Below, one piece after another: positions 1-64,000 of a stretch of DNA of 64,000 bases; the stretch's first letter is position 1; every line of letters starts with the position of its first letter. Below the pieces are notes generated by a model. It saw only the letters and a list, made by a program, of their open reading frames with translations. It was not told the origin of the DNA and ran no database searches. Source of the stretch: Bacteroides caccae (GTDB taxonomy: Bacteria; Bacteroidota; Bacteroidia; Bacteroidales; Bacteroidaceae). A program made the translations under genes and the position numbers. Location: assembly GCF_002222615.2 (NCBI RefSeq), contig NZ_CP022412.2:1736001-1800000 (forward strand). The letters are read 5' to 3'.

Positions 1-2921
<2,921 letters not shown>

Positions 2922-2935
2922 AATAAAACTATTCA

Positions 2936-3003
2936 GGCACAGATTACACGGACTTCACAGTTTTAGTCAATCAAAGAACTGTGAAATTTGTGTAATCCGT
3001 GTC
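2936..3003. repeat. Long imperfect hairpin between convergent genes, possible bidirectional terminator
   Basis: A 27-base left arm (2936-2962) pairs with a 27-base right arm (2977-3003) around a 14-base loop. The five differences from perfect complementarity are all G-to-A or C-to-T type changes, so most can form G-U pairs in RNA. It sits between the stop of the GH2 gene and the stop of the convergent transporter gene. The arms contain short CACAG/ACACGG-like words and resemble the hairpin at 34924-34994. Confidence 0.6.
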
Positions 3004-3029
3004 TGATAACTAATAATGATTGGTGGTTA

Positions 3030-3947
3030 TTACAATTCCCTTCCCGCTTTCTCGAAATCAGCCTTCGACTTACTTTGCGTTACAATATATACACCGAGAA
3101 ATACGAGCGCAATGGCAAGTCCTTTCTGCCAGCCGAAACTTCCGATTCCCATAATAATGGCAGCAATCGTAGCCACAATCGGCTGCATATAATTATACAT
3201 ACTGACAACGGTAGGACGAAGCAGTTTTTGTGCCGTCATAATGCAGAGATAGGCTAGGAAACTTCCCCCTAGTACTACATAGAGCACTTGTATGATAGCA
3301 ACGGTGGAAATAGAGGTCCACTGAATCGTTGAAATGTCATAATAGGAGAAAGGTATATAACATATCGAGGCGTAAACGAACATCCATTTATTGATTGTTA
3401 CCGCTGAATACTGCTGAGATAGTCCTTTGAATACCGTCAGATAGATAGAGAAACTGATTTGTGCTACCAGACAGAGCAAGTCGCCGATAAGGTTTCTGTT
3501 ACCGCCACTTGCAGCCTGACTACTTAAAATAAGGATAAGTGCCCCCATAGCACCTACAAAAATCCCCAATACCTTCTTGTTTGTAATCGGTTCTTTCAGA
3601 TAAATGGCAGCCACAATCATGGTTACTATCGGCAAAGTAGTAGTTACGATAGAGGCGTCGATAGGCGAAGTCATGGAAAGTCCGAAAATAAAGATCCCCT
3701 GATTAAATACTAAGGCAAACAGAGAGGCAAAGAAAATCTTTAGCATATCCCTGTGGTTGACGTGCTCTTGTTTACAGAATATAGATAACATCCAGAAAGC
3801 AGCCGCAGCTCCTATCATACGGAATGTAGTGACGGAAAGAGCGGAAAACTCTTGCAGAGCCGATTTACCAATAGGAGCCATTAAGCCCCACATAACGTTT
3901 GCTGTCAACGCAAACAGATGACCGTGTAGATTCTTACTTTTGTCCAT
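3030..3947 (-). CDS. EamA/DMT-family inner-membrane transporter
   Basis: A 305-residue, highly hydrophobic protein with about ten predicted membrane segments arranged as two EamA halves (roughly residues 10-145 and 155-295). The pattern and length are typical of drug/metabolite exporters of the 10-TMS DMT superfamily. The substrate cannot be told from sequence; relatives export amino acids, purines or other metabolites. The N terminus is short and cytoplasmic (MDKSKNLHGHLFAL), which fits the chosen ATG. It is a single gene, convergent with the GH2 gene and divergent from the ATPase pair, with its own -7 box upstream. Confidence 0.85.
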   Translation of the reverse strand: MDKSKNLHGHLFALTANVMWGLMAPIGKSALQEFSALSVTTFRMIGAAAAFWMLSIFCKQEHVNHRDMLKIFFASLFALVFNQGIFIFGLSMTSPIDASIVTTTLPIVTMIVAAIYLKEPITNKKVLGIFVGAMGALILILSSQAASGGNRNLIGDLLCLVAQISFSIYLTVFKGLSQQYSAVTINKWMFVYASICYIPFSYYDISTIQWTSISTVAIIQVLYVVLGGSFLAYLCIMTAQKLLRPTVVSMYNYMQPIVATIAAIIMGIGSFGWQKGLAIALVFLGVYIVTQSKSKADFEKAGREL

Positions 3948-4009
3948 GCTGATAATAGTGATCTAATATAATCTTATAAGAATAACATCTAATTAGAAAA
4001 AACGGTTGG

Positions 4010-4017
4010 CAAAGGTA
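4010..4017 (-). promoter_or_regulatory. Bacteroides-type -7 box for the EamA transporter
   Basis: On the minus strand this reads TACCTTTG, a full match to TAnnTTTG, 62 bases upstream of the transporter ATG. No convincing -33 element was found. Confidence 0.5.
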
Positions 4018-4290
4018 ACTTTTTTATTCTTGTATTTTCTCAATCCGGTAAATAAACTGACATACTTTGAGAAAAAATGGCAAGGGGAATAATTCTTCCC
4101 TGCACAGACAAAGACTTAATCATAATAAGCATTTGATAAATGATAAAGAAAGGTGTTGTGGCAGACATTGCGATACTATGTAATCATCTTCCCGGCGGAC
4201 TACTGCCAGACCGCGTCCTCGTCCACACCGGAGATAGAAATGAAGTAGTCTCATTTCTGTTGAAACAGAGAAAGGAGAAGACGATAAAAC

Positions 4291-4326
4291 AAAATGTCCC
4301 GTTTGTGCATGAAAACGGGACATTTT
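4291..4326. terminator. Perfect 14-bp hairpin with A/T flanks
   Basis: AAAATGTCCCGTTT (4291-4304) pairs perfectly with 4313-4326 around an 8-base loop. The stem is GC-rich in the middle and ends in T-runs on either strand, the form of a bidirectional intrinsic terminator. It directly abuts the -7 box at 4330. It could insulate the ATPase promoter from upstream transcription or act as an operator. Confidence 0.6.
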
Positions 4327-4329
4327 ATT

Positions 4330-4337
4330 TATATTTG
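4330..4337 (+). promoter_or_regulatory. -7 box for the AAA ATPase / DUF4435 pair
   Basis: TATATTTG is a full TAnnTTTG match ending 21 bases before the ATG at 4359. The expected -33 region falls inside the hairpin at 4291-4326. Confidence 0.55.
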
Positions 4338-4358
4338 CCTTGATTAAACTTGAATATT

Positions 4359-5222
4359 ATGGAACAACAAGCCAATTATATCCGTCGTATCGAAATCCAC
4401 GGACTATGGGGACGTTTTAATATAAGCTGGGATTTACGTCCCGACGTAAATATCCTTTCCGGCATTAACGGAGTGGGGAAGACAACGATTCTCAATCGTT
4501 CCGTCGGCTATCTTGAAGACCTTTCCGGCGAGATGAAAAGCGACGAAAAAAACGGCGTGCGTCTTTTCTTCGACAATCCCGAGGCCACCTATATACCGTA
4601 TGATGTGATTCGCAGTTACGACCGCCCCCTGATTATGGGCGACTTTACAGCCCGTATGGCAGATAAGAATGTGAAGTCCGAACTGGACTGGCAGCTCTAC
4701 CTTCTCCAACGCCGTTATCTTGATTATCAGGTCAACATAGGCAATAAAATGATAGAAATGCTTTCGAGCAACGATGAAGAAGAACGGCGAAAAGCCGCGA
4801 CCCTGTCGATTGCCAAACGTCGTTTTCAGGATATGATTGACGAACTGTTCAGCTATACCCGTAAGAAGATAGACCGTAAACGGAACGACATTGCTTTCTA
4901 TCAGGATGGCGAACTGCTGTTTCCCTATAAACTGTCTTCCGGTGAAAAGCAGATGTTAGTAATTCTGTTGACGGTACTCGTGCAGGACAACAGCCATTGT
5001 GTGCTGTTTATGGATGAACCGGAGGCTTCCCTTCATATCGAATGGCAGCAGAGATTAATTTCAATGATACGGGAACTGAATCCGAATGTGCAGATTATCC
5101 TGACTACCCATTCGCCTGCCGTCATTATGGAAGGTTGGCTGGACGCCGTGACGGAAGTGAGCGATATATCCACCTCGTTGGAACATACGTTTGAAAAAGG
5201 ATGTTCCCAAACGAAACCATAA
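4359..5222 (+). CDS. AAA-family (AAA_15/AAA_21, ABC-type) ATPase, probable partner of DUF4435 protein
   Basis: A 287-residue soluble protein. The motifs of an ABC/SMC-type ATPase are complete: Walker A GINGVGKTT (Lys41), signature LSSGEKQ (192-197), Walker B VLFMDEP (Asp219, Glu220) and an H-loop TTHSP (His251). Between Walker A and the signature lies a charged helical insert (about 125-180). An in-frame TTG three codons upstream exists, but the ATG at 4359 fits the -7 box better. The next gene starts 24 bases after the stop on the same strand and encodes a DUF4435/TOPRIM-like protein. Such ATPases drive OLD-family and PARIS (AriA-AriB) defence proteins. AriA as I recall it is clearly longer than this protein, so this is a compact relative or a different system with the same two parts. 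Confidence 0.8.
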   Translation: MEQQANYIRRIEIHGLWGRFNISWDLRPDVNILSGINGVGKTTILNRSVGYLEDLSGEMKSDEKNGVRLFFDNPEATYIPYDVIRSYDRPLIMGDFTARMADKNVKSELDWQLYLLQRRYLDYQVNIGNKMIEMLSSNDEEERRKAATLSIAKRRFQDMIDELFSYTRKKIDRKRNDIAFYQDGELLFPYKLSSGEKQMLVILLTVLVQDNSHCVLFMDEPEASLHIEWQQRLISMIRELNPNVQIILTTHSPAVIMEGWLDAVTEVSDISTSLEHTFEKGCSQTKP

Positions 5223-5246
5223 TTTGTACAATTAGTAACTATCAAC

Positions 5247-6248
5247 ATGGCAACTTCACTAAGAGATAACCTGACCTCTTCTTACTTCAACGCTGCCCAT
5301 AAACTCTACTCGAAGAAGGCGCGCCGGCGTATCATTGCTTATGTAGAAAGCTATGATGATGTCGCATTCTGGCGTACGTTGCTCGAAGAATTTGAAGATG
5401 ACGAACATTATTTCCAGGTGATGCTTCCTTCCGCCACCTCCCTGGCAAAAGGGAAGAAGATGGTGTTGATGAATACGCTGAATACAAAGGAACTGGGAAG
5501 AAGCCTGATTGCCTGTGTCGACAGTGACTATGATTTTCTGTTGCAAGGAGCTACCAATACCTCCCGTAAGATTAACCGGAACAAATATATTTTCCAGACC
5601 TACACTTACGCCATTGAAAACTACCATTGTTTTGCTGAAAGTCTTCATGAAGTGTGTGTGCAGGCTACGTTGAACGACCGTTTTATTCTCGATTTCGATG
5701 CTTACCTGAAACGTTACTCGGAAATCGTATATCCGCTTTTCCTGTGGAATATCTGGTTCTACCGCCAGCGTGATACTTATACCTTTCCGATGTATGACTT
5801 CCATACATATACGGCTTTGAAAGAGATAAGTTTGAGGCATCCCGAACACAGTCTGGAAGCTTTACAACACCGTGTCAATCAGAAACTTTCGGAATTGAAA
5901 AAACGTTTTCCCCGTATTGTCAATCAGGTGAACAACTTACGTGATGAATTGAAGGAACTGGGATTAATGCCCGAAACGACTTATTTATATATGCAGGGAC
6001 ATCACGTAATGGACAATGTCGTGATGAAACTCCTGATTCCGGTCTGTACTGCTCTGAGGCGTGAACGGGAGCAGGAGATCAAACGCCTCGCAGAACATAA
6101 TGAACAATTTAGAAACGAACTGACCTGTTATCAGAACAGTCAGGTGAATGTAGAGATCATGCTGAAAAAGAATGTAGCCTATAAACGGCTCTTTCATTAC
6201 GAATGGCTCCGGCAGGACATTCAGGAATACTTGGCGAAAGGAGAATGA
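5247..6248 (+). CDS. DUF4435 / TOPRIM-like protein (AriB-like), probable nuclease partner of the AAA ATPase
   Basis: A 333-residue protein. Near the N terminus AYVESYDDVAFW gives the acidic residue expected of a TOPRIM fold (Glu34). About 58 residues later ACVDSDYDF supplies the DxD pair (Asp92, Asp94). Together with the start SYFNAAHKLY, this is the layout of DUF4435 proteins. The C-terminal half (about 190-333) is helical and highly charged, with no domain I recognise. DUF4435 is the AriB effector of PARIS, where the ATPase holds it until a phage trigger releases it. Here the gene follows an AAA ATPase and probably shares its transcript. Nuclease function is inferred from motifs only. A housekeeping role shared across Bacteroides is the alternative. 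Confidence 0.72.
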   Translation: MATSLRDNLTSSYFNAAHKLYSKKARRRIIAYVESYDDVAFWRTLLEEFEDDEHYFQVMLPSATSLAKGKKMVLMNTLNTKELGRSLIACVDSDYDFLLQGATNTSRKINRNKYIFQTYTYAIENYHCFAESLHEVCVQATLNDRFILDFDAYLKRYSEIVYPLFLWNIWFYRQRDTYTFPMYDFHTYTALKEISLRHPEHSLEALQHRVNQKLSELKKRFPRIVNQVNNLRDELKELGLMPETTYLYMQGHHVMDNVVMKLLIPVCTALRREREQEIKRLAEHNEQFRNELTCYQNSQVNVEIMLKKNVAYKRLFHYEWLRQDIQEYLAKGE

Positions 6249-6296
6249 AATAAACAATAGATAAAAGAGAACTAAACCAAAAGAGAAAAAATATTT

Positions 6297-7628
6297 ATGA
6301 AAGAAGTAATTGATACGGTGAGTGTAGCATTAGCGAGTGGGGAAGTGGAAGAATTGGGAGGAGCAGTGATGCAGGAAGTCAACCGCTCGTTACTATCGGC
6401 AGGAGTGAACGAAGAATGGGCTGACAAGATTGACAATCTGATAGTGCTGCTGTTTATTATCGGAATCGCTTTACTGGCTAACGTAATCTGCCGCAGGATC
6501 ATCTTGCGGGTAGTGGCAAAACTGGTGAAGCAAACTAAGGCGACGTGGGATGATATCGTATTCGATCATAAGGTAATGGTACATCTTAGCAGAATGGTGG
6601 CACCGATTCTGATTTATATTGCCATTCCTATTGCTTTCCCCGAACATGCTGATTCCGGGTTGCTCGATTTCTTACGCAGGCTTTGCATGATTTATATCCT
6701 TGCAGTGTTCCTGCGGTTTGTCAGTTCGTTGTTTACTGCCATTTATCAGGTATACAGCCGGAAAGAGCAATATAGGGACAAGCCTTTGAAGGGACTTTTG
6801 CAGACGGCACAAGTCATCCTTTTCTTTATAGGGGCTATTATCATCATCAGTATTCTGATTAATCAAAGTCCGGTGGTGTTGTTGACGGGACTCGGAGCTT
6901 CTGCTGCCGTCCTGATGTTGGTATTCAAAGACAGTATTATGGGATTTGTGTCCGGTATTCAGCTTTCTGCCAACAATATGCTGAAAGTGGGCGATTGGAT
7001 TACCATGCCAAAGTACGGTGCGGATGGTACGGTGATAGAAGTAACCTTGAACACCGTGAAAGTGCGCAACTTCGATAATACCATAACCACTATTCCGCCT
7101 TACCTGCTGGTTAGTGACTCTTTCCAGAACTGGCAGGGAATGCAGGAGTCCGGTGGGCGCCGCGTGAAACGCTCTATCAATATAGACATGAGCAGCGTGC
7201 GTTTCTGTACTCCGGAGATGTTGGCGAAGTATCGAAAGATACAGTTGTTGAAAGATTACGTAGACCGGACGGAGAAAGTAGTGGAAGAATATAACAAAGA
7301 ACATAATATTGACAATTCAGTACTCGTAAACGGGCGTCGTCAGACAAATTTGGGCGTTTTTCGCGCTTACCTGACTAATTATCTGAAAAGCCTTCCTACC
7401 GTTAATCAGGAACTGACTTGCATGGTCCGCCAGCTCCAGCCGACGGAAACCGGTATCCCTCTGGAACTCTATTTCTTTTCGGCCAATAAAGTCTGGGTTG
7501 CCTATGAAGGCATACAGGCAGACGTATTCGATCATGTGCTTGCCATTATTCCCGAATTTGACTTGCAAGTATTCCAGAATCCTTCGGGTGCCGACCTGCG
7601 CCGGATAGGAGTAAAAATAGAGAAATAA
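6297..7628 (+). CDS. MscS-family mechanosensitive channel (YbdG-like)
   Basis: A 443-residue inner-membrane protein with about five membrane segments (near residues 46-70, 98-115, 122-145, 160-185 and 190-215). The last is the Gly/Ala-rich pore helix LLTGLGASAAVLMLVFKDSI. It continues into the conserved beta domain start (LSANNMLKVGDWITMP). A long C-terminal cytoplasmic portion (about 240-443) matches the YbdG/MscM-type subgroup rather than minimal MscS. It would release solutes on hypo-osmotic shock. It starts 48 bases after the DUF4435 gene on the same strand, so co-transcription is possible, although a functional link to that pair is not obvious. Confidence 0.88.
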   Translation: MKEVIDTVSVALASGEVEELGGAVMQEVNRSLLSAGVNEEWADKIDNLIVLLFIIGIALLANVICRRIILRVVAKLVKQTKATWDDIVFDHKVMVHLSRMVAPILIYIAIPIAFPEHADSGLLDFLRRLCMIYILAVFLRFVSSLFTAIYQVYSRKEQYRDKPLKGLLQTAQVILFFIGAIIIISILINQSPVVLLTGLGASAAVLMLVFKDSIMGFVSGIQLSANNMLKVGDWITMPKYGADGTVIEVTLNTVKVRNFDNTITTIPPYLLVSDSFQNWQGMQESGGRRVKRSINIDMSSVRFCTPEMLAKYRKIQLLKDYVDRTEKVVEEYNKEHNIDNSVLVNGRRQTNLGVFRAYLTNYLKSLPTVNQELTCMVRQLQPTETGIPLELYFFSANKVWVAYEGIQADVFDHVLAIIPEFDLQVFQNPSGADLRRIGVKIEK

Positions 7629-7666
7629 GTATTAGAACAATAAAACACTGTTAACTATCCATTGTC

Positions 7667-8563
7667 ATGACTACACCGTTACCAAATCAGATAATCCGCG
7701 AAATCACTCCTCTATCAGACAAGGACTGTTTTTATATTGCAGAACGTTATAAGACGGAATTTACTTATCCTATCCACAATCATTCCGAGTTTGAACTGAA
7801 CTTTACCGAGAAGGCGGCGGGAGTGAGAAGGGTGGTCGGAGATTCTTCCGAAGTGATAGGCGACTATGATTTGGTCTTGATAACAGGTAAAGACCTGGAG
7901 CACGTCTGGGAACAGAACGAATGTCGTTCGAAAGAGATACGGGAGATAACGATCCAGTTTTCTTCCGATCTTTTCTTCAAGAGCTTTATCAATAAGAACC
8001 AGTTTGACTCTATCCGTCGGATGTTGGATAAGGCGCAGAAAGGACTTTGTTTCCCGATGTCCGCCATTCTTAAAATATATCCGTTGCTCGATACACTTGC
8101 TTCTGAGAAACAGGGATTCTATGCAGTAATCAAGTTTATGACGATTCTCTACGAACTCTCCCTTTTTGAAGAAGAAGCCCGCACATTGTCCAGTTCGTCT
8201 TTTGCCAAGATAGATATTCATTCGGACAGCCGCCGTGTGCAAAAGGTGCAGGAGTATATCAATGCCCATTATCAGGAGGAGATTCGCTTGGGGCAGTTGG
8301 CAGCTATGGTTGGAATGACGGATGTGTCCTTCAGTCGGTTCTTCAAACTGCGGACTGGTAAGAATCTCTCCGACTATATCATTGATATACGTCTTGGTTT
8401 TGCTTCCCGCCTGTTGGTGGATTCTACCATGTCAATAGCCGAAATCTGCTATGAGTGCGGATTCAATAATCTTTCCAACTTCAACCGGATCTTCAAAAAG
8501 AAGAAGGCTTGCTCTCCTAAAGAATTTCGTGAGAACTACCGGAAAAAGAAGAAGCTGGTTTAA
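7667..8563 (+). CDS. AraC-family transcriptional regulator with N-terminal cupin-like sensor domain
   Basis: A 298-residue protein. The N-terminal part (about 15-100) looks like the cupin ligand-binding fold of AraC proteins (HNHSEFELNFTEKAAGVRRV, GDYDLVLITG). The C-terminal 100 residues form two helix-turn-helix units: LGQLAAMVGMTDVSFSRFFK, then SIAEICYECGFNNLSNFNRI with the closing signature SPKEFRENYR. It follows the MscS gene by 38 bases. It is followed by a 22-bp-period repeat array and then a TonB-dependent receptor gene; such arrays have the spacing AraC dimers like. Control of the receptor is possible but not shown. Confidence 0.87.
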   Translation: MTTPLPNQIIREITPLSDKDCFYIAERYKTEFTYPIHNHSEFELNFTEKAAGVRRVVGDSSEVIGDYDLVLITGKDLEHVWEQNECRSKEIREITIQFSSDLFFKSFINKNQFDSIRRMLDKAQKGLCFPMSAILKIYPLLDTLASEKQGFYAVIKFMTILYELSLFEEEARTLSSSSFAKIDIHSDSRRVQKVQEYINAHYQEEIRLGQLAAMVGMTDVSFSRFFKLRTGKNLSDYIIDIRLGFASRLLVDSTMSIAEICYECGFNNLSNFNRIFKKKKACSPKEFRENYRKKKKLV

Positions 8564-8625
8564 GGTCCGTACATCTCTTCCATTAGTTGTTCGCAAGCTT
8601 TCTGGAGATGTTCTGAGTGGGGGCT

Positions 8626-8713
8626 TGTGCCACCGGCTTGTCACAGTTGTGCCATCGTGGTGTCACAGTTGTGCCAAGCCGATGTCACAGTTGTGACAGG
8701 CCGGTGTCATATC
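8626..8713. repeat. Tandem array with 22-bp period and dyad cores, four units
   Basis: Four contiguous 22-bp units begin at 8626, 8648, 8670 and 8692. The constant part is TGTCACA-GT-TGTGCCA, a 16-base imperfect dyad, separated by 6-base spacers that all differ (CCGGCT, TCGTGG, AGCCGA, GGCCGG). The last unit degenerates. It lies 63 bases after the AraC gene stop and about 95 bases before the -7 box of the TonB receptor gene. It does not match a CRP site, because the arms are too far apart within each unit. Confidence 0.85.
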
Positions 8714-8806
8714 CCGGCACTGGGCTTGTCTGTCGTGTAATAATCTTGCAACCTATCTTTCAACCGATTGTATCTTCTCCGTATTACCGTTGTAACACCC
8801 ACCCCC

Positions 8807-8814
8807 TACCTTTG
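8807..8814 (+). promoter_or_regulatory. -7 box for the TonB-dependent receptor operon
   Basis: TACCTTTG is a full TAnnTTTG match, 31 bases upstream of the ATG at 8846. Confidence 0.5.
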
Positions 8815-8845
8815 CCCACGGATTTAAAACGTAGAGCAAAGTTCG

Positions 8846-11560
8846 ATGAAAAAACTATTTCTTTTAAGATTTTCCGTTGCAGCCTTTTTTTGTATGCTGT
8901 GTGTACTTTCTTCGCTGGCTGCTAATATCAAGGTGAAAGGAGCTGTGAAAGACAAACTTTCCAAGGAGCCTTTAATCGGAGCAACGATTCGTCTGATAGG
9001 CACTCAGGCCGGAGCCGTCACTGATATGGACGGTAATTTTGAGTTAAATGCCGGTGGTGTGTTGGAAGGTATGTATGATATTGAAATAAAATATGTAGGA
9101 TACAAGACCGAGGTTCGTCGCAAGGTCCGTGTGGAGAACGGCAAACTGGTGATACTGAATCTGGAACTGGAAACGGATGCACAGGAACTTGCCGATGTGG
9201 TAGTCGTAGCAAAGAAGAATCGTGAGAATGAAAATATGCTGCTGCTCGAACAGCAGAAAGCCGTCATTGCAGTGCAGTCCGTAGGGGTGAAGGAACTTTC
9301 GCGCAAAGGGGTTTCCGATGCGGAAGGCGCCGTAACCAAAGTATCAGGGGTATCCAAACAAGACGGAGTGAAGAACGTCTTTGTCCGCGGACTGGGCGAC
9401 CGCTATAATGCAACCACCTTCAACGGCTTCTCCCTTCCTTCCGAAGACCCTGAATATAAGAATATCTCTCTCGACTTTTTCGGAACGGACGTCATACAGT
9501 CCGTAGGTGTCAACAAAGCCTTCAACGCAGGTGGCAGCAGTGATGTCGGCGGCGCAACGATCGACATCGTCTCCAAAGAACTGATAGGTGGCGGAAACTT
9601 CGGTATCGGCATTTCCGGCGGACTGAACACGCAAACCTTGACAGCCGATTTCCTCAAAATGGACGGGGTGGACTTTATGGGTTTTGCCAACCGCACCGAA
9701 CCTGCCGACGAAAACACTTGGGGATTTAAGAATAAACTCGACCCTACCGAAAAACATCTCCAGATAAACCGGAGTTACAGCATTTCCGGTGGAAAACGTT
9801 TCTATATAGGTAAGGACAAGAATCCGCTTTCTTTCTTCCTGACCGCCGGACATACAACAGATTATCAGTATACGGACGAAGTGATACGCAATACCACTAC
9901 CAGCGGCACAATCTATAAAGATATGCAGGGAAAAAAATATGCCGAGAATATCAGCCAACTGCTACTGGCCAACGTGGACTACGATATGAACAACCGTCAC
10001 CACGTCAGCTATAACTTGATGATGATACACGCCGGCACGCAGTCGGTAGGCGACTACACCGGCAAGAATTCTATCTTTAGCGATGATTACGATAACTTGG
10101 GATTGACCCGCCGTCAGCAATCTAATGATAACCTTTTAATCGTCAATCAGTTGTTGACCAATTGGGGACTGACCAAATCATTAAGTCTGGATGCCGGTGC
10201 TTCCTACAATATGGTGAAAGGATACGAGCCGGACCGCCGCATCAACAATATCACGAAAGCGGAAAACGGATACACCCTGCTTCGTGGAAACTCTCAACAA
10301 CGCTACTTCTCCGCACTGGACGAAGATGATATTAATGTAAAAGCAGGCTTGGTCTACCGCTTGAAAGACGATGTGGAAGAAATCTCCAATATCCGCCTCG
10401 GCTATACAGGCAGATTTGTAGACGACAGTTTCAAGGCTACGGAATACAACCTGACCGTGGAACATGCTTCCGACTTCCCTTCGCTGGATGGTTTCTCGCT
10501 TGATGATTACTATAATCGGGACAACTTATCTTCCGGCTGGTTCAAGATTCAGAAGAATGTGGACAAGTATACTGTCACCAAGAATATCCATTCGGCATAC
10601 GCCGAAGCTACTTATCAGTTTACCCCGCGTTGGATTGTAAACTTGGGGTTGAAGTATGATTATGTAGATATCAATGTAGATTATAATGTGAATAGAGGCG
10701 GTTCCGAAGGAAGCAACACCATCCGGAAAGACTATTTCCTGCCCAGCCTCAATCTGAAATATAATCTGAATGAGAAACATTTCCTCCGCTTGGGGGCAAG
10801 CAAGACCTATACGCTGCCGCAAGCCAAAGAAATATCTCCTTACCGCTATGTAGGCGTGAATTTCAACAGTCAGGGAAATCCGAATCTGAAACCCTCGGAC
10901 AACTATAACTTCGACCTCAAATGGGACTTCAATCCCAGCCCGACGGAACTCGTTTCGCTGACAGCTTTCTATAAACATATCAAAGATCCGATCTCCCGCA
11001 TTGAAGTGGCCAGTGCCGGTGGATATCTCTCATACGAGAATATTTCGGATCGTGCAACAGTTGCCGGAGTAGAGGTGGAAATACGTAAAAACCTGTTTGT
11101 CCGTCCGTTGAGCAGTGCTGCGAACGGCATGAACAAACTCTCCTTCGGACTGAACGGTTCCTACATTTACACCAATGCGAAGATGCCTTTGGCAACCGTC
11201 ACCACCGGTTCGCAACTGGAAGGAGCTGCCCCGTGGATTGCCAACTTCGACCTTTCTCACCATTTCACCCGAGACGAACGCAGTTTTGTCAATACGCTGG
11301 TTCTTAATTATGTGAGCGATAAGATTTATACGATTGGAACGCAAGGATATCAGGACATCATGGAACGGGGACTTGTCACACTCGACTTCGTCTCGCAGGT
11401 CCGGTTGAACAAATATCTCTCCCTCAACCTGAAAGCTCGCAACCTGCTGAATCCTTCCCATAAATTGAGTCGCAAAGCCAATGAGAGTGGCGAAAAGGTA
11501 GTGCTCGGCGATTATAAAAAAGGAATAAACATCAGCCTGGGAGTGTCGTGCACATTCTAA
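8846..11560 (+). CDS. TonB-dependent outer-membrane receptor with carboxypeptidase-like regulatory domain
   Basis: A 904-residue protein with an N-terminal signal peptide (cleavage near SSLAAN, about residue 26). A CarboxypepD_reg-like domain follows (about 28-105, with PLIGATIRLIGT and AVTDMDGNFEL). The plug domain runs roughly 115-245 (TKVSGVSKQDGVKNVFVRGLGDRYNATTF). A long beta-barrel follows and ends in the aromatic terminus VSCTF typical of outer-membrane barrels. The barrel contains the usual receptor segment KYNLNEKHFLRLGASKTYTLP. It is shorter than SusC proteins and has no SusD partner; the next gene encodes a lipoprotein instead. Substrate unknown. It is preceded by an AraC gene, the 22-bp repeat array and a -7 box. 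Confidence 0.88.
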   Translation: MKKLFLLRFSVAAFFCMLCVLSSLAANIKVKGAVKDKLSKEPLIGATIRLIGTQAGAVTDMDGNFELNAGGVLEGMYDIEIKYVGYKTEVRRKVRVENGKLVILNLELETDAQELADVVVVAKKNRENENMLLLEQQKAVIAVQSVGVKELSRKGVSDAEGAVTKVSGVSKQDGVKNVFVRGLGDRYNATTFNGFSLPSEDPEYKNISLDFFGTDVIQSVGVNKAFNAGGSSDVGGATIDIVSKELIGGGNFGIGISGGLNTQTLTADFLKMDGVDFMGFANRTEPADENTWGFKNKLDPTEKHLQINRSYSISGGKRFYIGKDKNPLSFFLTAGHTTDYQYTDEVIRNTTTSGTIYKDMQGKKYAENISQLLLANVDYDMNNRHHVSYNLMMIHAGTQSVGDYTGKNSIFSDDYDNLGLTRRQQSNDNLLIVNQLLTNWGLTKSLSLDAGASYNMVKGYEPDRRINNITKAENGYTLLRGNSQQRYFSALDEDDINVKAGLVYRLKDDVEEISNIRLGYTGRFVDDSFKATEYNLTVEHASDFPSLDGFSLDDYYNRDNLSSGWFKIQKNVDKYTVTKNIHSAYAEATYQFTPRWIVNLGLKYDYVDINVDYNVNRGGSEGSNTIRKDYFLPSLNLKYNLNEKHFLRLGASKTYTLPQAKEISPYRYVGVNFNSQGNPNLKPSDNYNFDLKWDFNPSPTELVSLTAFYKHIKDPISRIEVASAGGYLSYENISDRATVAGVEVEIRKNLFVRPLSSAANGMNKLSFGLNGSYIYTNAKMPLATVTTGSQLEGAAPWIANFDLSHHFTRDERSFVNTLVLNYVSDKIYTIGTQGYQDIMERGLVTLDFVSQVRLNKYLSLNLKARNLLNPSHKLSRKANESGEKVVLGDYKKGINISLGVSCTF

Positions 11561-11654
11561 GTCCCGGCAATAGAAATAGAATAAGATAATTGATTGCAGA
11601 ACTTGATTATTAACTGATTACTGAATAGAATTATTAACTAATTATTGAAGCAAA

Positions 11655-12866
11655 ATGAAAAGATTGTTTGTGAACTTTATGACGTGTGCCGCTATGGCAA
11701 CTGCACTTACGTTGGCTGCATGTAGCAGTGACAGTGACGGAGAAGGTAATGGAAACGGTAATGGTGGAAACGGAGAAGGCACAGGTAGCTCTATCGTAGT
11801 GGGCGACAACATCCTGTCCGGAACACTGACCGGCGAACAGACGCTGGAATCTAAAGAATATATCCTGAACGGAACGGTAATCGTAGCCGACGGTGGCCGC
11901 CTCAATATCCCTGCCGGAACAACGATTAAAGCTCGTGAAGGTTTCAGCAGCTATCTTTTGGTAGCACAGGGCGGTAAACTCTACGCTGATGGTACGGCAG
12001 ACAAGCCGGTCATCTTTACTGCCAACACCACTTCACCCGTTTCCGGCTACTGGGGTGGTATCATTATCAATGGTAAGGCTCCTATCTCCGGTCAGAACGC
12101 CGATAAGAGCGATACGGGCTTGACGGAAATCGACAACAGTTTTAAATATGGAGGCAATGTAGATGATGATAACTCCGGTTCATTGACTTACGTGCAGATC
12201 TGTTATGCCGGGGCCCGTTCCACTGCCGATATCGAACACAACGGTCTGACACTGAATGGTGTGGGTAGCGGTACAAAGATAGAAAACATCTATGTGCTCG
12301 AAAGTGCCGATGACGCAATCGAGTTCTTCGGCGGAACGGTGAACGTAACCAATCTTCTGGCTGTAAATCCGGATGATGATATGTTCGACTTCACACAAGG
12401 ATATAGCGGTACGCTGAAAAACTGCTATGGCGTATGGGAAAACGGTTATACCAGCACGGAAGCAGATCCGCGCGGCATTGAAGCGGACGGTAATCTCGAC
12501 GGCTTGTATCCTACCCATCTGCGCCAGTCTGATTTCCGCGTGGAAAACATGACGATTGTGAATAATGCAGCTGATAAGGCAGACAACGTAGACCGTATGC
12601 AGGATGTGATAAAGATTCGTCGCGGTGCGAAAGCTGCTATCGTCAACGCATTGGTAAAGGGTACGGGCGGTTCAATCGACCTGATTGATATGAGCGATAG
12701 CAAGGGTGCAGGTAATGCAGATTCCAGTGTCAGCATTACAAACTCACTGAACCTGACAGGAAAGAAACTGAACGGTACATTGAATACCTTTGCCGAACCG
12801 GCAGGCAACACAGGTACGGAGGCTTCTTTGTTTACTTGGACGGGATATAATTTCTCTTCACTCTGA
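11655..12866 (+). CDS. Exported lipoprotein with predicted parallel beta-helix, partner of the TonB receptor
   Basis: A 403-residue protein with a type II signal sequence (LTLAACSSDSDGE). An acidic stretch after the Cys and a Gly/Asn linker (GNGNGNGGNGEGTG) fit surface export signals of Bacteroidetes lipoproteins. The rest reads as short beta-strand repeats (LNGTVIVADGGRLNIPAG, LYADGTADKPVIFTA, GYWGGIIINGKAPI, LNGVGSGTKIENIYV) typical of right-handed beta-helix proteins. No catalytic motif is recognisable. It lies 94 bases after the receptor and probably belongs to its operon, which suggests a surface binding role for the same substrate. Family name not recognised with certainty. Confidence 0.78.
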   Translation: MKRLFVNFMTCAAMATALTLAACSSDSDGEGNGNGNGGNGEGTGSSIVVGDNILSGTLTGEQTLESKEYILNGTVIVADGGRLNIPAGTTIKAREGFSSYLLVAQGGKLYADGTADKPVIFTANTTSPVSGYWGGIIINGKAPISGQNADKSDTGLTEIDNSFKYGGNVDDDNSGSLTYVQICYAGARSTADIEHNGLTLNGVGSGTKIENIYVLESADDAIEFFGGTVNVTNLLAVNPDDDMFDFTQGYSGTLKNCYGVWENGYTSTEADPRGIEADGNLDGLYPTHLRQSDFRVENMTIVNNAADKADNVDRMQDVIKIRRGAKAAIVNALVKGTGGSIDLIDMSDSKGAGNADSSVSITNSLNLTGKKLNGTLNTFAEPAGNTGTEASLFTWTGYNFSSL

Positions 12867-12904
12867 TTCTTCAGAGTGTAGAGTTCTAATTCGAAAAAGA
12901 CAGG

Positions 12905-12934
12905 GGGGAGAGCTTGCATTGACAAGCTTTTCCC
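12905..12934 (+). terminator. Intrinsic terminator after the receptor/lipoprotein operon
   Basis: A stem of about 10-12 bp (12905-12916 with 12923-12934, including G-U pairs) around CATTGA, followed by a T-rich stretch. Confidence 0.6.
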
Positions 12935-13015
12935 TTTGTTTTGCTTCTCTTTGCCAATTCCTCTGTAATTAGCAATTATTTCGTATATTATATAATTGGT
13001 CTGTTTTTCTTTTTG

Positions 13016-13023
13016 TATATTTG
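13016..13023 (+). promoter_or_regulatory. -7 box for the PAS/GAF histidine kinase
   Basis: TATATTTG matches TAnnTTTG and lies 28 bases upstream of the kinase ATG at 13052. Confidence 0.55.
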
Positions 13024-13051
13024 TTCCTCATTATCTTATGATAAATAAAAT

Positions 13052-15844
13052 ATGCAAACAGACTACGAACGGTATATTAAAATGTCTTCTCTAGCCCAAA
13101 TTGGTTGGTGGGAAGCGGATTTTGCGGCAGGGCATTATTTGTGTTCGGATTTTCTATGCGACCTCCTCGGATTAGAGGGAGATACCATTTCTTTTCGGGA
13201 CTTCCAAGAATTGATACGTGAAGACTACCGTGAGCAAGTTATTCAAGAGTTCCGTGCAAACGCGAATATTCACCGGAACTTTTATGAACAAACCTTTCCC
13301 ATTTACTCCAAATATGGTGAAATCTGGTTGCATACCCGTTTGGCTCTTCGTGAGAAAGGTACGGGAATCAATGGCGGTGACAAATCTTTTGGAGTTATCC
13401 AACGCGTAGAAACTCCCAAAGAGTCGGATCAAAGAGATGCTCTGAGAAGAGTAAACAGCCTGCTCCGCCGTCAGAGTTTTATCTCCCAGTCTTTGCTTCG
13501 TTTCCTTCGCGATGAAGAAATAGAATCCTGTGTCACGGAGATATTGAATGATATTTTGAATCTCTATTACGGAGAAGGACGTGTTTATATCTTCGAATAT
13601 GACGAGAATCATACTCATCAGAGTTGTACATATGAAGTGGTTTCCGAAGGGGTGTCCTCGGGAAAAAACAGCCAGCAGTATCTGCCTATCGACCAAGCAA
13701 AATGGTGGACTAGGCAGATTCTCTCCGGTACGCCTATCTTGTTGGACTCGTTGAACCAGTTGCCCGAGGAGGCAGAAGAAGAATATCGTTTCCTTGATGC
13801 GCAGGGTATTTTGTCGATGATGGTGACTCCTTTAATGGCAAACGATCATATTTGGGGATATATGGGTATTGATTTAGTCAAGTCCTATCACGAATGGAGT
13901 AATGAAGATTATCAGTGGTTTTCTTCATTAGCCAATATCATTGGTCTCTGTATTGAACTGCGTAAAGCTAAAGATAAAGTAATCCGAGAACAGCTCTTTC
14001 TGAATAATCTGTTCCGTTTTATGCCAATGGGATATATACATTTATCGATCATTCGGGATGAACAGAATCGGCCTTGCGATTATAAGGTGACGGACGGCAA
14101 TGATCTGGTGGTGAAGTTTTTTGGTAATTTGATTGAAGAATATAAGGGTCGTCTGGCTTCGGAGATACATCCTGATTATCTGTCAAAACTTGATCTTCTA
14201 GTTGGAGTTATGCAGGATAATACCTATAAGGAAGGAAATGAATATTTCCCCAAGACAGGAGTTTATACCCATTGGATTGTCTATTCACCGGAGAAAGATG
14301 AAGTGGTGGCCCTGTTTCTTGACACTACCCAGGCAGTGAAAGCTAACCAGGCTATGGACCGCAGTGAAAAACTATTCCAGAATATATTTGCTAATATTCC
14401 GGCGGGAGTGGAAATATACGACAAGGACGGCTATCTGGTCGATATGAACAACATGAATTTGGAGATATTCGGAGTTGTGGATAAATCGGCAGTGATGGGG
14501 ATTAATTTTTTTGAGAATCCGAATGTACCCCAGCAAATACGTGACCGTGTACGAAATGAGGATTTGGTGGACTTTCGTCTCAACTATTCTTTTCAACGTG
14601 CCGAAGGTTATTATGAAACGAGTCGTTCGTCTATGATAGAGTTATATACGAAAGTTAGCAAACTATATGATAATGAAGGAAATTTCAACGGGTATATTTT
14701 GATTAATATCGATAATACCGAACGTATTGACGCAATGAACCGTATTCGCGACTTTGAGAATTTCTTCTTGATGATATCGGATTATGCTAAAGTAGGATAT
14801 GCAAAGTTGAATCTTATAACCCGGAAAGGATATGCCATAAAACAATGGTATAAGAATATGGGAGAGGAGGAAGATACTCCGTTGAACGAAGTTGTTGGTA
14901 TCTACCGCCACGTGCATCCGGACGACCGTCAGTATATTCTCGATTTCTATGAAGAAGTGAAGAAGGGCAACAGACGTCATTTTCAGAAAGAAATGCGTAT
15001 TCGTCGCGTGGGAACCACAGACCAGTGGAACTGGGTGCGTTCTAATATTATGGTGACTAATTACAGACCCGATGAGAATGAAATAGAAATTATAGGTATC
15101 AACTATGATATTACTGAACTGAAGGAAACGGAAGCGGAACTGATTCTGGCGCGTGACAAGGCTGAAATGGCCGACCGTCTGAAAAGTGCTTTCCTTGCCA
15201 ATATGAGCCATGAAATCCGTACTCCGCTGAATGCTATTATCGGCTTCTCGGATTTGTTGGTTGAGGCAGAAAATCTCGAGGAACGGAAGGAATATGTCAA
15301 GATTGTCCGTAACAATAATGAACTGCTGTTGCAACTGATCACGGATATACTTGATCTCTCGAAGATTGAGGCTGGAACATTTGAGTTCTCTTGTGGGGAT
15401 GTGGACGTGAATTTGCTATGTGAGGATATTGTTTGTTGTATGCAGATGAAAGTGCATGAGGAGGTAGAACTGCTGTTTGATTCGCATCTTCCGCAATGCC
15501 ATATTATCAGCGACCGCAACCGTCTGCATCAGGTGATCTTAAATTTTGTGAACAATGCAATTAAGTTTACTTCACAGGGAAGCATCCGTGTGGGTTATCA
15601 GGTAAAAGGTGAAGAATTGGAAGTCTATGTACAGGATACAGGAGTGGGAATTGATGAAGAACAGCAGTTGCATATCTTTGAACGTTTCGTCAAGCTCAAC
15701 TCTTTTGTGCCTGGCACGGGATTGGGACTTTCTATCTGCCAAAGTATCATAGAACAGCTTGGCGGGCGGATAGGCGTTGATTCCGAACTGGGCAAAGGCT
15801 CACGGTTCTGGTTCAGACTGCCGGGGGTGATTGTGGCGGAATGA
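13052..15844 (+). CDS. Soluble multi-PAS/GAF sensor histidine kinase
   Basis: A 930-residue protein with no signal peptide or membrane segment. The order is: a PAS domain (about 10-115), a GAF-type domain (about 140-310), two or three further PAS-like domains (about 320-430, 440-560, 570-690), HisKA and HATPase_c. The H-box is [19 protein letters not shown] with phospho-acceptor His720. The N-box is [10 protein letters not shown], and the G boxes are DTGVGI and [12 protein letters not shown]. No receiver or output domain is fused and no response regulator gene is adjacent, so its partner is elsewhere. It probably senses a cytoplasmic signal. It has its own -7 box and terminator and so is monocistronic. 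Confidence 0.88.
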
Positions 15845-15865
15845 GTGTACACCCTCTAATAATTT

Positions 15866-15915
15866 TTATCCCCGTCTCTATTGTCACAATAAATGCAGAC
15901 TGGAGACGGGGATAA
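15866..15915 (+). terminator. Intrinsic terminator after the histidine kinase gene
   Basis: A perfect 13-bp stem (15866-15878 with 15903-15915, core CCCCGTCTC) with a 24-base loop, followed by CTTTTTTCTTTT. It lies between the convergent kinase and nuoN genes. Confidence 0.75.
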
Positions 15916-15930
15916 CTTTTTTCTTTTCAA

Positions 15931-17370
15931 TTATATTCCGAACGAGAATTTATCAATAGACTGATATACGATGCTTGCTATACCCAGTCCGATAATACCC
16001 AACGTACAAAGCGCCAGTCCCCATTTGGTACAACGGTCGCTGCGGAAAGTAGGAATCGGATTATCGGAAGGAGTGATATACATTGCTTTCACAATCAGCA
16101 GGTAGTAATACAGTGAGATAACTGTATTCACCAGTGCAATGAATACCAGCAAGTGGAAACCTGCATCGAAGGCAGCCATGAAGATAAAGAACTTCGAGAA
16201 GAATCCGGCAAATGGCGGGATACCTGCCAATGAGAACAAGGACAGGGTCATTAGGAGCGCTATCTTCGGATTCGTCTTATAAAGTCCTGCGTAATCTTCG
16301 AGTGTAAACTTCTGGCTGCGCAGTGCTACGATAGTAATAACGGCAAATACACCAAGGTTGGCTACTGCATATACCAGTACGTAATATACCAATGCTGTCA
16401 TTCCCTGTGCTGTGCCTCCGATGACGCCCAACATGATATATCCGGCTTGTGAGATACTGGAGAATGCCATGAGGCGTTTCAGATTCTGCTGGCGGATAGC
16501 GAATATGTTGGCAATCGTGATAGAAGCGATAGTTACCCAATAAAGTACCTCCTGCCAATCATCGATCATCGGGGCGAATACTTTAATCAGGATAGCCAAT
16601 AACACGAATGCTGCCGAGCCTTTTGAAATAACACTCAGATAAGCTGTAACCGTGCTTGGAGCGCCTTCGTAAACGTCTGCTGTCCAGAGGTGGAACGGAA
16701 CGAGGGACAGTTTGAACGCCATACCCGTAAAGAAGAATACGAATGCCATGATTTGCAGGGGATTTCCGTCGATGTGTGCGGGAAGATCATCGAAGTACAA
16801 TGTTCCGGCAGAACCGTAAATCATTGACAGGCCGAACAACAGCAACGCACTGGAGAAAAGTGCCGTAAGGATATACTTGGCACCGGCTTCGGAAGAATTG
16901 TGGCGGTATTTGTCGAAAGCAATCAGGGCAGCCATAGGAATAGAAGCTGTTTCCAGTCCGATAAAGAACATCAGGAAATGTCCGGCGGAAATCATGAGAT
17001 ACATACCAAACAAGGTGGAGAGTGTCAATACATAGAATTCTCCTTGTTTAAAGGCGGTGTCTTCACGTTTCATCCATTCGTGTGCCATCAGAAAGACAAT
17101 CAACGTACCTATATTCAGGATTGACTTGACAACCGTATGCATGGGGACATAGTGATACATACCACCGAATACGTCGGCGGCAGTTCCCGGAATCAGGTTG
17201 ATAGCTGTATGGACCGCCAACAGAATGACAGGTAGCATTGTGTTCAGTCGTGCTTTCCCATCATTTTTGTGTGCGTCCGGGCTCATGAAGAGGTCGGCCA
17301 AAAACAGTAGTAGCAGGACAACTACGAGCGACAGCTCTTCTCGCATATGTAGAAATTGTGAATAATCCAT
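15931..17370 (-). CDS. nuoN: NADH-quinone oxidoreductase (complex I) subunit N
   Basis: A 479-residue membrane protein of the antiporter-like complex I subunit family, with about 13-14 membrane segments. The conserved proton-channel region [20 protein letters not shown] is present, together with [15 protein letters not shown]. It is one of three Mrp-type proton-pumping subunits in the membrane arm. It is the last gene of the nuo operon, 43 bases after nuoM. Confidence 0.95.
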
Positions 17371-17413
17371 ATTGTTAATTACAAATTACTAGTTATTAAT
17401 TACAGATTCCGGC

Positions 17414-18898
17414 TTATGGGATTAGTTGTGAGACAACCGGCAATACACTTTCACCAATCATGTGGCTTATCCAGAAAGGAGCCATACCCAATCCCGCTAC
17501 ACAGGCGATGAGGCAGATAACGGCTACACGCTCGTCCCACGTCGCATCAGTCAGTGTGAGGTGATGTTTGTTGGTACAGGTACCGTATAGAATCTTACCT
17601 ACCAGACGCAGGATATAGACTGCTGTAATCACAATCGAGGAGCAGGCAATGATAGTCAATGTACGGTGGAATACATCGTTGTTCTGGAATGAACCGACGA
17701 AGATTGTCATTTCGGCAATGAAACCACTCAAGCCCGGCAGACCGAGATTGGCAAGACCGGCAATCACATAACATACGCTCAGGAACGGCATAATCTTCAT
17801 CAAACCGGCAAGCTCGCGAACGTCACGTGTGTGTGTACGTCCGTAAATCATACCGATAAGGGCGAAGAACAAGGCTGTCATTAATCCGTGGGAAAGCATC
17901 TGGAGGATAGCTCCCGTTGCGGCTGTCTGATTCAGCATCAGGATAGCAAAGAGAACCAATCCGCAGTGGGATACGGAAGAATAGGCGTTGATGTATTTCA
18001 AATCCGTTTGTACGCAAGCGGAGAATGCTCCGTAAACAACAGAGATACCGGTTAATATCAGGAATATCCATGAAAGTTCGTTGGCTGCCTCCGGCATGAG
18101 GTACATGGCGATACGGAAACATCCGTAACCCCCGAGTTTCATCAATACACCGGCATGGAGCATGGATACCGCCGTCGGCGCGGAAGCGTGACCGTCCGGA
18201 CTCCATGTGTGGAACGGGAAAAGGGCACCCAGTACACCAAAACCGAGGAATGTCAGTGGGAACCAGATGCATTGCTGTGCGAAAGGTATATTATGTAACT
18301 GTGCGATTTCGAGAAGGTTCATCGTCGTTGCTCCCGAGCCGAAATAGATTCCGAGAATACCGATCAGCAGGAAGGCGGAACCACCCATGAGCATGAGTGT
18401 CAGTTTCATGGCTGCGTATTCTTTGCGTCCCGAACCCCATACACCAATCAGCAAGTACATCGGAATCAGTGCGATTTCGTAGAACATGAACATGGTGAAC
18501 AAGTCGATGGATATAAAGAATCCGAACACTCCCATAGAGAGCAGGGTGAACCAAAGGAAATATTCTTTGGTTAAAGGTTGCAGACGCCATGAGGCGAATG
18601 TCCCGGTGAATACGATAATAGCAGACAGTAACAGCATGGCTACTGAGATCCCATCGACACCTACCGAGTAGGAGATGTGAAGCGGAGCATACCATAGGGT
18701 ATCTGCGCGAAATAACATTTCTGCCGTGTTGCCGGCACTACGTTCTCCCAAGTACATAAAGGTCAGTACGACGGAGGCAATCAAAAGTGCAGATGCGCCG
18801 GTAACCATAACCCCTCGGATGGCTTTGATTCCTTGGGCTGCCCAAAGACCGGCCAGCATTAGTAAGGGGATGAGTACGAATATTGATAAGAAATTCAT
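17414..18898 (-). CDS. nuoM: NADH-quinone oxidoreductase subunit M
   Basis: A 494-residue polytopic protein (about 14 membrane segments) of the antiporter-like family. It carries FGVLGALFPFHTWSPDGHASAPTAV split across the helix 7/8 channel region, the conserved Glu of MFYEIALIPMYLLIG, and AYSSVSHCGLV. The length matches NuoM. It starts 13 bases after nuoL. Confidence 0.95.
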   Translation of the reverse strand: MNFLSIFVLIPLLMLAGLWAAQGIKAIRGVMVTGASALLIASVVLTFMYLGERSAGNTAEMLFRADTLWYAPLHISYSVGVDGISVAMLLLSAIIVFTGTFASWRLQPLTKEYFLWFTLLSMGVFGFFISIDLFTMFMFYEIALIPMYLLIGVWGSGRKEYAAMKLTLMLMGGSAFLLIGILGIYFGSGATTMNLLEIAQLHNIPFAQQCIWFPLTFLGFGVLGALFPFHTWSPDGHASAPTAVSMLHAGVLMKLGGYGCFRIAMYLMPEAANELSWIFLILTGISVVYGAFSACVQTDLKYINAYSSVSHCGLVLFAILMLNQTAATGAILQMLSHGLMTALFFALIGMIYGRTHTRDVRELAGLMKIMPFLSVCYVIAGLANLGLPGLSGFIAEMTIFVGSFQNNDVFHRTLTIIACSSIVITAVYILRLVGKILYGTCTNKHHLTLTDATWDERVAVICLIACVAGLGMAPFWISHMIGESVLPVVSQLIP

Positions 18899-18911
18899 AT
18901 CGTTCTGTGCT

Positions 18912-20828
18912 TTATAAGATTAATAGTAGGATAAGTGCCAGTGCACCACAAAGGAACACATACGCATATTGCTGTACCTGACCGCTCTGCAAACCACGAA
19001 TTTCGTCACTAGTGGTATTGGTAGCCCATGCCAGGAAGTTAAAGAATCCGTCCACTACATGACGGTCCCACCATGCAATAGGAGTAGAGATGCAACGGAA
19101 GATAATCTTATGTGTAATGAACTGGTATATATCATCAATATAGAAACGATTGTAGGCAGCTTTGTGCAGACCTTTGAACTGTTTTGCCAGAGAATCGGCA
19201 ACAGGCTGTTTGGCATTCTTATACATCCATGTAGCGATTGCAATAGAAATGATAGCAATAACGACACTTGTGATAGCTACCGACGGATCGAGATGAATAG
19301 AATAGGATTCTCCATTTGAACTGATGAAATGTCCGAAAGGAATAAATCCGGCTCCACAAGTTACCGCAGCCAGGAACATCAGAGGGAATGTCATAGCTAA
19401 CGGACTTTCATGCGGGTGGCAAGGTGCCGCTTCCAAATTCTTATCCGAATGGGAACTTGCCCGGGATGGTTCGCTCCCCCAGAAGATACCATAGTAGAGA
19501 CGGAACATATAGAAAGCAGTCATTGCAGCAATTACTGTCATCACCCAACCCATAACAGAACTGTATTGGAAGCAAGCGGCCAAAATCTCATCTTTTGAGA
19601 AGAAACCGGAGAACGGGGGAATACCTGCAATGGCAAGACAAGCAATCAGGAATGTCCAGTGTGTGATAGGCATATATTTACGTAATCCTCCCATTGCCGA
19701 CATTTCGTTGGAGTGTACCGCATGGATAATGCTACCTGCACCGAGGAATAACAACGCTTTAAACATAGCGTGTGTGAAAAGGTGGAACATGGATGCCATG
19801 TATCCCAATCCGCCTTCGTGCGGGTTCATGGAAGTACAAACCCCCAAAGCTACCATCATAAAACCAATCTGCGAGATAGTAGAGAAAGCGAGCACACGTT
19901 TGATATCCGATTGTACACAAGCTACGCTTGCTGCATAGAAAGCAGTAAATGCACCAACCCAGGCTACCATATGCAAGGTATCCGGTGCGTAAGCAATGAA
20001 AAGCGGGAACATACGGGCTACCAGATAAACACCGGCAACCACCATTGTAGCCGCATGAATCAAAGCGCTGACAGGAGTCGGACCTTCCATTGCATCCGGC
20101 AACCAGATATGTAATGGGAACATTGCACTCTTGCCGGCACCACCCACAAACATCAGTCCGAGAGCTAACGGAAGCATAGAAGCACCACCGCTAATCAATG
20201 ATACCGTATCCGGAGTGAAACCGAACGTCCCGCCATAATATCCGTAAATCAGGATACCGATCAGGAAACCTAAGTCAGCAAAACGAGTGACAATAAATGC
20301 TTTTTTGGAAGCAGAGATTGCAGCCGGTTTGGTGTAGTAGAATCCGATTAATAAGTATGAACTTACACCTACCAGCTCCCAAAAGAGATACATCTGGAAG
20401 ATATTTGTTGCAACGACCAATCCCAGCATTGACATTGTAAACAGGGACAGGAAAGCGTAATAACGTTGGAAACCGACTTCGCCTTTCATGTAACCGAAGG
20501 AGTAGATATGTACCATTAGTGATACGGTAGATATGACAATCAACATCATTACGGATATGGGATCGAGTAGGATACCCAGGTCGAAGTGTAAAGTTTCTGT
20601 AAAAGGAAGCCACGTGAAGTTGTAAGGTATCAGTGTGGCAAAAGTTCCGTCTTCCAGTCGCGGAGCGGAGAAATATTGGAAAGCCGTAACGTATGATAGC
20701 ACTGCTACTGCTCCCAGTACCAGCGTACCGATTGTACCCGCTGTCCGATGAGACATCCATTTACCTCCGATTCCCAATAGGAGAAAGGAGAGGAAAGGAA
20801 GAAGGAGTATTAGAATTGTTAGTTCCAT
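18912..20828 (-). CDS. nuoL: NADH-quinone oxidoreductase subunit L
   Basis: A 638-residue membrane protein. Motifs are FWELVGVSSYLLIGFYY, FPLHIWLPDAMEGPTPVSAL and AFSTISQIGFMMVALG. A C-terminal extension after about residue 500 fits the long lateral helix plus final anchor (IDDIYQFITHKIIF...). It is the distal proton-pumping subunit. It is separated from nuoK by 103 bases, the largest gap in the operon, which contains a short GTGGCA/TGCCAC hairpin near the nuoK end but no clear promoter. Confidence 0.95.
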   Translation of the reverse strand: MELTILILLLPFLSFLLLGIGGKWMSHRTAGTIGTLVLGAVAVLSYVTAFQYFSAPRLEDGTFATLIPYNFTWLPFTETLHFDLGILLDPISVMMLIVISTVSLMVHIYSFGYMKGEVGFQRYYAFLSLFTMSMLGLVVATNIFQMYLFWELVGVSSYLLIGFYYTKPAAISASKKAFIVTRFADLGFLIGILIYGYYGGTFGFTPDTVSLISGGASMLPLALGLMFVGGAGKSAMFPLHIWLPDAMEGPTPVSALIHAATMVVAGVYLVARMFPLFIAYAPDTLHMVAWVGAFTAFYAASVACVQSDIKRVLAFSTISQIGFMMVALGVCTSMNPHEGGLGYMASMFHLFTHAMFKALLFLGAGSIIHAVHSNEMSAMGGLRKYMPITHWTFLIACLAIAGIPPFSGFFSKDEILAACFQYSSVMGWVMTVIAAMTAFYMFRLYYGIFWGSEPSRASSHSDKNLEAAPCHPHESPLAMTFPLMFLAAVTCGAGFIPFGHFISSNGESYSIHLDPSVAITSVVIAIISIAIATWMYKNAKQPVADSLAKQFKGLHKAAYNRFYIDDIYQFITHKIIFRCISTPIAWWDRHVVDGFFNFLAWATNTTSDEIRGLQSGQVQQYAYVFLCGALALILLLIL

Positions 20829-20931
20829 ACAGTTTTATTTAATTACTTGTTTTATTGTTACTTATACTATAATATCTTGCGGAATCATCCGAATGGAAAC
20901 CGGGAAGTGGCATCTTGCCACCGCCTTGGTA

Positions 20932-21240
20932 CTACCATTTTAGTTCGTCAAGGTTGCGGACTTGGATACTTCGGATGTTACGGTAGATGTTTATCATAAT
21001 GGCTATTGCTATTGCGGTTTCAGCAGCCGAAATGGCGATAGAGAATAGTGCAAAGAAATAGCCTTCCATTCCTCCCGGAAAGAGAAAACGGTTGAACACG
21101 GCGAAGTTGATGTCCGTGGCGTTCAGCATTAGCTCCACAGAAATCAGGATAGCCAGTGTATTCCGGCGGGTAAAGAATCCATAGATTCCTGCAAACATCA
21201 TGATAGTAGAAACTACCAGATAATATTCCATGTGTATCAT
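20932..21240 (-). CDS. nuoK: NADH-quinone oxidoreductase subunit K
   Basis: 102 residues with three membrane segments. It has the conserved membrane Glu of ISVELMLNATDINF and the segment ALFSIAISAAETAIAIAIMINIYR. Two in-frame ATGs are possible, at 21240 and 21231; MEYYLV from the second resembles other NuoK starts, so the protein may be three residues shorter. It is a membrane-arm subunit in the E-channel region. Confidence 0.94.
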   Translation of the reverse strand: MIHMEYYLVVSTIMMFAGIYGFFTRRNTLAILISVELMLNATDINFAVFNRFLFPGGMEGYFFALFSIAISAAETAIAIAIMINIYRNIRSIQVRNLDELKW

Positions 21241-21282
21241 AATGGTATACTTTTAATTTCTAATCTTTAATTTTAATTCTCC

Positions 21283-21795
21283 TTATCTCTTACGTGCAAT
21301 CATAATACCACCGATAATACATGCCAGTAACAAGATACTGACTGCTTCGAAAGGCAATATATAACCGTATTTGTCGCTACTTAGCAGGGCATGACCGATA
21401 GAGTGGATGTTTATCTCCTGTGGAGCCAGATTGTTGGTTTGCAGGAAGTTATGCTTTAGCGTGATAAACAGGATAATTGCTGCGCCGGCAACCATTGTAA
21501 AGAGTCCCGCGAAGAACCTGCTTCGTTTCAGTTTCTCTGCGCGGTCACCCTCTCCACTGGTCAGCAGAATGGAGAATACATAAAGAACGACAATACCACC
21601 GGCATAAACCATAATTTGGACAGAACCCAAGAAAGTGTAACCCAGCAGGAAATAAATGCCGGCCGTACCGAAAAGCACGAACAACAGATAAGTAGCTGAG
21701 CGGACGATACGTTGGGTGGTCACCGTCATAATGGACATAGCAATAATAAATGCTGCCAAAAAGTAGAATACTACTGTTTCAAGTGTTGATCCCAT
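21283..21795 (-). CDS. nuoJ: NADH-quinone oxidoreductase subunit J
   Basis: 170 residues with five predicted membrane segments. It contains the conserved region GYTFLGSVQIMVYAGGIVVLYVFSILLTS of NuoJ, including the Tyr and Gly residues around the distorted helix. It starts 3 bases after nuoI ends, indicating tight translational coupling. Confidence 0.94.
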   Translation of the reverse strand: MGSTLETVVFYFLAAFIIAMSIMTVTTQRIVRSATYLLFVLFGTAGIYFLLGYTFLGSVQIMVYAGGIVVLYVFSILLTSGEGDRAEKLKRSRFFAGLFTMVAGAAIILFITLKHNFLQTNNLAPQEINIHSIGHALLSSDKYGYILPFEAVSILLLACIIGGIMIARKR

Positions 21796-21798
21796 ATC

Positions 21799-22287
21799 TT
21801 AAACTTCTTTTTTCTTTTCTATTACTTTACTACCGTCGTGATTCAACTTCAATACAAGCTTCGTCCTGTCGAATACCGCATGTTCGAAGTTCTGGTCGAA
21901 CGTGATAGCATCGTGCGGACAAGCATTGACACAAAGTTGACAGAACATACAAGCACCCAGGTCATATTCATATCTTGCCAGGATTTTCTTCTTCTTGCCG
22001 TCCTCTGTCTCGATGGTTTCGCTGATAACCTTGATGGTGTCATTCGGACAGGCCATTTGACACAAACCGCAGGCTACACAGCGATGTTCGTTATTCTCAT
22101 TATGGGGCATGTTCAGTGTGCCGCGGAACCGGTCGAACATTTTCAGCTCTTTCCGGTTTTCGGGATATTGCTCGGTTACTTTCTTACGAAAATACACCTT
22201 GATACTGGTCTTCATACCCGTTGCCAGTGTACTGATGCCGTGCACCAGACCACCTAAGTACGTATATTTTTTATCTTTATATTCCAT
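21799..22287 (-). CDS. nuoI: NADH-quinone oxidoreductase subunit I, 2x[4Fe-4S] ferredoxin type
   Basis: 162 residues. Two complete cluster motifs are seen: CVACGLCQMACP (Cys70, 73, 76, 80) and CMFCQLCVNACP (Cys113, 116, 119, 123). These bind clusters N6a and N6b, which pass electrons to NuoB. Because nuoEFG are absent from the operon, this subunit is a likely entry site for electrons from a soluble carrier such as ferredoxin; that is inference from other 11-subunit complexes. Confidence 0.96.
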   Translation of the reverse strand: MEYKDKKYTYLGGLVHGISTLATGMKTSIKVYFRKKVTEQYPENRKELKMFDRFRGTLNMPHNENNEHRCVACGLCQMACPNDTIKVISETIETEDGKKKKILARYEYDLGACMFCQLCVNACPHDAITFDQNFEHAVFDRTKLVLKLNHDGSKVIEKKKEV

Positions 22288-22298
22288 AATCTAATCTG

Positions 22299-23375
22299 CT
22301 AGAAATGAAAGCCGAAGGCTACACAACATGCCATTATTAATAAGTTTACCATAGAAATAGGAACCAGATATTTCCATTCCAGATTCAGAATCTGATCAAT
22401 ACGCAGACGGGGGAAAGTCCATTTAATCCACATCAATAGAAATACCACAAAGAATGCTTTGCCGAAAAACCAGATAAATCCCGGAATATAGTCCATTACG
22501 GCATTAAATCCGTCCAGCCCTACGATATGCAACGGCATCCAACCACCCAGAAAAATAGTAGCAGCAACGCTGGCTACAATAAACAGATTCAGATATTCCG
22601 CCAGATAGAAAAAACCGAAACCCATCCCCGAATATTCTGTATGATATCCGGCGGTCAACTCACTTTCCGCTTCGGGAAGGTCGAACGGACCACGGTTACA
22701 TTCGGCGTTTCCGGCAATCAGATAGATAATGAAGGCAATCACCGCGGGAATGTGTCCTTTGAAGATAAACCAGCCATTAGCTTGTCCCTCTACAATTTCG
22801 GAGAATTGCATGGTTCCCATAAGCACTACCATAGTCATGATACTCATACCTACGGAAAGCTCATAACTGATAATCTGTGCACCACTTCGCATCGCACCAA
22901 TCAGCGAGAACTTATTATTACTGCCCCAGCCTGCAAGCAGAATACCGACAACTCCGATACTGGAAGCTGCCAACAGGAAGAATACGCCTACGTTGAAGTT
23001 CAGAATCTCCGCACCTTTATTAAAAGGAATACAAGCGAAAGTAAGGAACGAAGCGATAATCACCATAAACGGAGCCAGATTGTAGAGGAAATGGTCGGCG
23101 CCCTTCGGCATGAAGATTTCCTTAGTCATCATTTTAAGCACGTCGCAGATCACCTGGATAGAACCCCATTTACCGACACGGTTCGGACCGAGACGGCATT
23201 GGAAGAATCCGCAGACTTTGCGCTCCATGTAAATCAATATGATAGCCAGTATGGCATATAATGCAACGATGCACACACCGATAGCCACACATTCTATAAA
23301 TACGGCTACTCCTTCCGGCATAATGGAGAGAAGCAGCTCATGTATCCAGTTTGTTACTATACTAAAGTCGAACAT
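22299..23375 (-). CDS. nuoH: NADH-quinone oxidoreductase subunit H
   Basis: 358 residues with about eight membrane segments. Conserved quinone-chamber residues appear in [20 protein letters not shown] and in [20 protein letters not shown]. The protein links the Q-module to the proton-pumping arm. It is 32 bases after nuoCD and 11 before nuoI. Confidence 0.96.
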
Positions 23376-23407
23376 ATAATTTAAAATACTTGATACTTAT
23401 TACTTGT

Positions 23408-25000
23408 TTATCTATCAATATCCGGGACCACATAATCCAACGTTCCGCCAATAGCAATCAAGTCGGCAATCTTCGCTCCACGGCAGATTGTGTCAATTGC
23501 AGCAACAAGCGGTAGTCCCGTGGCACGGTAGTGCAGGCGATAAGGCATCTTGTCACCCTGGCTTTCGAGGAAAACACCGAACTCACCACGGCTTCCTTCC
23601 ACGGCAGCATAATAACTACCTTCGGGAACACGGATGATCGGTTTCATTTTCTCCTGGTAGGGGCCTTCGGGAATATTGTCGATTAATTGTTCGATGATGT
23701 TCAGACTCTCCATTATTTCGTCCATACGTACCAGGTAACGGGCGAAACAGTCACCTTCCGTATAAACAATTTCTTTGAAATCTACTTTGTCATATACACC
23801 ATACGGTATCCGTTTGCGCACGTCGCAAGCCCAACCCGAAGCACGTCCTGTACCTCCTGTACAGCCGAAAGAGATAGCATCTTCACGACTCAGCACTCCT
23901 ACACCTTTCATACGGCTTTGGGCAATGACATTACCTGTAAATATGTCGTGGTATTCGTGAATGATTCCTCTCATATACGGGATAAATTCTTTCACCCGTT
24001 TGACAAAATTCGGGTGAAGGTCAGCTTGCACACCGCCAATCGTGTTGTAATTCATAATCAGGCGTCCACCGCAAGTTTCCTCAAAAATATCGAGAATCTT
24101 TTCACGGTCACGGAATCCGTAGAAGAAAGCTGTCAGCGCTCCGAGGTCCATGGCAAGGGCGGAAAAGAACAATAAGTGGGAGTCGATACGTTGTAGCTCA
24201 TCCATAATCGTACGGATATATTGTACGCGTTCGCTAACTTCGACACCCATTGCCTTCTCAATACACATGCATAGTGCATGACGATTCTGATGGGCACCCA
24301 GGTAATCAAGACGGTCTGTCAGAGCCAATGTCTGCGGATAAGTAAGACTTTCGTTCATTTTCTCGATGCCCCGATGGATATAGCCACAGTTTGCATCAAT
24401 CTTACGAATAATTTCACCCTCCAAAGAAACACGGAAGCGCATGACACCATGGGTTGCAGGATGTTGAGGACCAATGTTGACTACATATTCTTCTTCGCCG
24501 AAGAGTTTGGTTTCTTTGTCTTTGATTGTCCCGTCCGGGTTCAGCTCTATTTCCCGGGTCGTGTCAAACGTCTCTTCGTTTGTCATACAAAGCGGATTAT
24601 CTTTCTCCGGGTCATTGTCTTTCCGCATCGGATAACCTATCCAGTCATTGCGCAGATAAAGACGGCGCATATCAGGATGACCGATGAAAGTGATACCATA
24701 ATAGTCGAAGACTTCACGTTCGTAGAAGTCGGCTATCTTCCATATATCGCTGACAGACGGGATTTCCGGTAATTCACGGTTGGTTGTAGCTGTTTTTACT
24801 GCTATCCGTTCGCCTGTGACAGTAGATTCCAGATGATAGACTACGCCTAACCCACGAAGTTTTTCCGGAGTATCTTTCTCATCTGCTGCTCCCCAGTCCA
24901 TGCCGGTGAGGCTCTCGAGGAAGTCCATCTGTTTTTCATTCCGCAAGCGCAGCATCTCGTCGTGTAATGCTACGGGGGCTATAAATTGTATTTCTTGCAT
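23408..25000 (-). CDS. nuoCD: Fused NADH-quinone oxidoreductase subunits C and D
   Basis: 530 residues. The NuoC part is N-terminal (about 1-150, with ADFYEREVFDYYGITFIGHPDMRRL). The NuoD part begins near VNIGPQHPATHGVMRF (about 174) and holds GYIHRGIEKM and the quinone-site His of this region. The fusion resembles E. coli NuoCD. The 49-kDa part forms the quinone pocket with NuoB. It is 26 bases after nuoB. Confidence 0.96.
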   Translation of the reverse strand: MQEIQFIAPVALHDEMLRLRNEKQMDFLESLTGMDWGAADEKDTPEKLRGLGVVYHLESTVTGERIAVKTATTNRELPEIPSVSDIWKIADFYEREVFDYYGITFIGHPDMRRLYLRNDWIGYPMRKDNDPEKDNPLCMTNEETFDTTREIELNPDGTIKDKETKLFGEEEYVVNIGPQHPATHGVMRFRVSLEGEIIRKIDANCGYIHRGIEKMNESLTYPQTLALTDRLDYLGAHQNRHALCMCIEKAMGVEVSERVQYIRTIMDELQRIDSHLLFFSALAMDLGALTAFFYGFRDREKILDIFEETCGGRLIMNYNTIGGVQADLHPNFVKRVKEFIPYMRGIIHEYHDIFTGNVIAQSRMKGVGVLSREDAISFGCTGGTGRASGWACDVRKRIPYGVYDKVDFKEIVYTEGDCFARYLVRMDEIMESLNIIEQLIDNIPEGPYQEKMKPIIRVPEGSYYAAVEGSRGEFGVFLESQGDKMPYRLHYRATGLPLVAAIDTICRGAKIADLIAIGGTLDYVVPDIDR

Positions 25001-25026
25001 AAATCTTTTAAATTAAGAATGTAAGA

Positions 25027-25629
25027 TTACTCTTCGTTCTTTATATAATCCGGTTTCTTCTCTTTTCTATTCACTCCACCAAAGAACTTTTCTATTTTTA
25101 CCTTGCGTTGCAACTGCATCATGCCATAATAGAAAGCCTCGGGACGCGGCGGACATCCGGGGATATATACATCTACCGGAAGAATCTTGTCTACTCCGTT
25201 CACTACGTGGTAAGACTTTTTGAAAGGGCCTCCGCTGACTGCGCATCCCCCCACGGCCACCACATACTTCGGATCGGGCATTTGGTCATACAGACGTTTC
25301 AATACCGGAGCCATTTTATTCGTGATTGTTCCGCATACCATAATCATATCAGCTTGACGCGGACTGGCACGTGCTACTTCGAACCCGAAGCGGGCCATGT
25401 CATAACGAGCGGCACCCAATGCCATAAATTCGATACCGCAACAACTGGTTGCGAAAGTAAGCGGCCACAGTGAATTGCTGCGTCCCCAGTTGATGAAATC
25501 GTCAAGGACTCCGAGAGCGACATTTGCCCCTCCGGCATTAAGCTCCCTGACCAACTTTTCCAATGACTCATTGTCAATGAACTCCTCATAAGGAATTGAT
25601 TTTATTTTTGGCTTTTTGGTTATTTCCAT
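25027..25629 (-). CDS. nuoB: NADH-quinone oxidoreductase subunit B
   Basis: 200 residues. The cluster N2 ligands are visible: the tandem Cys63-Cys64 in [20 protein letters not shown], a Cys in [13 protein letters not shown], and [15 protein letters not shown]. Tandem cysteines and the PRQAD segment are diagnostic for NuoB. It overlaps the 3' end of nuoA by 10 bases, so the two are translationally coupled. Confidence 0.96.
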
Positions 25630-25970
25630 TCCAATGCTCCTTTCCTCCAGGCGTATGCAAGACCCAGAACTAAAATAATAAAGAAGAAGAGAATACTAAT
25701 AAGTCCTTGTGGTCCCATGTCACGCATCACTACTGCCCACGGAAACAGAAAAGCTGTTTCTACATCGAACATTAGGAACAGAATAGCAAACAAGTAGTAG
25801 CCCACACGGAACTGCATCCATGATTTACCACGTGTCGGTATACCACATTCGTATGCCTCGAACTTTTGCTCATTGTATGAGCGGGGGGAAATAGCTCGCG
25901 AAAGAGCTATCACAACACCGACAAAAGCAAGCGCTGTCAGTAAAACAACAACTAAAAATGTAAAATTCAT
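25620..25970 (-). CDS. nuoA: NADH-quinone oxidoreductase subunit A
   Basis: 116 residues with three membrane segments and the family motif [42 protein letters not shown] in pieces ([17 protein letters not shown]). It is the first gene of the operon. No clean TAnnTTTG box was found in the 115 bases upstream, so the promoter is not assigned. Confidence 0.95.
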
Positions 25971-26085
25971 AATTCAATAGCTGTTTAGATTGAATATTAT
26001 AGAAATGAACAACAAACCCTTCACCCACCGGAGAAGAGGTTGATTGCCTGAAATAAATCGAATAAAAAATAGTGCCCTGGCTTGT

Positions 26086-26463
26086 CTAAATGACAATCTT
26101 CCTTAAACCATATATATAATGGGTAACAGGATCATAAAGGTAGTTGGGAGTGTGAAGCGAAAATGAGTAAGGCGGACTTTGCAATTTGTAATGTTCGCAG
26201 AAATAGGCGATCAGTAATAACATGCTCTTGTCTGTCGGAACATGGGCGACGTCCGTATGGCTCATATCGCACGATTGGGTGGAGTATAGATTATAAAGAC
26301 GCTCAATCGCATTATGAATCGGACGGTCTTGGGATACGTAGCACTTCTCCTGCCGATAAGTCGGGGAGGTAACTTTGCAAATATCTTCCATTGTTCCATT
26401 AGTGACGCAATGAATTAGCAAAGCCAGTACCAAAAGTAATCCGAATTTTAAGCTTTGTTTCAT
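26086..26463 (-). CDS. Small exported protein of unknown function
   Basis: 125 residues from the ATG at 26463. A longer frame to 26547 exists, but its extra codons extend past the -7 box and are basic and unlike a start. The N terminus MKQSLKFGLLLVLALLIHCV is a signal peptide or membrane anchor. The Cys of HCVTNG could be a lipobox, though weak. The remainder has four more cysteines and many Tyr and His residues (SYSFSLHTPNYLYDPVTHYIYGL-like end), with no recognised domain. It has its own promoter and lies between trkH and nuoA. Confidence 0.6.
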   Translation of the reverse strand: MKQSLKFGLLLVLALLIHCVTNGTMEDICKVTSPTYRQEKCYVSQDRPIHNAIERLYNLYSTQSCDMSHTDVAHVPTDKSMLLLIAYFCEHYKLQSPPYSFSLHTPNYLYDPVTHYIYGLRKIVI

Positions 26464-26482
26464 CTTTCTCTTATAACGGCTG

Positions 26483-26516
26483 CAAATATAGGATTTATAT
26501 TTATACTTTTTGCAAA
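26483..26516 (-). promoter_or_regulatory. Promoter (-33 and -7) of the small exported protein gene
   Basis: On the minus strand TTTGC (26512-26516) is followed after 21 bases by TATATTTG (26483-26490), a full Bacteroides sigma-ABfr type promoter. The ATG is 19 bases beyond the -7 box. Confidence 0.65.
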
Positions 26517-26573
26517 CTCTAAGTAGCAAAAAAGGTTTTTTTAGCACTCCAATTGATCTATGTCAATACTCGT

Positions 26574-28025
26574 TTAGTTCTTTTTCCAGAAATCGGAACT
26601 GAAGAGCAGTAATACCGTAAATAATTCCAAACGTCCGAGGAGCATAAGGAAAGAAAGTAACCATTTTGCAGCATCGGGTAACTCACTCCACGAATAGGCC
26701 GGGCCACAGGTACCGAGGCCCGGTCCCATATTACCCATACTTGAAACAACGGTTCCGATTGACTCGAGAAATCCTACTCCGAAACCCAACATAATGAGTA
26801 TGCTGATAATGGCGATAACTGCATACAGAAATGTGAATGCCAGTACCGTTGATTGAATCGAAGGAGAGATTACCTGTTTATTAACCCGTACCGGTAGTAC
26901 GGCGTTAGGATGCAGGATATGTTTGAACTCATTCTTTGCTACTTTAAAGAGAATCACCATACGAATACATTTGATACCTCCTGTCGTGCTGCCCGCACAA
27001 GCTCCTATCAACATAACCACAATCAGACATCCCCAAAGAATGGAGGGCCAAAGCATATAATCCGCTGTGGCAAAACCGGTAGAAGTCTGTAATGAAATCA
27101 CTTGAAACAATGATTTACGGAAAGCTTCCTCTACTCCCATATCACAGGTTCGATAGAGCCAGAAGGCAATGAATATTGTGAAAAAAGATACACAGATAAA
27201 ATAAAACTTCAGCTCTGCGTCATGGATGAATTTCTTGATTTTTCCGTTGAACATCAACAACAATAAAGTGAAGTTGATACCTGAAAGAAACATGAAAATG
27301 GATATTACGTAATCTATATAAGGAGAGTGGTAATATTCAATGCTAGCTTGTTTGGTCGAGAATCCTCCGGTACTGGTCGTCGTGAAAGCATGACAAATAC
27401 TGTCAAATACACTCATGCCGCCGAATACGAGCAATACAATCAGCGTTCCTGTCATTCCGGCATAGATACCCCATATCCATTTGGCGGTAACGCCGATACG
27501 GGGATGTACTTTGTCATGAGTAGGACCGCTGGCTTCGGCAGCGAATACCTGAATGCCTCCCATTCCGAAAATCGGCAGAACGGCAATTGTGAAAAATACA
27601 ATTCCCAAACCGCCTATCCATTGTGTCATTGCCCGCCAGAAAAGGATTCCGTGTGGCATTGATTCAATGTTGTTCATAATGGTAGCCCCCGTACTACTGA
27701 ATCCGGACATCGTTTCGAAAAAAGCGTCCGTAATACTCGGGATATATCCACCTATATAATAAGGTAACATTCCGAAAAGCGAGAATGCAATCCAGGCAGT
27801 ACTGACAATGACATATCCGTCACGACGGTTGAGCGACTTTTCCGCACCTTTGCCAATTGCAAGCATCAATATACCGACGCCTGTGGTGATAGCGGATGAA
27901 ATCAGGAAACTCTGCAAATCGTTTTCTTTGTAAAAAAGAGAGACAGCTCCACAACATAGCAGCATAGCTGTTTCTATCAGAAGCAGGAATCCTATGATGC
28001 GGTATATCATCTTTGAGTTAATCAT
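26574..28025 (-). CDS. trkH: TrkH-family potassium uptake membrane subunit
   Basis: 483 residues from the ATG at 28025 (a TTG two codons earlier is less likely). It is a polytopic protein with the repeated K+-selectivity loops of the Trk/Ktr/HKT family: FSSTGATIMNN, TTTSTGGFSTK, QTSTGFATADY and SSMGNMGPGLG. With TrkA it forms the K+ uptake system in the inner membrane. It follows trkA by 34 bases and is the last gene of the dxs-trkA-trkH operon. Confidence 0.93.
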   Translation of the reverse strand: MINSKMIYRIIGFLLLIETAMLLCCGAVSLFYKENDLQSFLISSAITTGVGILMLAIGKGAEKSLNRRDGYVIVSTAWIAFSLFGMLPYYIGGYIPSITDAFFETMSGFSSTGATIMNNIESMPHGILFWRAMTQWIGGLGIVFFTIAVLPIFGMGGIQVFAAEASGPTHDKVHPRIGVTAKWIWGIYAGMTGTLIVLLVFGGMSVFDSICHAFTTTSTGGFSTKQASIEYYHSPYIDYVISIFMFLSGINFTLLLLMFNGKIKKFIHDAELKFYFICVSFFTIFIAFWLYRTCDMGVEEAFRKSLFQVISLQTSTGFATADYMLWPSILWGCLIVVMLIGACAGSTTGGIKCIRMVILFKVAKNEFKHILHPNAVLPVRVNKQVISPSIQSTVLAFTFLYAVIAIISILIMLGFGVGFLESIGTVVSSMGNMGPGLGTCGPAYSWSELPDAAKWLLSFLMLLGRLELFTVLLLFSSDFWKKN

Positions 28026-28059
28026 AAACAAGCTGCGGTTAATACTTAAAACCTAATAC

Positions 28060-29400
28060 TTAATTAAAGAATTTCTCAATCTTTTTAATCATCATACTCA
28101 GGCAGAACACAACGACATGGTCGCCCGGTTGTATCAGCGTGTCACCGGTTACAAGTACTCCTTCACCATTACGAATCATACCTCCGATAGTGGTTCCTTT
28201 CGGAAGGCCAAGGTCTTTGATAAAATGTTTGGTAATCTTGGCACCTGCCGGCACGGTGAATTCCGCTACATCTGCATTGGCAAAAGTCAGGCATTTCACA
28301 TTGGATACATCCGCATCCAACATCATTTGGTAAATATGGCTGGCGGCAATCATCTTTTTGTTAATAACCGTACCGATGTCAAGGCTTTCGGCCATGCCGA
28401 TATAATCAATGTTTTCTACTTCTGCCACCGTCTTTTCCACGCCCATACGTTTAGCGGCAAGACAGGCAAGAATGTTGGTTTCGGAATTTCCGGTCAGGGC
28501 GACGAAGGCTTCTGTATTCTTCAACCCTTCTTCAATCAGAAGATCCATGTCACGGCCGTCTCCGTTGATAATCATAGTCTTGTCATCCAATAACTCAGTC
28601 AGGCGGTTGCAACGGTTGATATCGTTATCTACGATTTTCACCTGCATATAGTCCGGTACGTATTGTGCAGTACGGACAGCAATGCGGCTTCCGCCCATAA
28701 TCATCACATTACGCACATCGGCGTAATCTTCTTTACCGGCAATTTTCCGGATATAAGGGATATATTTGCGGGTGGTCGTAAAATAAACAATATCATGCAA
28801 TTTGATAACGTCATCTCCACGCGGGATAATTGTTTCTGTTCCACGCTTAATGGCTACCACATGGTAGGGGATATTCGGGCCACCTAATTCATAGAGTGGA
28901 ATATTCAGAATCTCCGCTTTTTCACGCATCTTGGTACCTATTAAGATCAGAGCACCTCCACAGAACTCCCACCATTGGCGTACCCAGCTCATGCGCATGG
29001 AAGATACGATTTCTTTAGCGGCAAGCATTTCCGGATAAATCAGGGAGTCTACGCCCAGTTTCTGAAAGAATTCTTTATTTTTGGGCAGAAGATATTCGTA
29101 GTTGTCGATGCGGGCAACGGTCTTTTTGGCTCCTAAGTTGGTAGCCAGCATACAAGCGGTCATGTTCCTGCTCTCGTCCGGGGTGACGGCAATGAACAAG
29201 TCGGCTTCTTTCACACCTACTTCCTTTAAACCGGAAATAGAAGAAGGGGAGGCGGTGACCGTCAGCAAATCGAAGTTGGAACTAAGTGCGGTTAGTTTTT
29301 CCTCGTCATCGTCCATTAGGATGATATCCTGTTTTTCCCGGGACAATAATTTAGCCAGGTGGGTGCCTACGTTACCGGCCCCTGCAATAATAATCTTCAT
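28060..29400 (-). CDS. trkA: TrkA, NAD-binding regulatory subunit of Trk potassium uptake
   Basis: 446 residues with two RCK units. The first begins with the Rossmann motif IIIAGAGNVGTHLAKLLS (residue 3 on). The second starts near VRNVMIMGGSRIAVRTAQ (about 228). Each is followed by a TrkA-C domain. It gates TrkH in response to nucleotides. The start codon is 2 bases after the dxs stop, indicating coupling. Confidence 0.94.
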   Translation of the reverse strand: MKIIIAGAGNVGTHLAKLLSREKQDIILMDDDEEKLTALSSNFDLLTVTASPSSISGLKEVGVKEADLFIAVTPDESRNMTACMLATNLGAKKTVARIDNYEYLLPKNKEFFQKLGVDSLIYPEMLAAKEIVSSMRMSWVRQWWEFCGGALILIGTKMREKAEILNIPLYELGGPNIPYHVVAIKRGTETIIPRGDDVIKLHDIVYFTTTRKYIPYIRKIAGKEDYADVRNVMIMGGSRIAVRTAQYVPDYMQVKIVDNDINRCNRLTELLDDKTMIINGDGRDMDLLIEEGLKNTEAFVALTGNSETNILACLAAKRMGVEKTVAEVENIDYIGMAESLDIGTVINKKMIAASHIYQMMLDADVSNVKCLTFANADVAEFTVPAGAKITKHFIKDLGLPKGTTIGGMIRNGEGVLVTGDTLIQPGDHVVVFCLSMMIKKIEKFFN

Positions 29401-29402
29401 TT

Positions 29403-31346
29403 TCAGTTGGTTAATTCTTTAACTCCACTCATGCTTAGCTGAAGTGCGCATTGCTTTAAAAGTTCTTTAGTGATGCTGTCTTCATCCATTCCGCAGAGTT
29501 GGTATAGTTGTGCTATTGTGCCATGTTGAACGAATTTATCCGGGATTCCGATACGTTTCACGGTCGGAGTATATTCATGGTCGGCCATAAATTCGAGTAC
29601 GGCACTTCCCATTCCTCCCTGAATCACTCCATCTTCTATGGTAACGATGTGGCGGAACTTCCGGCCTACCTCGTGCAGCAGTCCTTCATCCAGTGGTTTG
29701 AGGAATCTTAAATCGTAATGTGCAATGCTTTTGCCCGATTCGGTTTCGGCACGGGCAATGGCAGTAGCCGCTTTATTTCCGATAGGACCTATGCTGATAA
29801 CTGCGAGGTCTTTACCGTCCTTCAATTTCCGTCCCTTACCTACGGGAATTTCTTCGAGCGGACATTTCCAGTCGACTAATACTCCGCGACCTCTGGGGTA
29901 ACGTATGGCAAACGGACCTTTGTCAGGCAGTTGGGCTGTGTACATCAGACGGCGTAATTCATGTTCATCCATAGGCGATGCAATCGTCAGGTTAGGTATC
30001 GGACGCAGATAAGCCATGTCAAAAACTCCGTGATGAGTAGGCCCGTCTTCGCCTACCAGTCCGGCACGGTCGAGACAAAAGACAACAGGCAAGTTCTGGA
30101 TAGCTACATCGTGGATGATATTATCATAAGCCCGCTGCATGAACGAAGAATAGATGTTGCAGAAAGGTTGCAAACCGTCTTTTGCCATACCTCCGGAGAA
30201 GGTGACGGCATGTCCTTCGGCAATTCCTACATCGAAAGCCCGTTTAGGCATTTTAGACATCAGTATGTTCATCGAACAGCCACTGGGCATGGCCGGGGTA
30301 ACGCCTACAATTTTAGGATTGGCTTCGGCCAGTTCCACAAGCGTATTTCCGAAAACATCCTGAAAGAGAGGAGGCATTCCTTCCGTATTGGCAATAAAAC
30401 GCTCGCCGGTGACAGGATCGAACTTGCCGGGCGCATGCCATTCGGTAGCGTGCATCTCTGCCGGGGCGAATCCTTTTCCTTTTATGGTATGTAAGTGCAG
30501 GATTTTAGGTCCTTGCAGGTCTTTTATATCCCGTAATATGCGGGCGAGGTTCTTCACATCGTGTCCGTCGATAGGACCGAAGTAGCGGATGTTCATTCCC
30601 TCGAAGATGTTTTGTTGTTGTGCAGCCATTGATTTCAGGCTGTTGCCGAAACGTATAAGGGCTTTGCGGCGTTCTTCGTTTAAAATACCGAGTTTGAACA
30701 GCATTCGTGACAACTTGAAACGTAGCTGGTTGTAGCGGTTGGAAGTTGTCATGTTGAAAAGATACTGTTTCATACCGCCAACACTACGGTCGATTGCCAT
30801 GTCGTTATCATTCAAGATAATGAGCAGGTTGTTCGAGGTGGTTGATGAATTGTTCAGTCCCTCGAAAGCCAGTCCGCCACTCATCGAACCATCACCGATG
30901 ACAGCTATGACATGACGGTTGGAATCTCCGTTCTGAGCAGCGGCAACTGCCATGCCGAGAGCAGCAGAAATAGAATTGGATGCATGTCCGCAGGTGAAAG
31001 TATCGTATTCACTCTCCTCCGGTGAAGGAAAAGGACGGATTCCTCCCAACTTCCGGTTGGTGGAGAAAGCTTCCCGTCGTCCCGTAAGAATCTTGTGTCC
31101 GTATGCCTGATGACCCACATCCCACACAATACGGTCATAAGGCGTATTGTAGACGTAGTGTAAGGCTACGGTCAATTCCACTGTCCCCAAACTCGCAGCG
31201 AAATGTCCCGGATTGCAGCATAGCTCTTTAATAATGTCTTGCCTCAGTTCATTGCATACTTCCGGTAGTTGTTCTACGTTTAGTTTCCGTAGATCTTCGG
31301 GGTAATCAATAGTGTTTAGCAAGTTATATATCGGTTCATTATTCAT
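29403..31346 (-). CDS. dxs: 1-deoxy-D-xylulose-5-phosphate synthase
   Basis: 647 residues from the ATG at 31346 ([20 protein letters not shown]). The open frame continues 20 codons upstream, but that segment crosses the -7 box and is unlike Dxs. It catalyses the first step of the MEP isoprenoid pathway from pyruvate and glyceraldehyde 3-phosphate with thiamine diphosphate. Motifs: [15 protein letters not shown] (active His), the ThDP site [17 protein letters not shown], and the catalytic Glu in [14 protein letters not shown]. The operon with trkA and trkH has no obvious biochemical logic. Confidence 0.96.
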
Positions 31347-31365
31347 GATTCTAGGAAATTTAGTG

Positions 31366-31373
31366 CAAAAATA
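31366..31373 (-). promoter_or_regulatory. -7 box for the dxs-trkA-trkH operon
   Basis: The minus strand reads TATTTTTG, a full match, 19 bases upstream of the dxs ATG. It is divergent from the GSCFA-gene box at 31417-31424. Confidence 0.55.
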
Positions 31374-31416
31374 CGAAAAGAATGTGGAACCTGAAATGGA
31401 ATACACATCTTTATTG

Positions 31417-31424
31417 TACTTTTG
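31417..31424 (+). promoter_or_regulatory. -7 box for the GSCFA / murF-alr transcript
   Basis: TACTTTTG is a full TAnnTTTG match, 35 bases upstream of the ATG at 31460. Confidence 0.55.
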
Positions 31425-31459
31425 CTTCGTGAAAAGGAATTAATAAGGAGAAAAAATAT

Positions 31460-32449
31460 ATGGATTTTCGAACGAAGGTTGAACTGCCCGTAAGCTTGCC
31501 GCCTGTTACTCATGCCGGACAAATACTTCTGCTGGGCTCCTGTTTTGCAGAAAACATGGGTAGGCAACTGGCGGAAAACAAATTCAGGGTAGATGTGAAT
31601 CCTTTTGGTATTCTCTACAATCCCTTTTCTGTTTCAACAGCCTTAGTTGAAATATTAAAAGGGAAGGTGTATCAGGAGGAAGATTTATTTGCTTATAAGG
31701 AGTGTTGGCATAGCCCGATGCATCATGGCTCATTCTCCGCAGCTACGGCGGGCGAGGTCATCCGGAATATAAATCATCGTTTGCAGCAGGCCTATAAGAC
31801 GGTTCATCAACTGGATTGGTTGATGTTGACTTTCGGCACCGCCTACGTCTATGAACAGAAAGAAACGGGGAGGGTAGTGTCCAACTGCCACAAGCTGCCG
31901 GAAAGCAATTTTAACCGCCGGCTCCTGTCGGTCGATGAGATTGTGAACGAATACACTTCATTGATTGCCGGTATGACGGCACGTAATCCGAATCTGAAGA
32001 TTCTCTTTACAGTCAGCCCGATCCGGCATATTCGTGACGGAATGCATGCCAATCAACTTAGTAAATCGACCCTGTTGCTTACAATCGACCGCTTGCAGCA
32101 ATTGTTTCCGAAGCAGGTTTTCTACTTTCCTGCTTACGAGATAGTACTTGACGAATTGCGCGATTACCGGTTTTATGCCGATGATATGTTGCATCCGTCT
32201 CCATTGGCCGTGAACTACCTGTGGAAATGCTTTTCTGATTCCTTTTTTTCTGCTGAAACAAAGCAGGTTATGACAGAAGTGGAGGATATCCGCAAAGATA
32301 TGGCGCATAAACCCTTTCATCCCGAATCGGAAGCGTATCAACGCTTTTTAGGACAAATAGTGTTAAAAATAGAACGACTTATCGGAAAATACCCGTACTT
32401 AGATTTTCAAAAAGAAACAGAACTATGTCATATACGATTGAATCCATAG
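31460..32449 (+). CDS. GSCFA-domain protein (SGNH-like hydrolase fold)
   Basis: 329 residues. The name-giving motif appears at ILLLGSCFAENMG (about residues 26-38). Later motifs are FGTAYVYE, TVSPIRHIRDG and DDMLHPSPLAVNY, the last holding a candidate catalytic Asp and His. GSCFA proteins are related to SGNH esterases, but their substrate is unknown. The 3' end overlaps the murF-alr start by 25 bases. This suggests a coupled role near cell-wall precursor synthesis; that is inference from position. Confidence 0.87.
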   Translation: MDFRTKVELPVSLPPVTHAGQILLLGSCFAENMGRQLAENKFRVDVNPFGILYNPFSVSTALVEILKGKVYQEEDLFAYKECWHSPMHHGSFSAATAGEVIRNINHRLQQAYKTVHQLDWLMLTFGTAYVYEQKETGRVVSNCHKLPESNFNRRLLSVDEIVNEYTSLIAGMTARNPNLKILFTVSPIRHIRDGMHANQLSKSTLLLTIDRLQQLFPKQVFYFPAYEIVLDELRDYRFYADDMLHPSPLAVNYLWKCFSDSFFSAETKQVMTEVEDIRKDMAHKPFHPESEAYQRFLGQIVLKIERLIGKYPYLDFQKETELCHIRLNP

Positions 32450-34917
32450 CCGAATGTATCGGTGCCCGCCGTGTGGGCGAATGTGAAGCGACAATTGATT
32501 GGCTACTGACAGACAGCCGCTCTCTTAGTTTCCCGGAAGAAACTCTTTTCTTTGCCCTGACTACGAAACGTAACAGTGGAGCCCGCTATATCCCCGATTT
32601 ATATGACCGGGGAGTGCGTAATTTTGTGGTTACTGAAGAAGACTTTGAGAAATTTAAGAATGGAGAACTAGGAAAGCTCTCCACCCTCAATTTCCTCATC
32701 GTTGCCAATCCGTTAAAGGCTTTGCAGAAGCTGGCTGAAATACATCGGGAGGAGTTTAAAATTCCGATTATCGGTATAACAGGGAGCAATGGAAAGACGA
32801 TTGTGAAAGAGTGGTTACACCAGTTACTGAGTCCCGACCGTCGTATTGTCCGTTCGCCGCGTAGCTATAATTCACAGATTGGTGTACCTTTATCGGTCTG
32901 GCAACTGAATGAAGAAGCAGAATTGGGCATATTCGAAGCCGGTATTTCTGAAATGGGAGAGATGAATGCTTTGAAGCGGATGATAAAGCCGACTATTGGC
33001 ATTCTGACTAATATTGGCGGTGCTCATCAGGAAAACTTCTTCTCATTACAGGAGAAGTGCATGGAGAAACTGACTCTTTTTAAAGATTGTGATGTCGTAA
33101 TTTATAACGGAGATAACGAACTTATCAGCAATTGTGTAGCAAAGTCGATGTTGACAGCTCGTGAAATAGCATGGAGCCGTAAGGATATTGAACGTCCGTT
33201 ATATATTAGCCGGGTGACTAAGAAAGAAGATCATACTGTTATTTCCTACCGTTATCTGGATATGGATAATACTTTCTGCATCCCGTTTATTGATGACGCT
33301 TCCATAGAGAATGTACTGAACTGTCTGGCAGCCTGCCTCTATTTAATGACCCCCGCCGATCAGATAACAGAGCGTATGGCACGTCTTGAACCGATTGCCA
33401 TGCGTTTGGAAGTAAAAGAAGGAAAGAACAATTGTGTATTGATTAATGATAGTTATAACTCGGACTTGGCTTCATTGGATATCGCTCTTGATTTTTTGGT
33501 ACGTCGTTCGGAGAAGAAAGGATTGAAACGTACATTAATCTTGTCGGATATTTTAGAAACAGGACAAAGTACCGCTACACTTTATCGTCGTGTGGCACAG
33601 TTGGTACGGAGTCGTGGAATAGACAAACTGATTGGCGTAGGAGCAGAGATTTCTTCCTGTACCGCTCGTTTTGACGATGCGTTGGAACGTTATTTCTTCC
33701 CGAATACAGAAGCTCTTCTGGCTTCGAATCTGCTGAAATCACTTCATTCGGAAGTAATTCTGATTAAAGGTTCCCGTGTGTTCAACTTTGATCTGCTGTC
33801 CGAAGAACTGGAACTGAAAGTGCATGAAACGATTCTGGAAGTAAATCTCGGTGCAATGGTGGAGAACCTGAATCATTATCGTGCGATGCTTCGTCATCCC
33901 GAAACGAAAGTGATCTGCATGGTAAAGGCTTCCGCTTATGGAGCCGGTTCGTATGAAATAGCCAAGACATTACAGGAACATCATGTCGATTATCTGGCTG
34001 TAGCCGTAGCCGATGAAGGTTCCGAACTTCGTAAAGCAGGTATTACTTCTTCTATCATCATAATGGACCCTGAGCTCACAGCATTCAAGACTATGTTCGA
34101 CTATAAGCTGGAGCCGGAAGTTTATAATTTCCACCTGCTCGATGCTTTGATTAAAGCAGCCGAGAAAGAAGGAATCACCAACTTCCCTATTCATGTAAAA
34201 TTGGATACGGGTATGCATCGGCTAGGTTTTGGCATTGATGAGATTCCCTTGCTGATTCGTCGCTTGAAAGCTCAGAACGCTGTGATTGCCCGTTCGGTGT
34301 TCTCTCATTTTGTAGGTAGTGATTCGCCTCAATTCGATTCTTTTACACGTCAGCAGATAGAATTATTTGAGAAAGGTTCGCAGGAGTTGCAAGCCGCTTT
34401 CTCACATAAGATTCTGCGTCATATCTGTAATACGGCAGGAATCGAACGTTTCCCCGGTGCACAGTTTGATATGGTACGTTTGGGAATCGGACTTTATGGA
34501 GTGAGTCCGATAGATAATTCGATTATACACAATGTAAGTACTCTCAAGACAACGATTCTTCAGATTCGGGACGTGCCTGCAGAAGATACGGTAGGATATA
34601 GCCGAAAGGGACATTTGGAACGTCCTTCACGCATTGCTGCTATTCCTATCGGCTATGCGGACGGATTAAACCGCCATTTGGGACGTGGAAACGCTTACTG
34701 TCTGGTGAATGGAAAAAAAGCGCCTTATGTCGGCAATATCTGTATGGATGTTTGTATGATTGATGTAACGGACATCGACTGCCGTGAGGGTGACCAGGCG
34801 ATTATCTTCGGTGATGATCTTCCGATTACTGTCCTTTCTGATAAACTGGATACGATTCCTTACGAAGTGTTGACTAGTATATCCACTCGGGTAAAGCGGG
34901 TTTATTATCAGGATTAG
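32425..34917 (+). CDS. murF-alr: Bifunctional MurF ligase / alanine racemase
   Basis: 830 residues. Residues 1 to about 455 form MurF (UDP-MurNAc-tripeptide:D-Ala-D-Ala ligase): the ATP loop GITGSNGKT (117-125, Lys124), FEAGISEMGEM and NDSYNSDLASL. Residues from about 460 form a PLP alanine racemase: MVKASAYGAGSYE with Schiff-base Lys501, DTGMHRLGF, AIPIGYADGLNR and the NICMDVCMIDVT segment. Fusion of the D-Ala supplier with the enzyme that consumes D-Ala-D-Ala is known in Bacteroidetes. A separate ddl would still be needed between the two steps. It is the second gene of the GSCFA transcript. Confidence 0.94.
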   Translation: MSYTIESIAECIGARRVGECEATIDWLLTDSRSLSFPEETLFFALTTKRNSGARYIPDLYDRGVRNFVVTEEDFEKFKNGELGKLSTLNFLIVANPLKALQKLAEIHREEFKIPIIGITGSNGKTIVKEWLHQLLSPDRRIVRSPRSYNSQIGVPLSVWQLNEEAELGIFEAGISEMGEMNALKRMIKPTIGILTNIGGAHQENFFSLQEKCMEKLTLFKDCDVVIYNGDNELISNCVAKSMLTAREIAWSRKDIERPLYISRVTKKEDHTVISYRYLDMDNTFCIPFIDDASIENVLNCLAACLYLMTPADQITERMARLEPIAMRLEVKEGKNNCVLINDSYNSDLASLDIALDFLVRRSEKKGLKRTLILSDILETGQSTATLYRRVAQLVRSRGIDKLIGVGAEISSCTARFDDALERYFFPNTEALLASNLLKSLHSEVILIKGSRVFNFDLLSEELELKVHETILEVNLGAMVENLNHYRAMLRHPETKVICMVKASAYGAGSYEIAKTLQEHHVDYLAVAVADEGSELRKAGITSSIIIMDPELTAFKTMFDYKLEPEVYNFHLLDALIKAAEKEGITNFPIHVKLDTGMHRLGFGIDEIPLLIRRLKAQNAVIARSVFSHFVGSDSPQFDSFTRQQIELFEKGSQELQAAFSHKILRHICNTAGIERFPGAQFDMVRLGIGLYGVSPIDNSIIHNVSTLKTTILQIRDVPAEDTVGYSRKGHLERPSRIAAIPIGYADGLNRHLGRGNAYCLVNGKKAPYVGNICMDVCMIDVTDIDCREGDQAIIFGDDLPITVLSDKLDTIPYEVLTSISTRVKRVYYQD

Positions 34918-34923
34918 TTCATA

Positions 34924-34994
34924 ACAGAGCAACACTGAGTTTCACAGGGTGGGCAAAATAATAAAAAACTCCGTGGAACTCTGTGCTACTCTGT
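34924..34994. repeat. Long imperfect hairpin of CACAGAGT-like repeats, possible terminator
   Basis: A 27-base left arm (34924-34950) pairs with a 27-base right arm (34968-34994), with six differences of which most allow G-U pairs, around a 17-base A-rich loop. The right arm contains three copies of CTCYGTG spaced 11-12 bases. It starts right after the murF-alr stop and ends 12 bases before the tatA -7 box. The hairpin at 2936-3003 looks related. Confidence 0.65.
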
Positions 34995-35005
34995 GGCGAA
35001 AATGT

Positions 35006-35013
35006 TATATTTG
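35006..35013 (+). promoter_or_regulatory. -7 box for tatA-tatC
   Basis: TATATTTG is a full match, 35 bases upstream of the tatA ATG at 35049. Confidence 0.55.
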
Positions 35014-35048
35014 CACCAACTAGTAGAAACCTCTTATCAAATAAACTT

Positions 35049-35267
35049 ATGACAAACTTATTATTGTTAGGCTTTTTGCCCAGCGGTTCCGAATGGATTA
35101 TTATTGCTTTGGTTATTCTTCTTCTTTTCGGTGGAAAGAAAATTCCTGAACTGATGCGTGGCTTGGGTAAAGGGGTCAAGAGCTTCAAGGACGGAGTAAA
35201 TGAAGCGAAAGATGAAATAAATAAGGCGAAAGACGAAATTGACAAACCGGCAGATTCAGCTAAGTAA
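35049..35267 (+). CDS. tatA: Sec-independent translocase protein TatA/E
   Basis: 72 residues from the ATG at 35049; a longer frame to 34983 starts upstream of the -7 box and is rejected. There is one N-terminal membrane helix ([21 protein letters not shown], written here across the FGG hinge) with the Phe-Gly hinge typical of TatA. An amphipathic helix ([16 protein letters not shown]) and a charged tail follow. It forms the pore with TatC for folded, twin-arginine substrates. No tatB is seen, so this protein may serve both roles as in minimal TatAC systems. Confidence 0.93.
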
Positions 35268-35281
35268 AGAAGAAAGTTCGA

Positions 35282-36085
35282 ATGGCAGAAATGACCTTTT
35301 GGGATCATTTGGATGAACTGCGTAAGGTACTCTTTCGGGTGATTGGGATTTGGTTCGTGTTGGCGATAGGCTATTTTATAGCTATGCCCTATCTTTTCGA
35401 TCATGTGATACTGGCACCTTGCCACAATGATTTCATATTCTACGATTTATTACGATACATCGGACAGAAATTCGATCTGACTGATGATTTTTTCACGCAA
35501 GATTTTCATGTGAAGTTAGTCAATATTAACTTGGCTGCTCCTTTTTTTATCCATCTGTCAACGGCTTTTATGTTGTCGGTAGTGACTGCCATACCCTATC
35601 TCTTTTTTGAAATATGGCGTTTCATTAGTCCTGCCCTTTATCCCAATGAACGTAAAGGAGTACGGAAAGCCCTGACAATAGGTACATTCATGTTCTTTAT
35701 CGGTGTTTTGTTGGGGTATTTTATGGTCTACCCGTTGACACTTCGCTTCCTTTCTACTTACCAATTAAGTTCAGAAGTAGAAAACATTCTCTCGCTCAAT
35801 TCATACATTGACAATTTTATGATGTTGATTCTCTGTATGGGACTTGCTTTTGAACTTCCGCTGGTGACTTGGTTACTCTCTTTGTTGGGAATAGTCAACA
35901 AGTCTTTCTTGCGGAAATATCGTCGTCACGCTGTTGTTGTCATCGTGATAGCCGCTGCTATAATCACTCCTACGGGCGATCCCTTTACGTTGAGTGTGGT
36001 AGCTATTCCTCTTTATCTGTTGTATGAAATGAGTATTTTGATGATAAAAGACAAGAAGGAAGAAGATATAACAGAAGAAGTTTAA
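35282..36085 (+). CDS. tatC: Sec-independent translocase protein TatC
   Basis: 267 residues with six membrane segments. The N-terminal signature MTFWDHLDELRKVLFRV is the TatC cytoplasmic region that binds the twin-arginine signal. FEIWRFISPALYPNERKGVRKAL and AFELPLVTWLLSLLGIV are further family motifs. It starts 14 bases after tatA. Confidence 0.95.
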   Translation: MAEMTFWDHLDELRKVLFRVIGIWFVLAIGYFIAMPYLFDHVILAPCHNDFIFYDLLRYIGQKFDLTDDFFTQDFHVKLVNINLAAPFFIHLSTAFMLSVVTAIPYLFFEIWRFISPALYPNERKGVRKALTIGTFMFFIGVLLGYFMVYPLTLRFLSTYQLSSEVENILSLNSYIDNFMMLILCMGLAFELPLVTWLLSLLGIVNKSFLRKYRRHAVVVIVIAAAIITPTGDPFTLSVVAIPLYLLYEMSILMIKDKKEEDITEEV

Positions 36086-36139
36086 ATATCGTCGGGTATT
36101 TGAAGGCACTCATTTGCATAAGAATTAAGATTTATCACG

Positions 36140-36147
36140 TACCTTTG
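36140..36147 (+). promoter_or_regulatory. -7 box placed 4 bases before the helicase start codon
   Basis: TACCTTTG is a full TAnnTTTG match ending only four bases before the ATG at 36152. If used, the mRNA would have almost no leader. Confidence 0.45.
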
Positions 36148-36151
36148 TTTT

Positions 36152-39100
36152 ATGGAAGCAAATGAAGGAATAGAATCTTATGAACTACTGCTGGCTGTTT
36201 GCCGGGAGAAAGGTGTGGAATTGGTTGTTGGCTATAAACAAATGCGTGATTTGTTGGAACGTATTTGTCGTTCGGAGATGCAGAATGAGAGTCTGCAAAT
36301 GACCGACCTTTCCGCCAGAATCAGTTTTGTAGGTGCCAAAACCGGACTTACTTATGCAGAGCAGAATCGTTTGCATACATTCCGTCTGACTTCTAATCGG
36401 GTTTTGAATCACCAGCTTGTTCCTACCCGGGAGAATCTTTTGCGAGACGTCAAGACATTGGCTTTTCTTATCCGTAAATTGTCCGGTGAAGATGTTCCTG
36501 TTGAATTATACCGTTTGCTACCCCGTACTGATGCAACTTATCTGGTTGCACCTCCTGCCCTTGAACGTGTGCAACGGATGCGCGTCTGCTTTCAGTATGC
36601 CGATAAACAATATTTATATGTAACTCCGTTGGATGAAGTATCGGAGAAACCTTATTTGGTTCGCTATAACATTCCTCAGATAAACGAAGAATTTGCTGAA
36701 ACCTGCCGGCTGCTATGGCAATATGCCCAAATAAATCTATTAGACGTTGCGGTAGATGAAGCGGGCGTATTGACCCCTTCATTTATCGTTCTCGAACCGG
36801 ATTACCTGCTTGACATCAGTTCCCTTGCCGAATGTTTCCGCGACTACGGGCATCATCCGGCAAACTATGTTCTTTCCCGCCTTCAGCCGATTGAGAATGC
36901 ACGCCCTTTGTTGCTGGGAAACATTGCCAACCTTTTTCTGGATGAATGGATTCATGCACAGGAAGAAGAAATTGATTACCGTGCGTGTATGCAGAAAGCT
37001 TTCCGGCGCTATCCTATCGAATTGGCAGCCTGTCCCGATTTGCGTGACAAGGAAAAGGAACGCCGGTTCTTCGATGACTGTAAACTTCACTTTGAGCATA
37101 TCCGTGAAACGGTAAACGATACTTTCCATGCTGCCGGATACGAACTGGATAAGACGGATGCTGTGCTCGAACCGTCTTATATTTGCGAAGCACTCGGACT
37201 GCAAGGGCGTCTCGACTATATGCAACGGGATATGTCCTCCTTTATCGAAATGAAATCGGGTAAGGCTGACGAATATGCTATCCGTGGCAAAGTGGAGCCG
37301 AAAGAGAATAATAAAGTGCAAATGTTGCTTTATCAGGCAGTCCTGCAATATTCTATGGGAATGGACCACCGGAAAGTGAAAGCTTATCTGCTATACACCC
37401 GCTATCCGTTGCTTTATCCTTCCCGTCCTTCCTGGGCACTGGTGCGTCGGGTGATCGACTTGCGCAACCGCATTGTTGCTGATGAATATGGAATTCAGTT
37501 ACGGAATAGTCTGGAGTATACCGCGCAGAAACTAGAAGGCATCAATTCCTTCACCTTGAACGAGCGAGGTTTGAAAGGGCATTTTTGGGAAACCTACCTG
37601 CGTCCTTCCATTGACAATTTCCAGTCGAAATTGAAAGCACTCTCTCCTTTGGAGAAAAAATATTTCTATGCAATATATAACTTTATAACAAAAGAACTTT
37701 ATACCTCCAAATCCGGAGATGTGGATTATGAGGGACGCACCGGAGCCGCTTCCTTGTGGCTTTCCACTTTGGCGGAGAAATGCGAAGCAGGAGAGATTCT
37801 TTATGATTTGAGAATTAAGGAGAATCATGCAGCCGATGAACATAAAGCCGGTCTTACGTTGGCCTTCCCTCCGGAAGAGAAGGTGGGAGGAGAAAGAACT
37901 TTTCTCCCTAATTTCCGTCAAGGCGATGCCATAATCCTTTACGAACGGAACTCTGATACAGATAATGTTACTAATAAAATGGTATTCAAAGGAAATATTG
38001 AATATCTGACGGATCATGAAGTCGGAATCCGTTTACGTGCTACACAGCAAAATCCTTCCGTACTTCCTGCCCGGAGTCTTTATGCGATAGAGCACGATAC
38101 GATGGATACCACTTTCCGTTCGATGTATCAAGGATTATATGCTTATCTGTCTGCTACGCAGGAACGGCGCGATTTATTGCTTTCTCAGCGCCCGCCGGAG
38201 TTTGACGAATCATTGGATATACTCATAGCTCAAGCGGAAGACGACTTCACCCGCGTTGCATTGAAAGCGAAAGCTGCAAAAGATTACTTCCTGTTAGTCG
38301 GTCCTCCGGGGACGGGTAAGACCTCCTGTGCCCTGAAGAAAATGGTGGAGACTTTCCATACCGATAAAGACTCACAAATTCTTCTACTTTCGTATACCAA
38401 TCGTGCTGTTGATGAAATATGCAAGTCGCTTGCTTCGATTCGTCCTGCTGTCGACTTTATCCGTGTAGGGAGCGAATTATCCTGTGATGAAGCATATCGC
38501 GGACATCTGATCGAAAACGAGTTGGCATCCTGTACACGCCGTGCCGATGTTTATGAACGTATACGTAATTGCCGTATCATGGTAGGAACTGTGGCCGCCA
38601 TTTCGGGAAAGCCCGAACTCTTTCGGTTGAAGCACTTTGATGTAGCTATCGTCGATGAGGCTACTCAGATATTAGAACCGCAATTGTTAGGTATTCTTTG
38701 TGCACACGGCGAAGGCGACAGGAATGCGATAGATAAGTTTATCCTGATCGGTGATCATAAACAACTTCCTGCCGTTGTCCTGCAAAAAGCGGAGCAATCT
38801 GCTATCTATGACGAAACATTGTTGGCTATCGGGCTGACTAACCTGAAAGACTCTTTGTTTGAACGTCTTTATCGGAATTGCCCTGCCGTTCACCGTTCAC
38901 ACGATATGCTCTGTCGTCAGGGACGTATGCATCCCAAAGTCGCCTTGTTTGCCAACCGGGCTTTCTATGGCGGACATCTGATACCGGTAGGCCTGCCGCA
39001 TCAGACAGAGTCATCCGAACACATTTCCCGTCTTGCTTTTTATCCTTCACAGCCGGAGAAGGCGGGCGGGTCGGCCAAGATAAATTATTCCGAAGCCCGT

Positions 39101-39505
39101 ATTGTCGCAGGTCTGGCAGCTCAAATCTATGAATCTCACCGGACAGACTTTGACGATTCCCGTACTTTGGGAGTTATCACACCTTATCGCAGTCAGATAG
39201 CACTTATAAAAAAAGAAATAGAAGCGTTAGGGATCCCGGCGCTCAATCGGATATTGGTTGATACTGTCGAACGTTTTCAAGGTAGCGAGCGGGATGTGAT
39301 TATTTATTCCTGTTGTATTAATAGTTATTATCAGTTAAAATTTGTGTCGAATTTAACAGAAGAGAATGGAGTGCTGATAGACCGGAAATTGAACGTAGCC
39401 CTTACTCGTGCAAGGAAACAGATGTTTGTGACAGGAGTCCCGAAATACCTGAAATCCAACCCGCTTTATGAAAGTTTATTAAATTTAATAGAGACTCAGG
39501 GGTAA
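36152..39505 (+). CDS. Dna2-like protein: PD-(D/E)XK nuclease fused to superfamily 1B helicase
   Basis: 1117 residues. A Cas4/RecB-type nuclease site is seen at 340-390: GRLDYMQ (Asp355), FIEMKSGK (Glu366, Lys368) and the helix QMLLYQAVLQY. The C-terminal half is an SF1 helicase of the Dna2/Upf1 type: Walker A VGPPGTGKTS (Lys723), VAIVDEATQ as motif II, LIGDHKQLP as motif III, VITPYRSQ, and VDTVERFQGSERDVI with LNVALTRARKQM as motifs V and VI. The arrangement matches eukaryotic Dna2, though I do not see the four cysteines of its iron-sulfur cluster placed around the nuclease. It probably acts on DNA ends, flaps or forks. It stands alone between tatC and a gene-free region, so a repair role is more likely than an operon-based defence system. 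Confidence 0.88.
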   Translation: MEANEGIESYELLLAVCREKGVELVVGYKQMRDLLERICRSEMQNESLQMTDLSARISFVGAKTGLTYAEQNRLHTFRLTSNRVLNHQLVPTRENLLRDVKTLAFLIRKLSGEDVPVELYRLLPRTDATYLVAPPALERVQRMRVCFQYADKQYLYVTPLDEVSEKPYLVRYNIPQINEEFAETCRLLWQYAQINLLDVAVDEAGVLTPSFIVLEPDYLLDISSLAECFRDYGHHPANYVLSRLQPIENARPLLLGNIANLFLDEWIHAQEEEIDYRACMQKAFRRYPIELAACPDLRDKEKERRFFDDCKLHFEHIRETVNDTFHAAGYELDKTDAVLEPSYICEALGLQGRLDYMQRDMSSFIEMKSGKADEYAIRGKVEPKENNKVQMLLYQAVLQYSMGMDHRKVKAYLLYTRYPLLYPSRPSWALVRRVIDLRNRIVADEYGIQLRNSLEYTAQKLEGINSFTLNERGLKGHFWETYLRPSIDNFQSKLKALSPLEKKYFYAIYNFITKELYTSKSGDVDYEGRTGAASLWLSTLAEKCEAGEILYDLRIKENHAADEHKAGLTLAFPPEEKVGGERTFLPNFRQGDAIILYERNSDTDNVTNKMVFKGNIEYLTDHEVGIRLRATQQNPSVLPARSLYAIEHDTMDTTFRSMYQGLYAYLSATQERRDLLLSQRPPEFDESLDILIAQAEDDFTRVALKAKAAKDYFLLVGPPGTGKTSCALKKMVETFHTDKDSQILLLSYTNRAVDEICKSLASIRPAVDFIRVGSELSCDEAYRGHLIENELASCTRRADVYERIRNCRIMVGTVAAISGKPELFRLKHFDVAIVDEATQILEPQLLGILCAHGEGDRNAIDKFILIGDHKQLPAVVLQKAEQSAIYDETLLAIGLTNLKDSLFERLYRNCPAVHRSHDMLCRQGRMHPKVALFANRAFYGGHLIPVGLPHQTESSEHISRLAFYPSQPEKAGGSAKINYSEARIVAGLAAQIYESHRTDFDDSRTLGVITPYRSQIALIKKEIEALGIPALNRILVDTVERFQGSERDVIIYSCCINSYYQLKFVSNLTEENGVLIDRKLNVALTRARKQMFVTGVPKYLKSNPLYESLLNLIETQG

Positions 39506-39582
39506 TTCGCTAATTTTTGCAGATGTTAGTTTTTATTCTCTCTTTATGCAATTCATTAACACCTTAATAATGAACAAACGCC

Positions 39583-39590
39583 TATATTTG
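39583..39590 (+). promoter_or_regulatory. -7 box for a candidate small RNA
   Basis: TATATTTG is a full TAnnTTTG match, with no coding frame downstream on this strand. Confidence 0.45.
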
Positions 39591-39593
39591 CAA

Positions 39594-39664
39594 CACGTTT
39601 TTTTCATAGAGATTTAGATTTAAGGTTAGAAGAATTGTGGAAGTCGTGAGACTTCCCTTTTTTT
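39594..39664 (+). ncRNA. Candidate small RNA of about 70 nt
   Basis: The stretch runs from just after the -7 box at 39583-39590 to a terminator: GGAAGTC (39639-39645), loop GTGA, GACTTCC (39650-39656), then a run of seven T. The 5' start is estimated from the box. No Rfam family is recognised and transcription is not shown by sequence alone. Readthrough to the second hairpin (39748-39778) would give an RNA of about 180 nt. Confidence 0.35.
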
Positions 39665-39747
39665 CATCTTAACGATTACTATCCTCCATTATTAGAATGC
39701 TTCTTTTTCATTTTAAAAGCAGGAAGTAATGTAGAATAAGTAATCCT

Positions 39748-39778
39748 AAAAAGCCTTCTTCGTGAGAAGAGGCTTTTT
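39748..39778 (+). terminator. Hairpin with T-run
   Basis: AAAAAGCC and TCTTC pair with GAAGA and GGCTTTTT around loop GTGA, with a single T bulge, and end in six T. The A-run on the other side would let it work on the minus strand too. Confidence 0.65.
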
Positions 39779-39807
39779 TGTTTTACTAGAATATTTTGTT
39801 TTACGAA

Positions 39808-39845
39808 AAACAGGAAGGTATTATTAATTGGATACCTTCCTGTTT
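39808..39845. terminator. Perfect 14-bp hairpin after the MFS gene
   Basis: AAACAGGAAGGTAT (39808-39821) pairs perfectly with 39832-39845 around a 10-base loop. On the minus strand it is followed by TTTTTCG, 22 bases beyond the MFS stop. Confidence 0.7.
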
Positions 39846-39866
39846 CATTTTATATCAGATGATAGA

Positions 39867-41315
39867 TTAATCCAATACGATAGGTTTGTACTTCGGTACT
39901 AATGCCTTCATAATCACCCAGCCTACCAGGTAAGCTACCGCACAGATACAGAACATAATGAAATATCCGGCAGGCTTGCCTTCGAATCCCATAAATGTCA
40001 TGTGCGTTTCGTCGGCATGAACAAACAGCAGACCTGCACCGAACTGCATCAACATGGAACCTACACCACCGGCCATGCCACCGATACCTGTAATACTTGC
40101 AATAGCGGTTTTCGGGAACATATCACCTACAGTAGAGAAGATGTTAGCCGACCAAGATTGGTGGGCAGCACCGCCGATACCGATAAGGATAACCGGGAAC
40201 CACGGAGAGAATGTACCCAATGGCTGTGCCAGCAATACCACCAACGGGAAGAAAGCAAAAATCAACATTGCCTTCATACGGGCAGCATAAGGATTCATAC
40301 CTGTCTTATTAATAAAGATAGTCGGGAGCTTACCGCCATAGATAGACAACATTGTTACGGCATAAAGGGTGAAAATCAAAGCCATTCCCAGTCCATCGGA
40401 AGTCTTGATGTCAAATTGAGTATTCAGGTAAGACGGAGTCCAGAACAAGAAGAACCACCACACACCGTCGGTCATAAACTTGCCGGCAGCGAAAGCCCAT
40501 GTCTGCTTGTAAGTGAAACATTGAAGGAAAGACATCTTCTTTTCTTCTTTCACCTCTTCAATCACAGGGGCAGCGCCTTCTTCATATTTATCCTGTTCGA
40601 TATAATCAAGTTCGGCTTTGTTGACGTGTTTACTCTTTGAAGGAGCATCATACATGAATACCCACATACCCATCCAGACAAAACCAAGCGCACCGATTAC
40701 GATAAATGCCATTTCCCAGCCCCATGCTTTTGCGATCAACGGAATGGAAACGGGAGCGATCAAGGCACCAATAGAGGCACCGGCGTTAAAGATAGAAGTA
40801 GCGTAAGCGCGGTCCTTTTTAGGGAAGTATTCAGCCGTTACTTTGATAGCAGCCGGGAAGTTGCCCGCTTCACCGAGTGCGAGGATACAGCGAGCGGCAA
40901 GGAAGCAGTACATACTGACGGTAGCCAGTACAACAACGACGTCACCGGTAGCAGCCATTAGTTCGGCTGCGCTGTGCAAACCTACATATTGTTCGGTCAC
41001 AATTCCGCAGAGTGCGTGCATACAAGCACCTGCCGACCATACACCGATTGCCCAGAGATACCCTTTTTTGGTGCCCATCCAGTCGATGAAGCGACCGGCA
41101 AACAGCATACATATTGCATATACAATAGAGAATACGGAAGTGATAGTACCGTAGTGTACTTCATTCCAATGGAATTCCGGTTTGATAAATTCGTCCCAGG
41201 TCAGCGATAGCACCTGGCGGTCGAGATAATTAACTGTTGTTGCAAAAAATAGCATAGCACAGATAGTCCATCTGTAGTTTGTCATTTTTTCGCCTGTTTT
41301 TTGAAATGCATTCAT
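39867..41315 (-). CDS. MFS transporter of the anion:cation symporter family, probable hexuronate importer
   Basis: 482 residues, 12 predicted membrane segments. The N-terminal half contains VNYLDRQVLSLTW and FAGRFIDWMGTKKGYLWAIG, as in ExuT/GudP-type symporters. Other family marks are LALGEAGNFPAAIKVTAEYFPKKDRAYATSIFNAGASIGALIAP in segments and GIGGMAGGVGSMLMQ. Within a pectin locus, galacturonate or an unsaturated-uronate product is the likely substrate. It lies downstream of kduI on the same strand with a 256-base gap. A start at the second Met (MTNYRW) is possible. Confidence 0.85.
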   Translation of the reverse strand: MNAFQKTGEKMTNYRWTICAMLFFATTVNYLDRQVLSLTWDEFIKPEFHWNEVHYGTITSVFSIVYAICMLFAGRFIDWMGTKKGYLWAIGVWSAGACMHALCGIVTEQYVGLHSAAELMAATGDVVVVLATVSMYCFLAARCILALGEAGNFPAAIKVTAEYFPKKDRAYATSIFNAGASIGALIAPVSIPLIAKAWGWEMAFIVIGALGFVWMGMWVFMYDAPSKSKHVNKAELDYIEQDKYEEGAAPVIEEVKEEKKMSFLQCFTYKQTWAFAAGKFMTDGVWWFFLFWTPSYLNTQFDIKTSDGLGMALIFTLYAVTMLSIYGGKLPTIFINKTGMNPYAARMKAMLIFAFFPLVVLLAQPLGTFSPWFPVILIGIGGAAHQSWSANIFSTVGDMFPKTAIASITGIGGMAGGVGSMLMQFGAGLLFVHADETHMTFMGFEGKPAGYFIMFCICAVAYLVGWVIMKALVPKYKPIVLD

Positions 41316-41492
41316 GATAATGGATTTAATAGATTTTGATTTGCTGACAAAGGTCGGTATTTCGAATGAAAGTTATTTGTAATAATTGGTCAAAATCATG
41401 TATAATTCGTTGCATTATAGGATGATTTTGTTGCATAGTATATGTCAGGTGTTACATTTGTATTCTTTGGGAGAAGAATATGATAAATCCGG

Positions 41493-41535
41493 AAAACTTC
41501 ATTCTTTCCTTATACAGAGGAATGAATGAAGTTTC
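41493..41535 (-). terminator. Hairpin downstream of kduI
   Basis: An 11-bp stem (41494-41504 with 41524-41534, core ACTTCATTC) about 37-79 bases beyond the kduI stop. Only a short T-run follows, so it may be a partial terminator or mRNA-end stabiliser ahead of the MFS gene. Confidence 0.45.
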
Positions 41536-41571
41536 TCGGATTGTTTATATGGTTGCAGAGATGCGCAATGA

Positions 41572-42492
41572 TTAGCGCATTTCTGTATATTTAATCTTAT
41601 CCATATCTCCGTAGTCGAGGTTTTCACCAGCCATGCCCCAGATGAACATATAGTTGCTTGTTCCGGCAGCAGCGTGGATAGACCATTCCGGTGACATGAT
41701 AGCCTGTTCGTTCTGCATCCATACGATGCGTTCTTCCTGAGGCTCGCCCATGAAGTGGCAGATAGAGTTGCCGGTCGGTACATTGAAGTAGAAGTATGCC
41801 TCGATGCGGCGGCTGTGAGTATGTGCAGGCATCGTGTTCCATACGCTACCCGGTTTCAGTTCCGTCAATCCCATTTGCAGTTGGCAAGGACCTTCTTCAA
41901 GTACATTGTTTACAATCAACTGGTTGATAACGCGGTCGTTGCTTTCTTCCAATTTTCCGGCAGGGAAAGAGTTGGCTTTCAGAGAGCCTTTACGTCCGTC
42001 AATCGTAATTAACTGCGTTTTGTATTCTTTGTGAGCAGTAGCAGAGTTGATGTAGAACTTGGCAGGATTGCTTGAGTCTTTGCTCTTGAAAGTCACTTTC
42101 TGCTTGCCTCTACCAACGTACAGTGCATCTTTGAACTTCAATGTATATTCTTTGCCGTCTACGGTCACGATTCCTTCGCCACCTACGTTGATAACCCCCA
42201 GTTCGCGGCGTTCAAGGAAAAACTTAGCTTTCAGCGGATCGATTGTTTCCAGTACCAGTTCTTTTGTTGTAGGCACGGCACCACCGAAGATAAAACGGTC
42301 GTACATAGAATAAGTAACGTTGATTTCGTTCGGAACCATTACTTTTTCCATAAGGAAGCTACTACGCAGGCGGTTTGTATCATACGTTTTCACGTCTTGC
42401 GGATTGCAAGCCACTTGCATCTTGTAATTCACCTGGGCAGAAGCAGACATCGCTGCGATACCCAACATCATTGCAATTGCTAATTTTTTCAT
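41572..42492 (-). CDS. kduI: 5-dehydro-4-deoxy-D-glucuronate isomerase with apparent signal peptide
   Basis: 306 residues. It converts 5-keto-4-deoxyuronate from unsaturated uronides to 3-deoxy-D-glycero-2,5-hexodiulosonate. The metal site is complete: [15 protein letters not shown] (HxH and Glu) and [14 protein letters not shown] (His). ELGVINVGG and LGLTEL-like segments ([17 protein letters not shown]) are strongly KduI-like. Met24 aligns with the start of E. coli KduI. Ahead of it lie 23 extra residues, [20 protein letters not shown], a textbook Sec signal peptide. The protein may therefore act in the periplasm, next to the exported GH105 enzyme. The alternative is initiation at Met24 (42423). 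It lies 34 bases after the IIC-like gene. Confidence 0.92.
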
Positions 42493-42526
42493 CTTTCGAA
42501 TCTTTATTTGAATTATATATTATGTA

Positions 42527-43927
42527 CTATTTGTTGTTCAATGCTTCTTTTGCATCATTTCTCGTCATGCGGATACGGTTGTAGATAGCCATTCCGAGTG
42601 CGAGTACCACGAGGATTGCCGGGCCGATAATCTTCAGGCTGTAAGTCAGGTGGAAGATACCCCAGCAGAAAAGACTGGAAGCAAAGTCGAGTGCGCCGCC
42701 TTCAAAGCCTGCGGGGATATTCACTGTCGGGTCGCCCGTAGCAGCATATACGTCTTTTGCGGCCAGGGTGAAGAAACCTGCCAGTTCCGTTACGAAATAC
42801 AAACCTACGATTAATGCTACCAGTCCGATAATAAACGATTTCACTACATTACCTTTCGTGATAGGCAGAATCATCGGGAACAGGTAGAACATACCCGCCA
42901 GAGATGCCAGCGGAAGGAACCGGTTGCCCGGCAGAATGACTGCAAGGAATATAGTTACGGGAATCAAAAGCAGGGATACCACCAGTGTCGTCGGGTGTCC
43001 GATAACCAAAGCGGGGCTCATACCGATACTCAGTCCGGCACTGTTCTTATATTTTTTTGCGATCAGTTCGCGAGTAGCGTCGGAGATCGGTTTCAGACCT
43101 TCGATAAAGAGGCTGGTGATACGTGGAATCAACTCCATTACCGCGCCCATTTTGATACCCAGACCTAATATGCTCGGAATGCTGTCTACCACTTCTTTCC
43201 AGCTTCCGCAACCCAGTGCGCCGATACCGCAACCAATTACGATACCCAGAAACAAGGGTTCACCCATTAAGCCGAATTTCTTTTTCAATCCTTCAGAGTC
43301 GATATTCAGTTTGTCGAATCCCGGAATTTTATCCAATAGTTTGTTGATTACGATAGCAAACGGAACGAAACTTTGGCAGAAAGGTTGCGGGATAGAGATT
43401 CCGTCCATTTTATCATAGAACTTCTGAAAAGCAGGAGCGGTAAGGTCTGCCATTACCAGCGTGATGATGTAGCAGATGATAGCTGCAAAGAATCCCCAAT
43501 AGATATTGTCGGAAGCAAAGTATACGATAGCGCCGATAAATGCAAAGTGCCAGTAGTTCCAAAGGTCGATATTGACGGTACGGGTTGTTTTAGTCAGCAA
43601 CATTAATAAGTTAATTCCCAGACAAACAGGGATGATGAAAGCACCGACTGAGGTATTGTAAGCTACCGCCGCAGCAGAAGGCCACCCCATGTCGAAAATT
43701 CCTAATTCCAATCCGTAGATTTCAACCATTTTACTTAATGCCGGACCCAGACTGCTGGTAAGCAATGCCGTCACTACTGATAAACCAACGAAACCGACAC
43801 CAACCAACAAACCGCTCTTGAGCGCTTTGGGAAGTTTAATACCGATACATACTCCTAAAATCGTGAAAATGATCGGCATCATTACTGCCGCTCCAAGACC
43901 GATAATGTACTTAAATACTTCTTCCAT
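42527..43927 (-). CDS. PTS galactitol-type IIC-like permease without other PTS components
   Basis: 466 residues with about 10-12 membrane segments. The sequence resembles EIIC-GAT proteins: FTILGVCIGIKLPKALKSGLLVGVGF near the N terminus, FDMGWPSAAAVAYNTSVGAF and MGEPLFLGIVIGCGIGAL. Bacteroides generally lack a sugar PTS, and no IIA, IIB, HPr or EI gene is near. It is first in an operon with kduI, on the minus strand, divergent from the GH105 operon. It may have become a secondary transporter for an unsaturated uronate or KduI product. That is inference from context. Confidence 0.82.
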   Translation of the reverse strand: MEEVFKYIIGLGAAVMMPIIFTILGVCIGIKLPKALKSGLLVGVGFVGLSVVTALLTSSLGPALSKMVEIYGLELGIFDMGWPSAAAVAYNTSVGAFIIPVCLGINLLMLLTKTTRTVNIDLWNYWHFAFIGAIVYFASDNIYWGFFAAIICYIITLVMADLTAPAFQKFYDKMDGISIPQPFCQSFVPFAIVINKLLDKIPGFDKLNIDSEGLKKKFGLMGEPLFLGIVIGCGIGALGCGSWKEVVDSIPSILGLGIKMGAVMELIPRITSLFIEGLKPISDATRELIAKKYKNSAGLSIGMSPALVIGHPTTLVVSLLLIPVTIFLAVILPGNRFLPLASLAGMFYLFPMILPITKGNVVKSFIIGLVALIVGLYFVTELAGFFTLAAKDVYAATGDPTVNIPAGFEGGALDFASSLFCWGIFHLTYSLKIIGPAILVVLALGMAIYNRIRMTRNDAKEALNNK

Positions 43928-43999
43928 TCTGTTCTATTTTTCTCTGTTTTAATGATAATTTACTGTGTTTCCCCAGAGGGCATTAGTTTTAAACCGTGC

Positions 44000-44031
44000 C
44001 AAAAGTAAGACCTTTTTTGCTTTCTTCCAAA
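44000..44031 (-). promoter_or_regulatory. Promoter (-33 and -7) of the IIC-kduI-MFS operon
   Basis: On the minus strand TTTG (44028-44031) is followed after 20 bases by TACTTTTG (44000-44007), a full match. The ATG is 72 bases beyond. Confidence 0.6.
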
Positions 44032-44080
44032 ACGAAACTCTTAATTTATCAGATATTGCATCAAAAATGGACATTTTTGA

Positions 44081-44122
44081 CGTTTGCGTGCACAAAAATA
44101 GTCGTTTCCGTACACGAAAAAC
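44081..44122 (+). repeat. 22-bp-period direct repeat in the divergent uronate-gene promoter region
   Basis: Two copies, 44081-44100 and 44103-44122, share CGTTT-CGT-CAC-AAAA with about 14 of 20 positions equal. The second runs into AAAAACAAAAAATGCACC, which resembles the proximal half of the susC and pectate lyase element. A regulator binding site is likely but unproven. Confidence 0.5.
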
Positions 44123-44175
44123 AAAAAATGCACCTAGTTGATTAAAAATTCCTATCCGGTTTGGAAGAAATACAC

Positions 44176-44183
44176 TACTTTCG
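44176..44183 (+). promoter_or_regulatory. -7-like box for the GH105 operon
   Basis: TACTTTCG differs from TAnnTTTG at one position and lies 43 bases upstream of the ATG at 44227. Confidence 0.4.
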
Positions 44184-44226
44184 TAGCGTGAAAAACGAGT
44201 ATGTTGAATCCTTAAAATAACAAACC

Positions 44227-45426
44227 ATGAGACGAACCCTTGCATCTGTTCTTTTTATATTGCTTACACTGGCTGCAATCATTCCCCCGATGTCGGCGCA
44301 GCAGGTAGATAAGAAACTCCCCTGGTCTGTACGAATGACTCAATCAGAAATGATCCGTTGGCCGGAATCTTGGCAACTCGACTTTCAGCCTAAGCTAAAG
44401 TGGGATTATTGTCACGGTCTTGAATTGGGAGCCATGCTTGATGTCTATGATACGTATGGTGACAAGAAAATCCGCGACTACGCCATTGCATACGCAGATA
44501 CAATGGTGCACGCCGACGGAACGATTACCGCCTATAAATTAACCGATTACAGTCTGGATCGCATCAATTCCGGGAAAATTCTTTTCCGTATTTATGAGCA
44601 AACCAAAGATCCGAAATACAAGAAAGCGCTCGATCTGCTTTACAGCCAGTTTGAAGGACAGCCCCGTAATGATGATGGCGGTTTTTGGCACAAGAAAATT
44701 TATCCGCATCAGATGTGGCTGGACGGACTTTACATGGGAGCTCCTTTTTATGCAGAATATGCATTCCGCAACAACCTTCCGAAAGACTATGCGGATATAA
44801 TTAACCAGTTTGTCACTTGCGCCCGCCATACTTACGACCCGAAAAACGGACTTTACCGTCATGCGTGTGATGTTAGTCGCACCGAACGTTGGGCGGATCC
44901 GGTCACGGGGCAGTCGAAGCACTGCTGGGGACGTGCTATGGGGTGGTATGCCATGGCGTTGGTAGATGCGCTGGATTTTATTCCGAAGCACGAAGCAGGG
45001 AGGGATTCGCTGCTTGCTATTCTGAATAATATTGCTGTGCAGGTAAAGAAACTGCAAGACCCGAAAACCGGAGGCTGGTATCAGGTCATGGATAGAAGCG
45101 GAGATCAAGGAAACTATGTCGAATCGTCCTGTTCCGCCATGTTTATCTACTCCTTGTTTAAGGCTGTCCGCAAGGGATATATTGATAAATCTTATCTGGA
45201 TGTAGCGTTGAAGGGCTATAAAGGTTTCCTTGATAATTTTATCGAAGTGGATAGGAACGGCCTGGTAACCATAACCAAGGCTTGTGCAGTAGCCGGGTTG
45301 GGAGGAAAAGTATATCGTTCCGGTGATTACGACTATTATATTAATGAAACAATCCGTAATAACGACCCCAAAGTTGTGGGGCCATTTATCATGGCTAGCT
45401 TGGAATATGAACGTTTACAAAAGTAA
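44227..45426 (+). CDS. GH105 unsaturated uronyl hydrolase
   Basis: 399 residues with a signal peptide (cleavage near MSAQ, about residue 25). The alpha6/alpha6-barrel is visible as repeated helical segments. The catalytic Asp is in PHQMWLDGLYMG (Asp166), equivalent to Asp143 of YteR. CHGLELGAMLDVY and WGRAMGWYAMALVDAL are further family marks. The enzyme hydrates and removes the 4,5-unsaturated uronic acid left by pectate lyases, releasing 5-keto-4-deoxyuronate for KduI. It probably acts in the periplasm. It is the first gene of an operon with two methylesterases; the next gene starts 3 bases after its stop. Galacturonan versus rhamnogalacturonan products cannot be told apart from sequence. 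Confidence 0.9.
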   Translation: MRRTLASVLFILLTLAAIIPPMSAQQVDKKLPWSVRMTQSEMIRWPESWQLDFQPKLKWDYCHGLELGAMLDVYDTYGDKKIRDYAIAYADTMVHADGTITAYKLTDYSLDRINSGKILFRIYEQTKDPKYKKALDLLYSQFEGQPRNDDGGFWHKKIYPHQMWLDGLYMGAPFYAEYAFRNNLPKDYADIINQFVTCARHTYDPKNGLYRHACDVSRTERWADPVTGQSKHCWGRAMGWYAMALVDALDFIPKHEAGRDSLLAILNNIAVQVKKLQDPKTGGWYQVMDRSGDQGNYVESSCSAMFIYSLFKAVRKGYIDKSYLDVALKGYKGFLDNFIEVDRNGLVTITKACAVAGLGGKVYRSGDYDYYINETIRNNDPKVVGPFIMASLEYERLQK

Positions 45427-45429
45427 TTT

Positions 45430-46407
45430 ATGCCGATGAAAGGAACTATTTTTAAAGGGATATTGCTAATTCTCTTTCTTGGTGTAGGAGAAACGGCAGT
45501 TTATTCGCAACAACAGCAGCGCAAAGATACGTTGGTCGTCACACGCGACGGGACAGGAGATTACCGCAATATTCAGGAAGCAGTGGAAGCGGTCCGCGCT
45601 TTTATGGATTACACGGTGACAATTTATATCAAGAACGGCACGTATAAAGAGAAGCTGGTAATTCCCTCTTGGGTCAAGAACGTTCAGTTGGTAGGCGAAA
45701 GCGCCGAAAATACGATTATCACCTACGACGACCATGCCAATATTAACAAAATGGGAACATTCCGCACGTACACCGTCAAGGTATCGGGCAACGATATTAC
45801 TTTCAAGGACTTAACGATTGAAAATAATGCGGCTCCTTTGGGACAGGCCGTGGCACTTCATACCGAGGGTGACCGGCTGATGTTCATAAACTGCCGTTTT
45901 CTGGGAAATCAGGACACTATCTATACCGGTTCGGAAGGGGCACGGCTCTTATTTACCAACTGCTACATCGAAGGTACTACCGATTTTATCTTCGGACCTT
46001 CCACTGCACTTTTCGAATACTGTGAGCTGCATAGCAAACGTGATTCGTATATCACTGCCGCTTCTACTCCTCAAAATATAGAATTTGGCTATGTCTTCAA
46101 GAATTGTAAGCTGACTGCTGCTCCGGGAGTGAAAAAGGTCTATCTGGGCCGTCCGTGGCGTCCGTATGCAGCGACAGCTTTTATTAACTGTGAGTTTGGA
46201 AACCATATCCGTCCCGAAGGTTGGCACAACTGGAAGAATCCGGAGAATGAAAAAACAGCCCGTTATGCCGAATTTGGCAATACGGGCGAAGGCGCAAAGA
46301 CTGAAGGACGTGTGGCATGGGCCGAACAGCTTACAAAGAAAGAAGTATTGAAGTATACACCGGAGAATATCTTTAAAGAAGATAGCAATTGGTATCCTTA
46401 TAAATAG
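45430..46407 (+). CDS. Pectin methylesterase, CE8
   Basis: 325 residues with a signal peptide (ILLILFLGVGETAVYSQQ). All CE8 marks are present: GQAVALHTEGDR (Gln of the anion hole), GNQDTIYTG (Asp162), TTDFIFGPS (Asp185) and LGRPWRPYA (Arg241). It removes methyl esters from homogalacturonan so that the pectate lyases and SusCD can act. The ATG at 45430 is 3 bases after the GH105 stop; a second ATG at 45436 is equally possible. It is followed by a 22-bp-period repeat array. Confidence 0.93.
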   Translation: MPMKGTIFKGILLILFLGVGETAVYSQQQQRKDTLVVTRDGTGDYRNIQEAVEAVRAFMDYTVTIYIKNGTYKEKLVIPSWVKNVQLVGESAENTIITYDDHANINKMGTFRTYTVKVSGNDITFKDLTIENNAAPLGQAVALHTEGDRLMFINCRFLGNQDTIYTGSEGARLLFTNCYIEGTTDFIFGPSTALFEYCELHSKRDSYITAASTPQNIEFGYVFKNCKLTAAPGVKKVYLGRPWRPYAATAFINCEFGNHIRPEGWHNWKNPENEKTARYAEFGNTGEGAKTEGRVAWAEQLTKKEVLKYTPENIFKEDSNWYPYK

Positions 46408-46441
46408 GAACAGATAAGATGTCCGATCGGTTGGGGAGCTT

Positions 46442-46588
46442 GAAGCTTTTGTTTCCTAAGCTCGAAATCCTGGTTCCGAGGCGGGGAACTGTAGTTTCTC
46501 TATGTGGGAACTGGAGTTTCTGCGTGTGGAAACTAGAGTTTCTAACGCTTGAAACTAAAGTTTCAGAGCCTTGAAACTGAACTTGTTC
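46442..46588. repeat. Tandem array with 22-bp period and GAAACT/AGTTTC dyad cores, about seven units
   Basis: Units start at 46442, 46464, 46485, 46507, 46529, 46551 and 46573. Each has a 14-base dyad core of the form GAAACTnnAGTTTC followed by an 8-base spacer (7 in the second unit). Units 5 and 6 have perfect arms; units 1, 2 and 7 are degenerate. All spacers differ. It lies inside the GH105 operon between the two methylesterase genes. Immediately after it, two related 21-base units beginning CAGGTG start at 46588 and 46609. Confidence 0.85.
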
Positions 46589-46653
46589 AGGTGCAAGACA
46601 AAATGTTGCAGGTGGCAGATAAAACGAAGAAGAACTAAAAGAGCGTGAAGAAT

Positions 46654-48393
46654 ATGAAAACACTAGGGGCTAAAATGATAGGATTACTGGTAGCAGCCTT
46701 TATCCTCTGTTCCGCATTTCGTGCGGATAAACCGGTCGTAACTGTCTTTATGATAGGAGATTCTACTATGGCCAATAAGAAACTGGACGGAGGAAATCCC
46801 GAACGTGGCTGGGGAATGGTACTTCCCGGATTCTTCTCCGAGGATATCAGGATAGATAATCATGCTGCCAATGGTCGAAGTTCCAGAAGTTTTATCAGTG
46901 AAGGCCGCTGGGAAAAAGTCATTTCTAAGGTGAAAAAGGGAGATTATGTCTTTATCCAGTTCGGGCACAATGATGAAAAAGCTGATCCCACCCGCCATAC
47001 CGATCCCGGAACCACCTTCGATGATCATCTCCGTCGCTACGTGAACGAGACTCGAGCCAAAGGGGGAATCCCCGTATTGTTCAATTCCATTGTCCGCCGT
47101 AACTTTGTTCAGCCTAAGGACACTTCCATTTCAAAAGATGTCCGCCGGACACCGGGGGAAAGTGAACCGCCCAAAGAAGGAACCGTTTTATTCGATACTC
47201 ACGGAGCTTATCTGGATTCTCCGCGTAATGTGGCGAAAGAACTCAGAGTTGCATTTATTGATATGAATAAGATAACACACGACTTGGTGGAAGGACTCGG
47301 TCCGGTAGAGTCAAAGAAACTGTTCATGTTCGTCGAACCGGATCAGGTTCCCGCCTTCCCGAAAGGCCGCGAAGACAATACTCATCTGAATGTATATGGT
47401 GCACGTGTGATTGCCGGGTTGGCAGTAGAGGCAATCGGCAAAGCAGTTCCGGAACTGGCACCATATATCCGCCACTATGATTACGTGGTGGCACAAGACG
47501 GAAGCGGTGATTTCTTCACCGTTCAGGAAGCGATTAATGCGGTTCCCGATTTCCGTAAGAACATCCGTACCACGATTCTGATACGTAAAGGTACTTATAA
47601 AGAAAAGATTATCATCCCCGAAAGCAAGATTAATGTCTCCTTGATCGGAGAAGAAGGCGCGACGTTGACCAATGACGACTTCGCCAACAAGAAAAATGTA
47701 TTTGGCGAGAACATGGGAACTTCCGGTTCATCGAGCTGCTATATTTATGCACCGGACTTTTATGCAGAGAATATCACTTTTGAGAACTCCGCCGGTCCCG
47801 TCGGGCAGGCAGTTGCCTGCTTTGTCTCCGCCGACCGTGCCTTCTTCAAGAACTGCCGCTTTTTAGGTTTTCAGGATACCCTCTATACTTACGGCAAGCA
47901 AAGTCGTCAATATTATGAGGACTGTTACATCGAAGGAACAGTTGATTTCATTTTCGGTTGGTCTACGGCTGTCTTTAACCGTTGCCACATTCACAGCAAA
48001 CGGGACGGCTATGTGACCGCACCTTCTACCGACCAAGGGAAAAAGTATGGCTACGTCTTCTATGATTGTAAGCTCACCGCATCACCTGAAGCGAAGAAAG
48101 TATATCTCTCCCGTCCCTGGCGTCCGTATGCCCAAGCCGTATTTGTCCGTTGCGAACTGGGACAGCACGTCCTTCCCGAAGGCTGGAACAACTGGGGGAA
48201 GAAGGAAAACGAGAAAACTGCTTTTTATGCAGAGTATGACAGTCGTGGTGAAGGTGCCAATCCGAAGGCACGTGCCGCTTTCTCCCATCAGTTGAAAACT
48301 CTTAAAGGATATGAGATAGAAACAGTGCTGGCCGGTGATGACGGGTGGAATCCGGTAAAAAACGGAAATCATCTGTTAGATGTAAAACGTTGA
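46654..48393 (+). CDS. CE12-CE8 fusion: SGNH acetylesterase plus pectin methylesterase
   Basis: 579 residues from the ATG at 46654; an in-frame GTG at 46645 is an alternative. It has a signal peptide (MKTLGAKMIGLLVAAFILCS). The N-terminal SGNH domain (about 30-270) has FMIGDSTMANK (Ser), NHAANGRSS, IQFGHNDEKAD and NTHLN (His), the pattern of CE12 acetylesterases. The C-terminal CE8 domain (about 275-575) has GQAVACFVSADR, GFQDTLYTYG, TVDFIFGWS and LSRPWRPYAQ. One protein would thus remove both acetyl and methyl groups from pectin. It is the third gene of the GH105 operon, separated from CE8 by the repeat array. Confidence 0.92.
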   Translation: MKTLGAKMIGLLVAAFILCSAFRADKPVVTVFMIGDSTMANKKLDGGNPERGWGMVLPGFFSEDIRIDNHAANGRSSRSFISEGRWEKVISKVKKGDYVFIQFGHNDEKADPTRHTDPGTTFDDHLRRYVNETRAKGGIPVLFNSIVRRNFVQPKDTSISKDVRRTPGESEPPKEGTVLFDTHGAYLDSPRNVAKELRVAFIDMNKITHDLVEGLGPVESKKLFMFVEPDQVPAFPKGREDNTHLNVYGARVIAGLAVEAIGKAVPELAPYIRHYDYVVAQDGSGDFFTVQEAINAVPDFRKNIRTTILIRKGTYKEKIIIPESKINVSLIGEEGATLTNDDFANKKNVFGENMGTSGSSSCYIYAPDFYAENITFENSAGPVGQAVACFVSADRAFFKNCRFLGFQDTLYTYGKQSRQYYEDCYIEGTVDFIFGWSTAVFNRCHIHSKRDGYVTAPSTDQGKKYGYVFYDCKLTASPEAKKVYLSRPWRPYAQAVFVRCELGQHVLPEGWNNWGKKENEKTAFYAEYDSRGEGANPKARAAFSHQLKTLKGYEIETVLAGDDGWNPVKNGNHLLDVKR

Positions 48394-48486
48394 ACTCTTA
48401 TGCCTGAAACTGAAAACTTGTTTTATTGAATAACCTGTTTCTGCTAAATAGCTGGTAAAGATAGTATTAAAATCCTGTTATTTTTC

Positions 48487-48494
48487 TATCTTTA
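48487..48494 (+). promoter_or_regulatory. -7-like box for the hybrid two-component regulator
   Basis: TATCTTTA is one base off TAnnTTTG, 19 bases upstream of the ATG at 48514. Confidence 0.35.
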
Positions 48495-48513
48495 CGCCAC
48501 AGAACCGAGTGAT

Positions 48514-51500
48514 ATGATGAAGAAAACTTTACTTTCAGTGATTCTCCTGCTAGCTATTGTGTTCACGGCACATACACAGCAGCATTGCTTTTTCACCCAT
48601 TACTCTACTGAGGACGGACTGTCGCAAAATACAGTCATGAGCATTCTTCAGGACCATAAAGACAATCTTTGGTTTGCCACCTGGGATGGTATTAACCGTT
48701 TTAATGGGTACACTTTCAAAACTTACAAGGCACGACAGGGAAATTACATCAGTCTGACCAATAATCGGGCGGACCGTATGTATGAAGACCGTTACGGTTT
48801 TCTCTGGCTGTTGACCTATGACAACCGCGTTCATCGCTTTGATCCGAAAACGGAAACTTTCGAGCAAGTGCCCGCTGCCGGTGAGGAGGGGAGTGCATTC
48901 AATGTACATACCATTGAAGTAATGCCGAACGGAACTGTCTGGCTGCTGACGGAAAACGACGGTGCGATTCGCATTCTGACTCATCCCGACGAGAATCATC
49001 GGCTGACATGGGATATTTATTCCAATAAGACGGAATTGTTTCCCTCTTTACACGTGTTTAAAGTACATCAGGACAAAGCCGGTAATGACTGGCTGCTGAC
49101 AGACAACGGGTTGGGCATGATTCGTCCAGGAGACAAAGAACCTGTTTCTTATTTTACGGAAACCAAAGGAAAGCTTAGCGGAATGAACCAGGCTTTCTAT
49201 GCCGTGCAGGAGCGTGATGAGGATATTTGCTTTGCTTCGGACCACGGACGTGTCTGGGTATATCAGAAAGGAAGCGGAGAATTTGTATTGCTCGAACTTC
49301 CGACCAAAGGGCGGATCACCTCCATTCATACGGTTGCACCGGATATGTCGGTCATCACTACGGATTCGGACGGTTTCTTTACCTGTAATCTGAAAACGAA
49401 AGCATCGGTACACTATTCATTTCTGACTTGCAAGGAGTTACCTGCCAAACCCATTCTATCGGCTTATGTAGACCGTTCTTCGGAAGTCTGGTTCGAACAG
49501 GAAGAACCGGGTGTGGTAGCTCATTTCAATCCGTTTACCGGAGTAGTGACGCGTGAGCAGATTCTTATTGAATATAGTAATCCTGAACGTTCACGTCCTG
49601 CTTTTCATATCCATGAGGATGTGAACGGCTATCTGTGGGTACACCCGTATGGAGGTGGTTTCTCATATTTTGATCCTCAGAAGAAGCGGCTGGTTCCTTT
49701 TTATAACGGACTGGGCAGCCGTGACTGGCGTTTCTCCAATAAGATTCACTCGGCTTTCTCCGACAAACAAGGGAATTTGTGGATGTGTACCCATTCCAAG
49801 GGATTGGAAAAGGTGACTTACCGTAATGTTCCTTTTTCGATGATGACTCCCGTACCGCAGGAATATGAATCACTGCATAATGAGATACGTGCCCTCTGTG
49901 AAGACAAACAGGGGAATCTCTGGGTCGGTGTGAAGGACGGTATACTTCGTATATATGACGCCGATCGAACTTATAAGGGATATCTGACGGAAAACGGCAT
50001 AATTTCCACTGTCGGCACTCCCGTGAAGGGAACAGCCTATTTTATCATTCAGGATTCGAAAGGAGTGATTTGGATTGCGACAAAAGGTGACGGGCTGATC
50101 CGTGCCGAGGCAACCTCTCTTTCGGGAATGTCGTACAAGCTGACCCGTTATCTTCACCAAGAGGATGATATGTATAGCTTGAGCGATAACAATGTGTATT
50201 GTGTGTACGAAGATCATAACGGGAGAATCTGGGCGGCTACCTTTGCCGGTGGTATCAATTATCTCACGGAGAATGAGGATGGAAAGGTTTTGTTTATCAA
50301 TCACCGTAACCATTTGAAAGGTTATCCTATTGATCCCTGCTACAAGGCTCGTTTTATCACTTCCGACAATAACGGCCGTTTGTGGGTGGGAACGACGACG
50401 GGTGCCGTAGCCTTTGACGAGAATTTCGAGAAACCGGAAGATGTACAGTTCTATCACTTCTCCCGTATGCCGAACGATACACAAAGTTTGAGTAACAATG
50501 ATGTGCACTGGATTATCCCCACTACGGATAAGGAACTTTATCTGGCTACCTTTGGTGGCGGACTCAACAAACTGATCTCTATCAGTGAAGACGGACATGG
50601 GGCGTTTAAGTCTTACTCGGTGCAGGACGGGCTTCCTTCGGATGTACTGCTTTCCATTCGCGAGGACGATAAACAGAACTTATGGATTAGTACGGAGAAT
50701 GGAATCTGTAAATTCATCCCCTCCGAAGAACGGTTTGAAAGTTATGATGAGCGTAGTATAACTTTCCCAGTACGTTTTAGTGAGGCGGCTTCCACATTGA
50801 CCGCGAAAGGCAATATGCTGTTCGGTGCCAGTGGAGGGGTTTTTATCTTCAACCCGGATTCTATCCGTAAGAGTAGTTATGTGCCTCCGATCGTGTTTTC
50901 TAAATTAACAGTAGCCAATGAGGATGTTGTGCCCGGGGAACAATCGTTGTTGCAGGCAGATATTGATGATACGGAGCAGCTGGTGCTTTCGCACGATGAG
51001 AATATCTTCTCTGTACAGTTTGCAGCGCTCGATTATACCAATCCGCAGAATGTGCAGTATGCCTACATTCTGGACGGATTTGAAAAACAATGGACCTTTG
51101 CCGACAAGCAACGTAGTGTGACTTATACGAATCTTCCGAAAGGGGAGTATGTGCTTCGTGTCCGTTCTACAAACAGTGATGGTGTGTGGGTAGAGAATGA
51201 ACGTGTGCTGGATATTGTCATTCTTCCCTCGTTTTGGGAAACTCCGGTGGCATACGTACTCTATGTGCTGTTGATTCTAGTTATCATTCTTGTGGCAGTT
51301 TATATCCTGTTTACTATTTATCGGTTGAAGCATGAGGTATCCATAGAACAGCAGATTTCGGATATAAAGCTGCGTTTCTTCACTAATATTTCCCATGAAC
51401 TTCGTACGCCGCTGACGCTGATTGCGGGTCCCGTTGAACAAGTCTTGAAGAATGATAAGTTACCGGAGGACGTCCGTGAACAGTTGGTGGTGGTAGAGAG

Positions 51501-53064
51501 GAATACTAACCGTATGCTTCGTCTTGTCAATCAGATTCTGGACTTCCGCAAGATTCAGAACAAGAAGATGAAGATGCAGGTGCAACGTGTGGATGTCGTG
51601 CCCTTTGTCCGTAAGGTCATGGATAATTTCGAAGCCGTAGCCGAGGAACATCGGATTGATTTCCTGTTTGAGACGGAGAAACAGCATTTGTTTCTTTGGG
51701 TGGATGTGGATAAGTTGGAAAAGATTGTGTTTAACCTGCTTTCCAATGCTTTCAAATATACGCCGAACGGCAAGATGATTACGATTTTTATTCGTGAAGA
51801 TGAGAATACCGTTTCGATCGGTGTACAGGACCAGGGAATCGGTATTGCGGAAAACAAGAAGAAGTCGTTGTTTGTCCGCTTCGAGAATCTGGTGGATAAG
51901 AATCTTTTCAATCAGGCTAGTACGGGCATCGGGCTTTCGTTGGTAAAGGAACTTGTGGAGATGCATAAGGCTACAATTTCCGTTGACAGCCGTTTGGGAG
52001 AAGGGAGTTGTTTCAAGGTTGACTTCCTGAAAGGGAAAGAACATTATGACGAAGAAGTCGAATTTATCCTTGACGATGCGGAAGCTCCGGTAAGAATGGG
52101 GCAGGTGGTGGACATTGCCAATGCATCGCTTCAATCTGAAACTCTTGTAACGGCAGCTGGTCCGGAGTTTGAGAAATCGTCTTCGGAGGAAGAACCGTTA
52201 GCGGAAGATACTTCTAAAGAGTTAATGTTGTTAGTCGAAGATAATCAGGAGTTGCGTGAGTTTCTGCGCAGCATCTTTACTCCGGTATACAGGGTGGTGG
52301 AGGCGGCCGACGGAATGGAAGGCTGGAGTAAAGCGTTGAAGTATTTGCCGGATATTATTATCAGTGATGTGATGATGCCTGAAAAGGATGGTATCGAAAT
52401 GACACGTGAACTGCGTGCGGATATGATGACTAGCCATATACCTATTATTCTGCTTACTGCCAAGACTACTATCGAAAGCAAATTAGAAGGACTGGAGTAC
52501 GGTGCAGATGACTATATCACGAAACCTTTTAGTGCCACCTATCTGCAAGCCCGTGTAGAAAACTTGTTGATACAGCGCAAGAAACTGCAAAGTTTCTATC
52601 GCGATAGCCTGATGCATATCAACATGGCTGCTGTTCCTGAAGATCTGCCTATATCGGCAGAGGGGGAATCAAGAGAAGAAAACAGGACTGAACCGGAGCA
52701 GGAAGTACAACCTGCTGTTCCCGATATGTCTCCTAACGATCGTAAGTTTATGGATAAATTGGTGGAACTAATGGAGCAGAACATGGATAATGGCGAGTTG
52801 GTGGTGGATGATTTGGTACGCGAACTGGCTGTCAGTCGTTCGGTATTCTTCAAGAAACTGAAAACGCTTACCGGATTAGCGCCTATCGAGTTTATCAAAG
52901 AAATCCGTATTAAACGTGCTACACAATTGATTGAAACCGGAGAGTTTAATATGACGCAGATTTCATATATGGTCGGGATCAATGACCCGCGTTATTTCAG
53001 CAAATGTTTCAAGGCGCAGGTGGGGATGACGCCGACGGAGTATAAAGAGAAAGTGGGGAGATAA
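48514..53064 (+). CDS. Hybrid two-component system regulator (HTCS)
   Basis: 1516 residues. Order: signal peptide (1-21); periplasmic sensor made of Reg_prop beta-propeller repeats (about 25-785, with LWFATWDGINRFNGY and similar blades); Y_Y_Y domain (about 788-905); membrane helix (about 909-937); HisKA with ISHELRTPLTL (His961); HATPase_c (about 1060-1175, GTGIGL-type segment STGIGLSLVKEL); receiver (LLVEDNQELREF, phospho-acceptor Asp1285 in ISDVMMPEKDG, Lys in YITKPF); AraC-type DNA-binding domain (about 1429-1513). It lies between the operons of a pectin locus and probably senses a pectin oligosaccharide in the periplasm, then switches on susC and the lyases. A shared direct repeat in their promoters is its candidate target. 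Confidence 0.95.
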   Translation: MMKKTLLSVILLLAIVFTAHTQQHCFFTHYSTEDGLSQNTVMSILQDHKDNLWFATWDGINRFNGYTFKTYKARQGNYISLTNNRADRMYEDRYGFLWLLTYDNRVHRFDPKTETFEQVPAAGEEGSAFNVHTIEVMPNGTVWLLTENDGAIRILTHPDENHRLTWDIYSNKTELFPSLHVFKVHQDKAGNDWLLTDNGLGMIRPGDKEPVSYFTETKGKLSGMNQAFYAVQERDEDICFASDHGRVWVYQKGSGEFVLLELPTKGRITSIHTVAPDMSVITTDSDGFFTCNLKTKASVHYSFLTCKELPAKPILSAYVDRSSEVWFEQEEPGVVAHFNPFTGVVTREQILIEYSNPERSRPAFHIHEDVNGYLWVHPYGGGFSYFDPQKKRLVPFYNGLGSRDWRFSNKIHSAFSDKQGNLWMCTHSKGLEKVTYRNVPFSMMTPVPQEYESLHNEIRALCEDKQGNLWVGVKDGILRIYDADRTYKGYLTENGIISTVGTPVKGTAYFIIQDSKGVIWIATKGDGLIRAEATSLSGMSYKLTRYLHQEDDMYSLSDNNVYCVYEDHNGRIWAATFAGGINYLTENEDGKVLFINHRNHLKGYPIDPCYKARFITSDNNGRLWVGTTTGAVAFDENFEKPEDVQFYHFSRMPNDTQSLSNNDVHWIIPTTDKELYLATFGGGLNKLISISEDGHGAFKSYSVQDGLPSDVLLSIREDDKQNLWISTENGICKFIPSEERFESYDERSITFPVRFSEAASTLTAKGNMLFGASGGVFIFNPDSIRKSSYVPPIVFSKLTVANEDVVPGEQSLLQADIDDTEQLVLSHDENIFSVQFAALDYTNPQNVQYAYILDGFEKQWTFADKQRSVTYTNLPKGEYVLRVRSTNSDGVWVENERVLDIVILPSFWETPVAYVLYVLLILVIILVAVYILFTIYRLKHEVSIEQQISDIKLRFFTNISHELRTPLTLIAGPVEQVLKNDKLPEDVREQLVVVERNTNRMLRLVNQILDFRKIQNKKMKMQVQRVDVVPFVRKVMDNFEAVAEEHRIDFLFETEKQHLFLWVDVDKLEKIVFNLLSNAFKYTPNGKMITIFIREDENTVSIGVQDQGIGIAENKKKSLFVRFENLVDKNLFNQASTGIGLSLVKELVEMHKATISVDSRLGEGSCFKVDFLKGKEHYDEEVEFILDDAEAPVRMGQVVDIANASLQSETLVTAAGPEFEKSSSEEEPLAEDTSKELMLLVEDNQELREFLRSIFTPVYRVVEAADGMEGWSKALKYLPDIIISDVMMPEKDGIEMTRELRADMMTSHIPIILLTAKTTIESKLEGLEYGADDYITKPFSATYLQARVENLLIQRKKLQSFYRDSLMHINMAAVPEDLPISAEGESREENRTEPEQEVQPAVPDMSPNDRKFMDKLVELMEQNMDNGELVVDDLVRELAVSRSVFFKKLKTLTGLAPIEFIKEIRIKRATQLIETGEFNMTQISYMVGINDPRYFSKCFKAQVGMTPTEYKEKVGR

Positions 53065-53100
53065 TACGAGTTTAGGCACAGAGTTCTTCCTTCATGTGAA

Positions 53101-53156
53101 GATACTAAAAAGAGAGGTCACTTCATTCCGATGAAGTGACCTCTCTTTTTAGTATC
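53101..53156. terminator. Perfect 26-bp hairpin between convergent HTCS and surface lipoprotein genes
   Basis: The arms 53101-53126 and 53131-53156 are perfectly complementary around TCCG. The stem has a GC-richer core (AGAGAGGTCACTTCAT) with A5/T5 tracts, so it can stop transcription from both sides. It lies 37 bases after the HTCS stop and 16 before the convergent gene end. Confidence 0.85.
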
Positions 53157-53171
53157 TATGTTGTTCGTGAT

Positions 53172-54761
53172 TTATGGCAGCCAGCGCGGGTCACCAAAAC
53201 CATAACTCTGATAAAGTTCATCAGTGATAGTGAAATCAGCCTTATCCGGGTTGGCGAACGGATTGTTCTCAAGAACATTTCCTTCTGTGTCGAAGCACGT
53301 TACTGTTGTGTCCGTATTGCCTTCAGCCAATGAGATCAAGTTCTTACAGTTGTGGTAATAATTGTTCGAGTAGGTTGGCTTTCCTACGGCACTTGAGTTG
53401 GCAAAGCCGCGTTTGTTGTTGAAGTTGGCAATTACGTTGTTGGTAAACGTGTTGGTGTTACCCTTGAATCGCAGATAGAAGAAGCGATAGTTGGCTTCAC
53501 CGTTACCTACATTATAGAATGTACATTTATCAATCGAAGTTACCATGTTTGCAGTTACGCTGTTTGATGCGTCATCGGCACGTAGTACGTCCCGTTTGGA
53601 GGCGGAGTTATAGATTGTGGAACTTGAAATGGTGAGATTGTTCCAACCACCTTTACGGCTATCAATAAAGTCACCACCGTCACACACGATATCATGAATG
53701 AGGGAGTTTTCTATCTTGATAGTATTTGGTACTGCTGCAACATTGATGTAAATAAGTCCTTTAATATAGTTTCTTATTTCACACCCGTTAATGGTAAGGT
53801 CACCGAATCCTCCTTCTTTTTTGTATTCAATAGCCTGACTGCCATCAGTATTCGTTCCATCTAACACAACCTGATAGAGATAGAGTGAAGCGCCGTTATA
53901 GATATGGATACAAGTGTTGATTACCGGTGGCTCAGCAGAATTCTTAGCAGCAATGACTACATTGTTATTAATTTGTAATTTGGCTGCTGTCAGCACATAT
54001 TCACCGGCTGCAAGAGCAAACTTACTGCCTGGTGTTGCATCTTGAATAGCAGAAACCCAATCGTCAGCAGGAGTAAGTTCGATAGCATCACTCAAATCCA
54101 GATTAGTGGTGAAAGTAGAATAACCACGAGTCTTTTCACCTAACTTCAATGTAGCTCTGTAATTGGTTTCCGGTGTAAGACCTGTGATAGTGGCGGAGCC
54201 GGAAGATATGTCGGTTGAATTCAGCGTATACGTCACAGTATTGGCACTGGAGTTTGCGGTAGTAGGAGCACAGATGACAGCATCGACCTCAATACCCGGT
54301 GTCCATGTTACTTTTACAGAAGTGCTCTGAATGTCACCGGCTTTTACCTTTTTCATGTTCTGTTCGGGGTTGGTTGTACGCTTGATGTCAACCCATTTGG
54401 ATGTGCGGGAAGAATTGTTTTCATCAATGGCTCTTACGCGGATGTAATAATCAGTCTCTCCGATAAGATTGGTTAAAGTCTTTTCGGTTAAAGTTGTGGT
54501 ATATGAGGCATCCGGTGTACGTTGGTCATAGTCGGGACTGTCCGCATAAACTTCAAGTTCGTAAGAGGTAGCTCCTGACATTTCATTCCAACTGACAATG
54601 ATGTTTACTTCCTGTGAAATACGTGCAGTGATGCCGGTTGGCGACAAGACACGATTAAGAACTAAATCATTGATATCATCTGGTTCACTACATGATGTCA
54701 CTGCAACACTACCCAGGCAAACGGCAGCTAATGTACAAATTGATAGTATATATTTTTTCAT
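53172..54761 (-). CDS. SusE-position surface lipoprotein with FN3 domains and beta-helix (DUF5123/DUF4957-like)
   Basis: 529 residues. The lipobox is VAVTSCSEPDD (Cys24), and the acidic residues after it fit surface export. Two FN3-like domains follow (about 35-130, with IIVSWNEMSGATSYELEVYA, and about 138-225). A C-terminal parallel beta-helix (about 245-500, with LTINGCEIRNYIKG, NLTISSSTIYNSAS and TSIDKCTFYNVGN) ends in FGDPRWLP, the typical end of DUF5123 proteins. Position after susD is that of SusE/F-type glycan-binding proteins. Binding of homogalacturonan is likely. Weak lyase activity, as in beta-helix pectate lyases, cannot be excluded, but no catalytic site is obvious. Confidence 0.82.
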   Translation of the reverse strand: MKKYILSICTLAAVCLGSVAVTSCSEPDDINDLVLNRVLSPTGITARISQEVNIIVSWNEMSGATSYELEVYADSPDYDQRTPDASYTTTLTEKTLTNLIGETDYYIRVRAIDENNSSRTSKWVDIKRTTNPEQNMKKVKAGDIQSTSVKVTWTPGIEVDAVICAPTTANSSANTVTYTLNSTDISSGSATITGLTPETNYRATLKLGEKTRGYSTFTTNLDLSDAIELTPADDWVSAIQDATPGSKFALAAGEYVLTAAKLQINNNVVIAAKNSAEPPVINTCIHIYNGASLYLYQVVLDGTNTDGSQAIEYKKEGGFGDLTINGCEIRNYIKGLIYINVAAVPNTIKIENSLIHDIVCDGGDFIDSRKGGWNNLTISSSTIYNSASKRDVLRADDASNSVTANMVTSIDKCTFYNVGNGEANYRFFYLRFKGNTNTFTNNVIANFNNKRGFANSSAVGKPTYSNNYYHNCKNLISLAEGNTDTTVTCFDTEGNVLENNPFANPDKADFTITDELYQSYGFGDPRWLP

Positions 54762-54783
54762 TGTTGTTTAATCATTTAGTTAG

Positions 54784-56640
54784 TTAATACCACTCGTAAT
54801 TAGAAAGATTAGGATTATCATTCAAGTTGACGTTAAAGATAGGCCAGTATTGATATTTGTCTGGGTCGCGAACATAGAGATAGTCAATAACATCTTCCAG
54901 GGCATTATCTTTGATCCAAGTGGATGCTTCGCCCTTACTGTCTGAAAATTCGGTATAGCCTTCCGGATTAATATCCATTTCACCATAGTTCAGACCGTAA
55001 AGGTTCAGTTTTGCATCCTTTTCGGTAGTCTCTATACCATTACGAGTCCAGGTATATGCGCTCATTTTATAATATGCATGGCCTGATAGCTGGCTGTAAG
55101 GATGTTTAGAATCATAATCGGTCAAACTCACAATAGCTTTCATCTTGTTTTTTGTCTCGTCCATTTTACTTTTCAACATTCCCCAACGGATAAGATCAGC
55201 TTTACGGATCAGTTCTCCGGCAAACTCATAAGCTCTCTCGTCAACAATTGCCTGGAACATCTTTTCTTTACTGAGAGCTGCTTCTGCAACATAAGCTGTA
55301 ACTTCTGTTGCACGGTCGGAGGTCGCAAAAGCGCGGTTGCGAATCTTAGTCAGGTAAGGAACGGCAGCAGATGCACCATTCAATTCGTTTTCCAGTTCGG
55401 CGCGCATCAGTACGATGTCGGCATAACGCATATATTGTCTGTTGATACCGTCATCGTTTCCGGTAGGAATCATACGGTTCGTCCATTCATAACGCAACTT
55501 TCCGAAACTCCAGCTTTTGAAAGACTGAAGAGTTTGTACGCCTTTTGTCCATTGGAATGGGCAGCAAGTTATATCACGGCGCAAGTCCTTTACTGAATAG
55601 TCAAAGAAGAAAGTTGGTGTAGGACCAACCTGGCTTCCCTGAAGCATGGTTGTCATATTGTCGGCAGTGGTATGCTTGATACCGAAAGTGTACATGATAC
55701 GTCCGCGTGCGGGGTTATTGCTATAACCTATCTCGAACAATGATTCACTGCCTGCATTGATAACATCTCCTGAGATTCCGTTGTTGTTGAAGATATCTTC
55801 AAAATTTGATTTCAAAGCCACGTAAGTGCCTTCCTGTTCCATTACATCTTTACAAGCTTGCAGTGCGATAGGGTAGAGACGTGTTTTGGATAGTTCCGGA
55901 TCCGTACTTAAACGGTTTTCTCCGTCAAGACGCTGAGCGTAGCCGGATGCTTGCAGGCATACGCGGGCCAGGAGACCTTTTACGAAGACTTTGTTCACGC
56001 GTTCCACTGTTTGTGTGGCGTCTATCTCATTAGGCCACGCGCAAAGGTCTTGTGCCTCTTGCAAATCAATGATGAGCTGCTTGTAGATGACATCACGGTC
56101 TTCGCGTCCTGAATACATATTGTCGGCGTTCAATGAAGTCAGGCGTGCGGGAACATCTCCCCACATATTAATCAGGTCAATATAATGTAAGGCACGTAGC
56201 GTGAGCGCTTCCCCCAACAATTGTTTCATATTGGCATTTGTCAGGTCTGCATATTCACGAAGACCTTCAATAGCCAGATTGGCACGTTCGATAGCGGCAT
56301 ATATCTTAGCCCAAAGGTCGGTCCCGGTACTGGTGTTCATTTGATCGTTTCCGACTCCGGCATTGTATGTTGCCAAGTCTGCCTTTCCGTCGGCCTTGTC
56401 CGAACTGTTATAGTATTCTATATCTGTATTGTATCCATACCAAATGGCACGTGCACGATAGTTTTGCTCTCCAAATTCCTGATAGATATTGGCAATGGTG
56501 CCTTGTGCATATTCATAAGTACTGAAAATGTTCTTACCGTCTAAAGATGAAGGAGAACTTTGATCTAAGAAATCACTGCAAGAAAACAGACTAGCAAGAA
56601 GGGCGACAGCTGTCAATGATTTAATCGTTATATTTTTCAT
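54784..56640 (-). CDS. SusD-like starch-binding-type surface lipoprotein
   Basis: 618 residues with lipobox LASLFSCSDFLDQ (Cys21). The mainly helical sequence shows SusD marks: FSTYEYAQGTIANIYQ, LLGEALTLRALHYIDLINMWGDVP, RYADIVLMRAELENELNGASAAVPYLTKIRNRA and ERAYEFAGELIRKADLIRWG in segments. It forms the lid of the SusC channel and binds pectin fragments. It starts 12 bases after susC. Confidence 0.95.
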   Translation of the reverse strand: MKNITIKSLTAVALLASLFSCSDFLDQSSPSSLDGKNIFSTYEYAQGTIANIYQEFGEQNYRARAIWYGYNTDIEYYNSSDKADGKADLATYNAGVGNDQMNTSTGTDLWAKIYAAIERANLAIEGLREYADLTNANMKQLLGEALTLRALHYIDLINMWGDVPARLTSLNADNMYSGREDRDVIYKQLIIDLQEAQDLCAWPNEIDATQTVERVNKVFVKGLLARVCLQASGYAQRLDGENRLSTDPELSKTRLYPIALQACKDVMEQEGTYVALKSNFEDIFNNNGISGDVINAGSESLFEIGYSNNPARGRIMYTFGIKHTTADNMTTMLQGSQVGPTPTFFFDYSVKDLRRDITCCPFQWTKGVQTLQSFKSWSFGKLRYEWTNRMIPTGNDDGINRQYMRYADIVLMRAELENELNGASAAVPYLTKIRNRAFATSDRATEVTAYVAEAALSKEKMFQAIVDERAYEFAGELIRKADLIRWGMLKSKMDETKNKMKAIVSLTDYDSKHPYSQLSGHAYYKMSAYTWTRNGIETTEKDAKLNLYGLNYGEMDINPEGYTEFSDSKGEASTWIKDNALEDVIDYLYVRDPDKYQYWPIFNVNLNDNPNLSNYEWY

Positions 56641-56652
56641 TTCTTTTTCGTT

Positions 56653-59600
56653 TTAGAAGTTTAAGTTAAGACCTATTACAAACTGGCGGCTCTTCGGGTA
56701 TGCAGAGTAGTCTACTCCCGGAGTAAGAGCTGTTTTGTTTCGGGTGGAAACTTCAGGGTCGAAGCCTGAATAACCGGTCAGACAAAATACATTATAACAT
56801 GTGGCGTAGAAACGCAAATTGTTAATACCCACTTTTCTAGTCAGGGACTGCGGTAGAGTATAACCTACTGTTAATGTAGACAGACGTAGGAAGGAGCCAT
56901 CTTCAACAGCCCAGTCGGTCAATACATAACTGGTATAGGGTGACCACATGGTAGTATTGGCGTTTAATGCAGCCAACTGTGCGGGATCGTTTACCAAGTT
57001 TCCGTTGGCGTCAAGGTTTGTCCAACGTTTGCCTTCGGCCATAATGTCGATCATGTTACGGTAATAGTATTGATAGGACGAAGTATATTCAATCTTATTG
57101 GCATTATAAACGTCATTACCGATACTGTAAGTGAAGTTTGCACTCAAATCAAAACCATATACGCGACCTGAAAGGGCGAAACCACCACTGGCTTTAGGAT
57201 TGGTATTACCGATAACGGTACGGTCTTTTTCATCAATGACATTGTCACTGTCGTCTATATTCTTCAGTTTTAAGGCACCCGGACGGAGATAACTGGCACC
57301 GATAACACCTGCATTGCTTGCTACATCTTGTTTCAATACCCATTTTTCACCGCTGGCATAATAGTCTTCAAAGTCACTTACTTCATAACGTCCGGCAGTT
57401 ACATATCCGTAGATCTCACCTACTGAATGGCCTGGTTTCACGATGAAGTCATCCTGAATCTGTGTTGAGGCCCAACCGGATGATGCCGGATATTGTGATA
57501 ATGTACCCAGGTTCTTTACTTTGTTTTTATTGAAACCTACGTTACCATTGAAGCTCAGCTCATAGTTTTTCTTGCTGATGATGTTCCAGGTAAGAGATAT
57601 TTCAAAACCTTTGTTCTCAGTCTTACCGAGGTTGCGGTACTGGTAGTCATAACCGGAACCGGAAACAGGGAATGCGATTAGTAAATCTTTAGTCGTATTC
57701 TTATAATATTCGATGCTACCGGTCAGCTTGCCACCGAATAAGGTATAATCCAAACCAACGTTACGGGTAACGGTCGTTTCCCATTTCAAGTCCGGATTGG
57801 ATGCGTAGGAACCACTTTGACCTGAGGCAATGCCGCTTGTCCAATAAGAAGGGAATTGATTGAGCCAAGTAGTAGAACCGGAAGACCATACGGGAGAAGT
57901 CTGGTCGGCGGGAATATTGTTATTACCTGCGGTACCATAAGAAAAACGTATTTTCAAATCATCAAGCCAATTCTGGGTCTTCTCCATGAACTTTTCTGAG
58001 GAAATACGCCATGCTACGGCAGCTGAAGGGAAATACCCCCAACGATTGCCTTTAGAGAATTTGGAAGAACCATCGGCACGGAATGTACCGCTAATCAAAT
58101 ATTTGCTTTGGAAATCGTAATTGACACGTCCGAAGTAGGAAAGCAAGTTGTCGTCTGCGTTAGTATATTTGTCTACACTATAAGGAGTACCTTGTGAAGA
58201 CAAGGCCCAAGCCTGAGAAGCAGTAAAGCTGACAGGAAAGAAGCTCAGACGGTCATCATTCAATGAACTTTTTTTATTGATAGTCTCTTCACCAACCAAT
58301 ACATTCAGGTTGTGGTCTTTATTCTTGATGATATCTTTGAAGTTGTAATTTACTGTATTGGTATTGCGGAAAGTCTTACGCTGCGTGTCGGCAAAATAAG
58401 CCATCGGATGAACACCTTCTGTATCGGAACTGTTGGTACGTGCATTGTAAGTACTTGGACCATAATATTTCTTATCGGTATTGTAGTACCAGTCCAGACC
58501 GAACTCTGTTTTGAACTTGAAGTTCTTGAAGATTTCCCATGAAAAGCTTCCATTCATGTTGAAAGTCTGACGGTTCTGCTTGCGGTCCGTGTCATATACT
58601 GATGTAATCGGGTTTGTCAACTGAAAATCCGGGTCATAACTGTCACTCAAATCAGGAAAGTTAAACATCGGGTAGATCATAACGTTCTTCATGCGTGAGT
58701 CGGCTGAAGATACTTCACTCTTGCTTTCATTGGCACCTGCACCGTTTACTGTGGTATTGGCATAACGCATAGAGAAGTCGAGGCTGACTTTATCATTCAC
58801 CTTGTGGTTAAGTTTTAAGCTTAAATTATCACGTCGGAAAGAAGACCCCAGCATGATAGCTTTGTCATTCATGTGGGCATATCCCATGTTGAATTTAGTT
58901 TTGTCCGAACCACCGCTAATTGTCAAGCTATGATTGAAGGTATTTCCTGTACGGCCGAATACTTGGTCTTGCCAGTCATTGGTTGGGGCGTTTTCATACA
59001 AGTCTGCATCTTGCCAGTTGCCGAAAAGACTGGTAAATTTGCTTTCATTACCTCTCAACAAGGCGTATTCTCTTTGCCATTTTACGTAATCAGTTGCGCT
59101 CAATGTCTCCAAGGTCTTTGCCATTTTTTTCCAGGAATAGTAGGTATTATAAGATACACTCAGTTTTCCTTCCTTTCCGCTTTTAGTCGTTACCAGGATT
59201 ACACCGTTTGCACCGCGAGAACCGTAAATAGCTGTAGAAGATGCATCTTTCAGTACAGTCATATCCTCAATATCGGATGCGGGAATGTCGCTGATAGACT
59301 CTACCGGGAAACCGTCTACGATAAACAGCGGAGTATTGTCACCTGTGATAGAACCACCACCACGTACGCGAATCTTCATTTCTGCGTCAGGAGAACCTTC
59401 GGTAGTGGTGATTTGTACACCCGCCATTTTACCTTGCAAGGCTTCTGTTGCCGAAGCTACGGGAACGGCGCTCAATACTTCGGAACTAACCGTAGCAACG
59501 GAACCTGTGATATCTTTCCGTTTGGCTGTACCATAGCCGATAACAACGACTTCATCTAATGCTTTGGTGTCGTCAGACAAAGTTACGTCGATTTTGTTTT

Positions 59601-59877
59601 TTCCTTTGATTGCAATTTCTTGTGTCTTCATACCGATGTATGAAACAATAAGAGTGGCATTGGCAGGAACTTTGAGAGAGAAATCACCATCCAGATTGGT
59701 AATCGTACCATTGGAGGTATTTCCTTTTTCTACGATGGAAGCACCGATAATTGGATCTCCGGTTGCATCTTTCACATTACCGGTTGCGGTAATAGTCTGC
59801 GCTGATACGCTTAGCGAAAAAACTGCTAATATCATTAGCAGTAAAACTCGCATGTTTTTCATTCTTTTAGACATCAT
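56653..59877 (-). CDS. SusC-like TonB-dependent oligosaccharide transporter
   Basis: 1074 residues from the ATG at 59877. The open frame runs 33 codons further, but that part overlaps the -7 box at 59941-59948. After the signal peptide (MRVLLLMILAVFSLSVSAQ) comes a carboxypeptidase-like domain (about 28-105, GDPIIGASIVEKGNTSNGT). The TonB-box and plug region begins DEVVVIGYGTAKRKDITGS (about 110), and KDASSTAIYGSRGANGVILV is the usual SusC plug motif. The barrel ends in VIGLNLNF. It imports pectic oligosaccharides across the outer membrane with the SusD protein encoded next. It is the first gene of a three-gene operon. Confidence 0.95.
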   Translation of the reverse strand: MMSKRMKNMRVLLLMILAVFSLSVSAQTITATGNVKDATGDPIIGASIVEKGNTSNGTITNLDGDFSLKVPANATLIVSYIGMKTQEIAIKGKNKIDVTLSDDTKALDEVVVIGYGTAKRKDITGSVATVSSEVLSAVPVASATEALQGKMAGVQITTTEGSPDAEMKIRVRGGGSITGDNTPLFIVDGFPVESISDIPASDIEDMTVLKDASSTAIYGSRGANGVILVTTKSGKEGKLSVSYNTYYSWKKMAKTLETLSATDYVKWQREYALLRGNESKFTSLFGNWQDADLYENAPTNDWQDQVFGRTGNTFNHSLTISGGSDKTKFNMGYAHMNDKAIMLGSSFRRDNLSLKLNHKVNDKVSLDFSMRYANTTVNGAGANESKSEVSSADSRMKNVMIYPMFNFPDLSDSYDPDFQLTNPITSVYDTDRKQNRQTFNMNGSFSWEIFKNFKFKTEFGLDWYYNTDKKYYGPSTYNARTNSSDTEGVHPMAYFADTQRKTFRNTNTVNYNFKDIIKNKDHNLNVLVGEETINKKSSLNDDRLSFFPVSFTASQAWALSSQGTPYSVDKYTNADDNLLSYFGRVNYDFQSKYLISGTFRADGSSKFSKGNRWGYFPSAAVAWRISSEKFMEKTQNWLDDLKIRFSYGTAGNNNIPADQTSPVWSSGSTTWLNQFPSYWTSGIASGQSGSYASNPDLKWETTVTRNVGLDYTLFGGKLTGSIEYYKNTTKDLLIAFPVSGSGYDYQYRNLGKTENKGFEISLTWNIISKKNYELSFNGNVGFNKNKVKNLGTLSQYPASSGWASTQIQDDFIVKPGHSVGEIYGYVTAGRYEVSDFEDYYASGEKWVLKQDVASNAGVIGASYLRPGALKLKNIDDSDNVIDEKDRTVIGNTNPKASGGFALSGRVYGFDLSANFTYSIGNDVYNANKIEYTSSYQYYYRNMIDIMAEGKRWTNLDANGNLVNDPAQLAALNANTTMWSPYTSYVLTDWAVEDGSFLRLSTLTVGYTLPQSLTRKVGINNLRFYATCYNVFCLTGYSGFDPEVSTRNKTALTPGVDYSAYPKSRQFVIGLNLNF

Positions 59878-59940
59878 TCTTCTTTTAATATAGATTGTTA
59901 ATATTATAAACATTCGGTTACTTGTAAGGCTTTGTTTGTG

Positions 59941-59948
59941 CAAAAATA
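59941..59948 (-). promoter_or_regulatory. -7 box for the susC operon
   Basis: The minus strand reads TATTTTTG, a full match, 63 bases upstream of the ATG at 59877. It also shows that the longer susC frame is not used. Confidence 0.65.
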
Positions 59949-59969
59949 AGTCATCGACAGCGCTATCTA

Positions 59970-60005
59970 TGTGCAATAATTGTTTTTATCATGGGAAATA
60001 TTGTT
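59970..60005 (-). promoter_or_regulatory. Candidate HTCS operator upstream of susC (21-bp direct repeat)
   Basis: In coding orientation: AACAATA (60005-59999), then 14 bases, then AACAATTATTGCACA (59984-59970). The two AACAA half-sites are 21 bp apart. Thirty bases separate the proximal half-site from the -7 box. The same element precedes both pectate lyase genes. Confidence 0.65.
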
Positions 60006-60025
60006 TTTCCACCTCTGAGTAACAA

Positions 60026-60060
60026 AAAAGCGGAAGTATTGCTATATACTTTCCGCTTTT
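60026..60060 (-). terminator. Terminator of the minus-strand pectate lyase gene
   Basis: AAAAGCGGAA pairs with TTCCGCTTTT and GTAT with ATAC, with one bulged base. On the minus strand it ends in six T, 36 bases after the lyase stop and just before the susC promoter. Confidence 0.75.
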
Positions 60061-60095
60061 CCTGTGTCTGTTTGGAAGTGTTATGTGTCAAAATT

Positions 60096-61616
60096 CTATT
60101 TCTTTGTGGGGAATAAATGATTGACCAGATTGTTCATATATACTTCCAGATTTGTGTATTCCGGACTTAAACTATACTTAGTACCATCGGCAGGGTCGTT
60201 CGGATCCAAATTATTTTTCTTTTCCCATTCATCCGGCATACCGTCACCATCGGTATCGACTAAAGTTACTTCCGATTTATATTCTGGCCATCCTCCTACA
60301 TCCGATGGCTGGTCTATCATGCCGTTGGTGCTACCGTGGGAACCTTCATAAGTATAATTACCTTTGCGGGTTTCTTCTACAATGCGTTTGTCTATTATGT
60401 CACGACGATACGAAGCACCGGCATATTCGAGCACGTCTTTATATGCTTTTTTCGCAGATTGCAAGGAAGTACGTTCGGCTATATTGAAAGCTTTAGAGGA
60501 CAACAACTTTTTTTCAGGTGCAAAGTCGTTCTTGATTACCAGTCCGTAGGCATTGTCTCTGTTCACTTTGTAAAGAGCTTCTTTTTGTTTATCGGTGAGT
60601 TTAGAACAAGTAGGGTCCATATAATTACCATTAAAGTAGAATATACCGTGGACACCGGCTTCATTCTTATTCGTTCCATCGTCGGCGTATGCGGTAAACA
60701 AACGTTTAAAAGAACCTTTTGTAGCGCTGAAAGGTCCCGGTTTATAATAGTTGTTAATGAAATTGTAGGAACCTCCTTCGCCGGCATAAGCTCCGTCACT
60801 ACCATAATTATAGATTACATTATTGAATAAATCAACTTTTTCTTCTTCCGGTTTACCAGTATAGCGGCTTCCGCAAAGACGAGGAGTACGGTTGGTGTGA
60901 TGAGCCAATAAGTTGTGATGAAAAGTTGCAGTCTGTCCTCCCCAAATGCCTCCATAGCCGTGAGCTCCTTTTTCATGAATGGAGTTGGCAAGGCTTTCGC
61001 TGATGATGCACCATTGGAGAGTGAAATTGCGATTATTATAAAAAGTGGCGCATTCATCGGTACTCCAACTCATGGAGCAGTGGTCAATGATAATATTTTG
61101 GTGGTTTTTGATGCCGTTCATAGCGTCGTCTCCTTTTTGTTTGATGTCAACTCCCATGCGTGAGCGGATAAAACGGACAATTACATTGTCGGCTTGAATG
61201 GAGAAAGTATAGTTTTTTAGGCAGATACCGTCACCTGGAGCTGTTTGTCCGGCAATGGTTAGGTCTCCATTGTTGACTCTCAGAGGTTTTTGCAGCTCTA
61301 TGATTCCGTCTACTGCAAAAACGATTGTGCGAGTACCTTTTTGGTTGATAGCCCAACGGAAAGTTCCTTCGGAACCGTCATCGGCTAGTGAAGTCACTAT
61401 ATATACAGTACCTCCGGCACCTCCTGTTGTATACTTTCCGGCACCATCTGCTCCGGGAAAAGCTATAATTTTGTTTCGATCAGGGGTCGGATAGTCTTTC
61501 TTCTCATTATTGACACTTTTATTATCCTGTATATCAATGGATATATAGGTTGTCGCACTTACCATTATAGGTATAGTGAGTAAAATGCACAGTGCTGCCG
61601 GTAGTTTTTTATTCAT
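60096..61616 (-). CDS. Pectate lyase, PL1 family, exported
   Basis: 506 residues with a cleavable signal peptide (ALCILLTIPIMVSATT). The beta-helix catalytic region (about 50-390) includes AFPGADGAGKYTTGGAGG, TIAGQTAPGDGICLK, IIIDHCSMSWSTDECATFY and PRLCGSRYTGK, the last holding candidate catalytic Arg residues. The C-terminal VDTDGDGMPDEWEKK is a calcium-binding, thrombospondin-3/EF-hand-like loop common in Bacteroides lyases. It cleaves de-esterified homogalacturonan by beta-elimination. It lacks a lipobox, unlike its divergent paralogue, so it is probably periplasmic or released. It has its own operator, promoter and terminator. Confidence 0.9.
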   Translation of the reverse strand: MNKKLPAALCILLTIPIMVSATTYISIDIQDNKSVNNEKKDYPTPDRNKIIAFPGADGAGKYTTGGAGGTVYIVTSLADDGSEGTFRWAINQKGTRTIVFAVDGIIELQKPLRVNNGDLTIAGQTAPGDGICLKNYTFSIQADNVIVRFIRSRMGVDIKQKGDDAMNGIKNHQNIIIDHCSMSWSTDECATFYNNRNFTLQWCIISESLANSIHEKGAHGYGGIWGGQTATFHHNLLAHHTNRTPRLCGSRYTGKPEEEKVDLFNNVIYNYGSDGAYAGEGGSYNFINNYYKPGPFSATKGSFKRLFTAYADDGTNKNEAGVHGIFYFNGNYMDPTCSKLTDKQKEALYKVNRDNAYGLVIKNDFAPEKKLLSSKAFNIAERTSLQSAKKAYKDVLEYAGASYRRDIIDKRIVEETRKGNYTYEGSHGSTNGMIDQPSDVGGWPEYKSEVTLVDTDGDGMPDEWEKKNNLDPNDPADGTKYSLSPEYTNLEVYMNNLVNHLFPTKK

Positions 61617-61680
61617 GCTCTTTCTTTAGTTGATTATTGTTTTGATATGGAACTTTATTCTGATTTTCGTTTTAATGGCG

Positions 61681-61688
61681 TAAAGGTA
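61681..61688 (-). promoter_or_regulatory. -7-like box for the minus-strand pectate lyase gene
   Basis: The minus strand reads TACCTTTA, one base off TAnnTTTG, 64 bases upstream of the ATG at 61616. Its distance from the repeat element equals that in the two related promoters. Confidence 0.5.
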
Positions 61689-61708
61689 TGAATATTTAGG
61701 TAGCTACG

Positions 61709-61744
61709 TGTGTAATAATTGTTATTCGCATAGTATTTATTGTT
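61709..61744 (-). promoter_or_regulatory. Candidate HTCS operator upstream of the minus-strand pectate lyase gene
   Basis: In coding orientation: AACAATA (61744-61738), 14 bases, then AACAATTATTACACA (61723-61709). The half-sites are 21 bp apart and 29 bases separate the proximal one from the -7 box. Confidence 0.65.
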
Positions 61745-61785
61745 ATTTGAAACTTGTCTTTTTTTTAATTCAACCATAATTAATC

Positions 61786-61821
61786 AACAATAAATACAAA
61801 GTGAAAAACAAATATTGCACA
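61786..61821 (+). promoter_or_regulatory. Candidate HTCS operator upstream of the plus-strand pectate lyase gene
   Basis: AACAATA (61786-61792), 14 bases, then AACAAATATTGCACA (61807-61821). The period is 21 bp, with 29 bases from the proximal half-site to the -7 box. It faces the opposite way from the element at 61709-61744. Confidence 0.65.
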
Positions 61822-61841
61822 TGAGTATATTTCTGTTTCCA

Positions 61842-61849
61842 TACTTTTG
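61842..61849 (+). promoter_or_regulatory. -7 box for the plus-strand pectate lyase gene
   Basis: TACTTTTG is a full TAnnTTTG match, 53 bases upstream of the ATG at 61903. Confidence 0.6.
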
Positions 61850-61902
61850 TGAGGTGAACTCGTTCGTAATAAAAAGGATAATCACTTTAAACTATCAGGA
61901 AC

Positions 61903-63519
61903 ATGAAAAGACTAATAAAAGGACAACTTGTTATTTGGGTTTATAAAGAAAATATATTGGGAATTATGTTGTCGGCTTTCCTTTTTGGGGGAGTAGTTGC
62001 CTGTTCGGATGAACAGGCAACAGAAAAACAGTTGACAGATGAATCGGGGCTACCGGAATATCCTATCCCCGACCGTACCACCATTGTTGCTTTTCCGGGA
62101 GCTTATGGTGCCGGAAAGTATACAACAGGAGGTGCGGGAGGTACTGTATATATAGTGACTTCATTAGCTGATGATGGGGTGGTGGGTACTTTACGTCATG
62201 CTATACAGCAGAAGGGAAGACGTACAATAGTCTTTGCAGTCGGAGGAGTGATCGAATTGCAGAAACAACTAGTTATCACCAACGATGACATTACTATTGC
62301 AGGTCAAACAGCTCCGGGTAAGGGAATCTGTTTGAAGGACAACACTTTGCGGGTGAATGCCAATAATGTAATTATTCGTTTCCTCCGTTGTCGTATGGGA
62401 GATGAAAAACGAATAGAGGATGATGCGATGAATGGTTATCAGAATAATTATCCCGGAAAGCAGAATATTATTATTGACCATTGTTCCATGAGTTGGAGCA
62501 CTGATGAATGTGCCTCATTTTATGGGAATACTAATTTTACAATGCAGTGGTGTATTCTCAGCGAAAGCTTGTGGCATTCGATACATGAAAAAGAGGCTCA
62601 TGGTTATGGTGGAATATGGGGTGGCTCACCTGCCACATTCCATCATAATTTGTTGGCTCATCACAGTAATCGGACTCCGCGTCTTTGTGGAAGTCGTTAT
62701 TCGAATCGGGCAGATGTGGAAAAGGTGGACTTATGTAATAATGTAATTTATAATTGGACTAATGAAGGTGCTTATGGAGCTCAGGGAGGTTATTACAATA
62801 TTATGAATAACTATTATAAACTAGGTCCTGCTTCCGCCAAGGATAAAACCCATGCACGTTTTTTCACCGCTTATATAGATGATGGAAAGAATGCCCAAGA
62901 TGCCGGAGTATTTGGTTACTTTTATGTGAATGGCAATATAATGGACAATACATGTGTGGACTTGTCAGGCGAACAGCAGAAGGAGATTGCCAGCGCCAAC
63001 GCCAATAATATTTCTTCTACTGCATTCAAGGTAAAGAATGACGAAAGAACATCTTCTGACTTATTGTTGGACATGCGCATTGATATCCTTTCTGATTACA
63101 GTTTTATGCAATCTGCTACAGACGCTTACGAAACTGTGCTGGCGTATGCAGGGGCATGGACATGTGGCTGGAAGGATAATAAGTATATCATTCCGGAGCG
63201 AGATAAGATTGATAGGCGTATTGTAAGTGAAACTGCTAATGGCACTTATAGTACTAATGCATCTAAAGGTGGTGGATATGGTTTGATAGACAGTCAGGAG
63301 GATACTATAGAAAAGTGGGACGAATATATAACTGCAACCTCTTCTCTTGTCGATACAGACAAGGACGGTATACCGGACGAATGGGAAATAGCAAAAGGCT
63401 TAAATCCTAATGATGCGTCTGACGGGGCGAAGTATAATTTGAGTGCTGCTTATACAAATCTAGAGGTGTATCTGAATGGCTTGGTGGAGAATACTTTTCC
63501 GGCAAGTCATTCCAAATAA
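61903..63519 (+). CDS. Pectate lyase, PL1 family, lipoprotein
   Basis: 538 residues. The N terminus ends in a lipobox, FGGVVACSDEQ (Cys34), and the SDE after the Cys fits surface export. The catalytic region parallels that of the divergent gene: AFPGAYGAGKYTTGGAGG, IAGQTAPGKGICLKD, IIIDHCSMSWSTDECASFY and PRLCGSRYSNR. The C terminus has the same type of calcium loop (VDTDKDGIPDEWEIAKG). The two are clear paralogues that differ in anchoring, so this one probably works at the cell surface while the other acts elsewhere. The start is set by the -7 box and the ATG at 61903; an internal Met at residue 22 would shorten the signal. Confidence 0.9.
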   Translation: MKRLIKGQLVIWVYKENILGIMLSAFLFGGVVACSDEQATEKQLTDESGLPEYPIPDRTTIVAFPGAYGAGKYTTGGAGGTVYIVTSLADDGVVGTLRHAIQQKGRRTIVFAVGGVIELQKQLVITNDDITIAGQTAPGKGICLKDNTLRVNANNVIIRFLRCRMGDEKRIEDDAMNGYQNNYPGKQNIIIDHCSMSWSTDECASFYGNTNFTMQWCILSESLWHSIHEKEAHGYGGIWGGSPATFHHNLLAHHSNRTPRLCGSRYSNRADVEKVDLCNNVIYNWTNEGAYGAQGGYYNIMNNYYKLGPASAKDKTHARFFTAYIDDGKNAQDAGVFGYFYVNGNIMDNTCVDLSGEQQKEIASANANNISSTAFKVKNDERTSSDLLLDMRIDILSDYSFMQSATDAYETVLAYAGAWTCGWKDNKYIIPERDKIDRRIVSETANGTYSTNASKGGGYGLIDSQEDTIEKWDEYITATSSLVDTDKDGIPDEWEIAKGLNPNDASDGAKYNLSAAYTNLEVYLNGLVENTFPASHSK

Positions 63520-63675
63520 TTGTTTTTTAATGATTAGATTTCTTAGTTCTATTTGCTTGTGAAAGCAGGTAAAACAATGAGTATTATGATAAGTTTCATC
63601 GTTTTTTATCCGGTATTCATCGGATTATTGACCGTAAATCAGCAGAAAAGCCTGTAAAAGCATAAAGAAATGGCG

Positions 63676-63683
63676 TATCTTTG
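63676..63683 (+). promoter_or_regulatory. -7 box for the terminal membrane protein gene
   Basis: TATCTTTG is a full TAnnTTTG match, 28 bases upstream of the ATG at 63712. Confidence 0.5.
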
Positions 63684-63711
63684 AACCATTAATCAATTAA
63701 TAATAGAAATA

Positions 63712-64000
63712 ATGGAAGAGAAACAAAAAACTTTGTCTGCTACAGGCTTTTCCGGTAAATATCTGGTAGCTTCACTTTTTATCCTTTCGGGGATACTACT
63801 GTTTGCCCGCAATATGGGATGGATTACTGCTGAATTGTTTAGCACGATAGTATCTTGGTATTCTCTTTTTATTATATTAGGTATATATTCGATGATACGT
63901 CGCCATTTTGTAGGAGGAATAATTCTTTTGTTGATTGGTGTCTATTTCTTATTGGGTGGGCTTTCATGGTTGCCTGAGAATTCTCAGGCAATGGTCTGGC
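63712..64000 (+). CDS. Small multi-span membrane protein (DUF5668/LiaF-like), 3' truncated by window edge
   Basis: The frame starts MEEKQKTLSATGFSGKYLVA and stays open to the end of the window (96 codons). Three or four hydrophobic segments are visible: YLVASLFILSGILLFARNMG, TIVSWYSLFIILGIYSMI and VGGIILLLIGVYFLLGGLSW. The pattern of short helices with Gly-rich turns resembles the LiaF/DUF5668 transmembrane region found next to envelope-stress regulators. The call is tentative because the C-terminal part is missing. It has its own -7 box and is probably not part of the pectin locus. Confidence 0.55.
   Translation, partial: MEEKQKTLSATGFSGKYLVASLFILSGILLFARNMGWITAELFSTIVSWYSLFIILGIYSMIRRHFVGGIILLLIGVYFLLGGLSWLPENSQAMVW

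Follow-up and report, generated by a model that had tools for sequence, protein, structure and literature searches.

HTCS regulons described for pectin utilization

According to the accessible text of Ravcheev et al. (PMC3878776), a regulon prediction published in 2013 and based on 11 genomes assigned direct repeats, on average 21 bp apart, to 16 regulons of hybrid two-component systems (HTCS). One of these, HTCS_Rgu-1 of B. thetaiotaomicron (BT4111, BT4124), is predicted to have two 12-bp sites with a 9-bp spacer and to include pectin genes as well as a distant operon, BT4187-85, described there as serving xylose side-chain removal and main-chain cleavage (PMC3878776).

In the accessible part of a second report, phosphorylated BT4124-RR binds and shifts the bt4114 (susC) promoter in an EMSA, at high concentration, and an S/CHIP motif is linked to a receiver-HTH contact that suppresses DNA binding until phosphorylation (PMC11253607). 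Homogalacturonan is given as the strongest inducer of BT4108-23, and loss of BT4111, not loss of BT4124, reduces growth on this substrate to 11.6% of the wild-type level, as stated in the available part of PMC3243724. There is a mismatch between the regulator used in the EMSA (BT4124; PMC11253607) and the one implicated by genetics (BT4111; PMC3243724). Nothing on the operator motif was found in the accessible parts of PMC12596196 and PMC6874557, and PMC12125979 was set aside as a precedent because its accessible part concerns a Vibrio regulator.

Predicted operators in the Bacteroides caccae pectin locus

The whole stretch of DNA analysed in our study, 64,000 nucleotides from B. caccae, is referred to as the window. 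It contains the following genes.

56653..59874, minus strand: susC-like TonB-dependent transporter gene
54784..56640, minus strand: susD-like gene
53172..54761, minus strand: fn3/DUF4957/DUF5123 protein gene, presumed end of the susC operon
60096..61616, minus strand: pectate lyase-like gene a (PDB 9buj match, E 4e-78; no pectate lyase Pfam hit)
61903..63519, plus strand: pectate lyase-like gene b (PDB 9buj match, E 2.1e-75; no Pfam hit)
44227..48393, plus strand: GH88/105-family, pectinesterase and GDSL-esterase/pectinesterase genes, downstream of the predicted fourth operator
39867..41315, minus strand: MFS transporter gene, downstream of the predicted fifth operator
48514..53064, plus strand: HTCS gene, 1516 aa
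52744..53052, plus strand: HTCS DNA-binding domain, residues 1411-1513, presumed to read the operators

Operons were deduced from gene order alone. The three kinds of gene in 44227..48393, GH88/105-family, pectinesterase and GDSL-esterase/pectinesterase, are presumed to be co-transcribed; a 237-bp gap lies ahead of the GDSL-esterase/pectinesterase gene, the last of them.

An earlier prediction made for this DNA (the original prediction) proposed that three 36-mers, one upstream of susC and one upstream of each lyase gene, are operators of the HTCS encoded in the locus. A check of the window sequence found their coordinates and strands to be correct.

59970..60005, minus strand: predicted HTCS operator of the susC operon, with distal half AACAATATTTCC, 9-bp spacer and proximal half AACAATTATTGCACA; exact 36-mer match
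61709..61744, minus strand: predicted HTCS operator of pectate lyase-like gene a; exact 36-mer match
61786..61821, plus strand: predicted HTCS operator of pectate lyase-like gene b; exact 36-mer match
59941..59948, minus strand: -7 box of the susC promoter, TATTTTTG, 36 bp from the start of the proximal half-site
61681..61688, minus strand: -7-like box of lyase gene a, TACCTTTA, at +35
61842..61849, plus strand: -7 box of lyase gene b, TACTTTTG, at +35

Each predicted operator consists of two AACAAW half-sites, the proximal one extended to AACAAWTATT(G/A)CACA, and the proposed half-site period of 21 bp was measured in all three. The distances of 30, 29 and 29 bases originally given to a TAnnTTTG-type box had been counted from the end of AACAAW and correspond to 36, 35 and 35 bp from the start of the proximal half-site, the count used here. 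The box itself was described accurately for susC and lyase gene b but not for lyase gene a, where the last base is A, not G, so that the overall form is TAnnTTT(G/A).

With up to three mismatches allowed, the whole genome (4,570,803 bases) has three matches to the operator pattern, all in the window, and one match to a reversed control pattern. Numerous matches before unrelated genes, which would have spoken against the original prediction, were thus not seen. At the same setting, the three matches in the window compare with a mean of 0.01 in 100 shuffles. The pattern was taken from the three window sites themselves, and independent support must therefore come from relatives.

Further candidate operators were found by scanning the whole genome with a wider pattern, which gave two additional matches (41376-41411 and 1852935-1852970), and by applying a weight matrix refined on 41 relatives' loci and the window, which gave the fourth site.

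44120..44155, plus strand: predicted fourth operator, with a consensus-like distal half and a degenerate proximal half, before the GH88/105-pectinesterase genes
44176..44183, plus strand: -7-like box TACTTTCG, at +35 from the proximal half of the fourth operator
41376..41411, minus strand: predicted fifth operator, upstream of the MFS transporter gene, with three mismatches to the wider pattern
41348..41355, minus strand: -7-like box GACCTTTG, at +35 from the proximal half of the fifth operator
Genome positions 1852935-1852970, minus strand: predicted distant operator, two mismatches to the wider pattern, about 55 kb away

At the distant site, the best of the extra matches to the wider pattern, TATCTTTG follows at exactly 35 bp, and the genes behind the site carry GH28, DUF4861 and GH43 domains. 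A -7-like box lies at +35 in each of the three additional sites. The fourth, fifth and distant sites share the geometry of the first three and were absent from the original prediction. Two weak matches in the window, at 20289 (score, 15.5) and 14476 (14.6), have no box at +35 or +36. The operator set, as predicted from sequence, spans susCD, the surface lyases, esterases and an inner-membrane transporter, together with a GH28 gene elsewhere in the genome.

Conservation of the operators and co-occurrence with the HTCS

The relatives were sampled as 95 genomes of the genus, each at least 90% complete and including the window's own. The pattern used for counting, with up to two mismatches, was widened after a scan of the genus and was not blind to the site sequences; the search for the HTCS was independent of it. 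In that search the best five or fewer candidates were scored per genome, and matches of at least 50% identity rank first. The pattern was found at 70 sites in 53 of the 95 genomes (reversed-pattern control, 0/95), and an HTCS at least 50% identical to that of the window was present in 64 of 95 among the matches listed. Sites occurred in 53 of the 64 genomes with this HTCS versus none of the 31 without it among the HTCS matches listed (Fisher P, 4e-16); this P value overstates independence, because the genomes are related, the pattern was widened post hoc and the same loci had served to train the matrix. An earlier scan of the genus with up to three mismatches had given sites in 94 of 149 genomes; the reversed control also matched many genomes at that setting, which makes the scan noisy, and the two-mismatch counts are used.

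Most sites (56/70) share a contig with the HTCS, and 50 of those 56 lie within 30 kb of it. The 14 sites on other contigs come exclusively from assemblies with roughly 70 contigs or more. The remaining six of the 56 same-contig sites lie beyond 30 kb; in one genome (G040) two of these are 0.6 and 2.1 Mb from the HTCS on a single contig. No site at up to two mismatches was found in 11 of the 64 HTCS-carrying genomes. In three loci (L019, L021 and L029) a weaker match is present in the susC promoter (scores, 13.5 to 14.4) with the box still at +35, so that degeneration of the operator is a likely reason for the missing sites.

For a closer view of placement, 41 of 43 loci were taken; L045 and L046 (22 to 23% identity) were excluded. 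These 41 loci had also served to train the weight matrix, so that absolute scores are favourable; whether a gene leads or is internal played no part in the training. In the 170 bp ahead of every recognised gene start, sites scoring at least 19 were found before 19 of 20 GH88/105 genes, 14 of 21 susC-like genes and 9 of 17 MFS transporter genes. At the same threshold none was found upstream of genes for KduI (0/12), EIIC-GAT (0/12), CE8 (0/14), esterase-CE8 (0/27), SusD (0/20), the fn3/DUF protein (0/16) or HTCS-type proteins (0/41), and none of 1,040 shuffled upstream regions reached it.

A site scoring at least 19 was present in 28 of the 41 loci; 13 had none at that score, nine had none scoring at least 14, and some of the site-less loci are shortened by contig ends. 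There were 82 matches scoring at least 14, 11 of which fall inside a recognised gene. Exclusion of the 27 that scored below 19 left 55 sites, 46 of them distinct, and the 50 that belong to relatives are all outside ORFs of at least 150 aa. Some of the excluded matches are intergenic and have a box at +35 or +36 (for example, in L021, L032 and L039).

The motif is conserved in related species and, among the HTCS matches listed, was found only where the HTCS is present, but the two lyase operators are not conserved as sites scoring at least 19 in relatives (lyase a, 0/5; lyase b, 0/3). In the six relatives' loci that show lyase genes, these lie in arrays on one strand, together with susC-susD or a further lyase gene, and the divergent pair with its own operators consequently looks like a rearrangement in the lineage of the window.

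The regulator

The HTCS encoded at 48514-53064 has a Reg_prop sensor, Y_Y_Y, HisKA and HATPase_c domains, a receiver and an AraC-type HTH_18 domain, with a SHIP motif at residue 1307. It was aligned with 36 homologues (37 proteins in all; five loci whose straight translation gave 1,300 aa or less were excluded). Mean identity to the window HTCS was 86% in the DNA-binding domain versus 65% in the sensor. In the recognition-helix stretches, SRSVFFKKLK is invariant and NDPRYFSKCFK nearly so, and the SHIP motif is present in 36 of the 37, the exception being L028.

The window HTCS probably corresponds to BT4111 (HTCS_Rgu-1) of B. thetaiotaomicron. The comparison was made by domain layout and gene neighbourhood, and both fit. 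In the window's own genome one HTCS match at E <= 1e-180 was found among the matches listed, which fits BT4111 as the working regulator and suggests that a counterpart of BT4124 is probably absent. Three proteins of relatives that we presume to be BT4124-like, judging from their position about 30 to 45 kb from the main HTCS and from the gene order assumed for B. thetaiotaomicron, have DNA-binding domains 53 to 56% identical to that of the window HTCS, with similar helices. By eye, the solved chain 12aw closely resembles these three proteins.

The uniqueness of the sites in the genome and the co-occurrence of motif and HTCS (53/64 versus 0/31) support the reading originally proposed, that the window sites are operators of the HTCS encoded at 48514-53064, to which we assign a probability of about 0.93. 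We infer binding of the window sites by this HTCS from their sequence and context.

The principal alternative is that a different regulator, either another HTCS paralogue or a stand-alone AraC-family protein, binds the sites and co-regulates the pectin genes. Many HTCS-like proteins are encoded in the window's genome, the EMSA in the accessible part of PMC11253607 was done with BT4124 rather than BT4111, and some sites in G040 are far from the HTCS. However, sites occur solely in genomes with the locus HTCS (none of the 31 genomes without it, among the HTCS matches listed), the window's genome has no second homologue at E <= 1e-180 among the matches listed, and the DNA-binding domains of 12 paralogues from that genome are just 34 to 43% identical to that of the window HTCS, with recognition helices that differ by eye. 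A different regulator therefore appears quite improbable.

Promoter architecture and distance to the -7 box

The likeness of the window promoters might also stem from recent duplication of one ancestral promoter, that is, from copying rather than from selection on an operator. A single solved structure, PDB 9buj, matches both lyase genes, which are divergently transcribed, and the distal half-sites of their operators are identical. In pairwise comparisons of the three promoters, though, the half-sites are 75 to 100% identical and the -7 octamer 50 to 75%, whereas identity is 56% in the 9-bp spacer and 25 to 43% in the upstream flank, in the leader and in the 20 bp that precede the -7 box (25 to 56% for flanks, spacer and the 20 bp together). 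Sharing so little beyond the motif and the -7 box argues against duplication, which was rejected on the flank identities. The motif also precedes unrelated genes and susC-like genes just 28 to 63% identical to that of the window; its retention despite such divergence ties it to the regulator rather than to the transporter. Duplication retains almost no credibility, and operators of the HTCS are the preferred reading.

Published labels for Bacteroides promoters place TAnnTTTG at the -7 region and TTTG around -33, according to the accessible part of PMC7366714. The -7 box was used in no site search, and its distance was examined over the sites scoring at least 19, the window included. A box (score of at least 5.5 of 7; offsets 34 to 36 examined) was found at +35 or +36 in 43 of the 46 distinct sites, 39 at +35 and 4 at +36; the three sites without one are in L011, L037 and L044. 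With a stricter box score of at least 6 and offsets from 15 to 74, 34 boxes were at +35 and 4 at +36, and no other offset had more than 2. For the spacer, the distal and proximal matrices were combined at separations of -5 to 31 bp in the 41 loci: 44 pairs scored at least 20 at 9 bp versus at most 8 at any other spacing, the 9-bp spacer being part of the training.

Across the 46 distinct sites, the 20 bp between the operator and the -7 box carry little information, and no conserved TTTG was found within them. By arithmetic on the positions, the conserved CACA of the proximal half falls on the -33 place under the published labels. The fixed -7 spacing, with the proximal half over the upstream promoter element in 43 of 46 distinct sites, is the arrangement of a class II-type activator. 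A fixed distance from operator to -7 box was not found in print in the accessible parts of the openly available papers, supplements aside. An alternative without a specific regulator site, in which the motif is a -33 element of the core promoter or an activating tract rich in A and T, would accommodate the fixed distance and the position of CACA, but is hardly credible given just three genome-wide copies (up to three mismatches), the 21-bp duplication and the link to the HTCS.

Proposed mechanism

With the window sites taken as operators of the locus HTCS, its periplasmic domain would sense a ligand, presumably a pectin-derived oligosaccharide, and the receiver would become phosphorylated. Head-to-tail binding of two AraC-type domains, probably as a dimer, could follow on a single face of the DNA, at half-sites of 12 to 15 bp, AACAAWWAWTRC[ACA], that lie 21 bp, or two helical turns, apart. 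The proximal half starts 35 bp before the -7 box (36 bp at susC) and would hence lie over the position of the absent -33 element; once bound, the HTCS may recruit RNA polymerase with the housekeeping sigma factor, possibly through contact with the polymerase. In this way a single regulator would switch on susCD uptake, surface cleavage by pectate lyases, de-esterification and the unsaturated-uronide steps, together with inner-membrane transport and the distant GH28 operon.

A broader proposal is that the HTCS replaces the -33 element, with its proximal half at an invariable 35 bp from the -7 box and CACA at -33, that the head-to-tail dimer is an obligate partner of the housekeeping sigma factor, and that this geometry defines HTCS promoters generally. 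We put it forward tentatively, at somewhat below even odds. Its generality was examined in 20-kb regions around 20 HTCS-type genes of the window's own genome and in four more stretches. Before 16 susC-like ORFs, the window's included, each 15-mer ahead of a TAnnTTTG-like box was compared with the one at a 21-bp distance. The comparison did not discriminate: the window susC promoter gave 9/15, L088 gave 10/15 in a purine-rich stretch near the start codon, and several others gave 7 to 8.

The sites form a conserved, predicted operator set for one pectin regulator. The rule of 12 bp, 9 bp and 15 bp, with a further 20 bp up to the -7 box, could help in finding further HTCS targets and in building pectin-inducible promoters in gut Bacteroides.

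Comparison with known systems

The novelty implied by the original prediction is not sustained, as 21-bp direct repeats of HTCS, those assigned to this regulator included, were predicted earlier in the accessible text of PMC3878776. Like the operators of the 16 regulons predicted there, which are direct repeats averaging 21 bp apart, the window sites have half-sites 21 bp apart, and they lie upstream of PUL genes beside an HTCS with AraC-type output. In spacing, gene content and distant operon they appear to match the HTCS_Rgu-1 regulon. Both have 12-bp direct-repeat sites with a 9-bp spacer and a period of 21 bp and, by domain content, both include lyases, an esterase, susCD and a distant operon, which the GH28-DUF4861-GH43 genes fit. 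The HTCS_Rgu-1 regulon differs in having two HTCS, whereas the window's genome has one of such kind, and lyase genes a and b of the window have their own divergent operators.

The system of BT4124-RR and bt4114, with PDB 12aw (an HTCS receiver-HTH chain), shares with the window the kind of PUL, the susC target class, the domain layout and the SHIP motif, but BT4124 is a paralogue. Of the details described, only the constant +35 distance was not found in the literature searched. The predicted operator set is real and well conserved, and it is of a kind already predicted and partly tested in a close relative.

Conservation of the regulator and its neighboring genes

The hybrid two-component system (HTCS) regulator of Bacteroides congonensis (locus L030) shares 93% identity with the HTCS of the window, but the SusC and SusD proteins (window 54784-59874) and the fn3/DUF protein, whose genes adjoin that of the window HTCS, share ∼29 to 45% identity with the counterparts that adjoin the HTCS in L030 and in L004, another of the loci from relatives. 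The SusC of B. faecis (L008) is 62% identical to that of the window. These identities suggest that the susCD module may have been swapped with the regulator retained.

In locus L102, a transposase gene lies near the pectate lyase-like gene lyase b:

L102 8885-10540, transposase gene, ∼5 kb past lyase b

Other features of the window

The window also carries a permease gene that adjoins a KduI gene:

window 41572-43927, EIIC-GAT family permease gene adjoining the KduI gene

No operator scoring at least 19 was found in relatives upstream of either KduI (0/12) or EIIC-GAT (0/12); one region upstream of KduI scored 17.3 and lacked the −7-like box.

By eye, window 46480-46580, between two pectinesterase genes, appears to hold an imperfect tandem array with units such as GGAACTNNAGTTTCT, each of which is a near palindrome.

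Related regulators

Among the matches listed, five HTCS-like matches in the B. caccae genome contain a stop, including

own genome 1897216-1899696, HTCS-like match with stop (L066)
own genome 2851641-2852837, HTCS-like match with stop (L070)

Such matches are possibly decayed regulators.

For one HTCS, the structure of the receiver-HTH part has been solved (PDB 12aw chain A). Because the HTH part of this chain is, by eye, nearly identical to that of the BT4124-like protein of L104, a locus from a relative, this chain is probably BT4124, the B. thetaiotaomicron HTCS paralogue, or a close relative.
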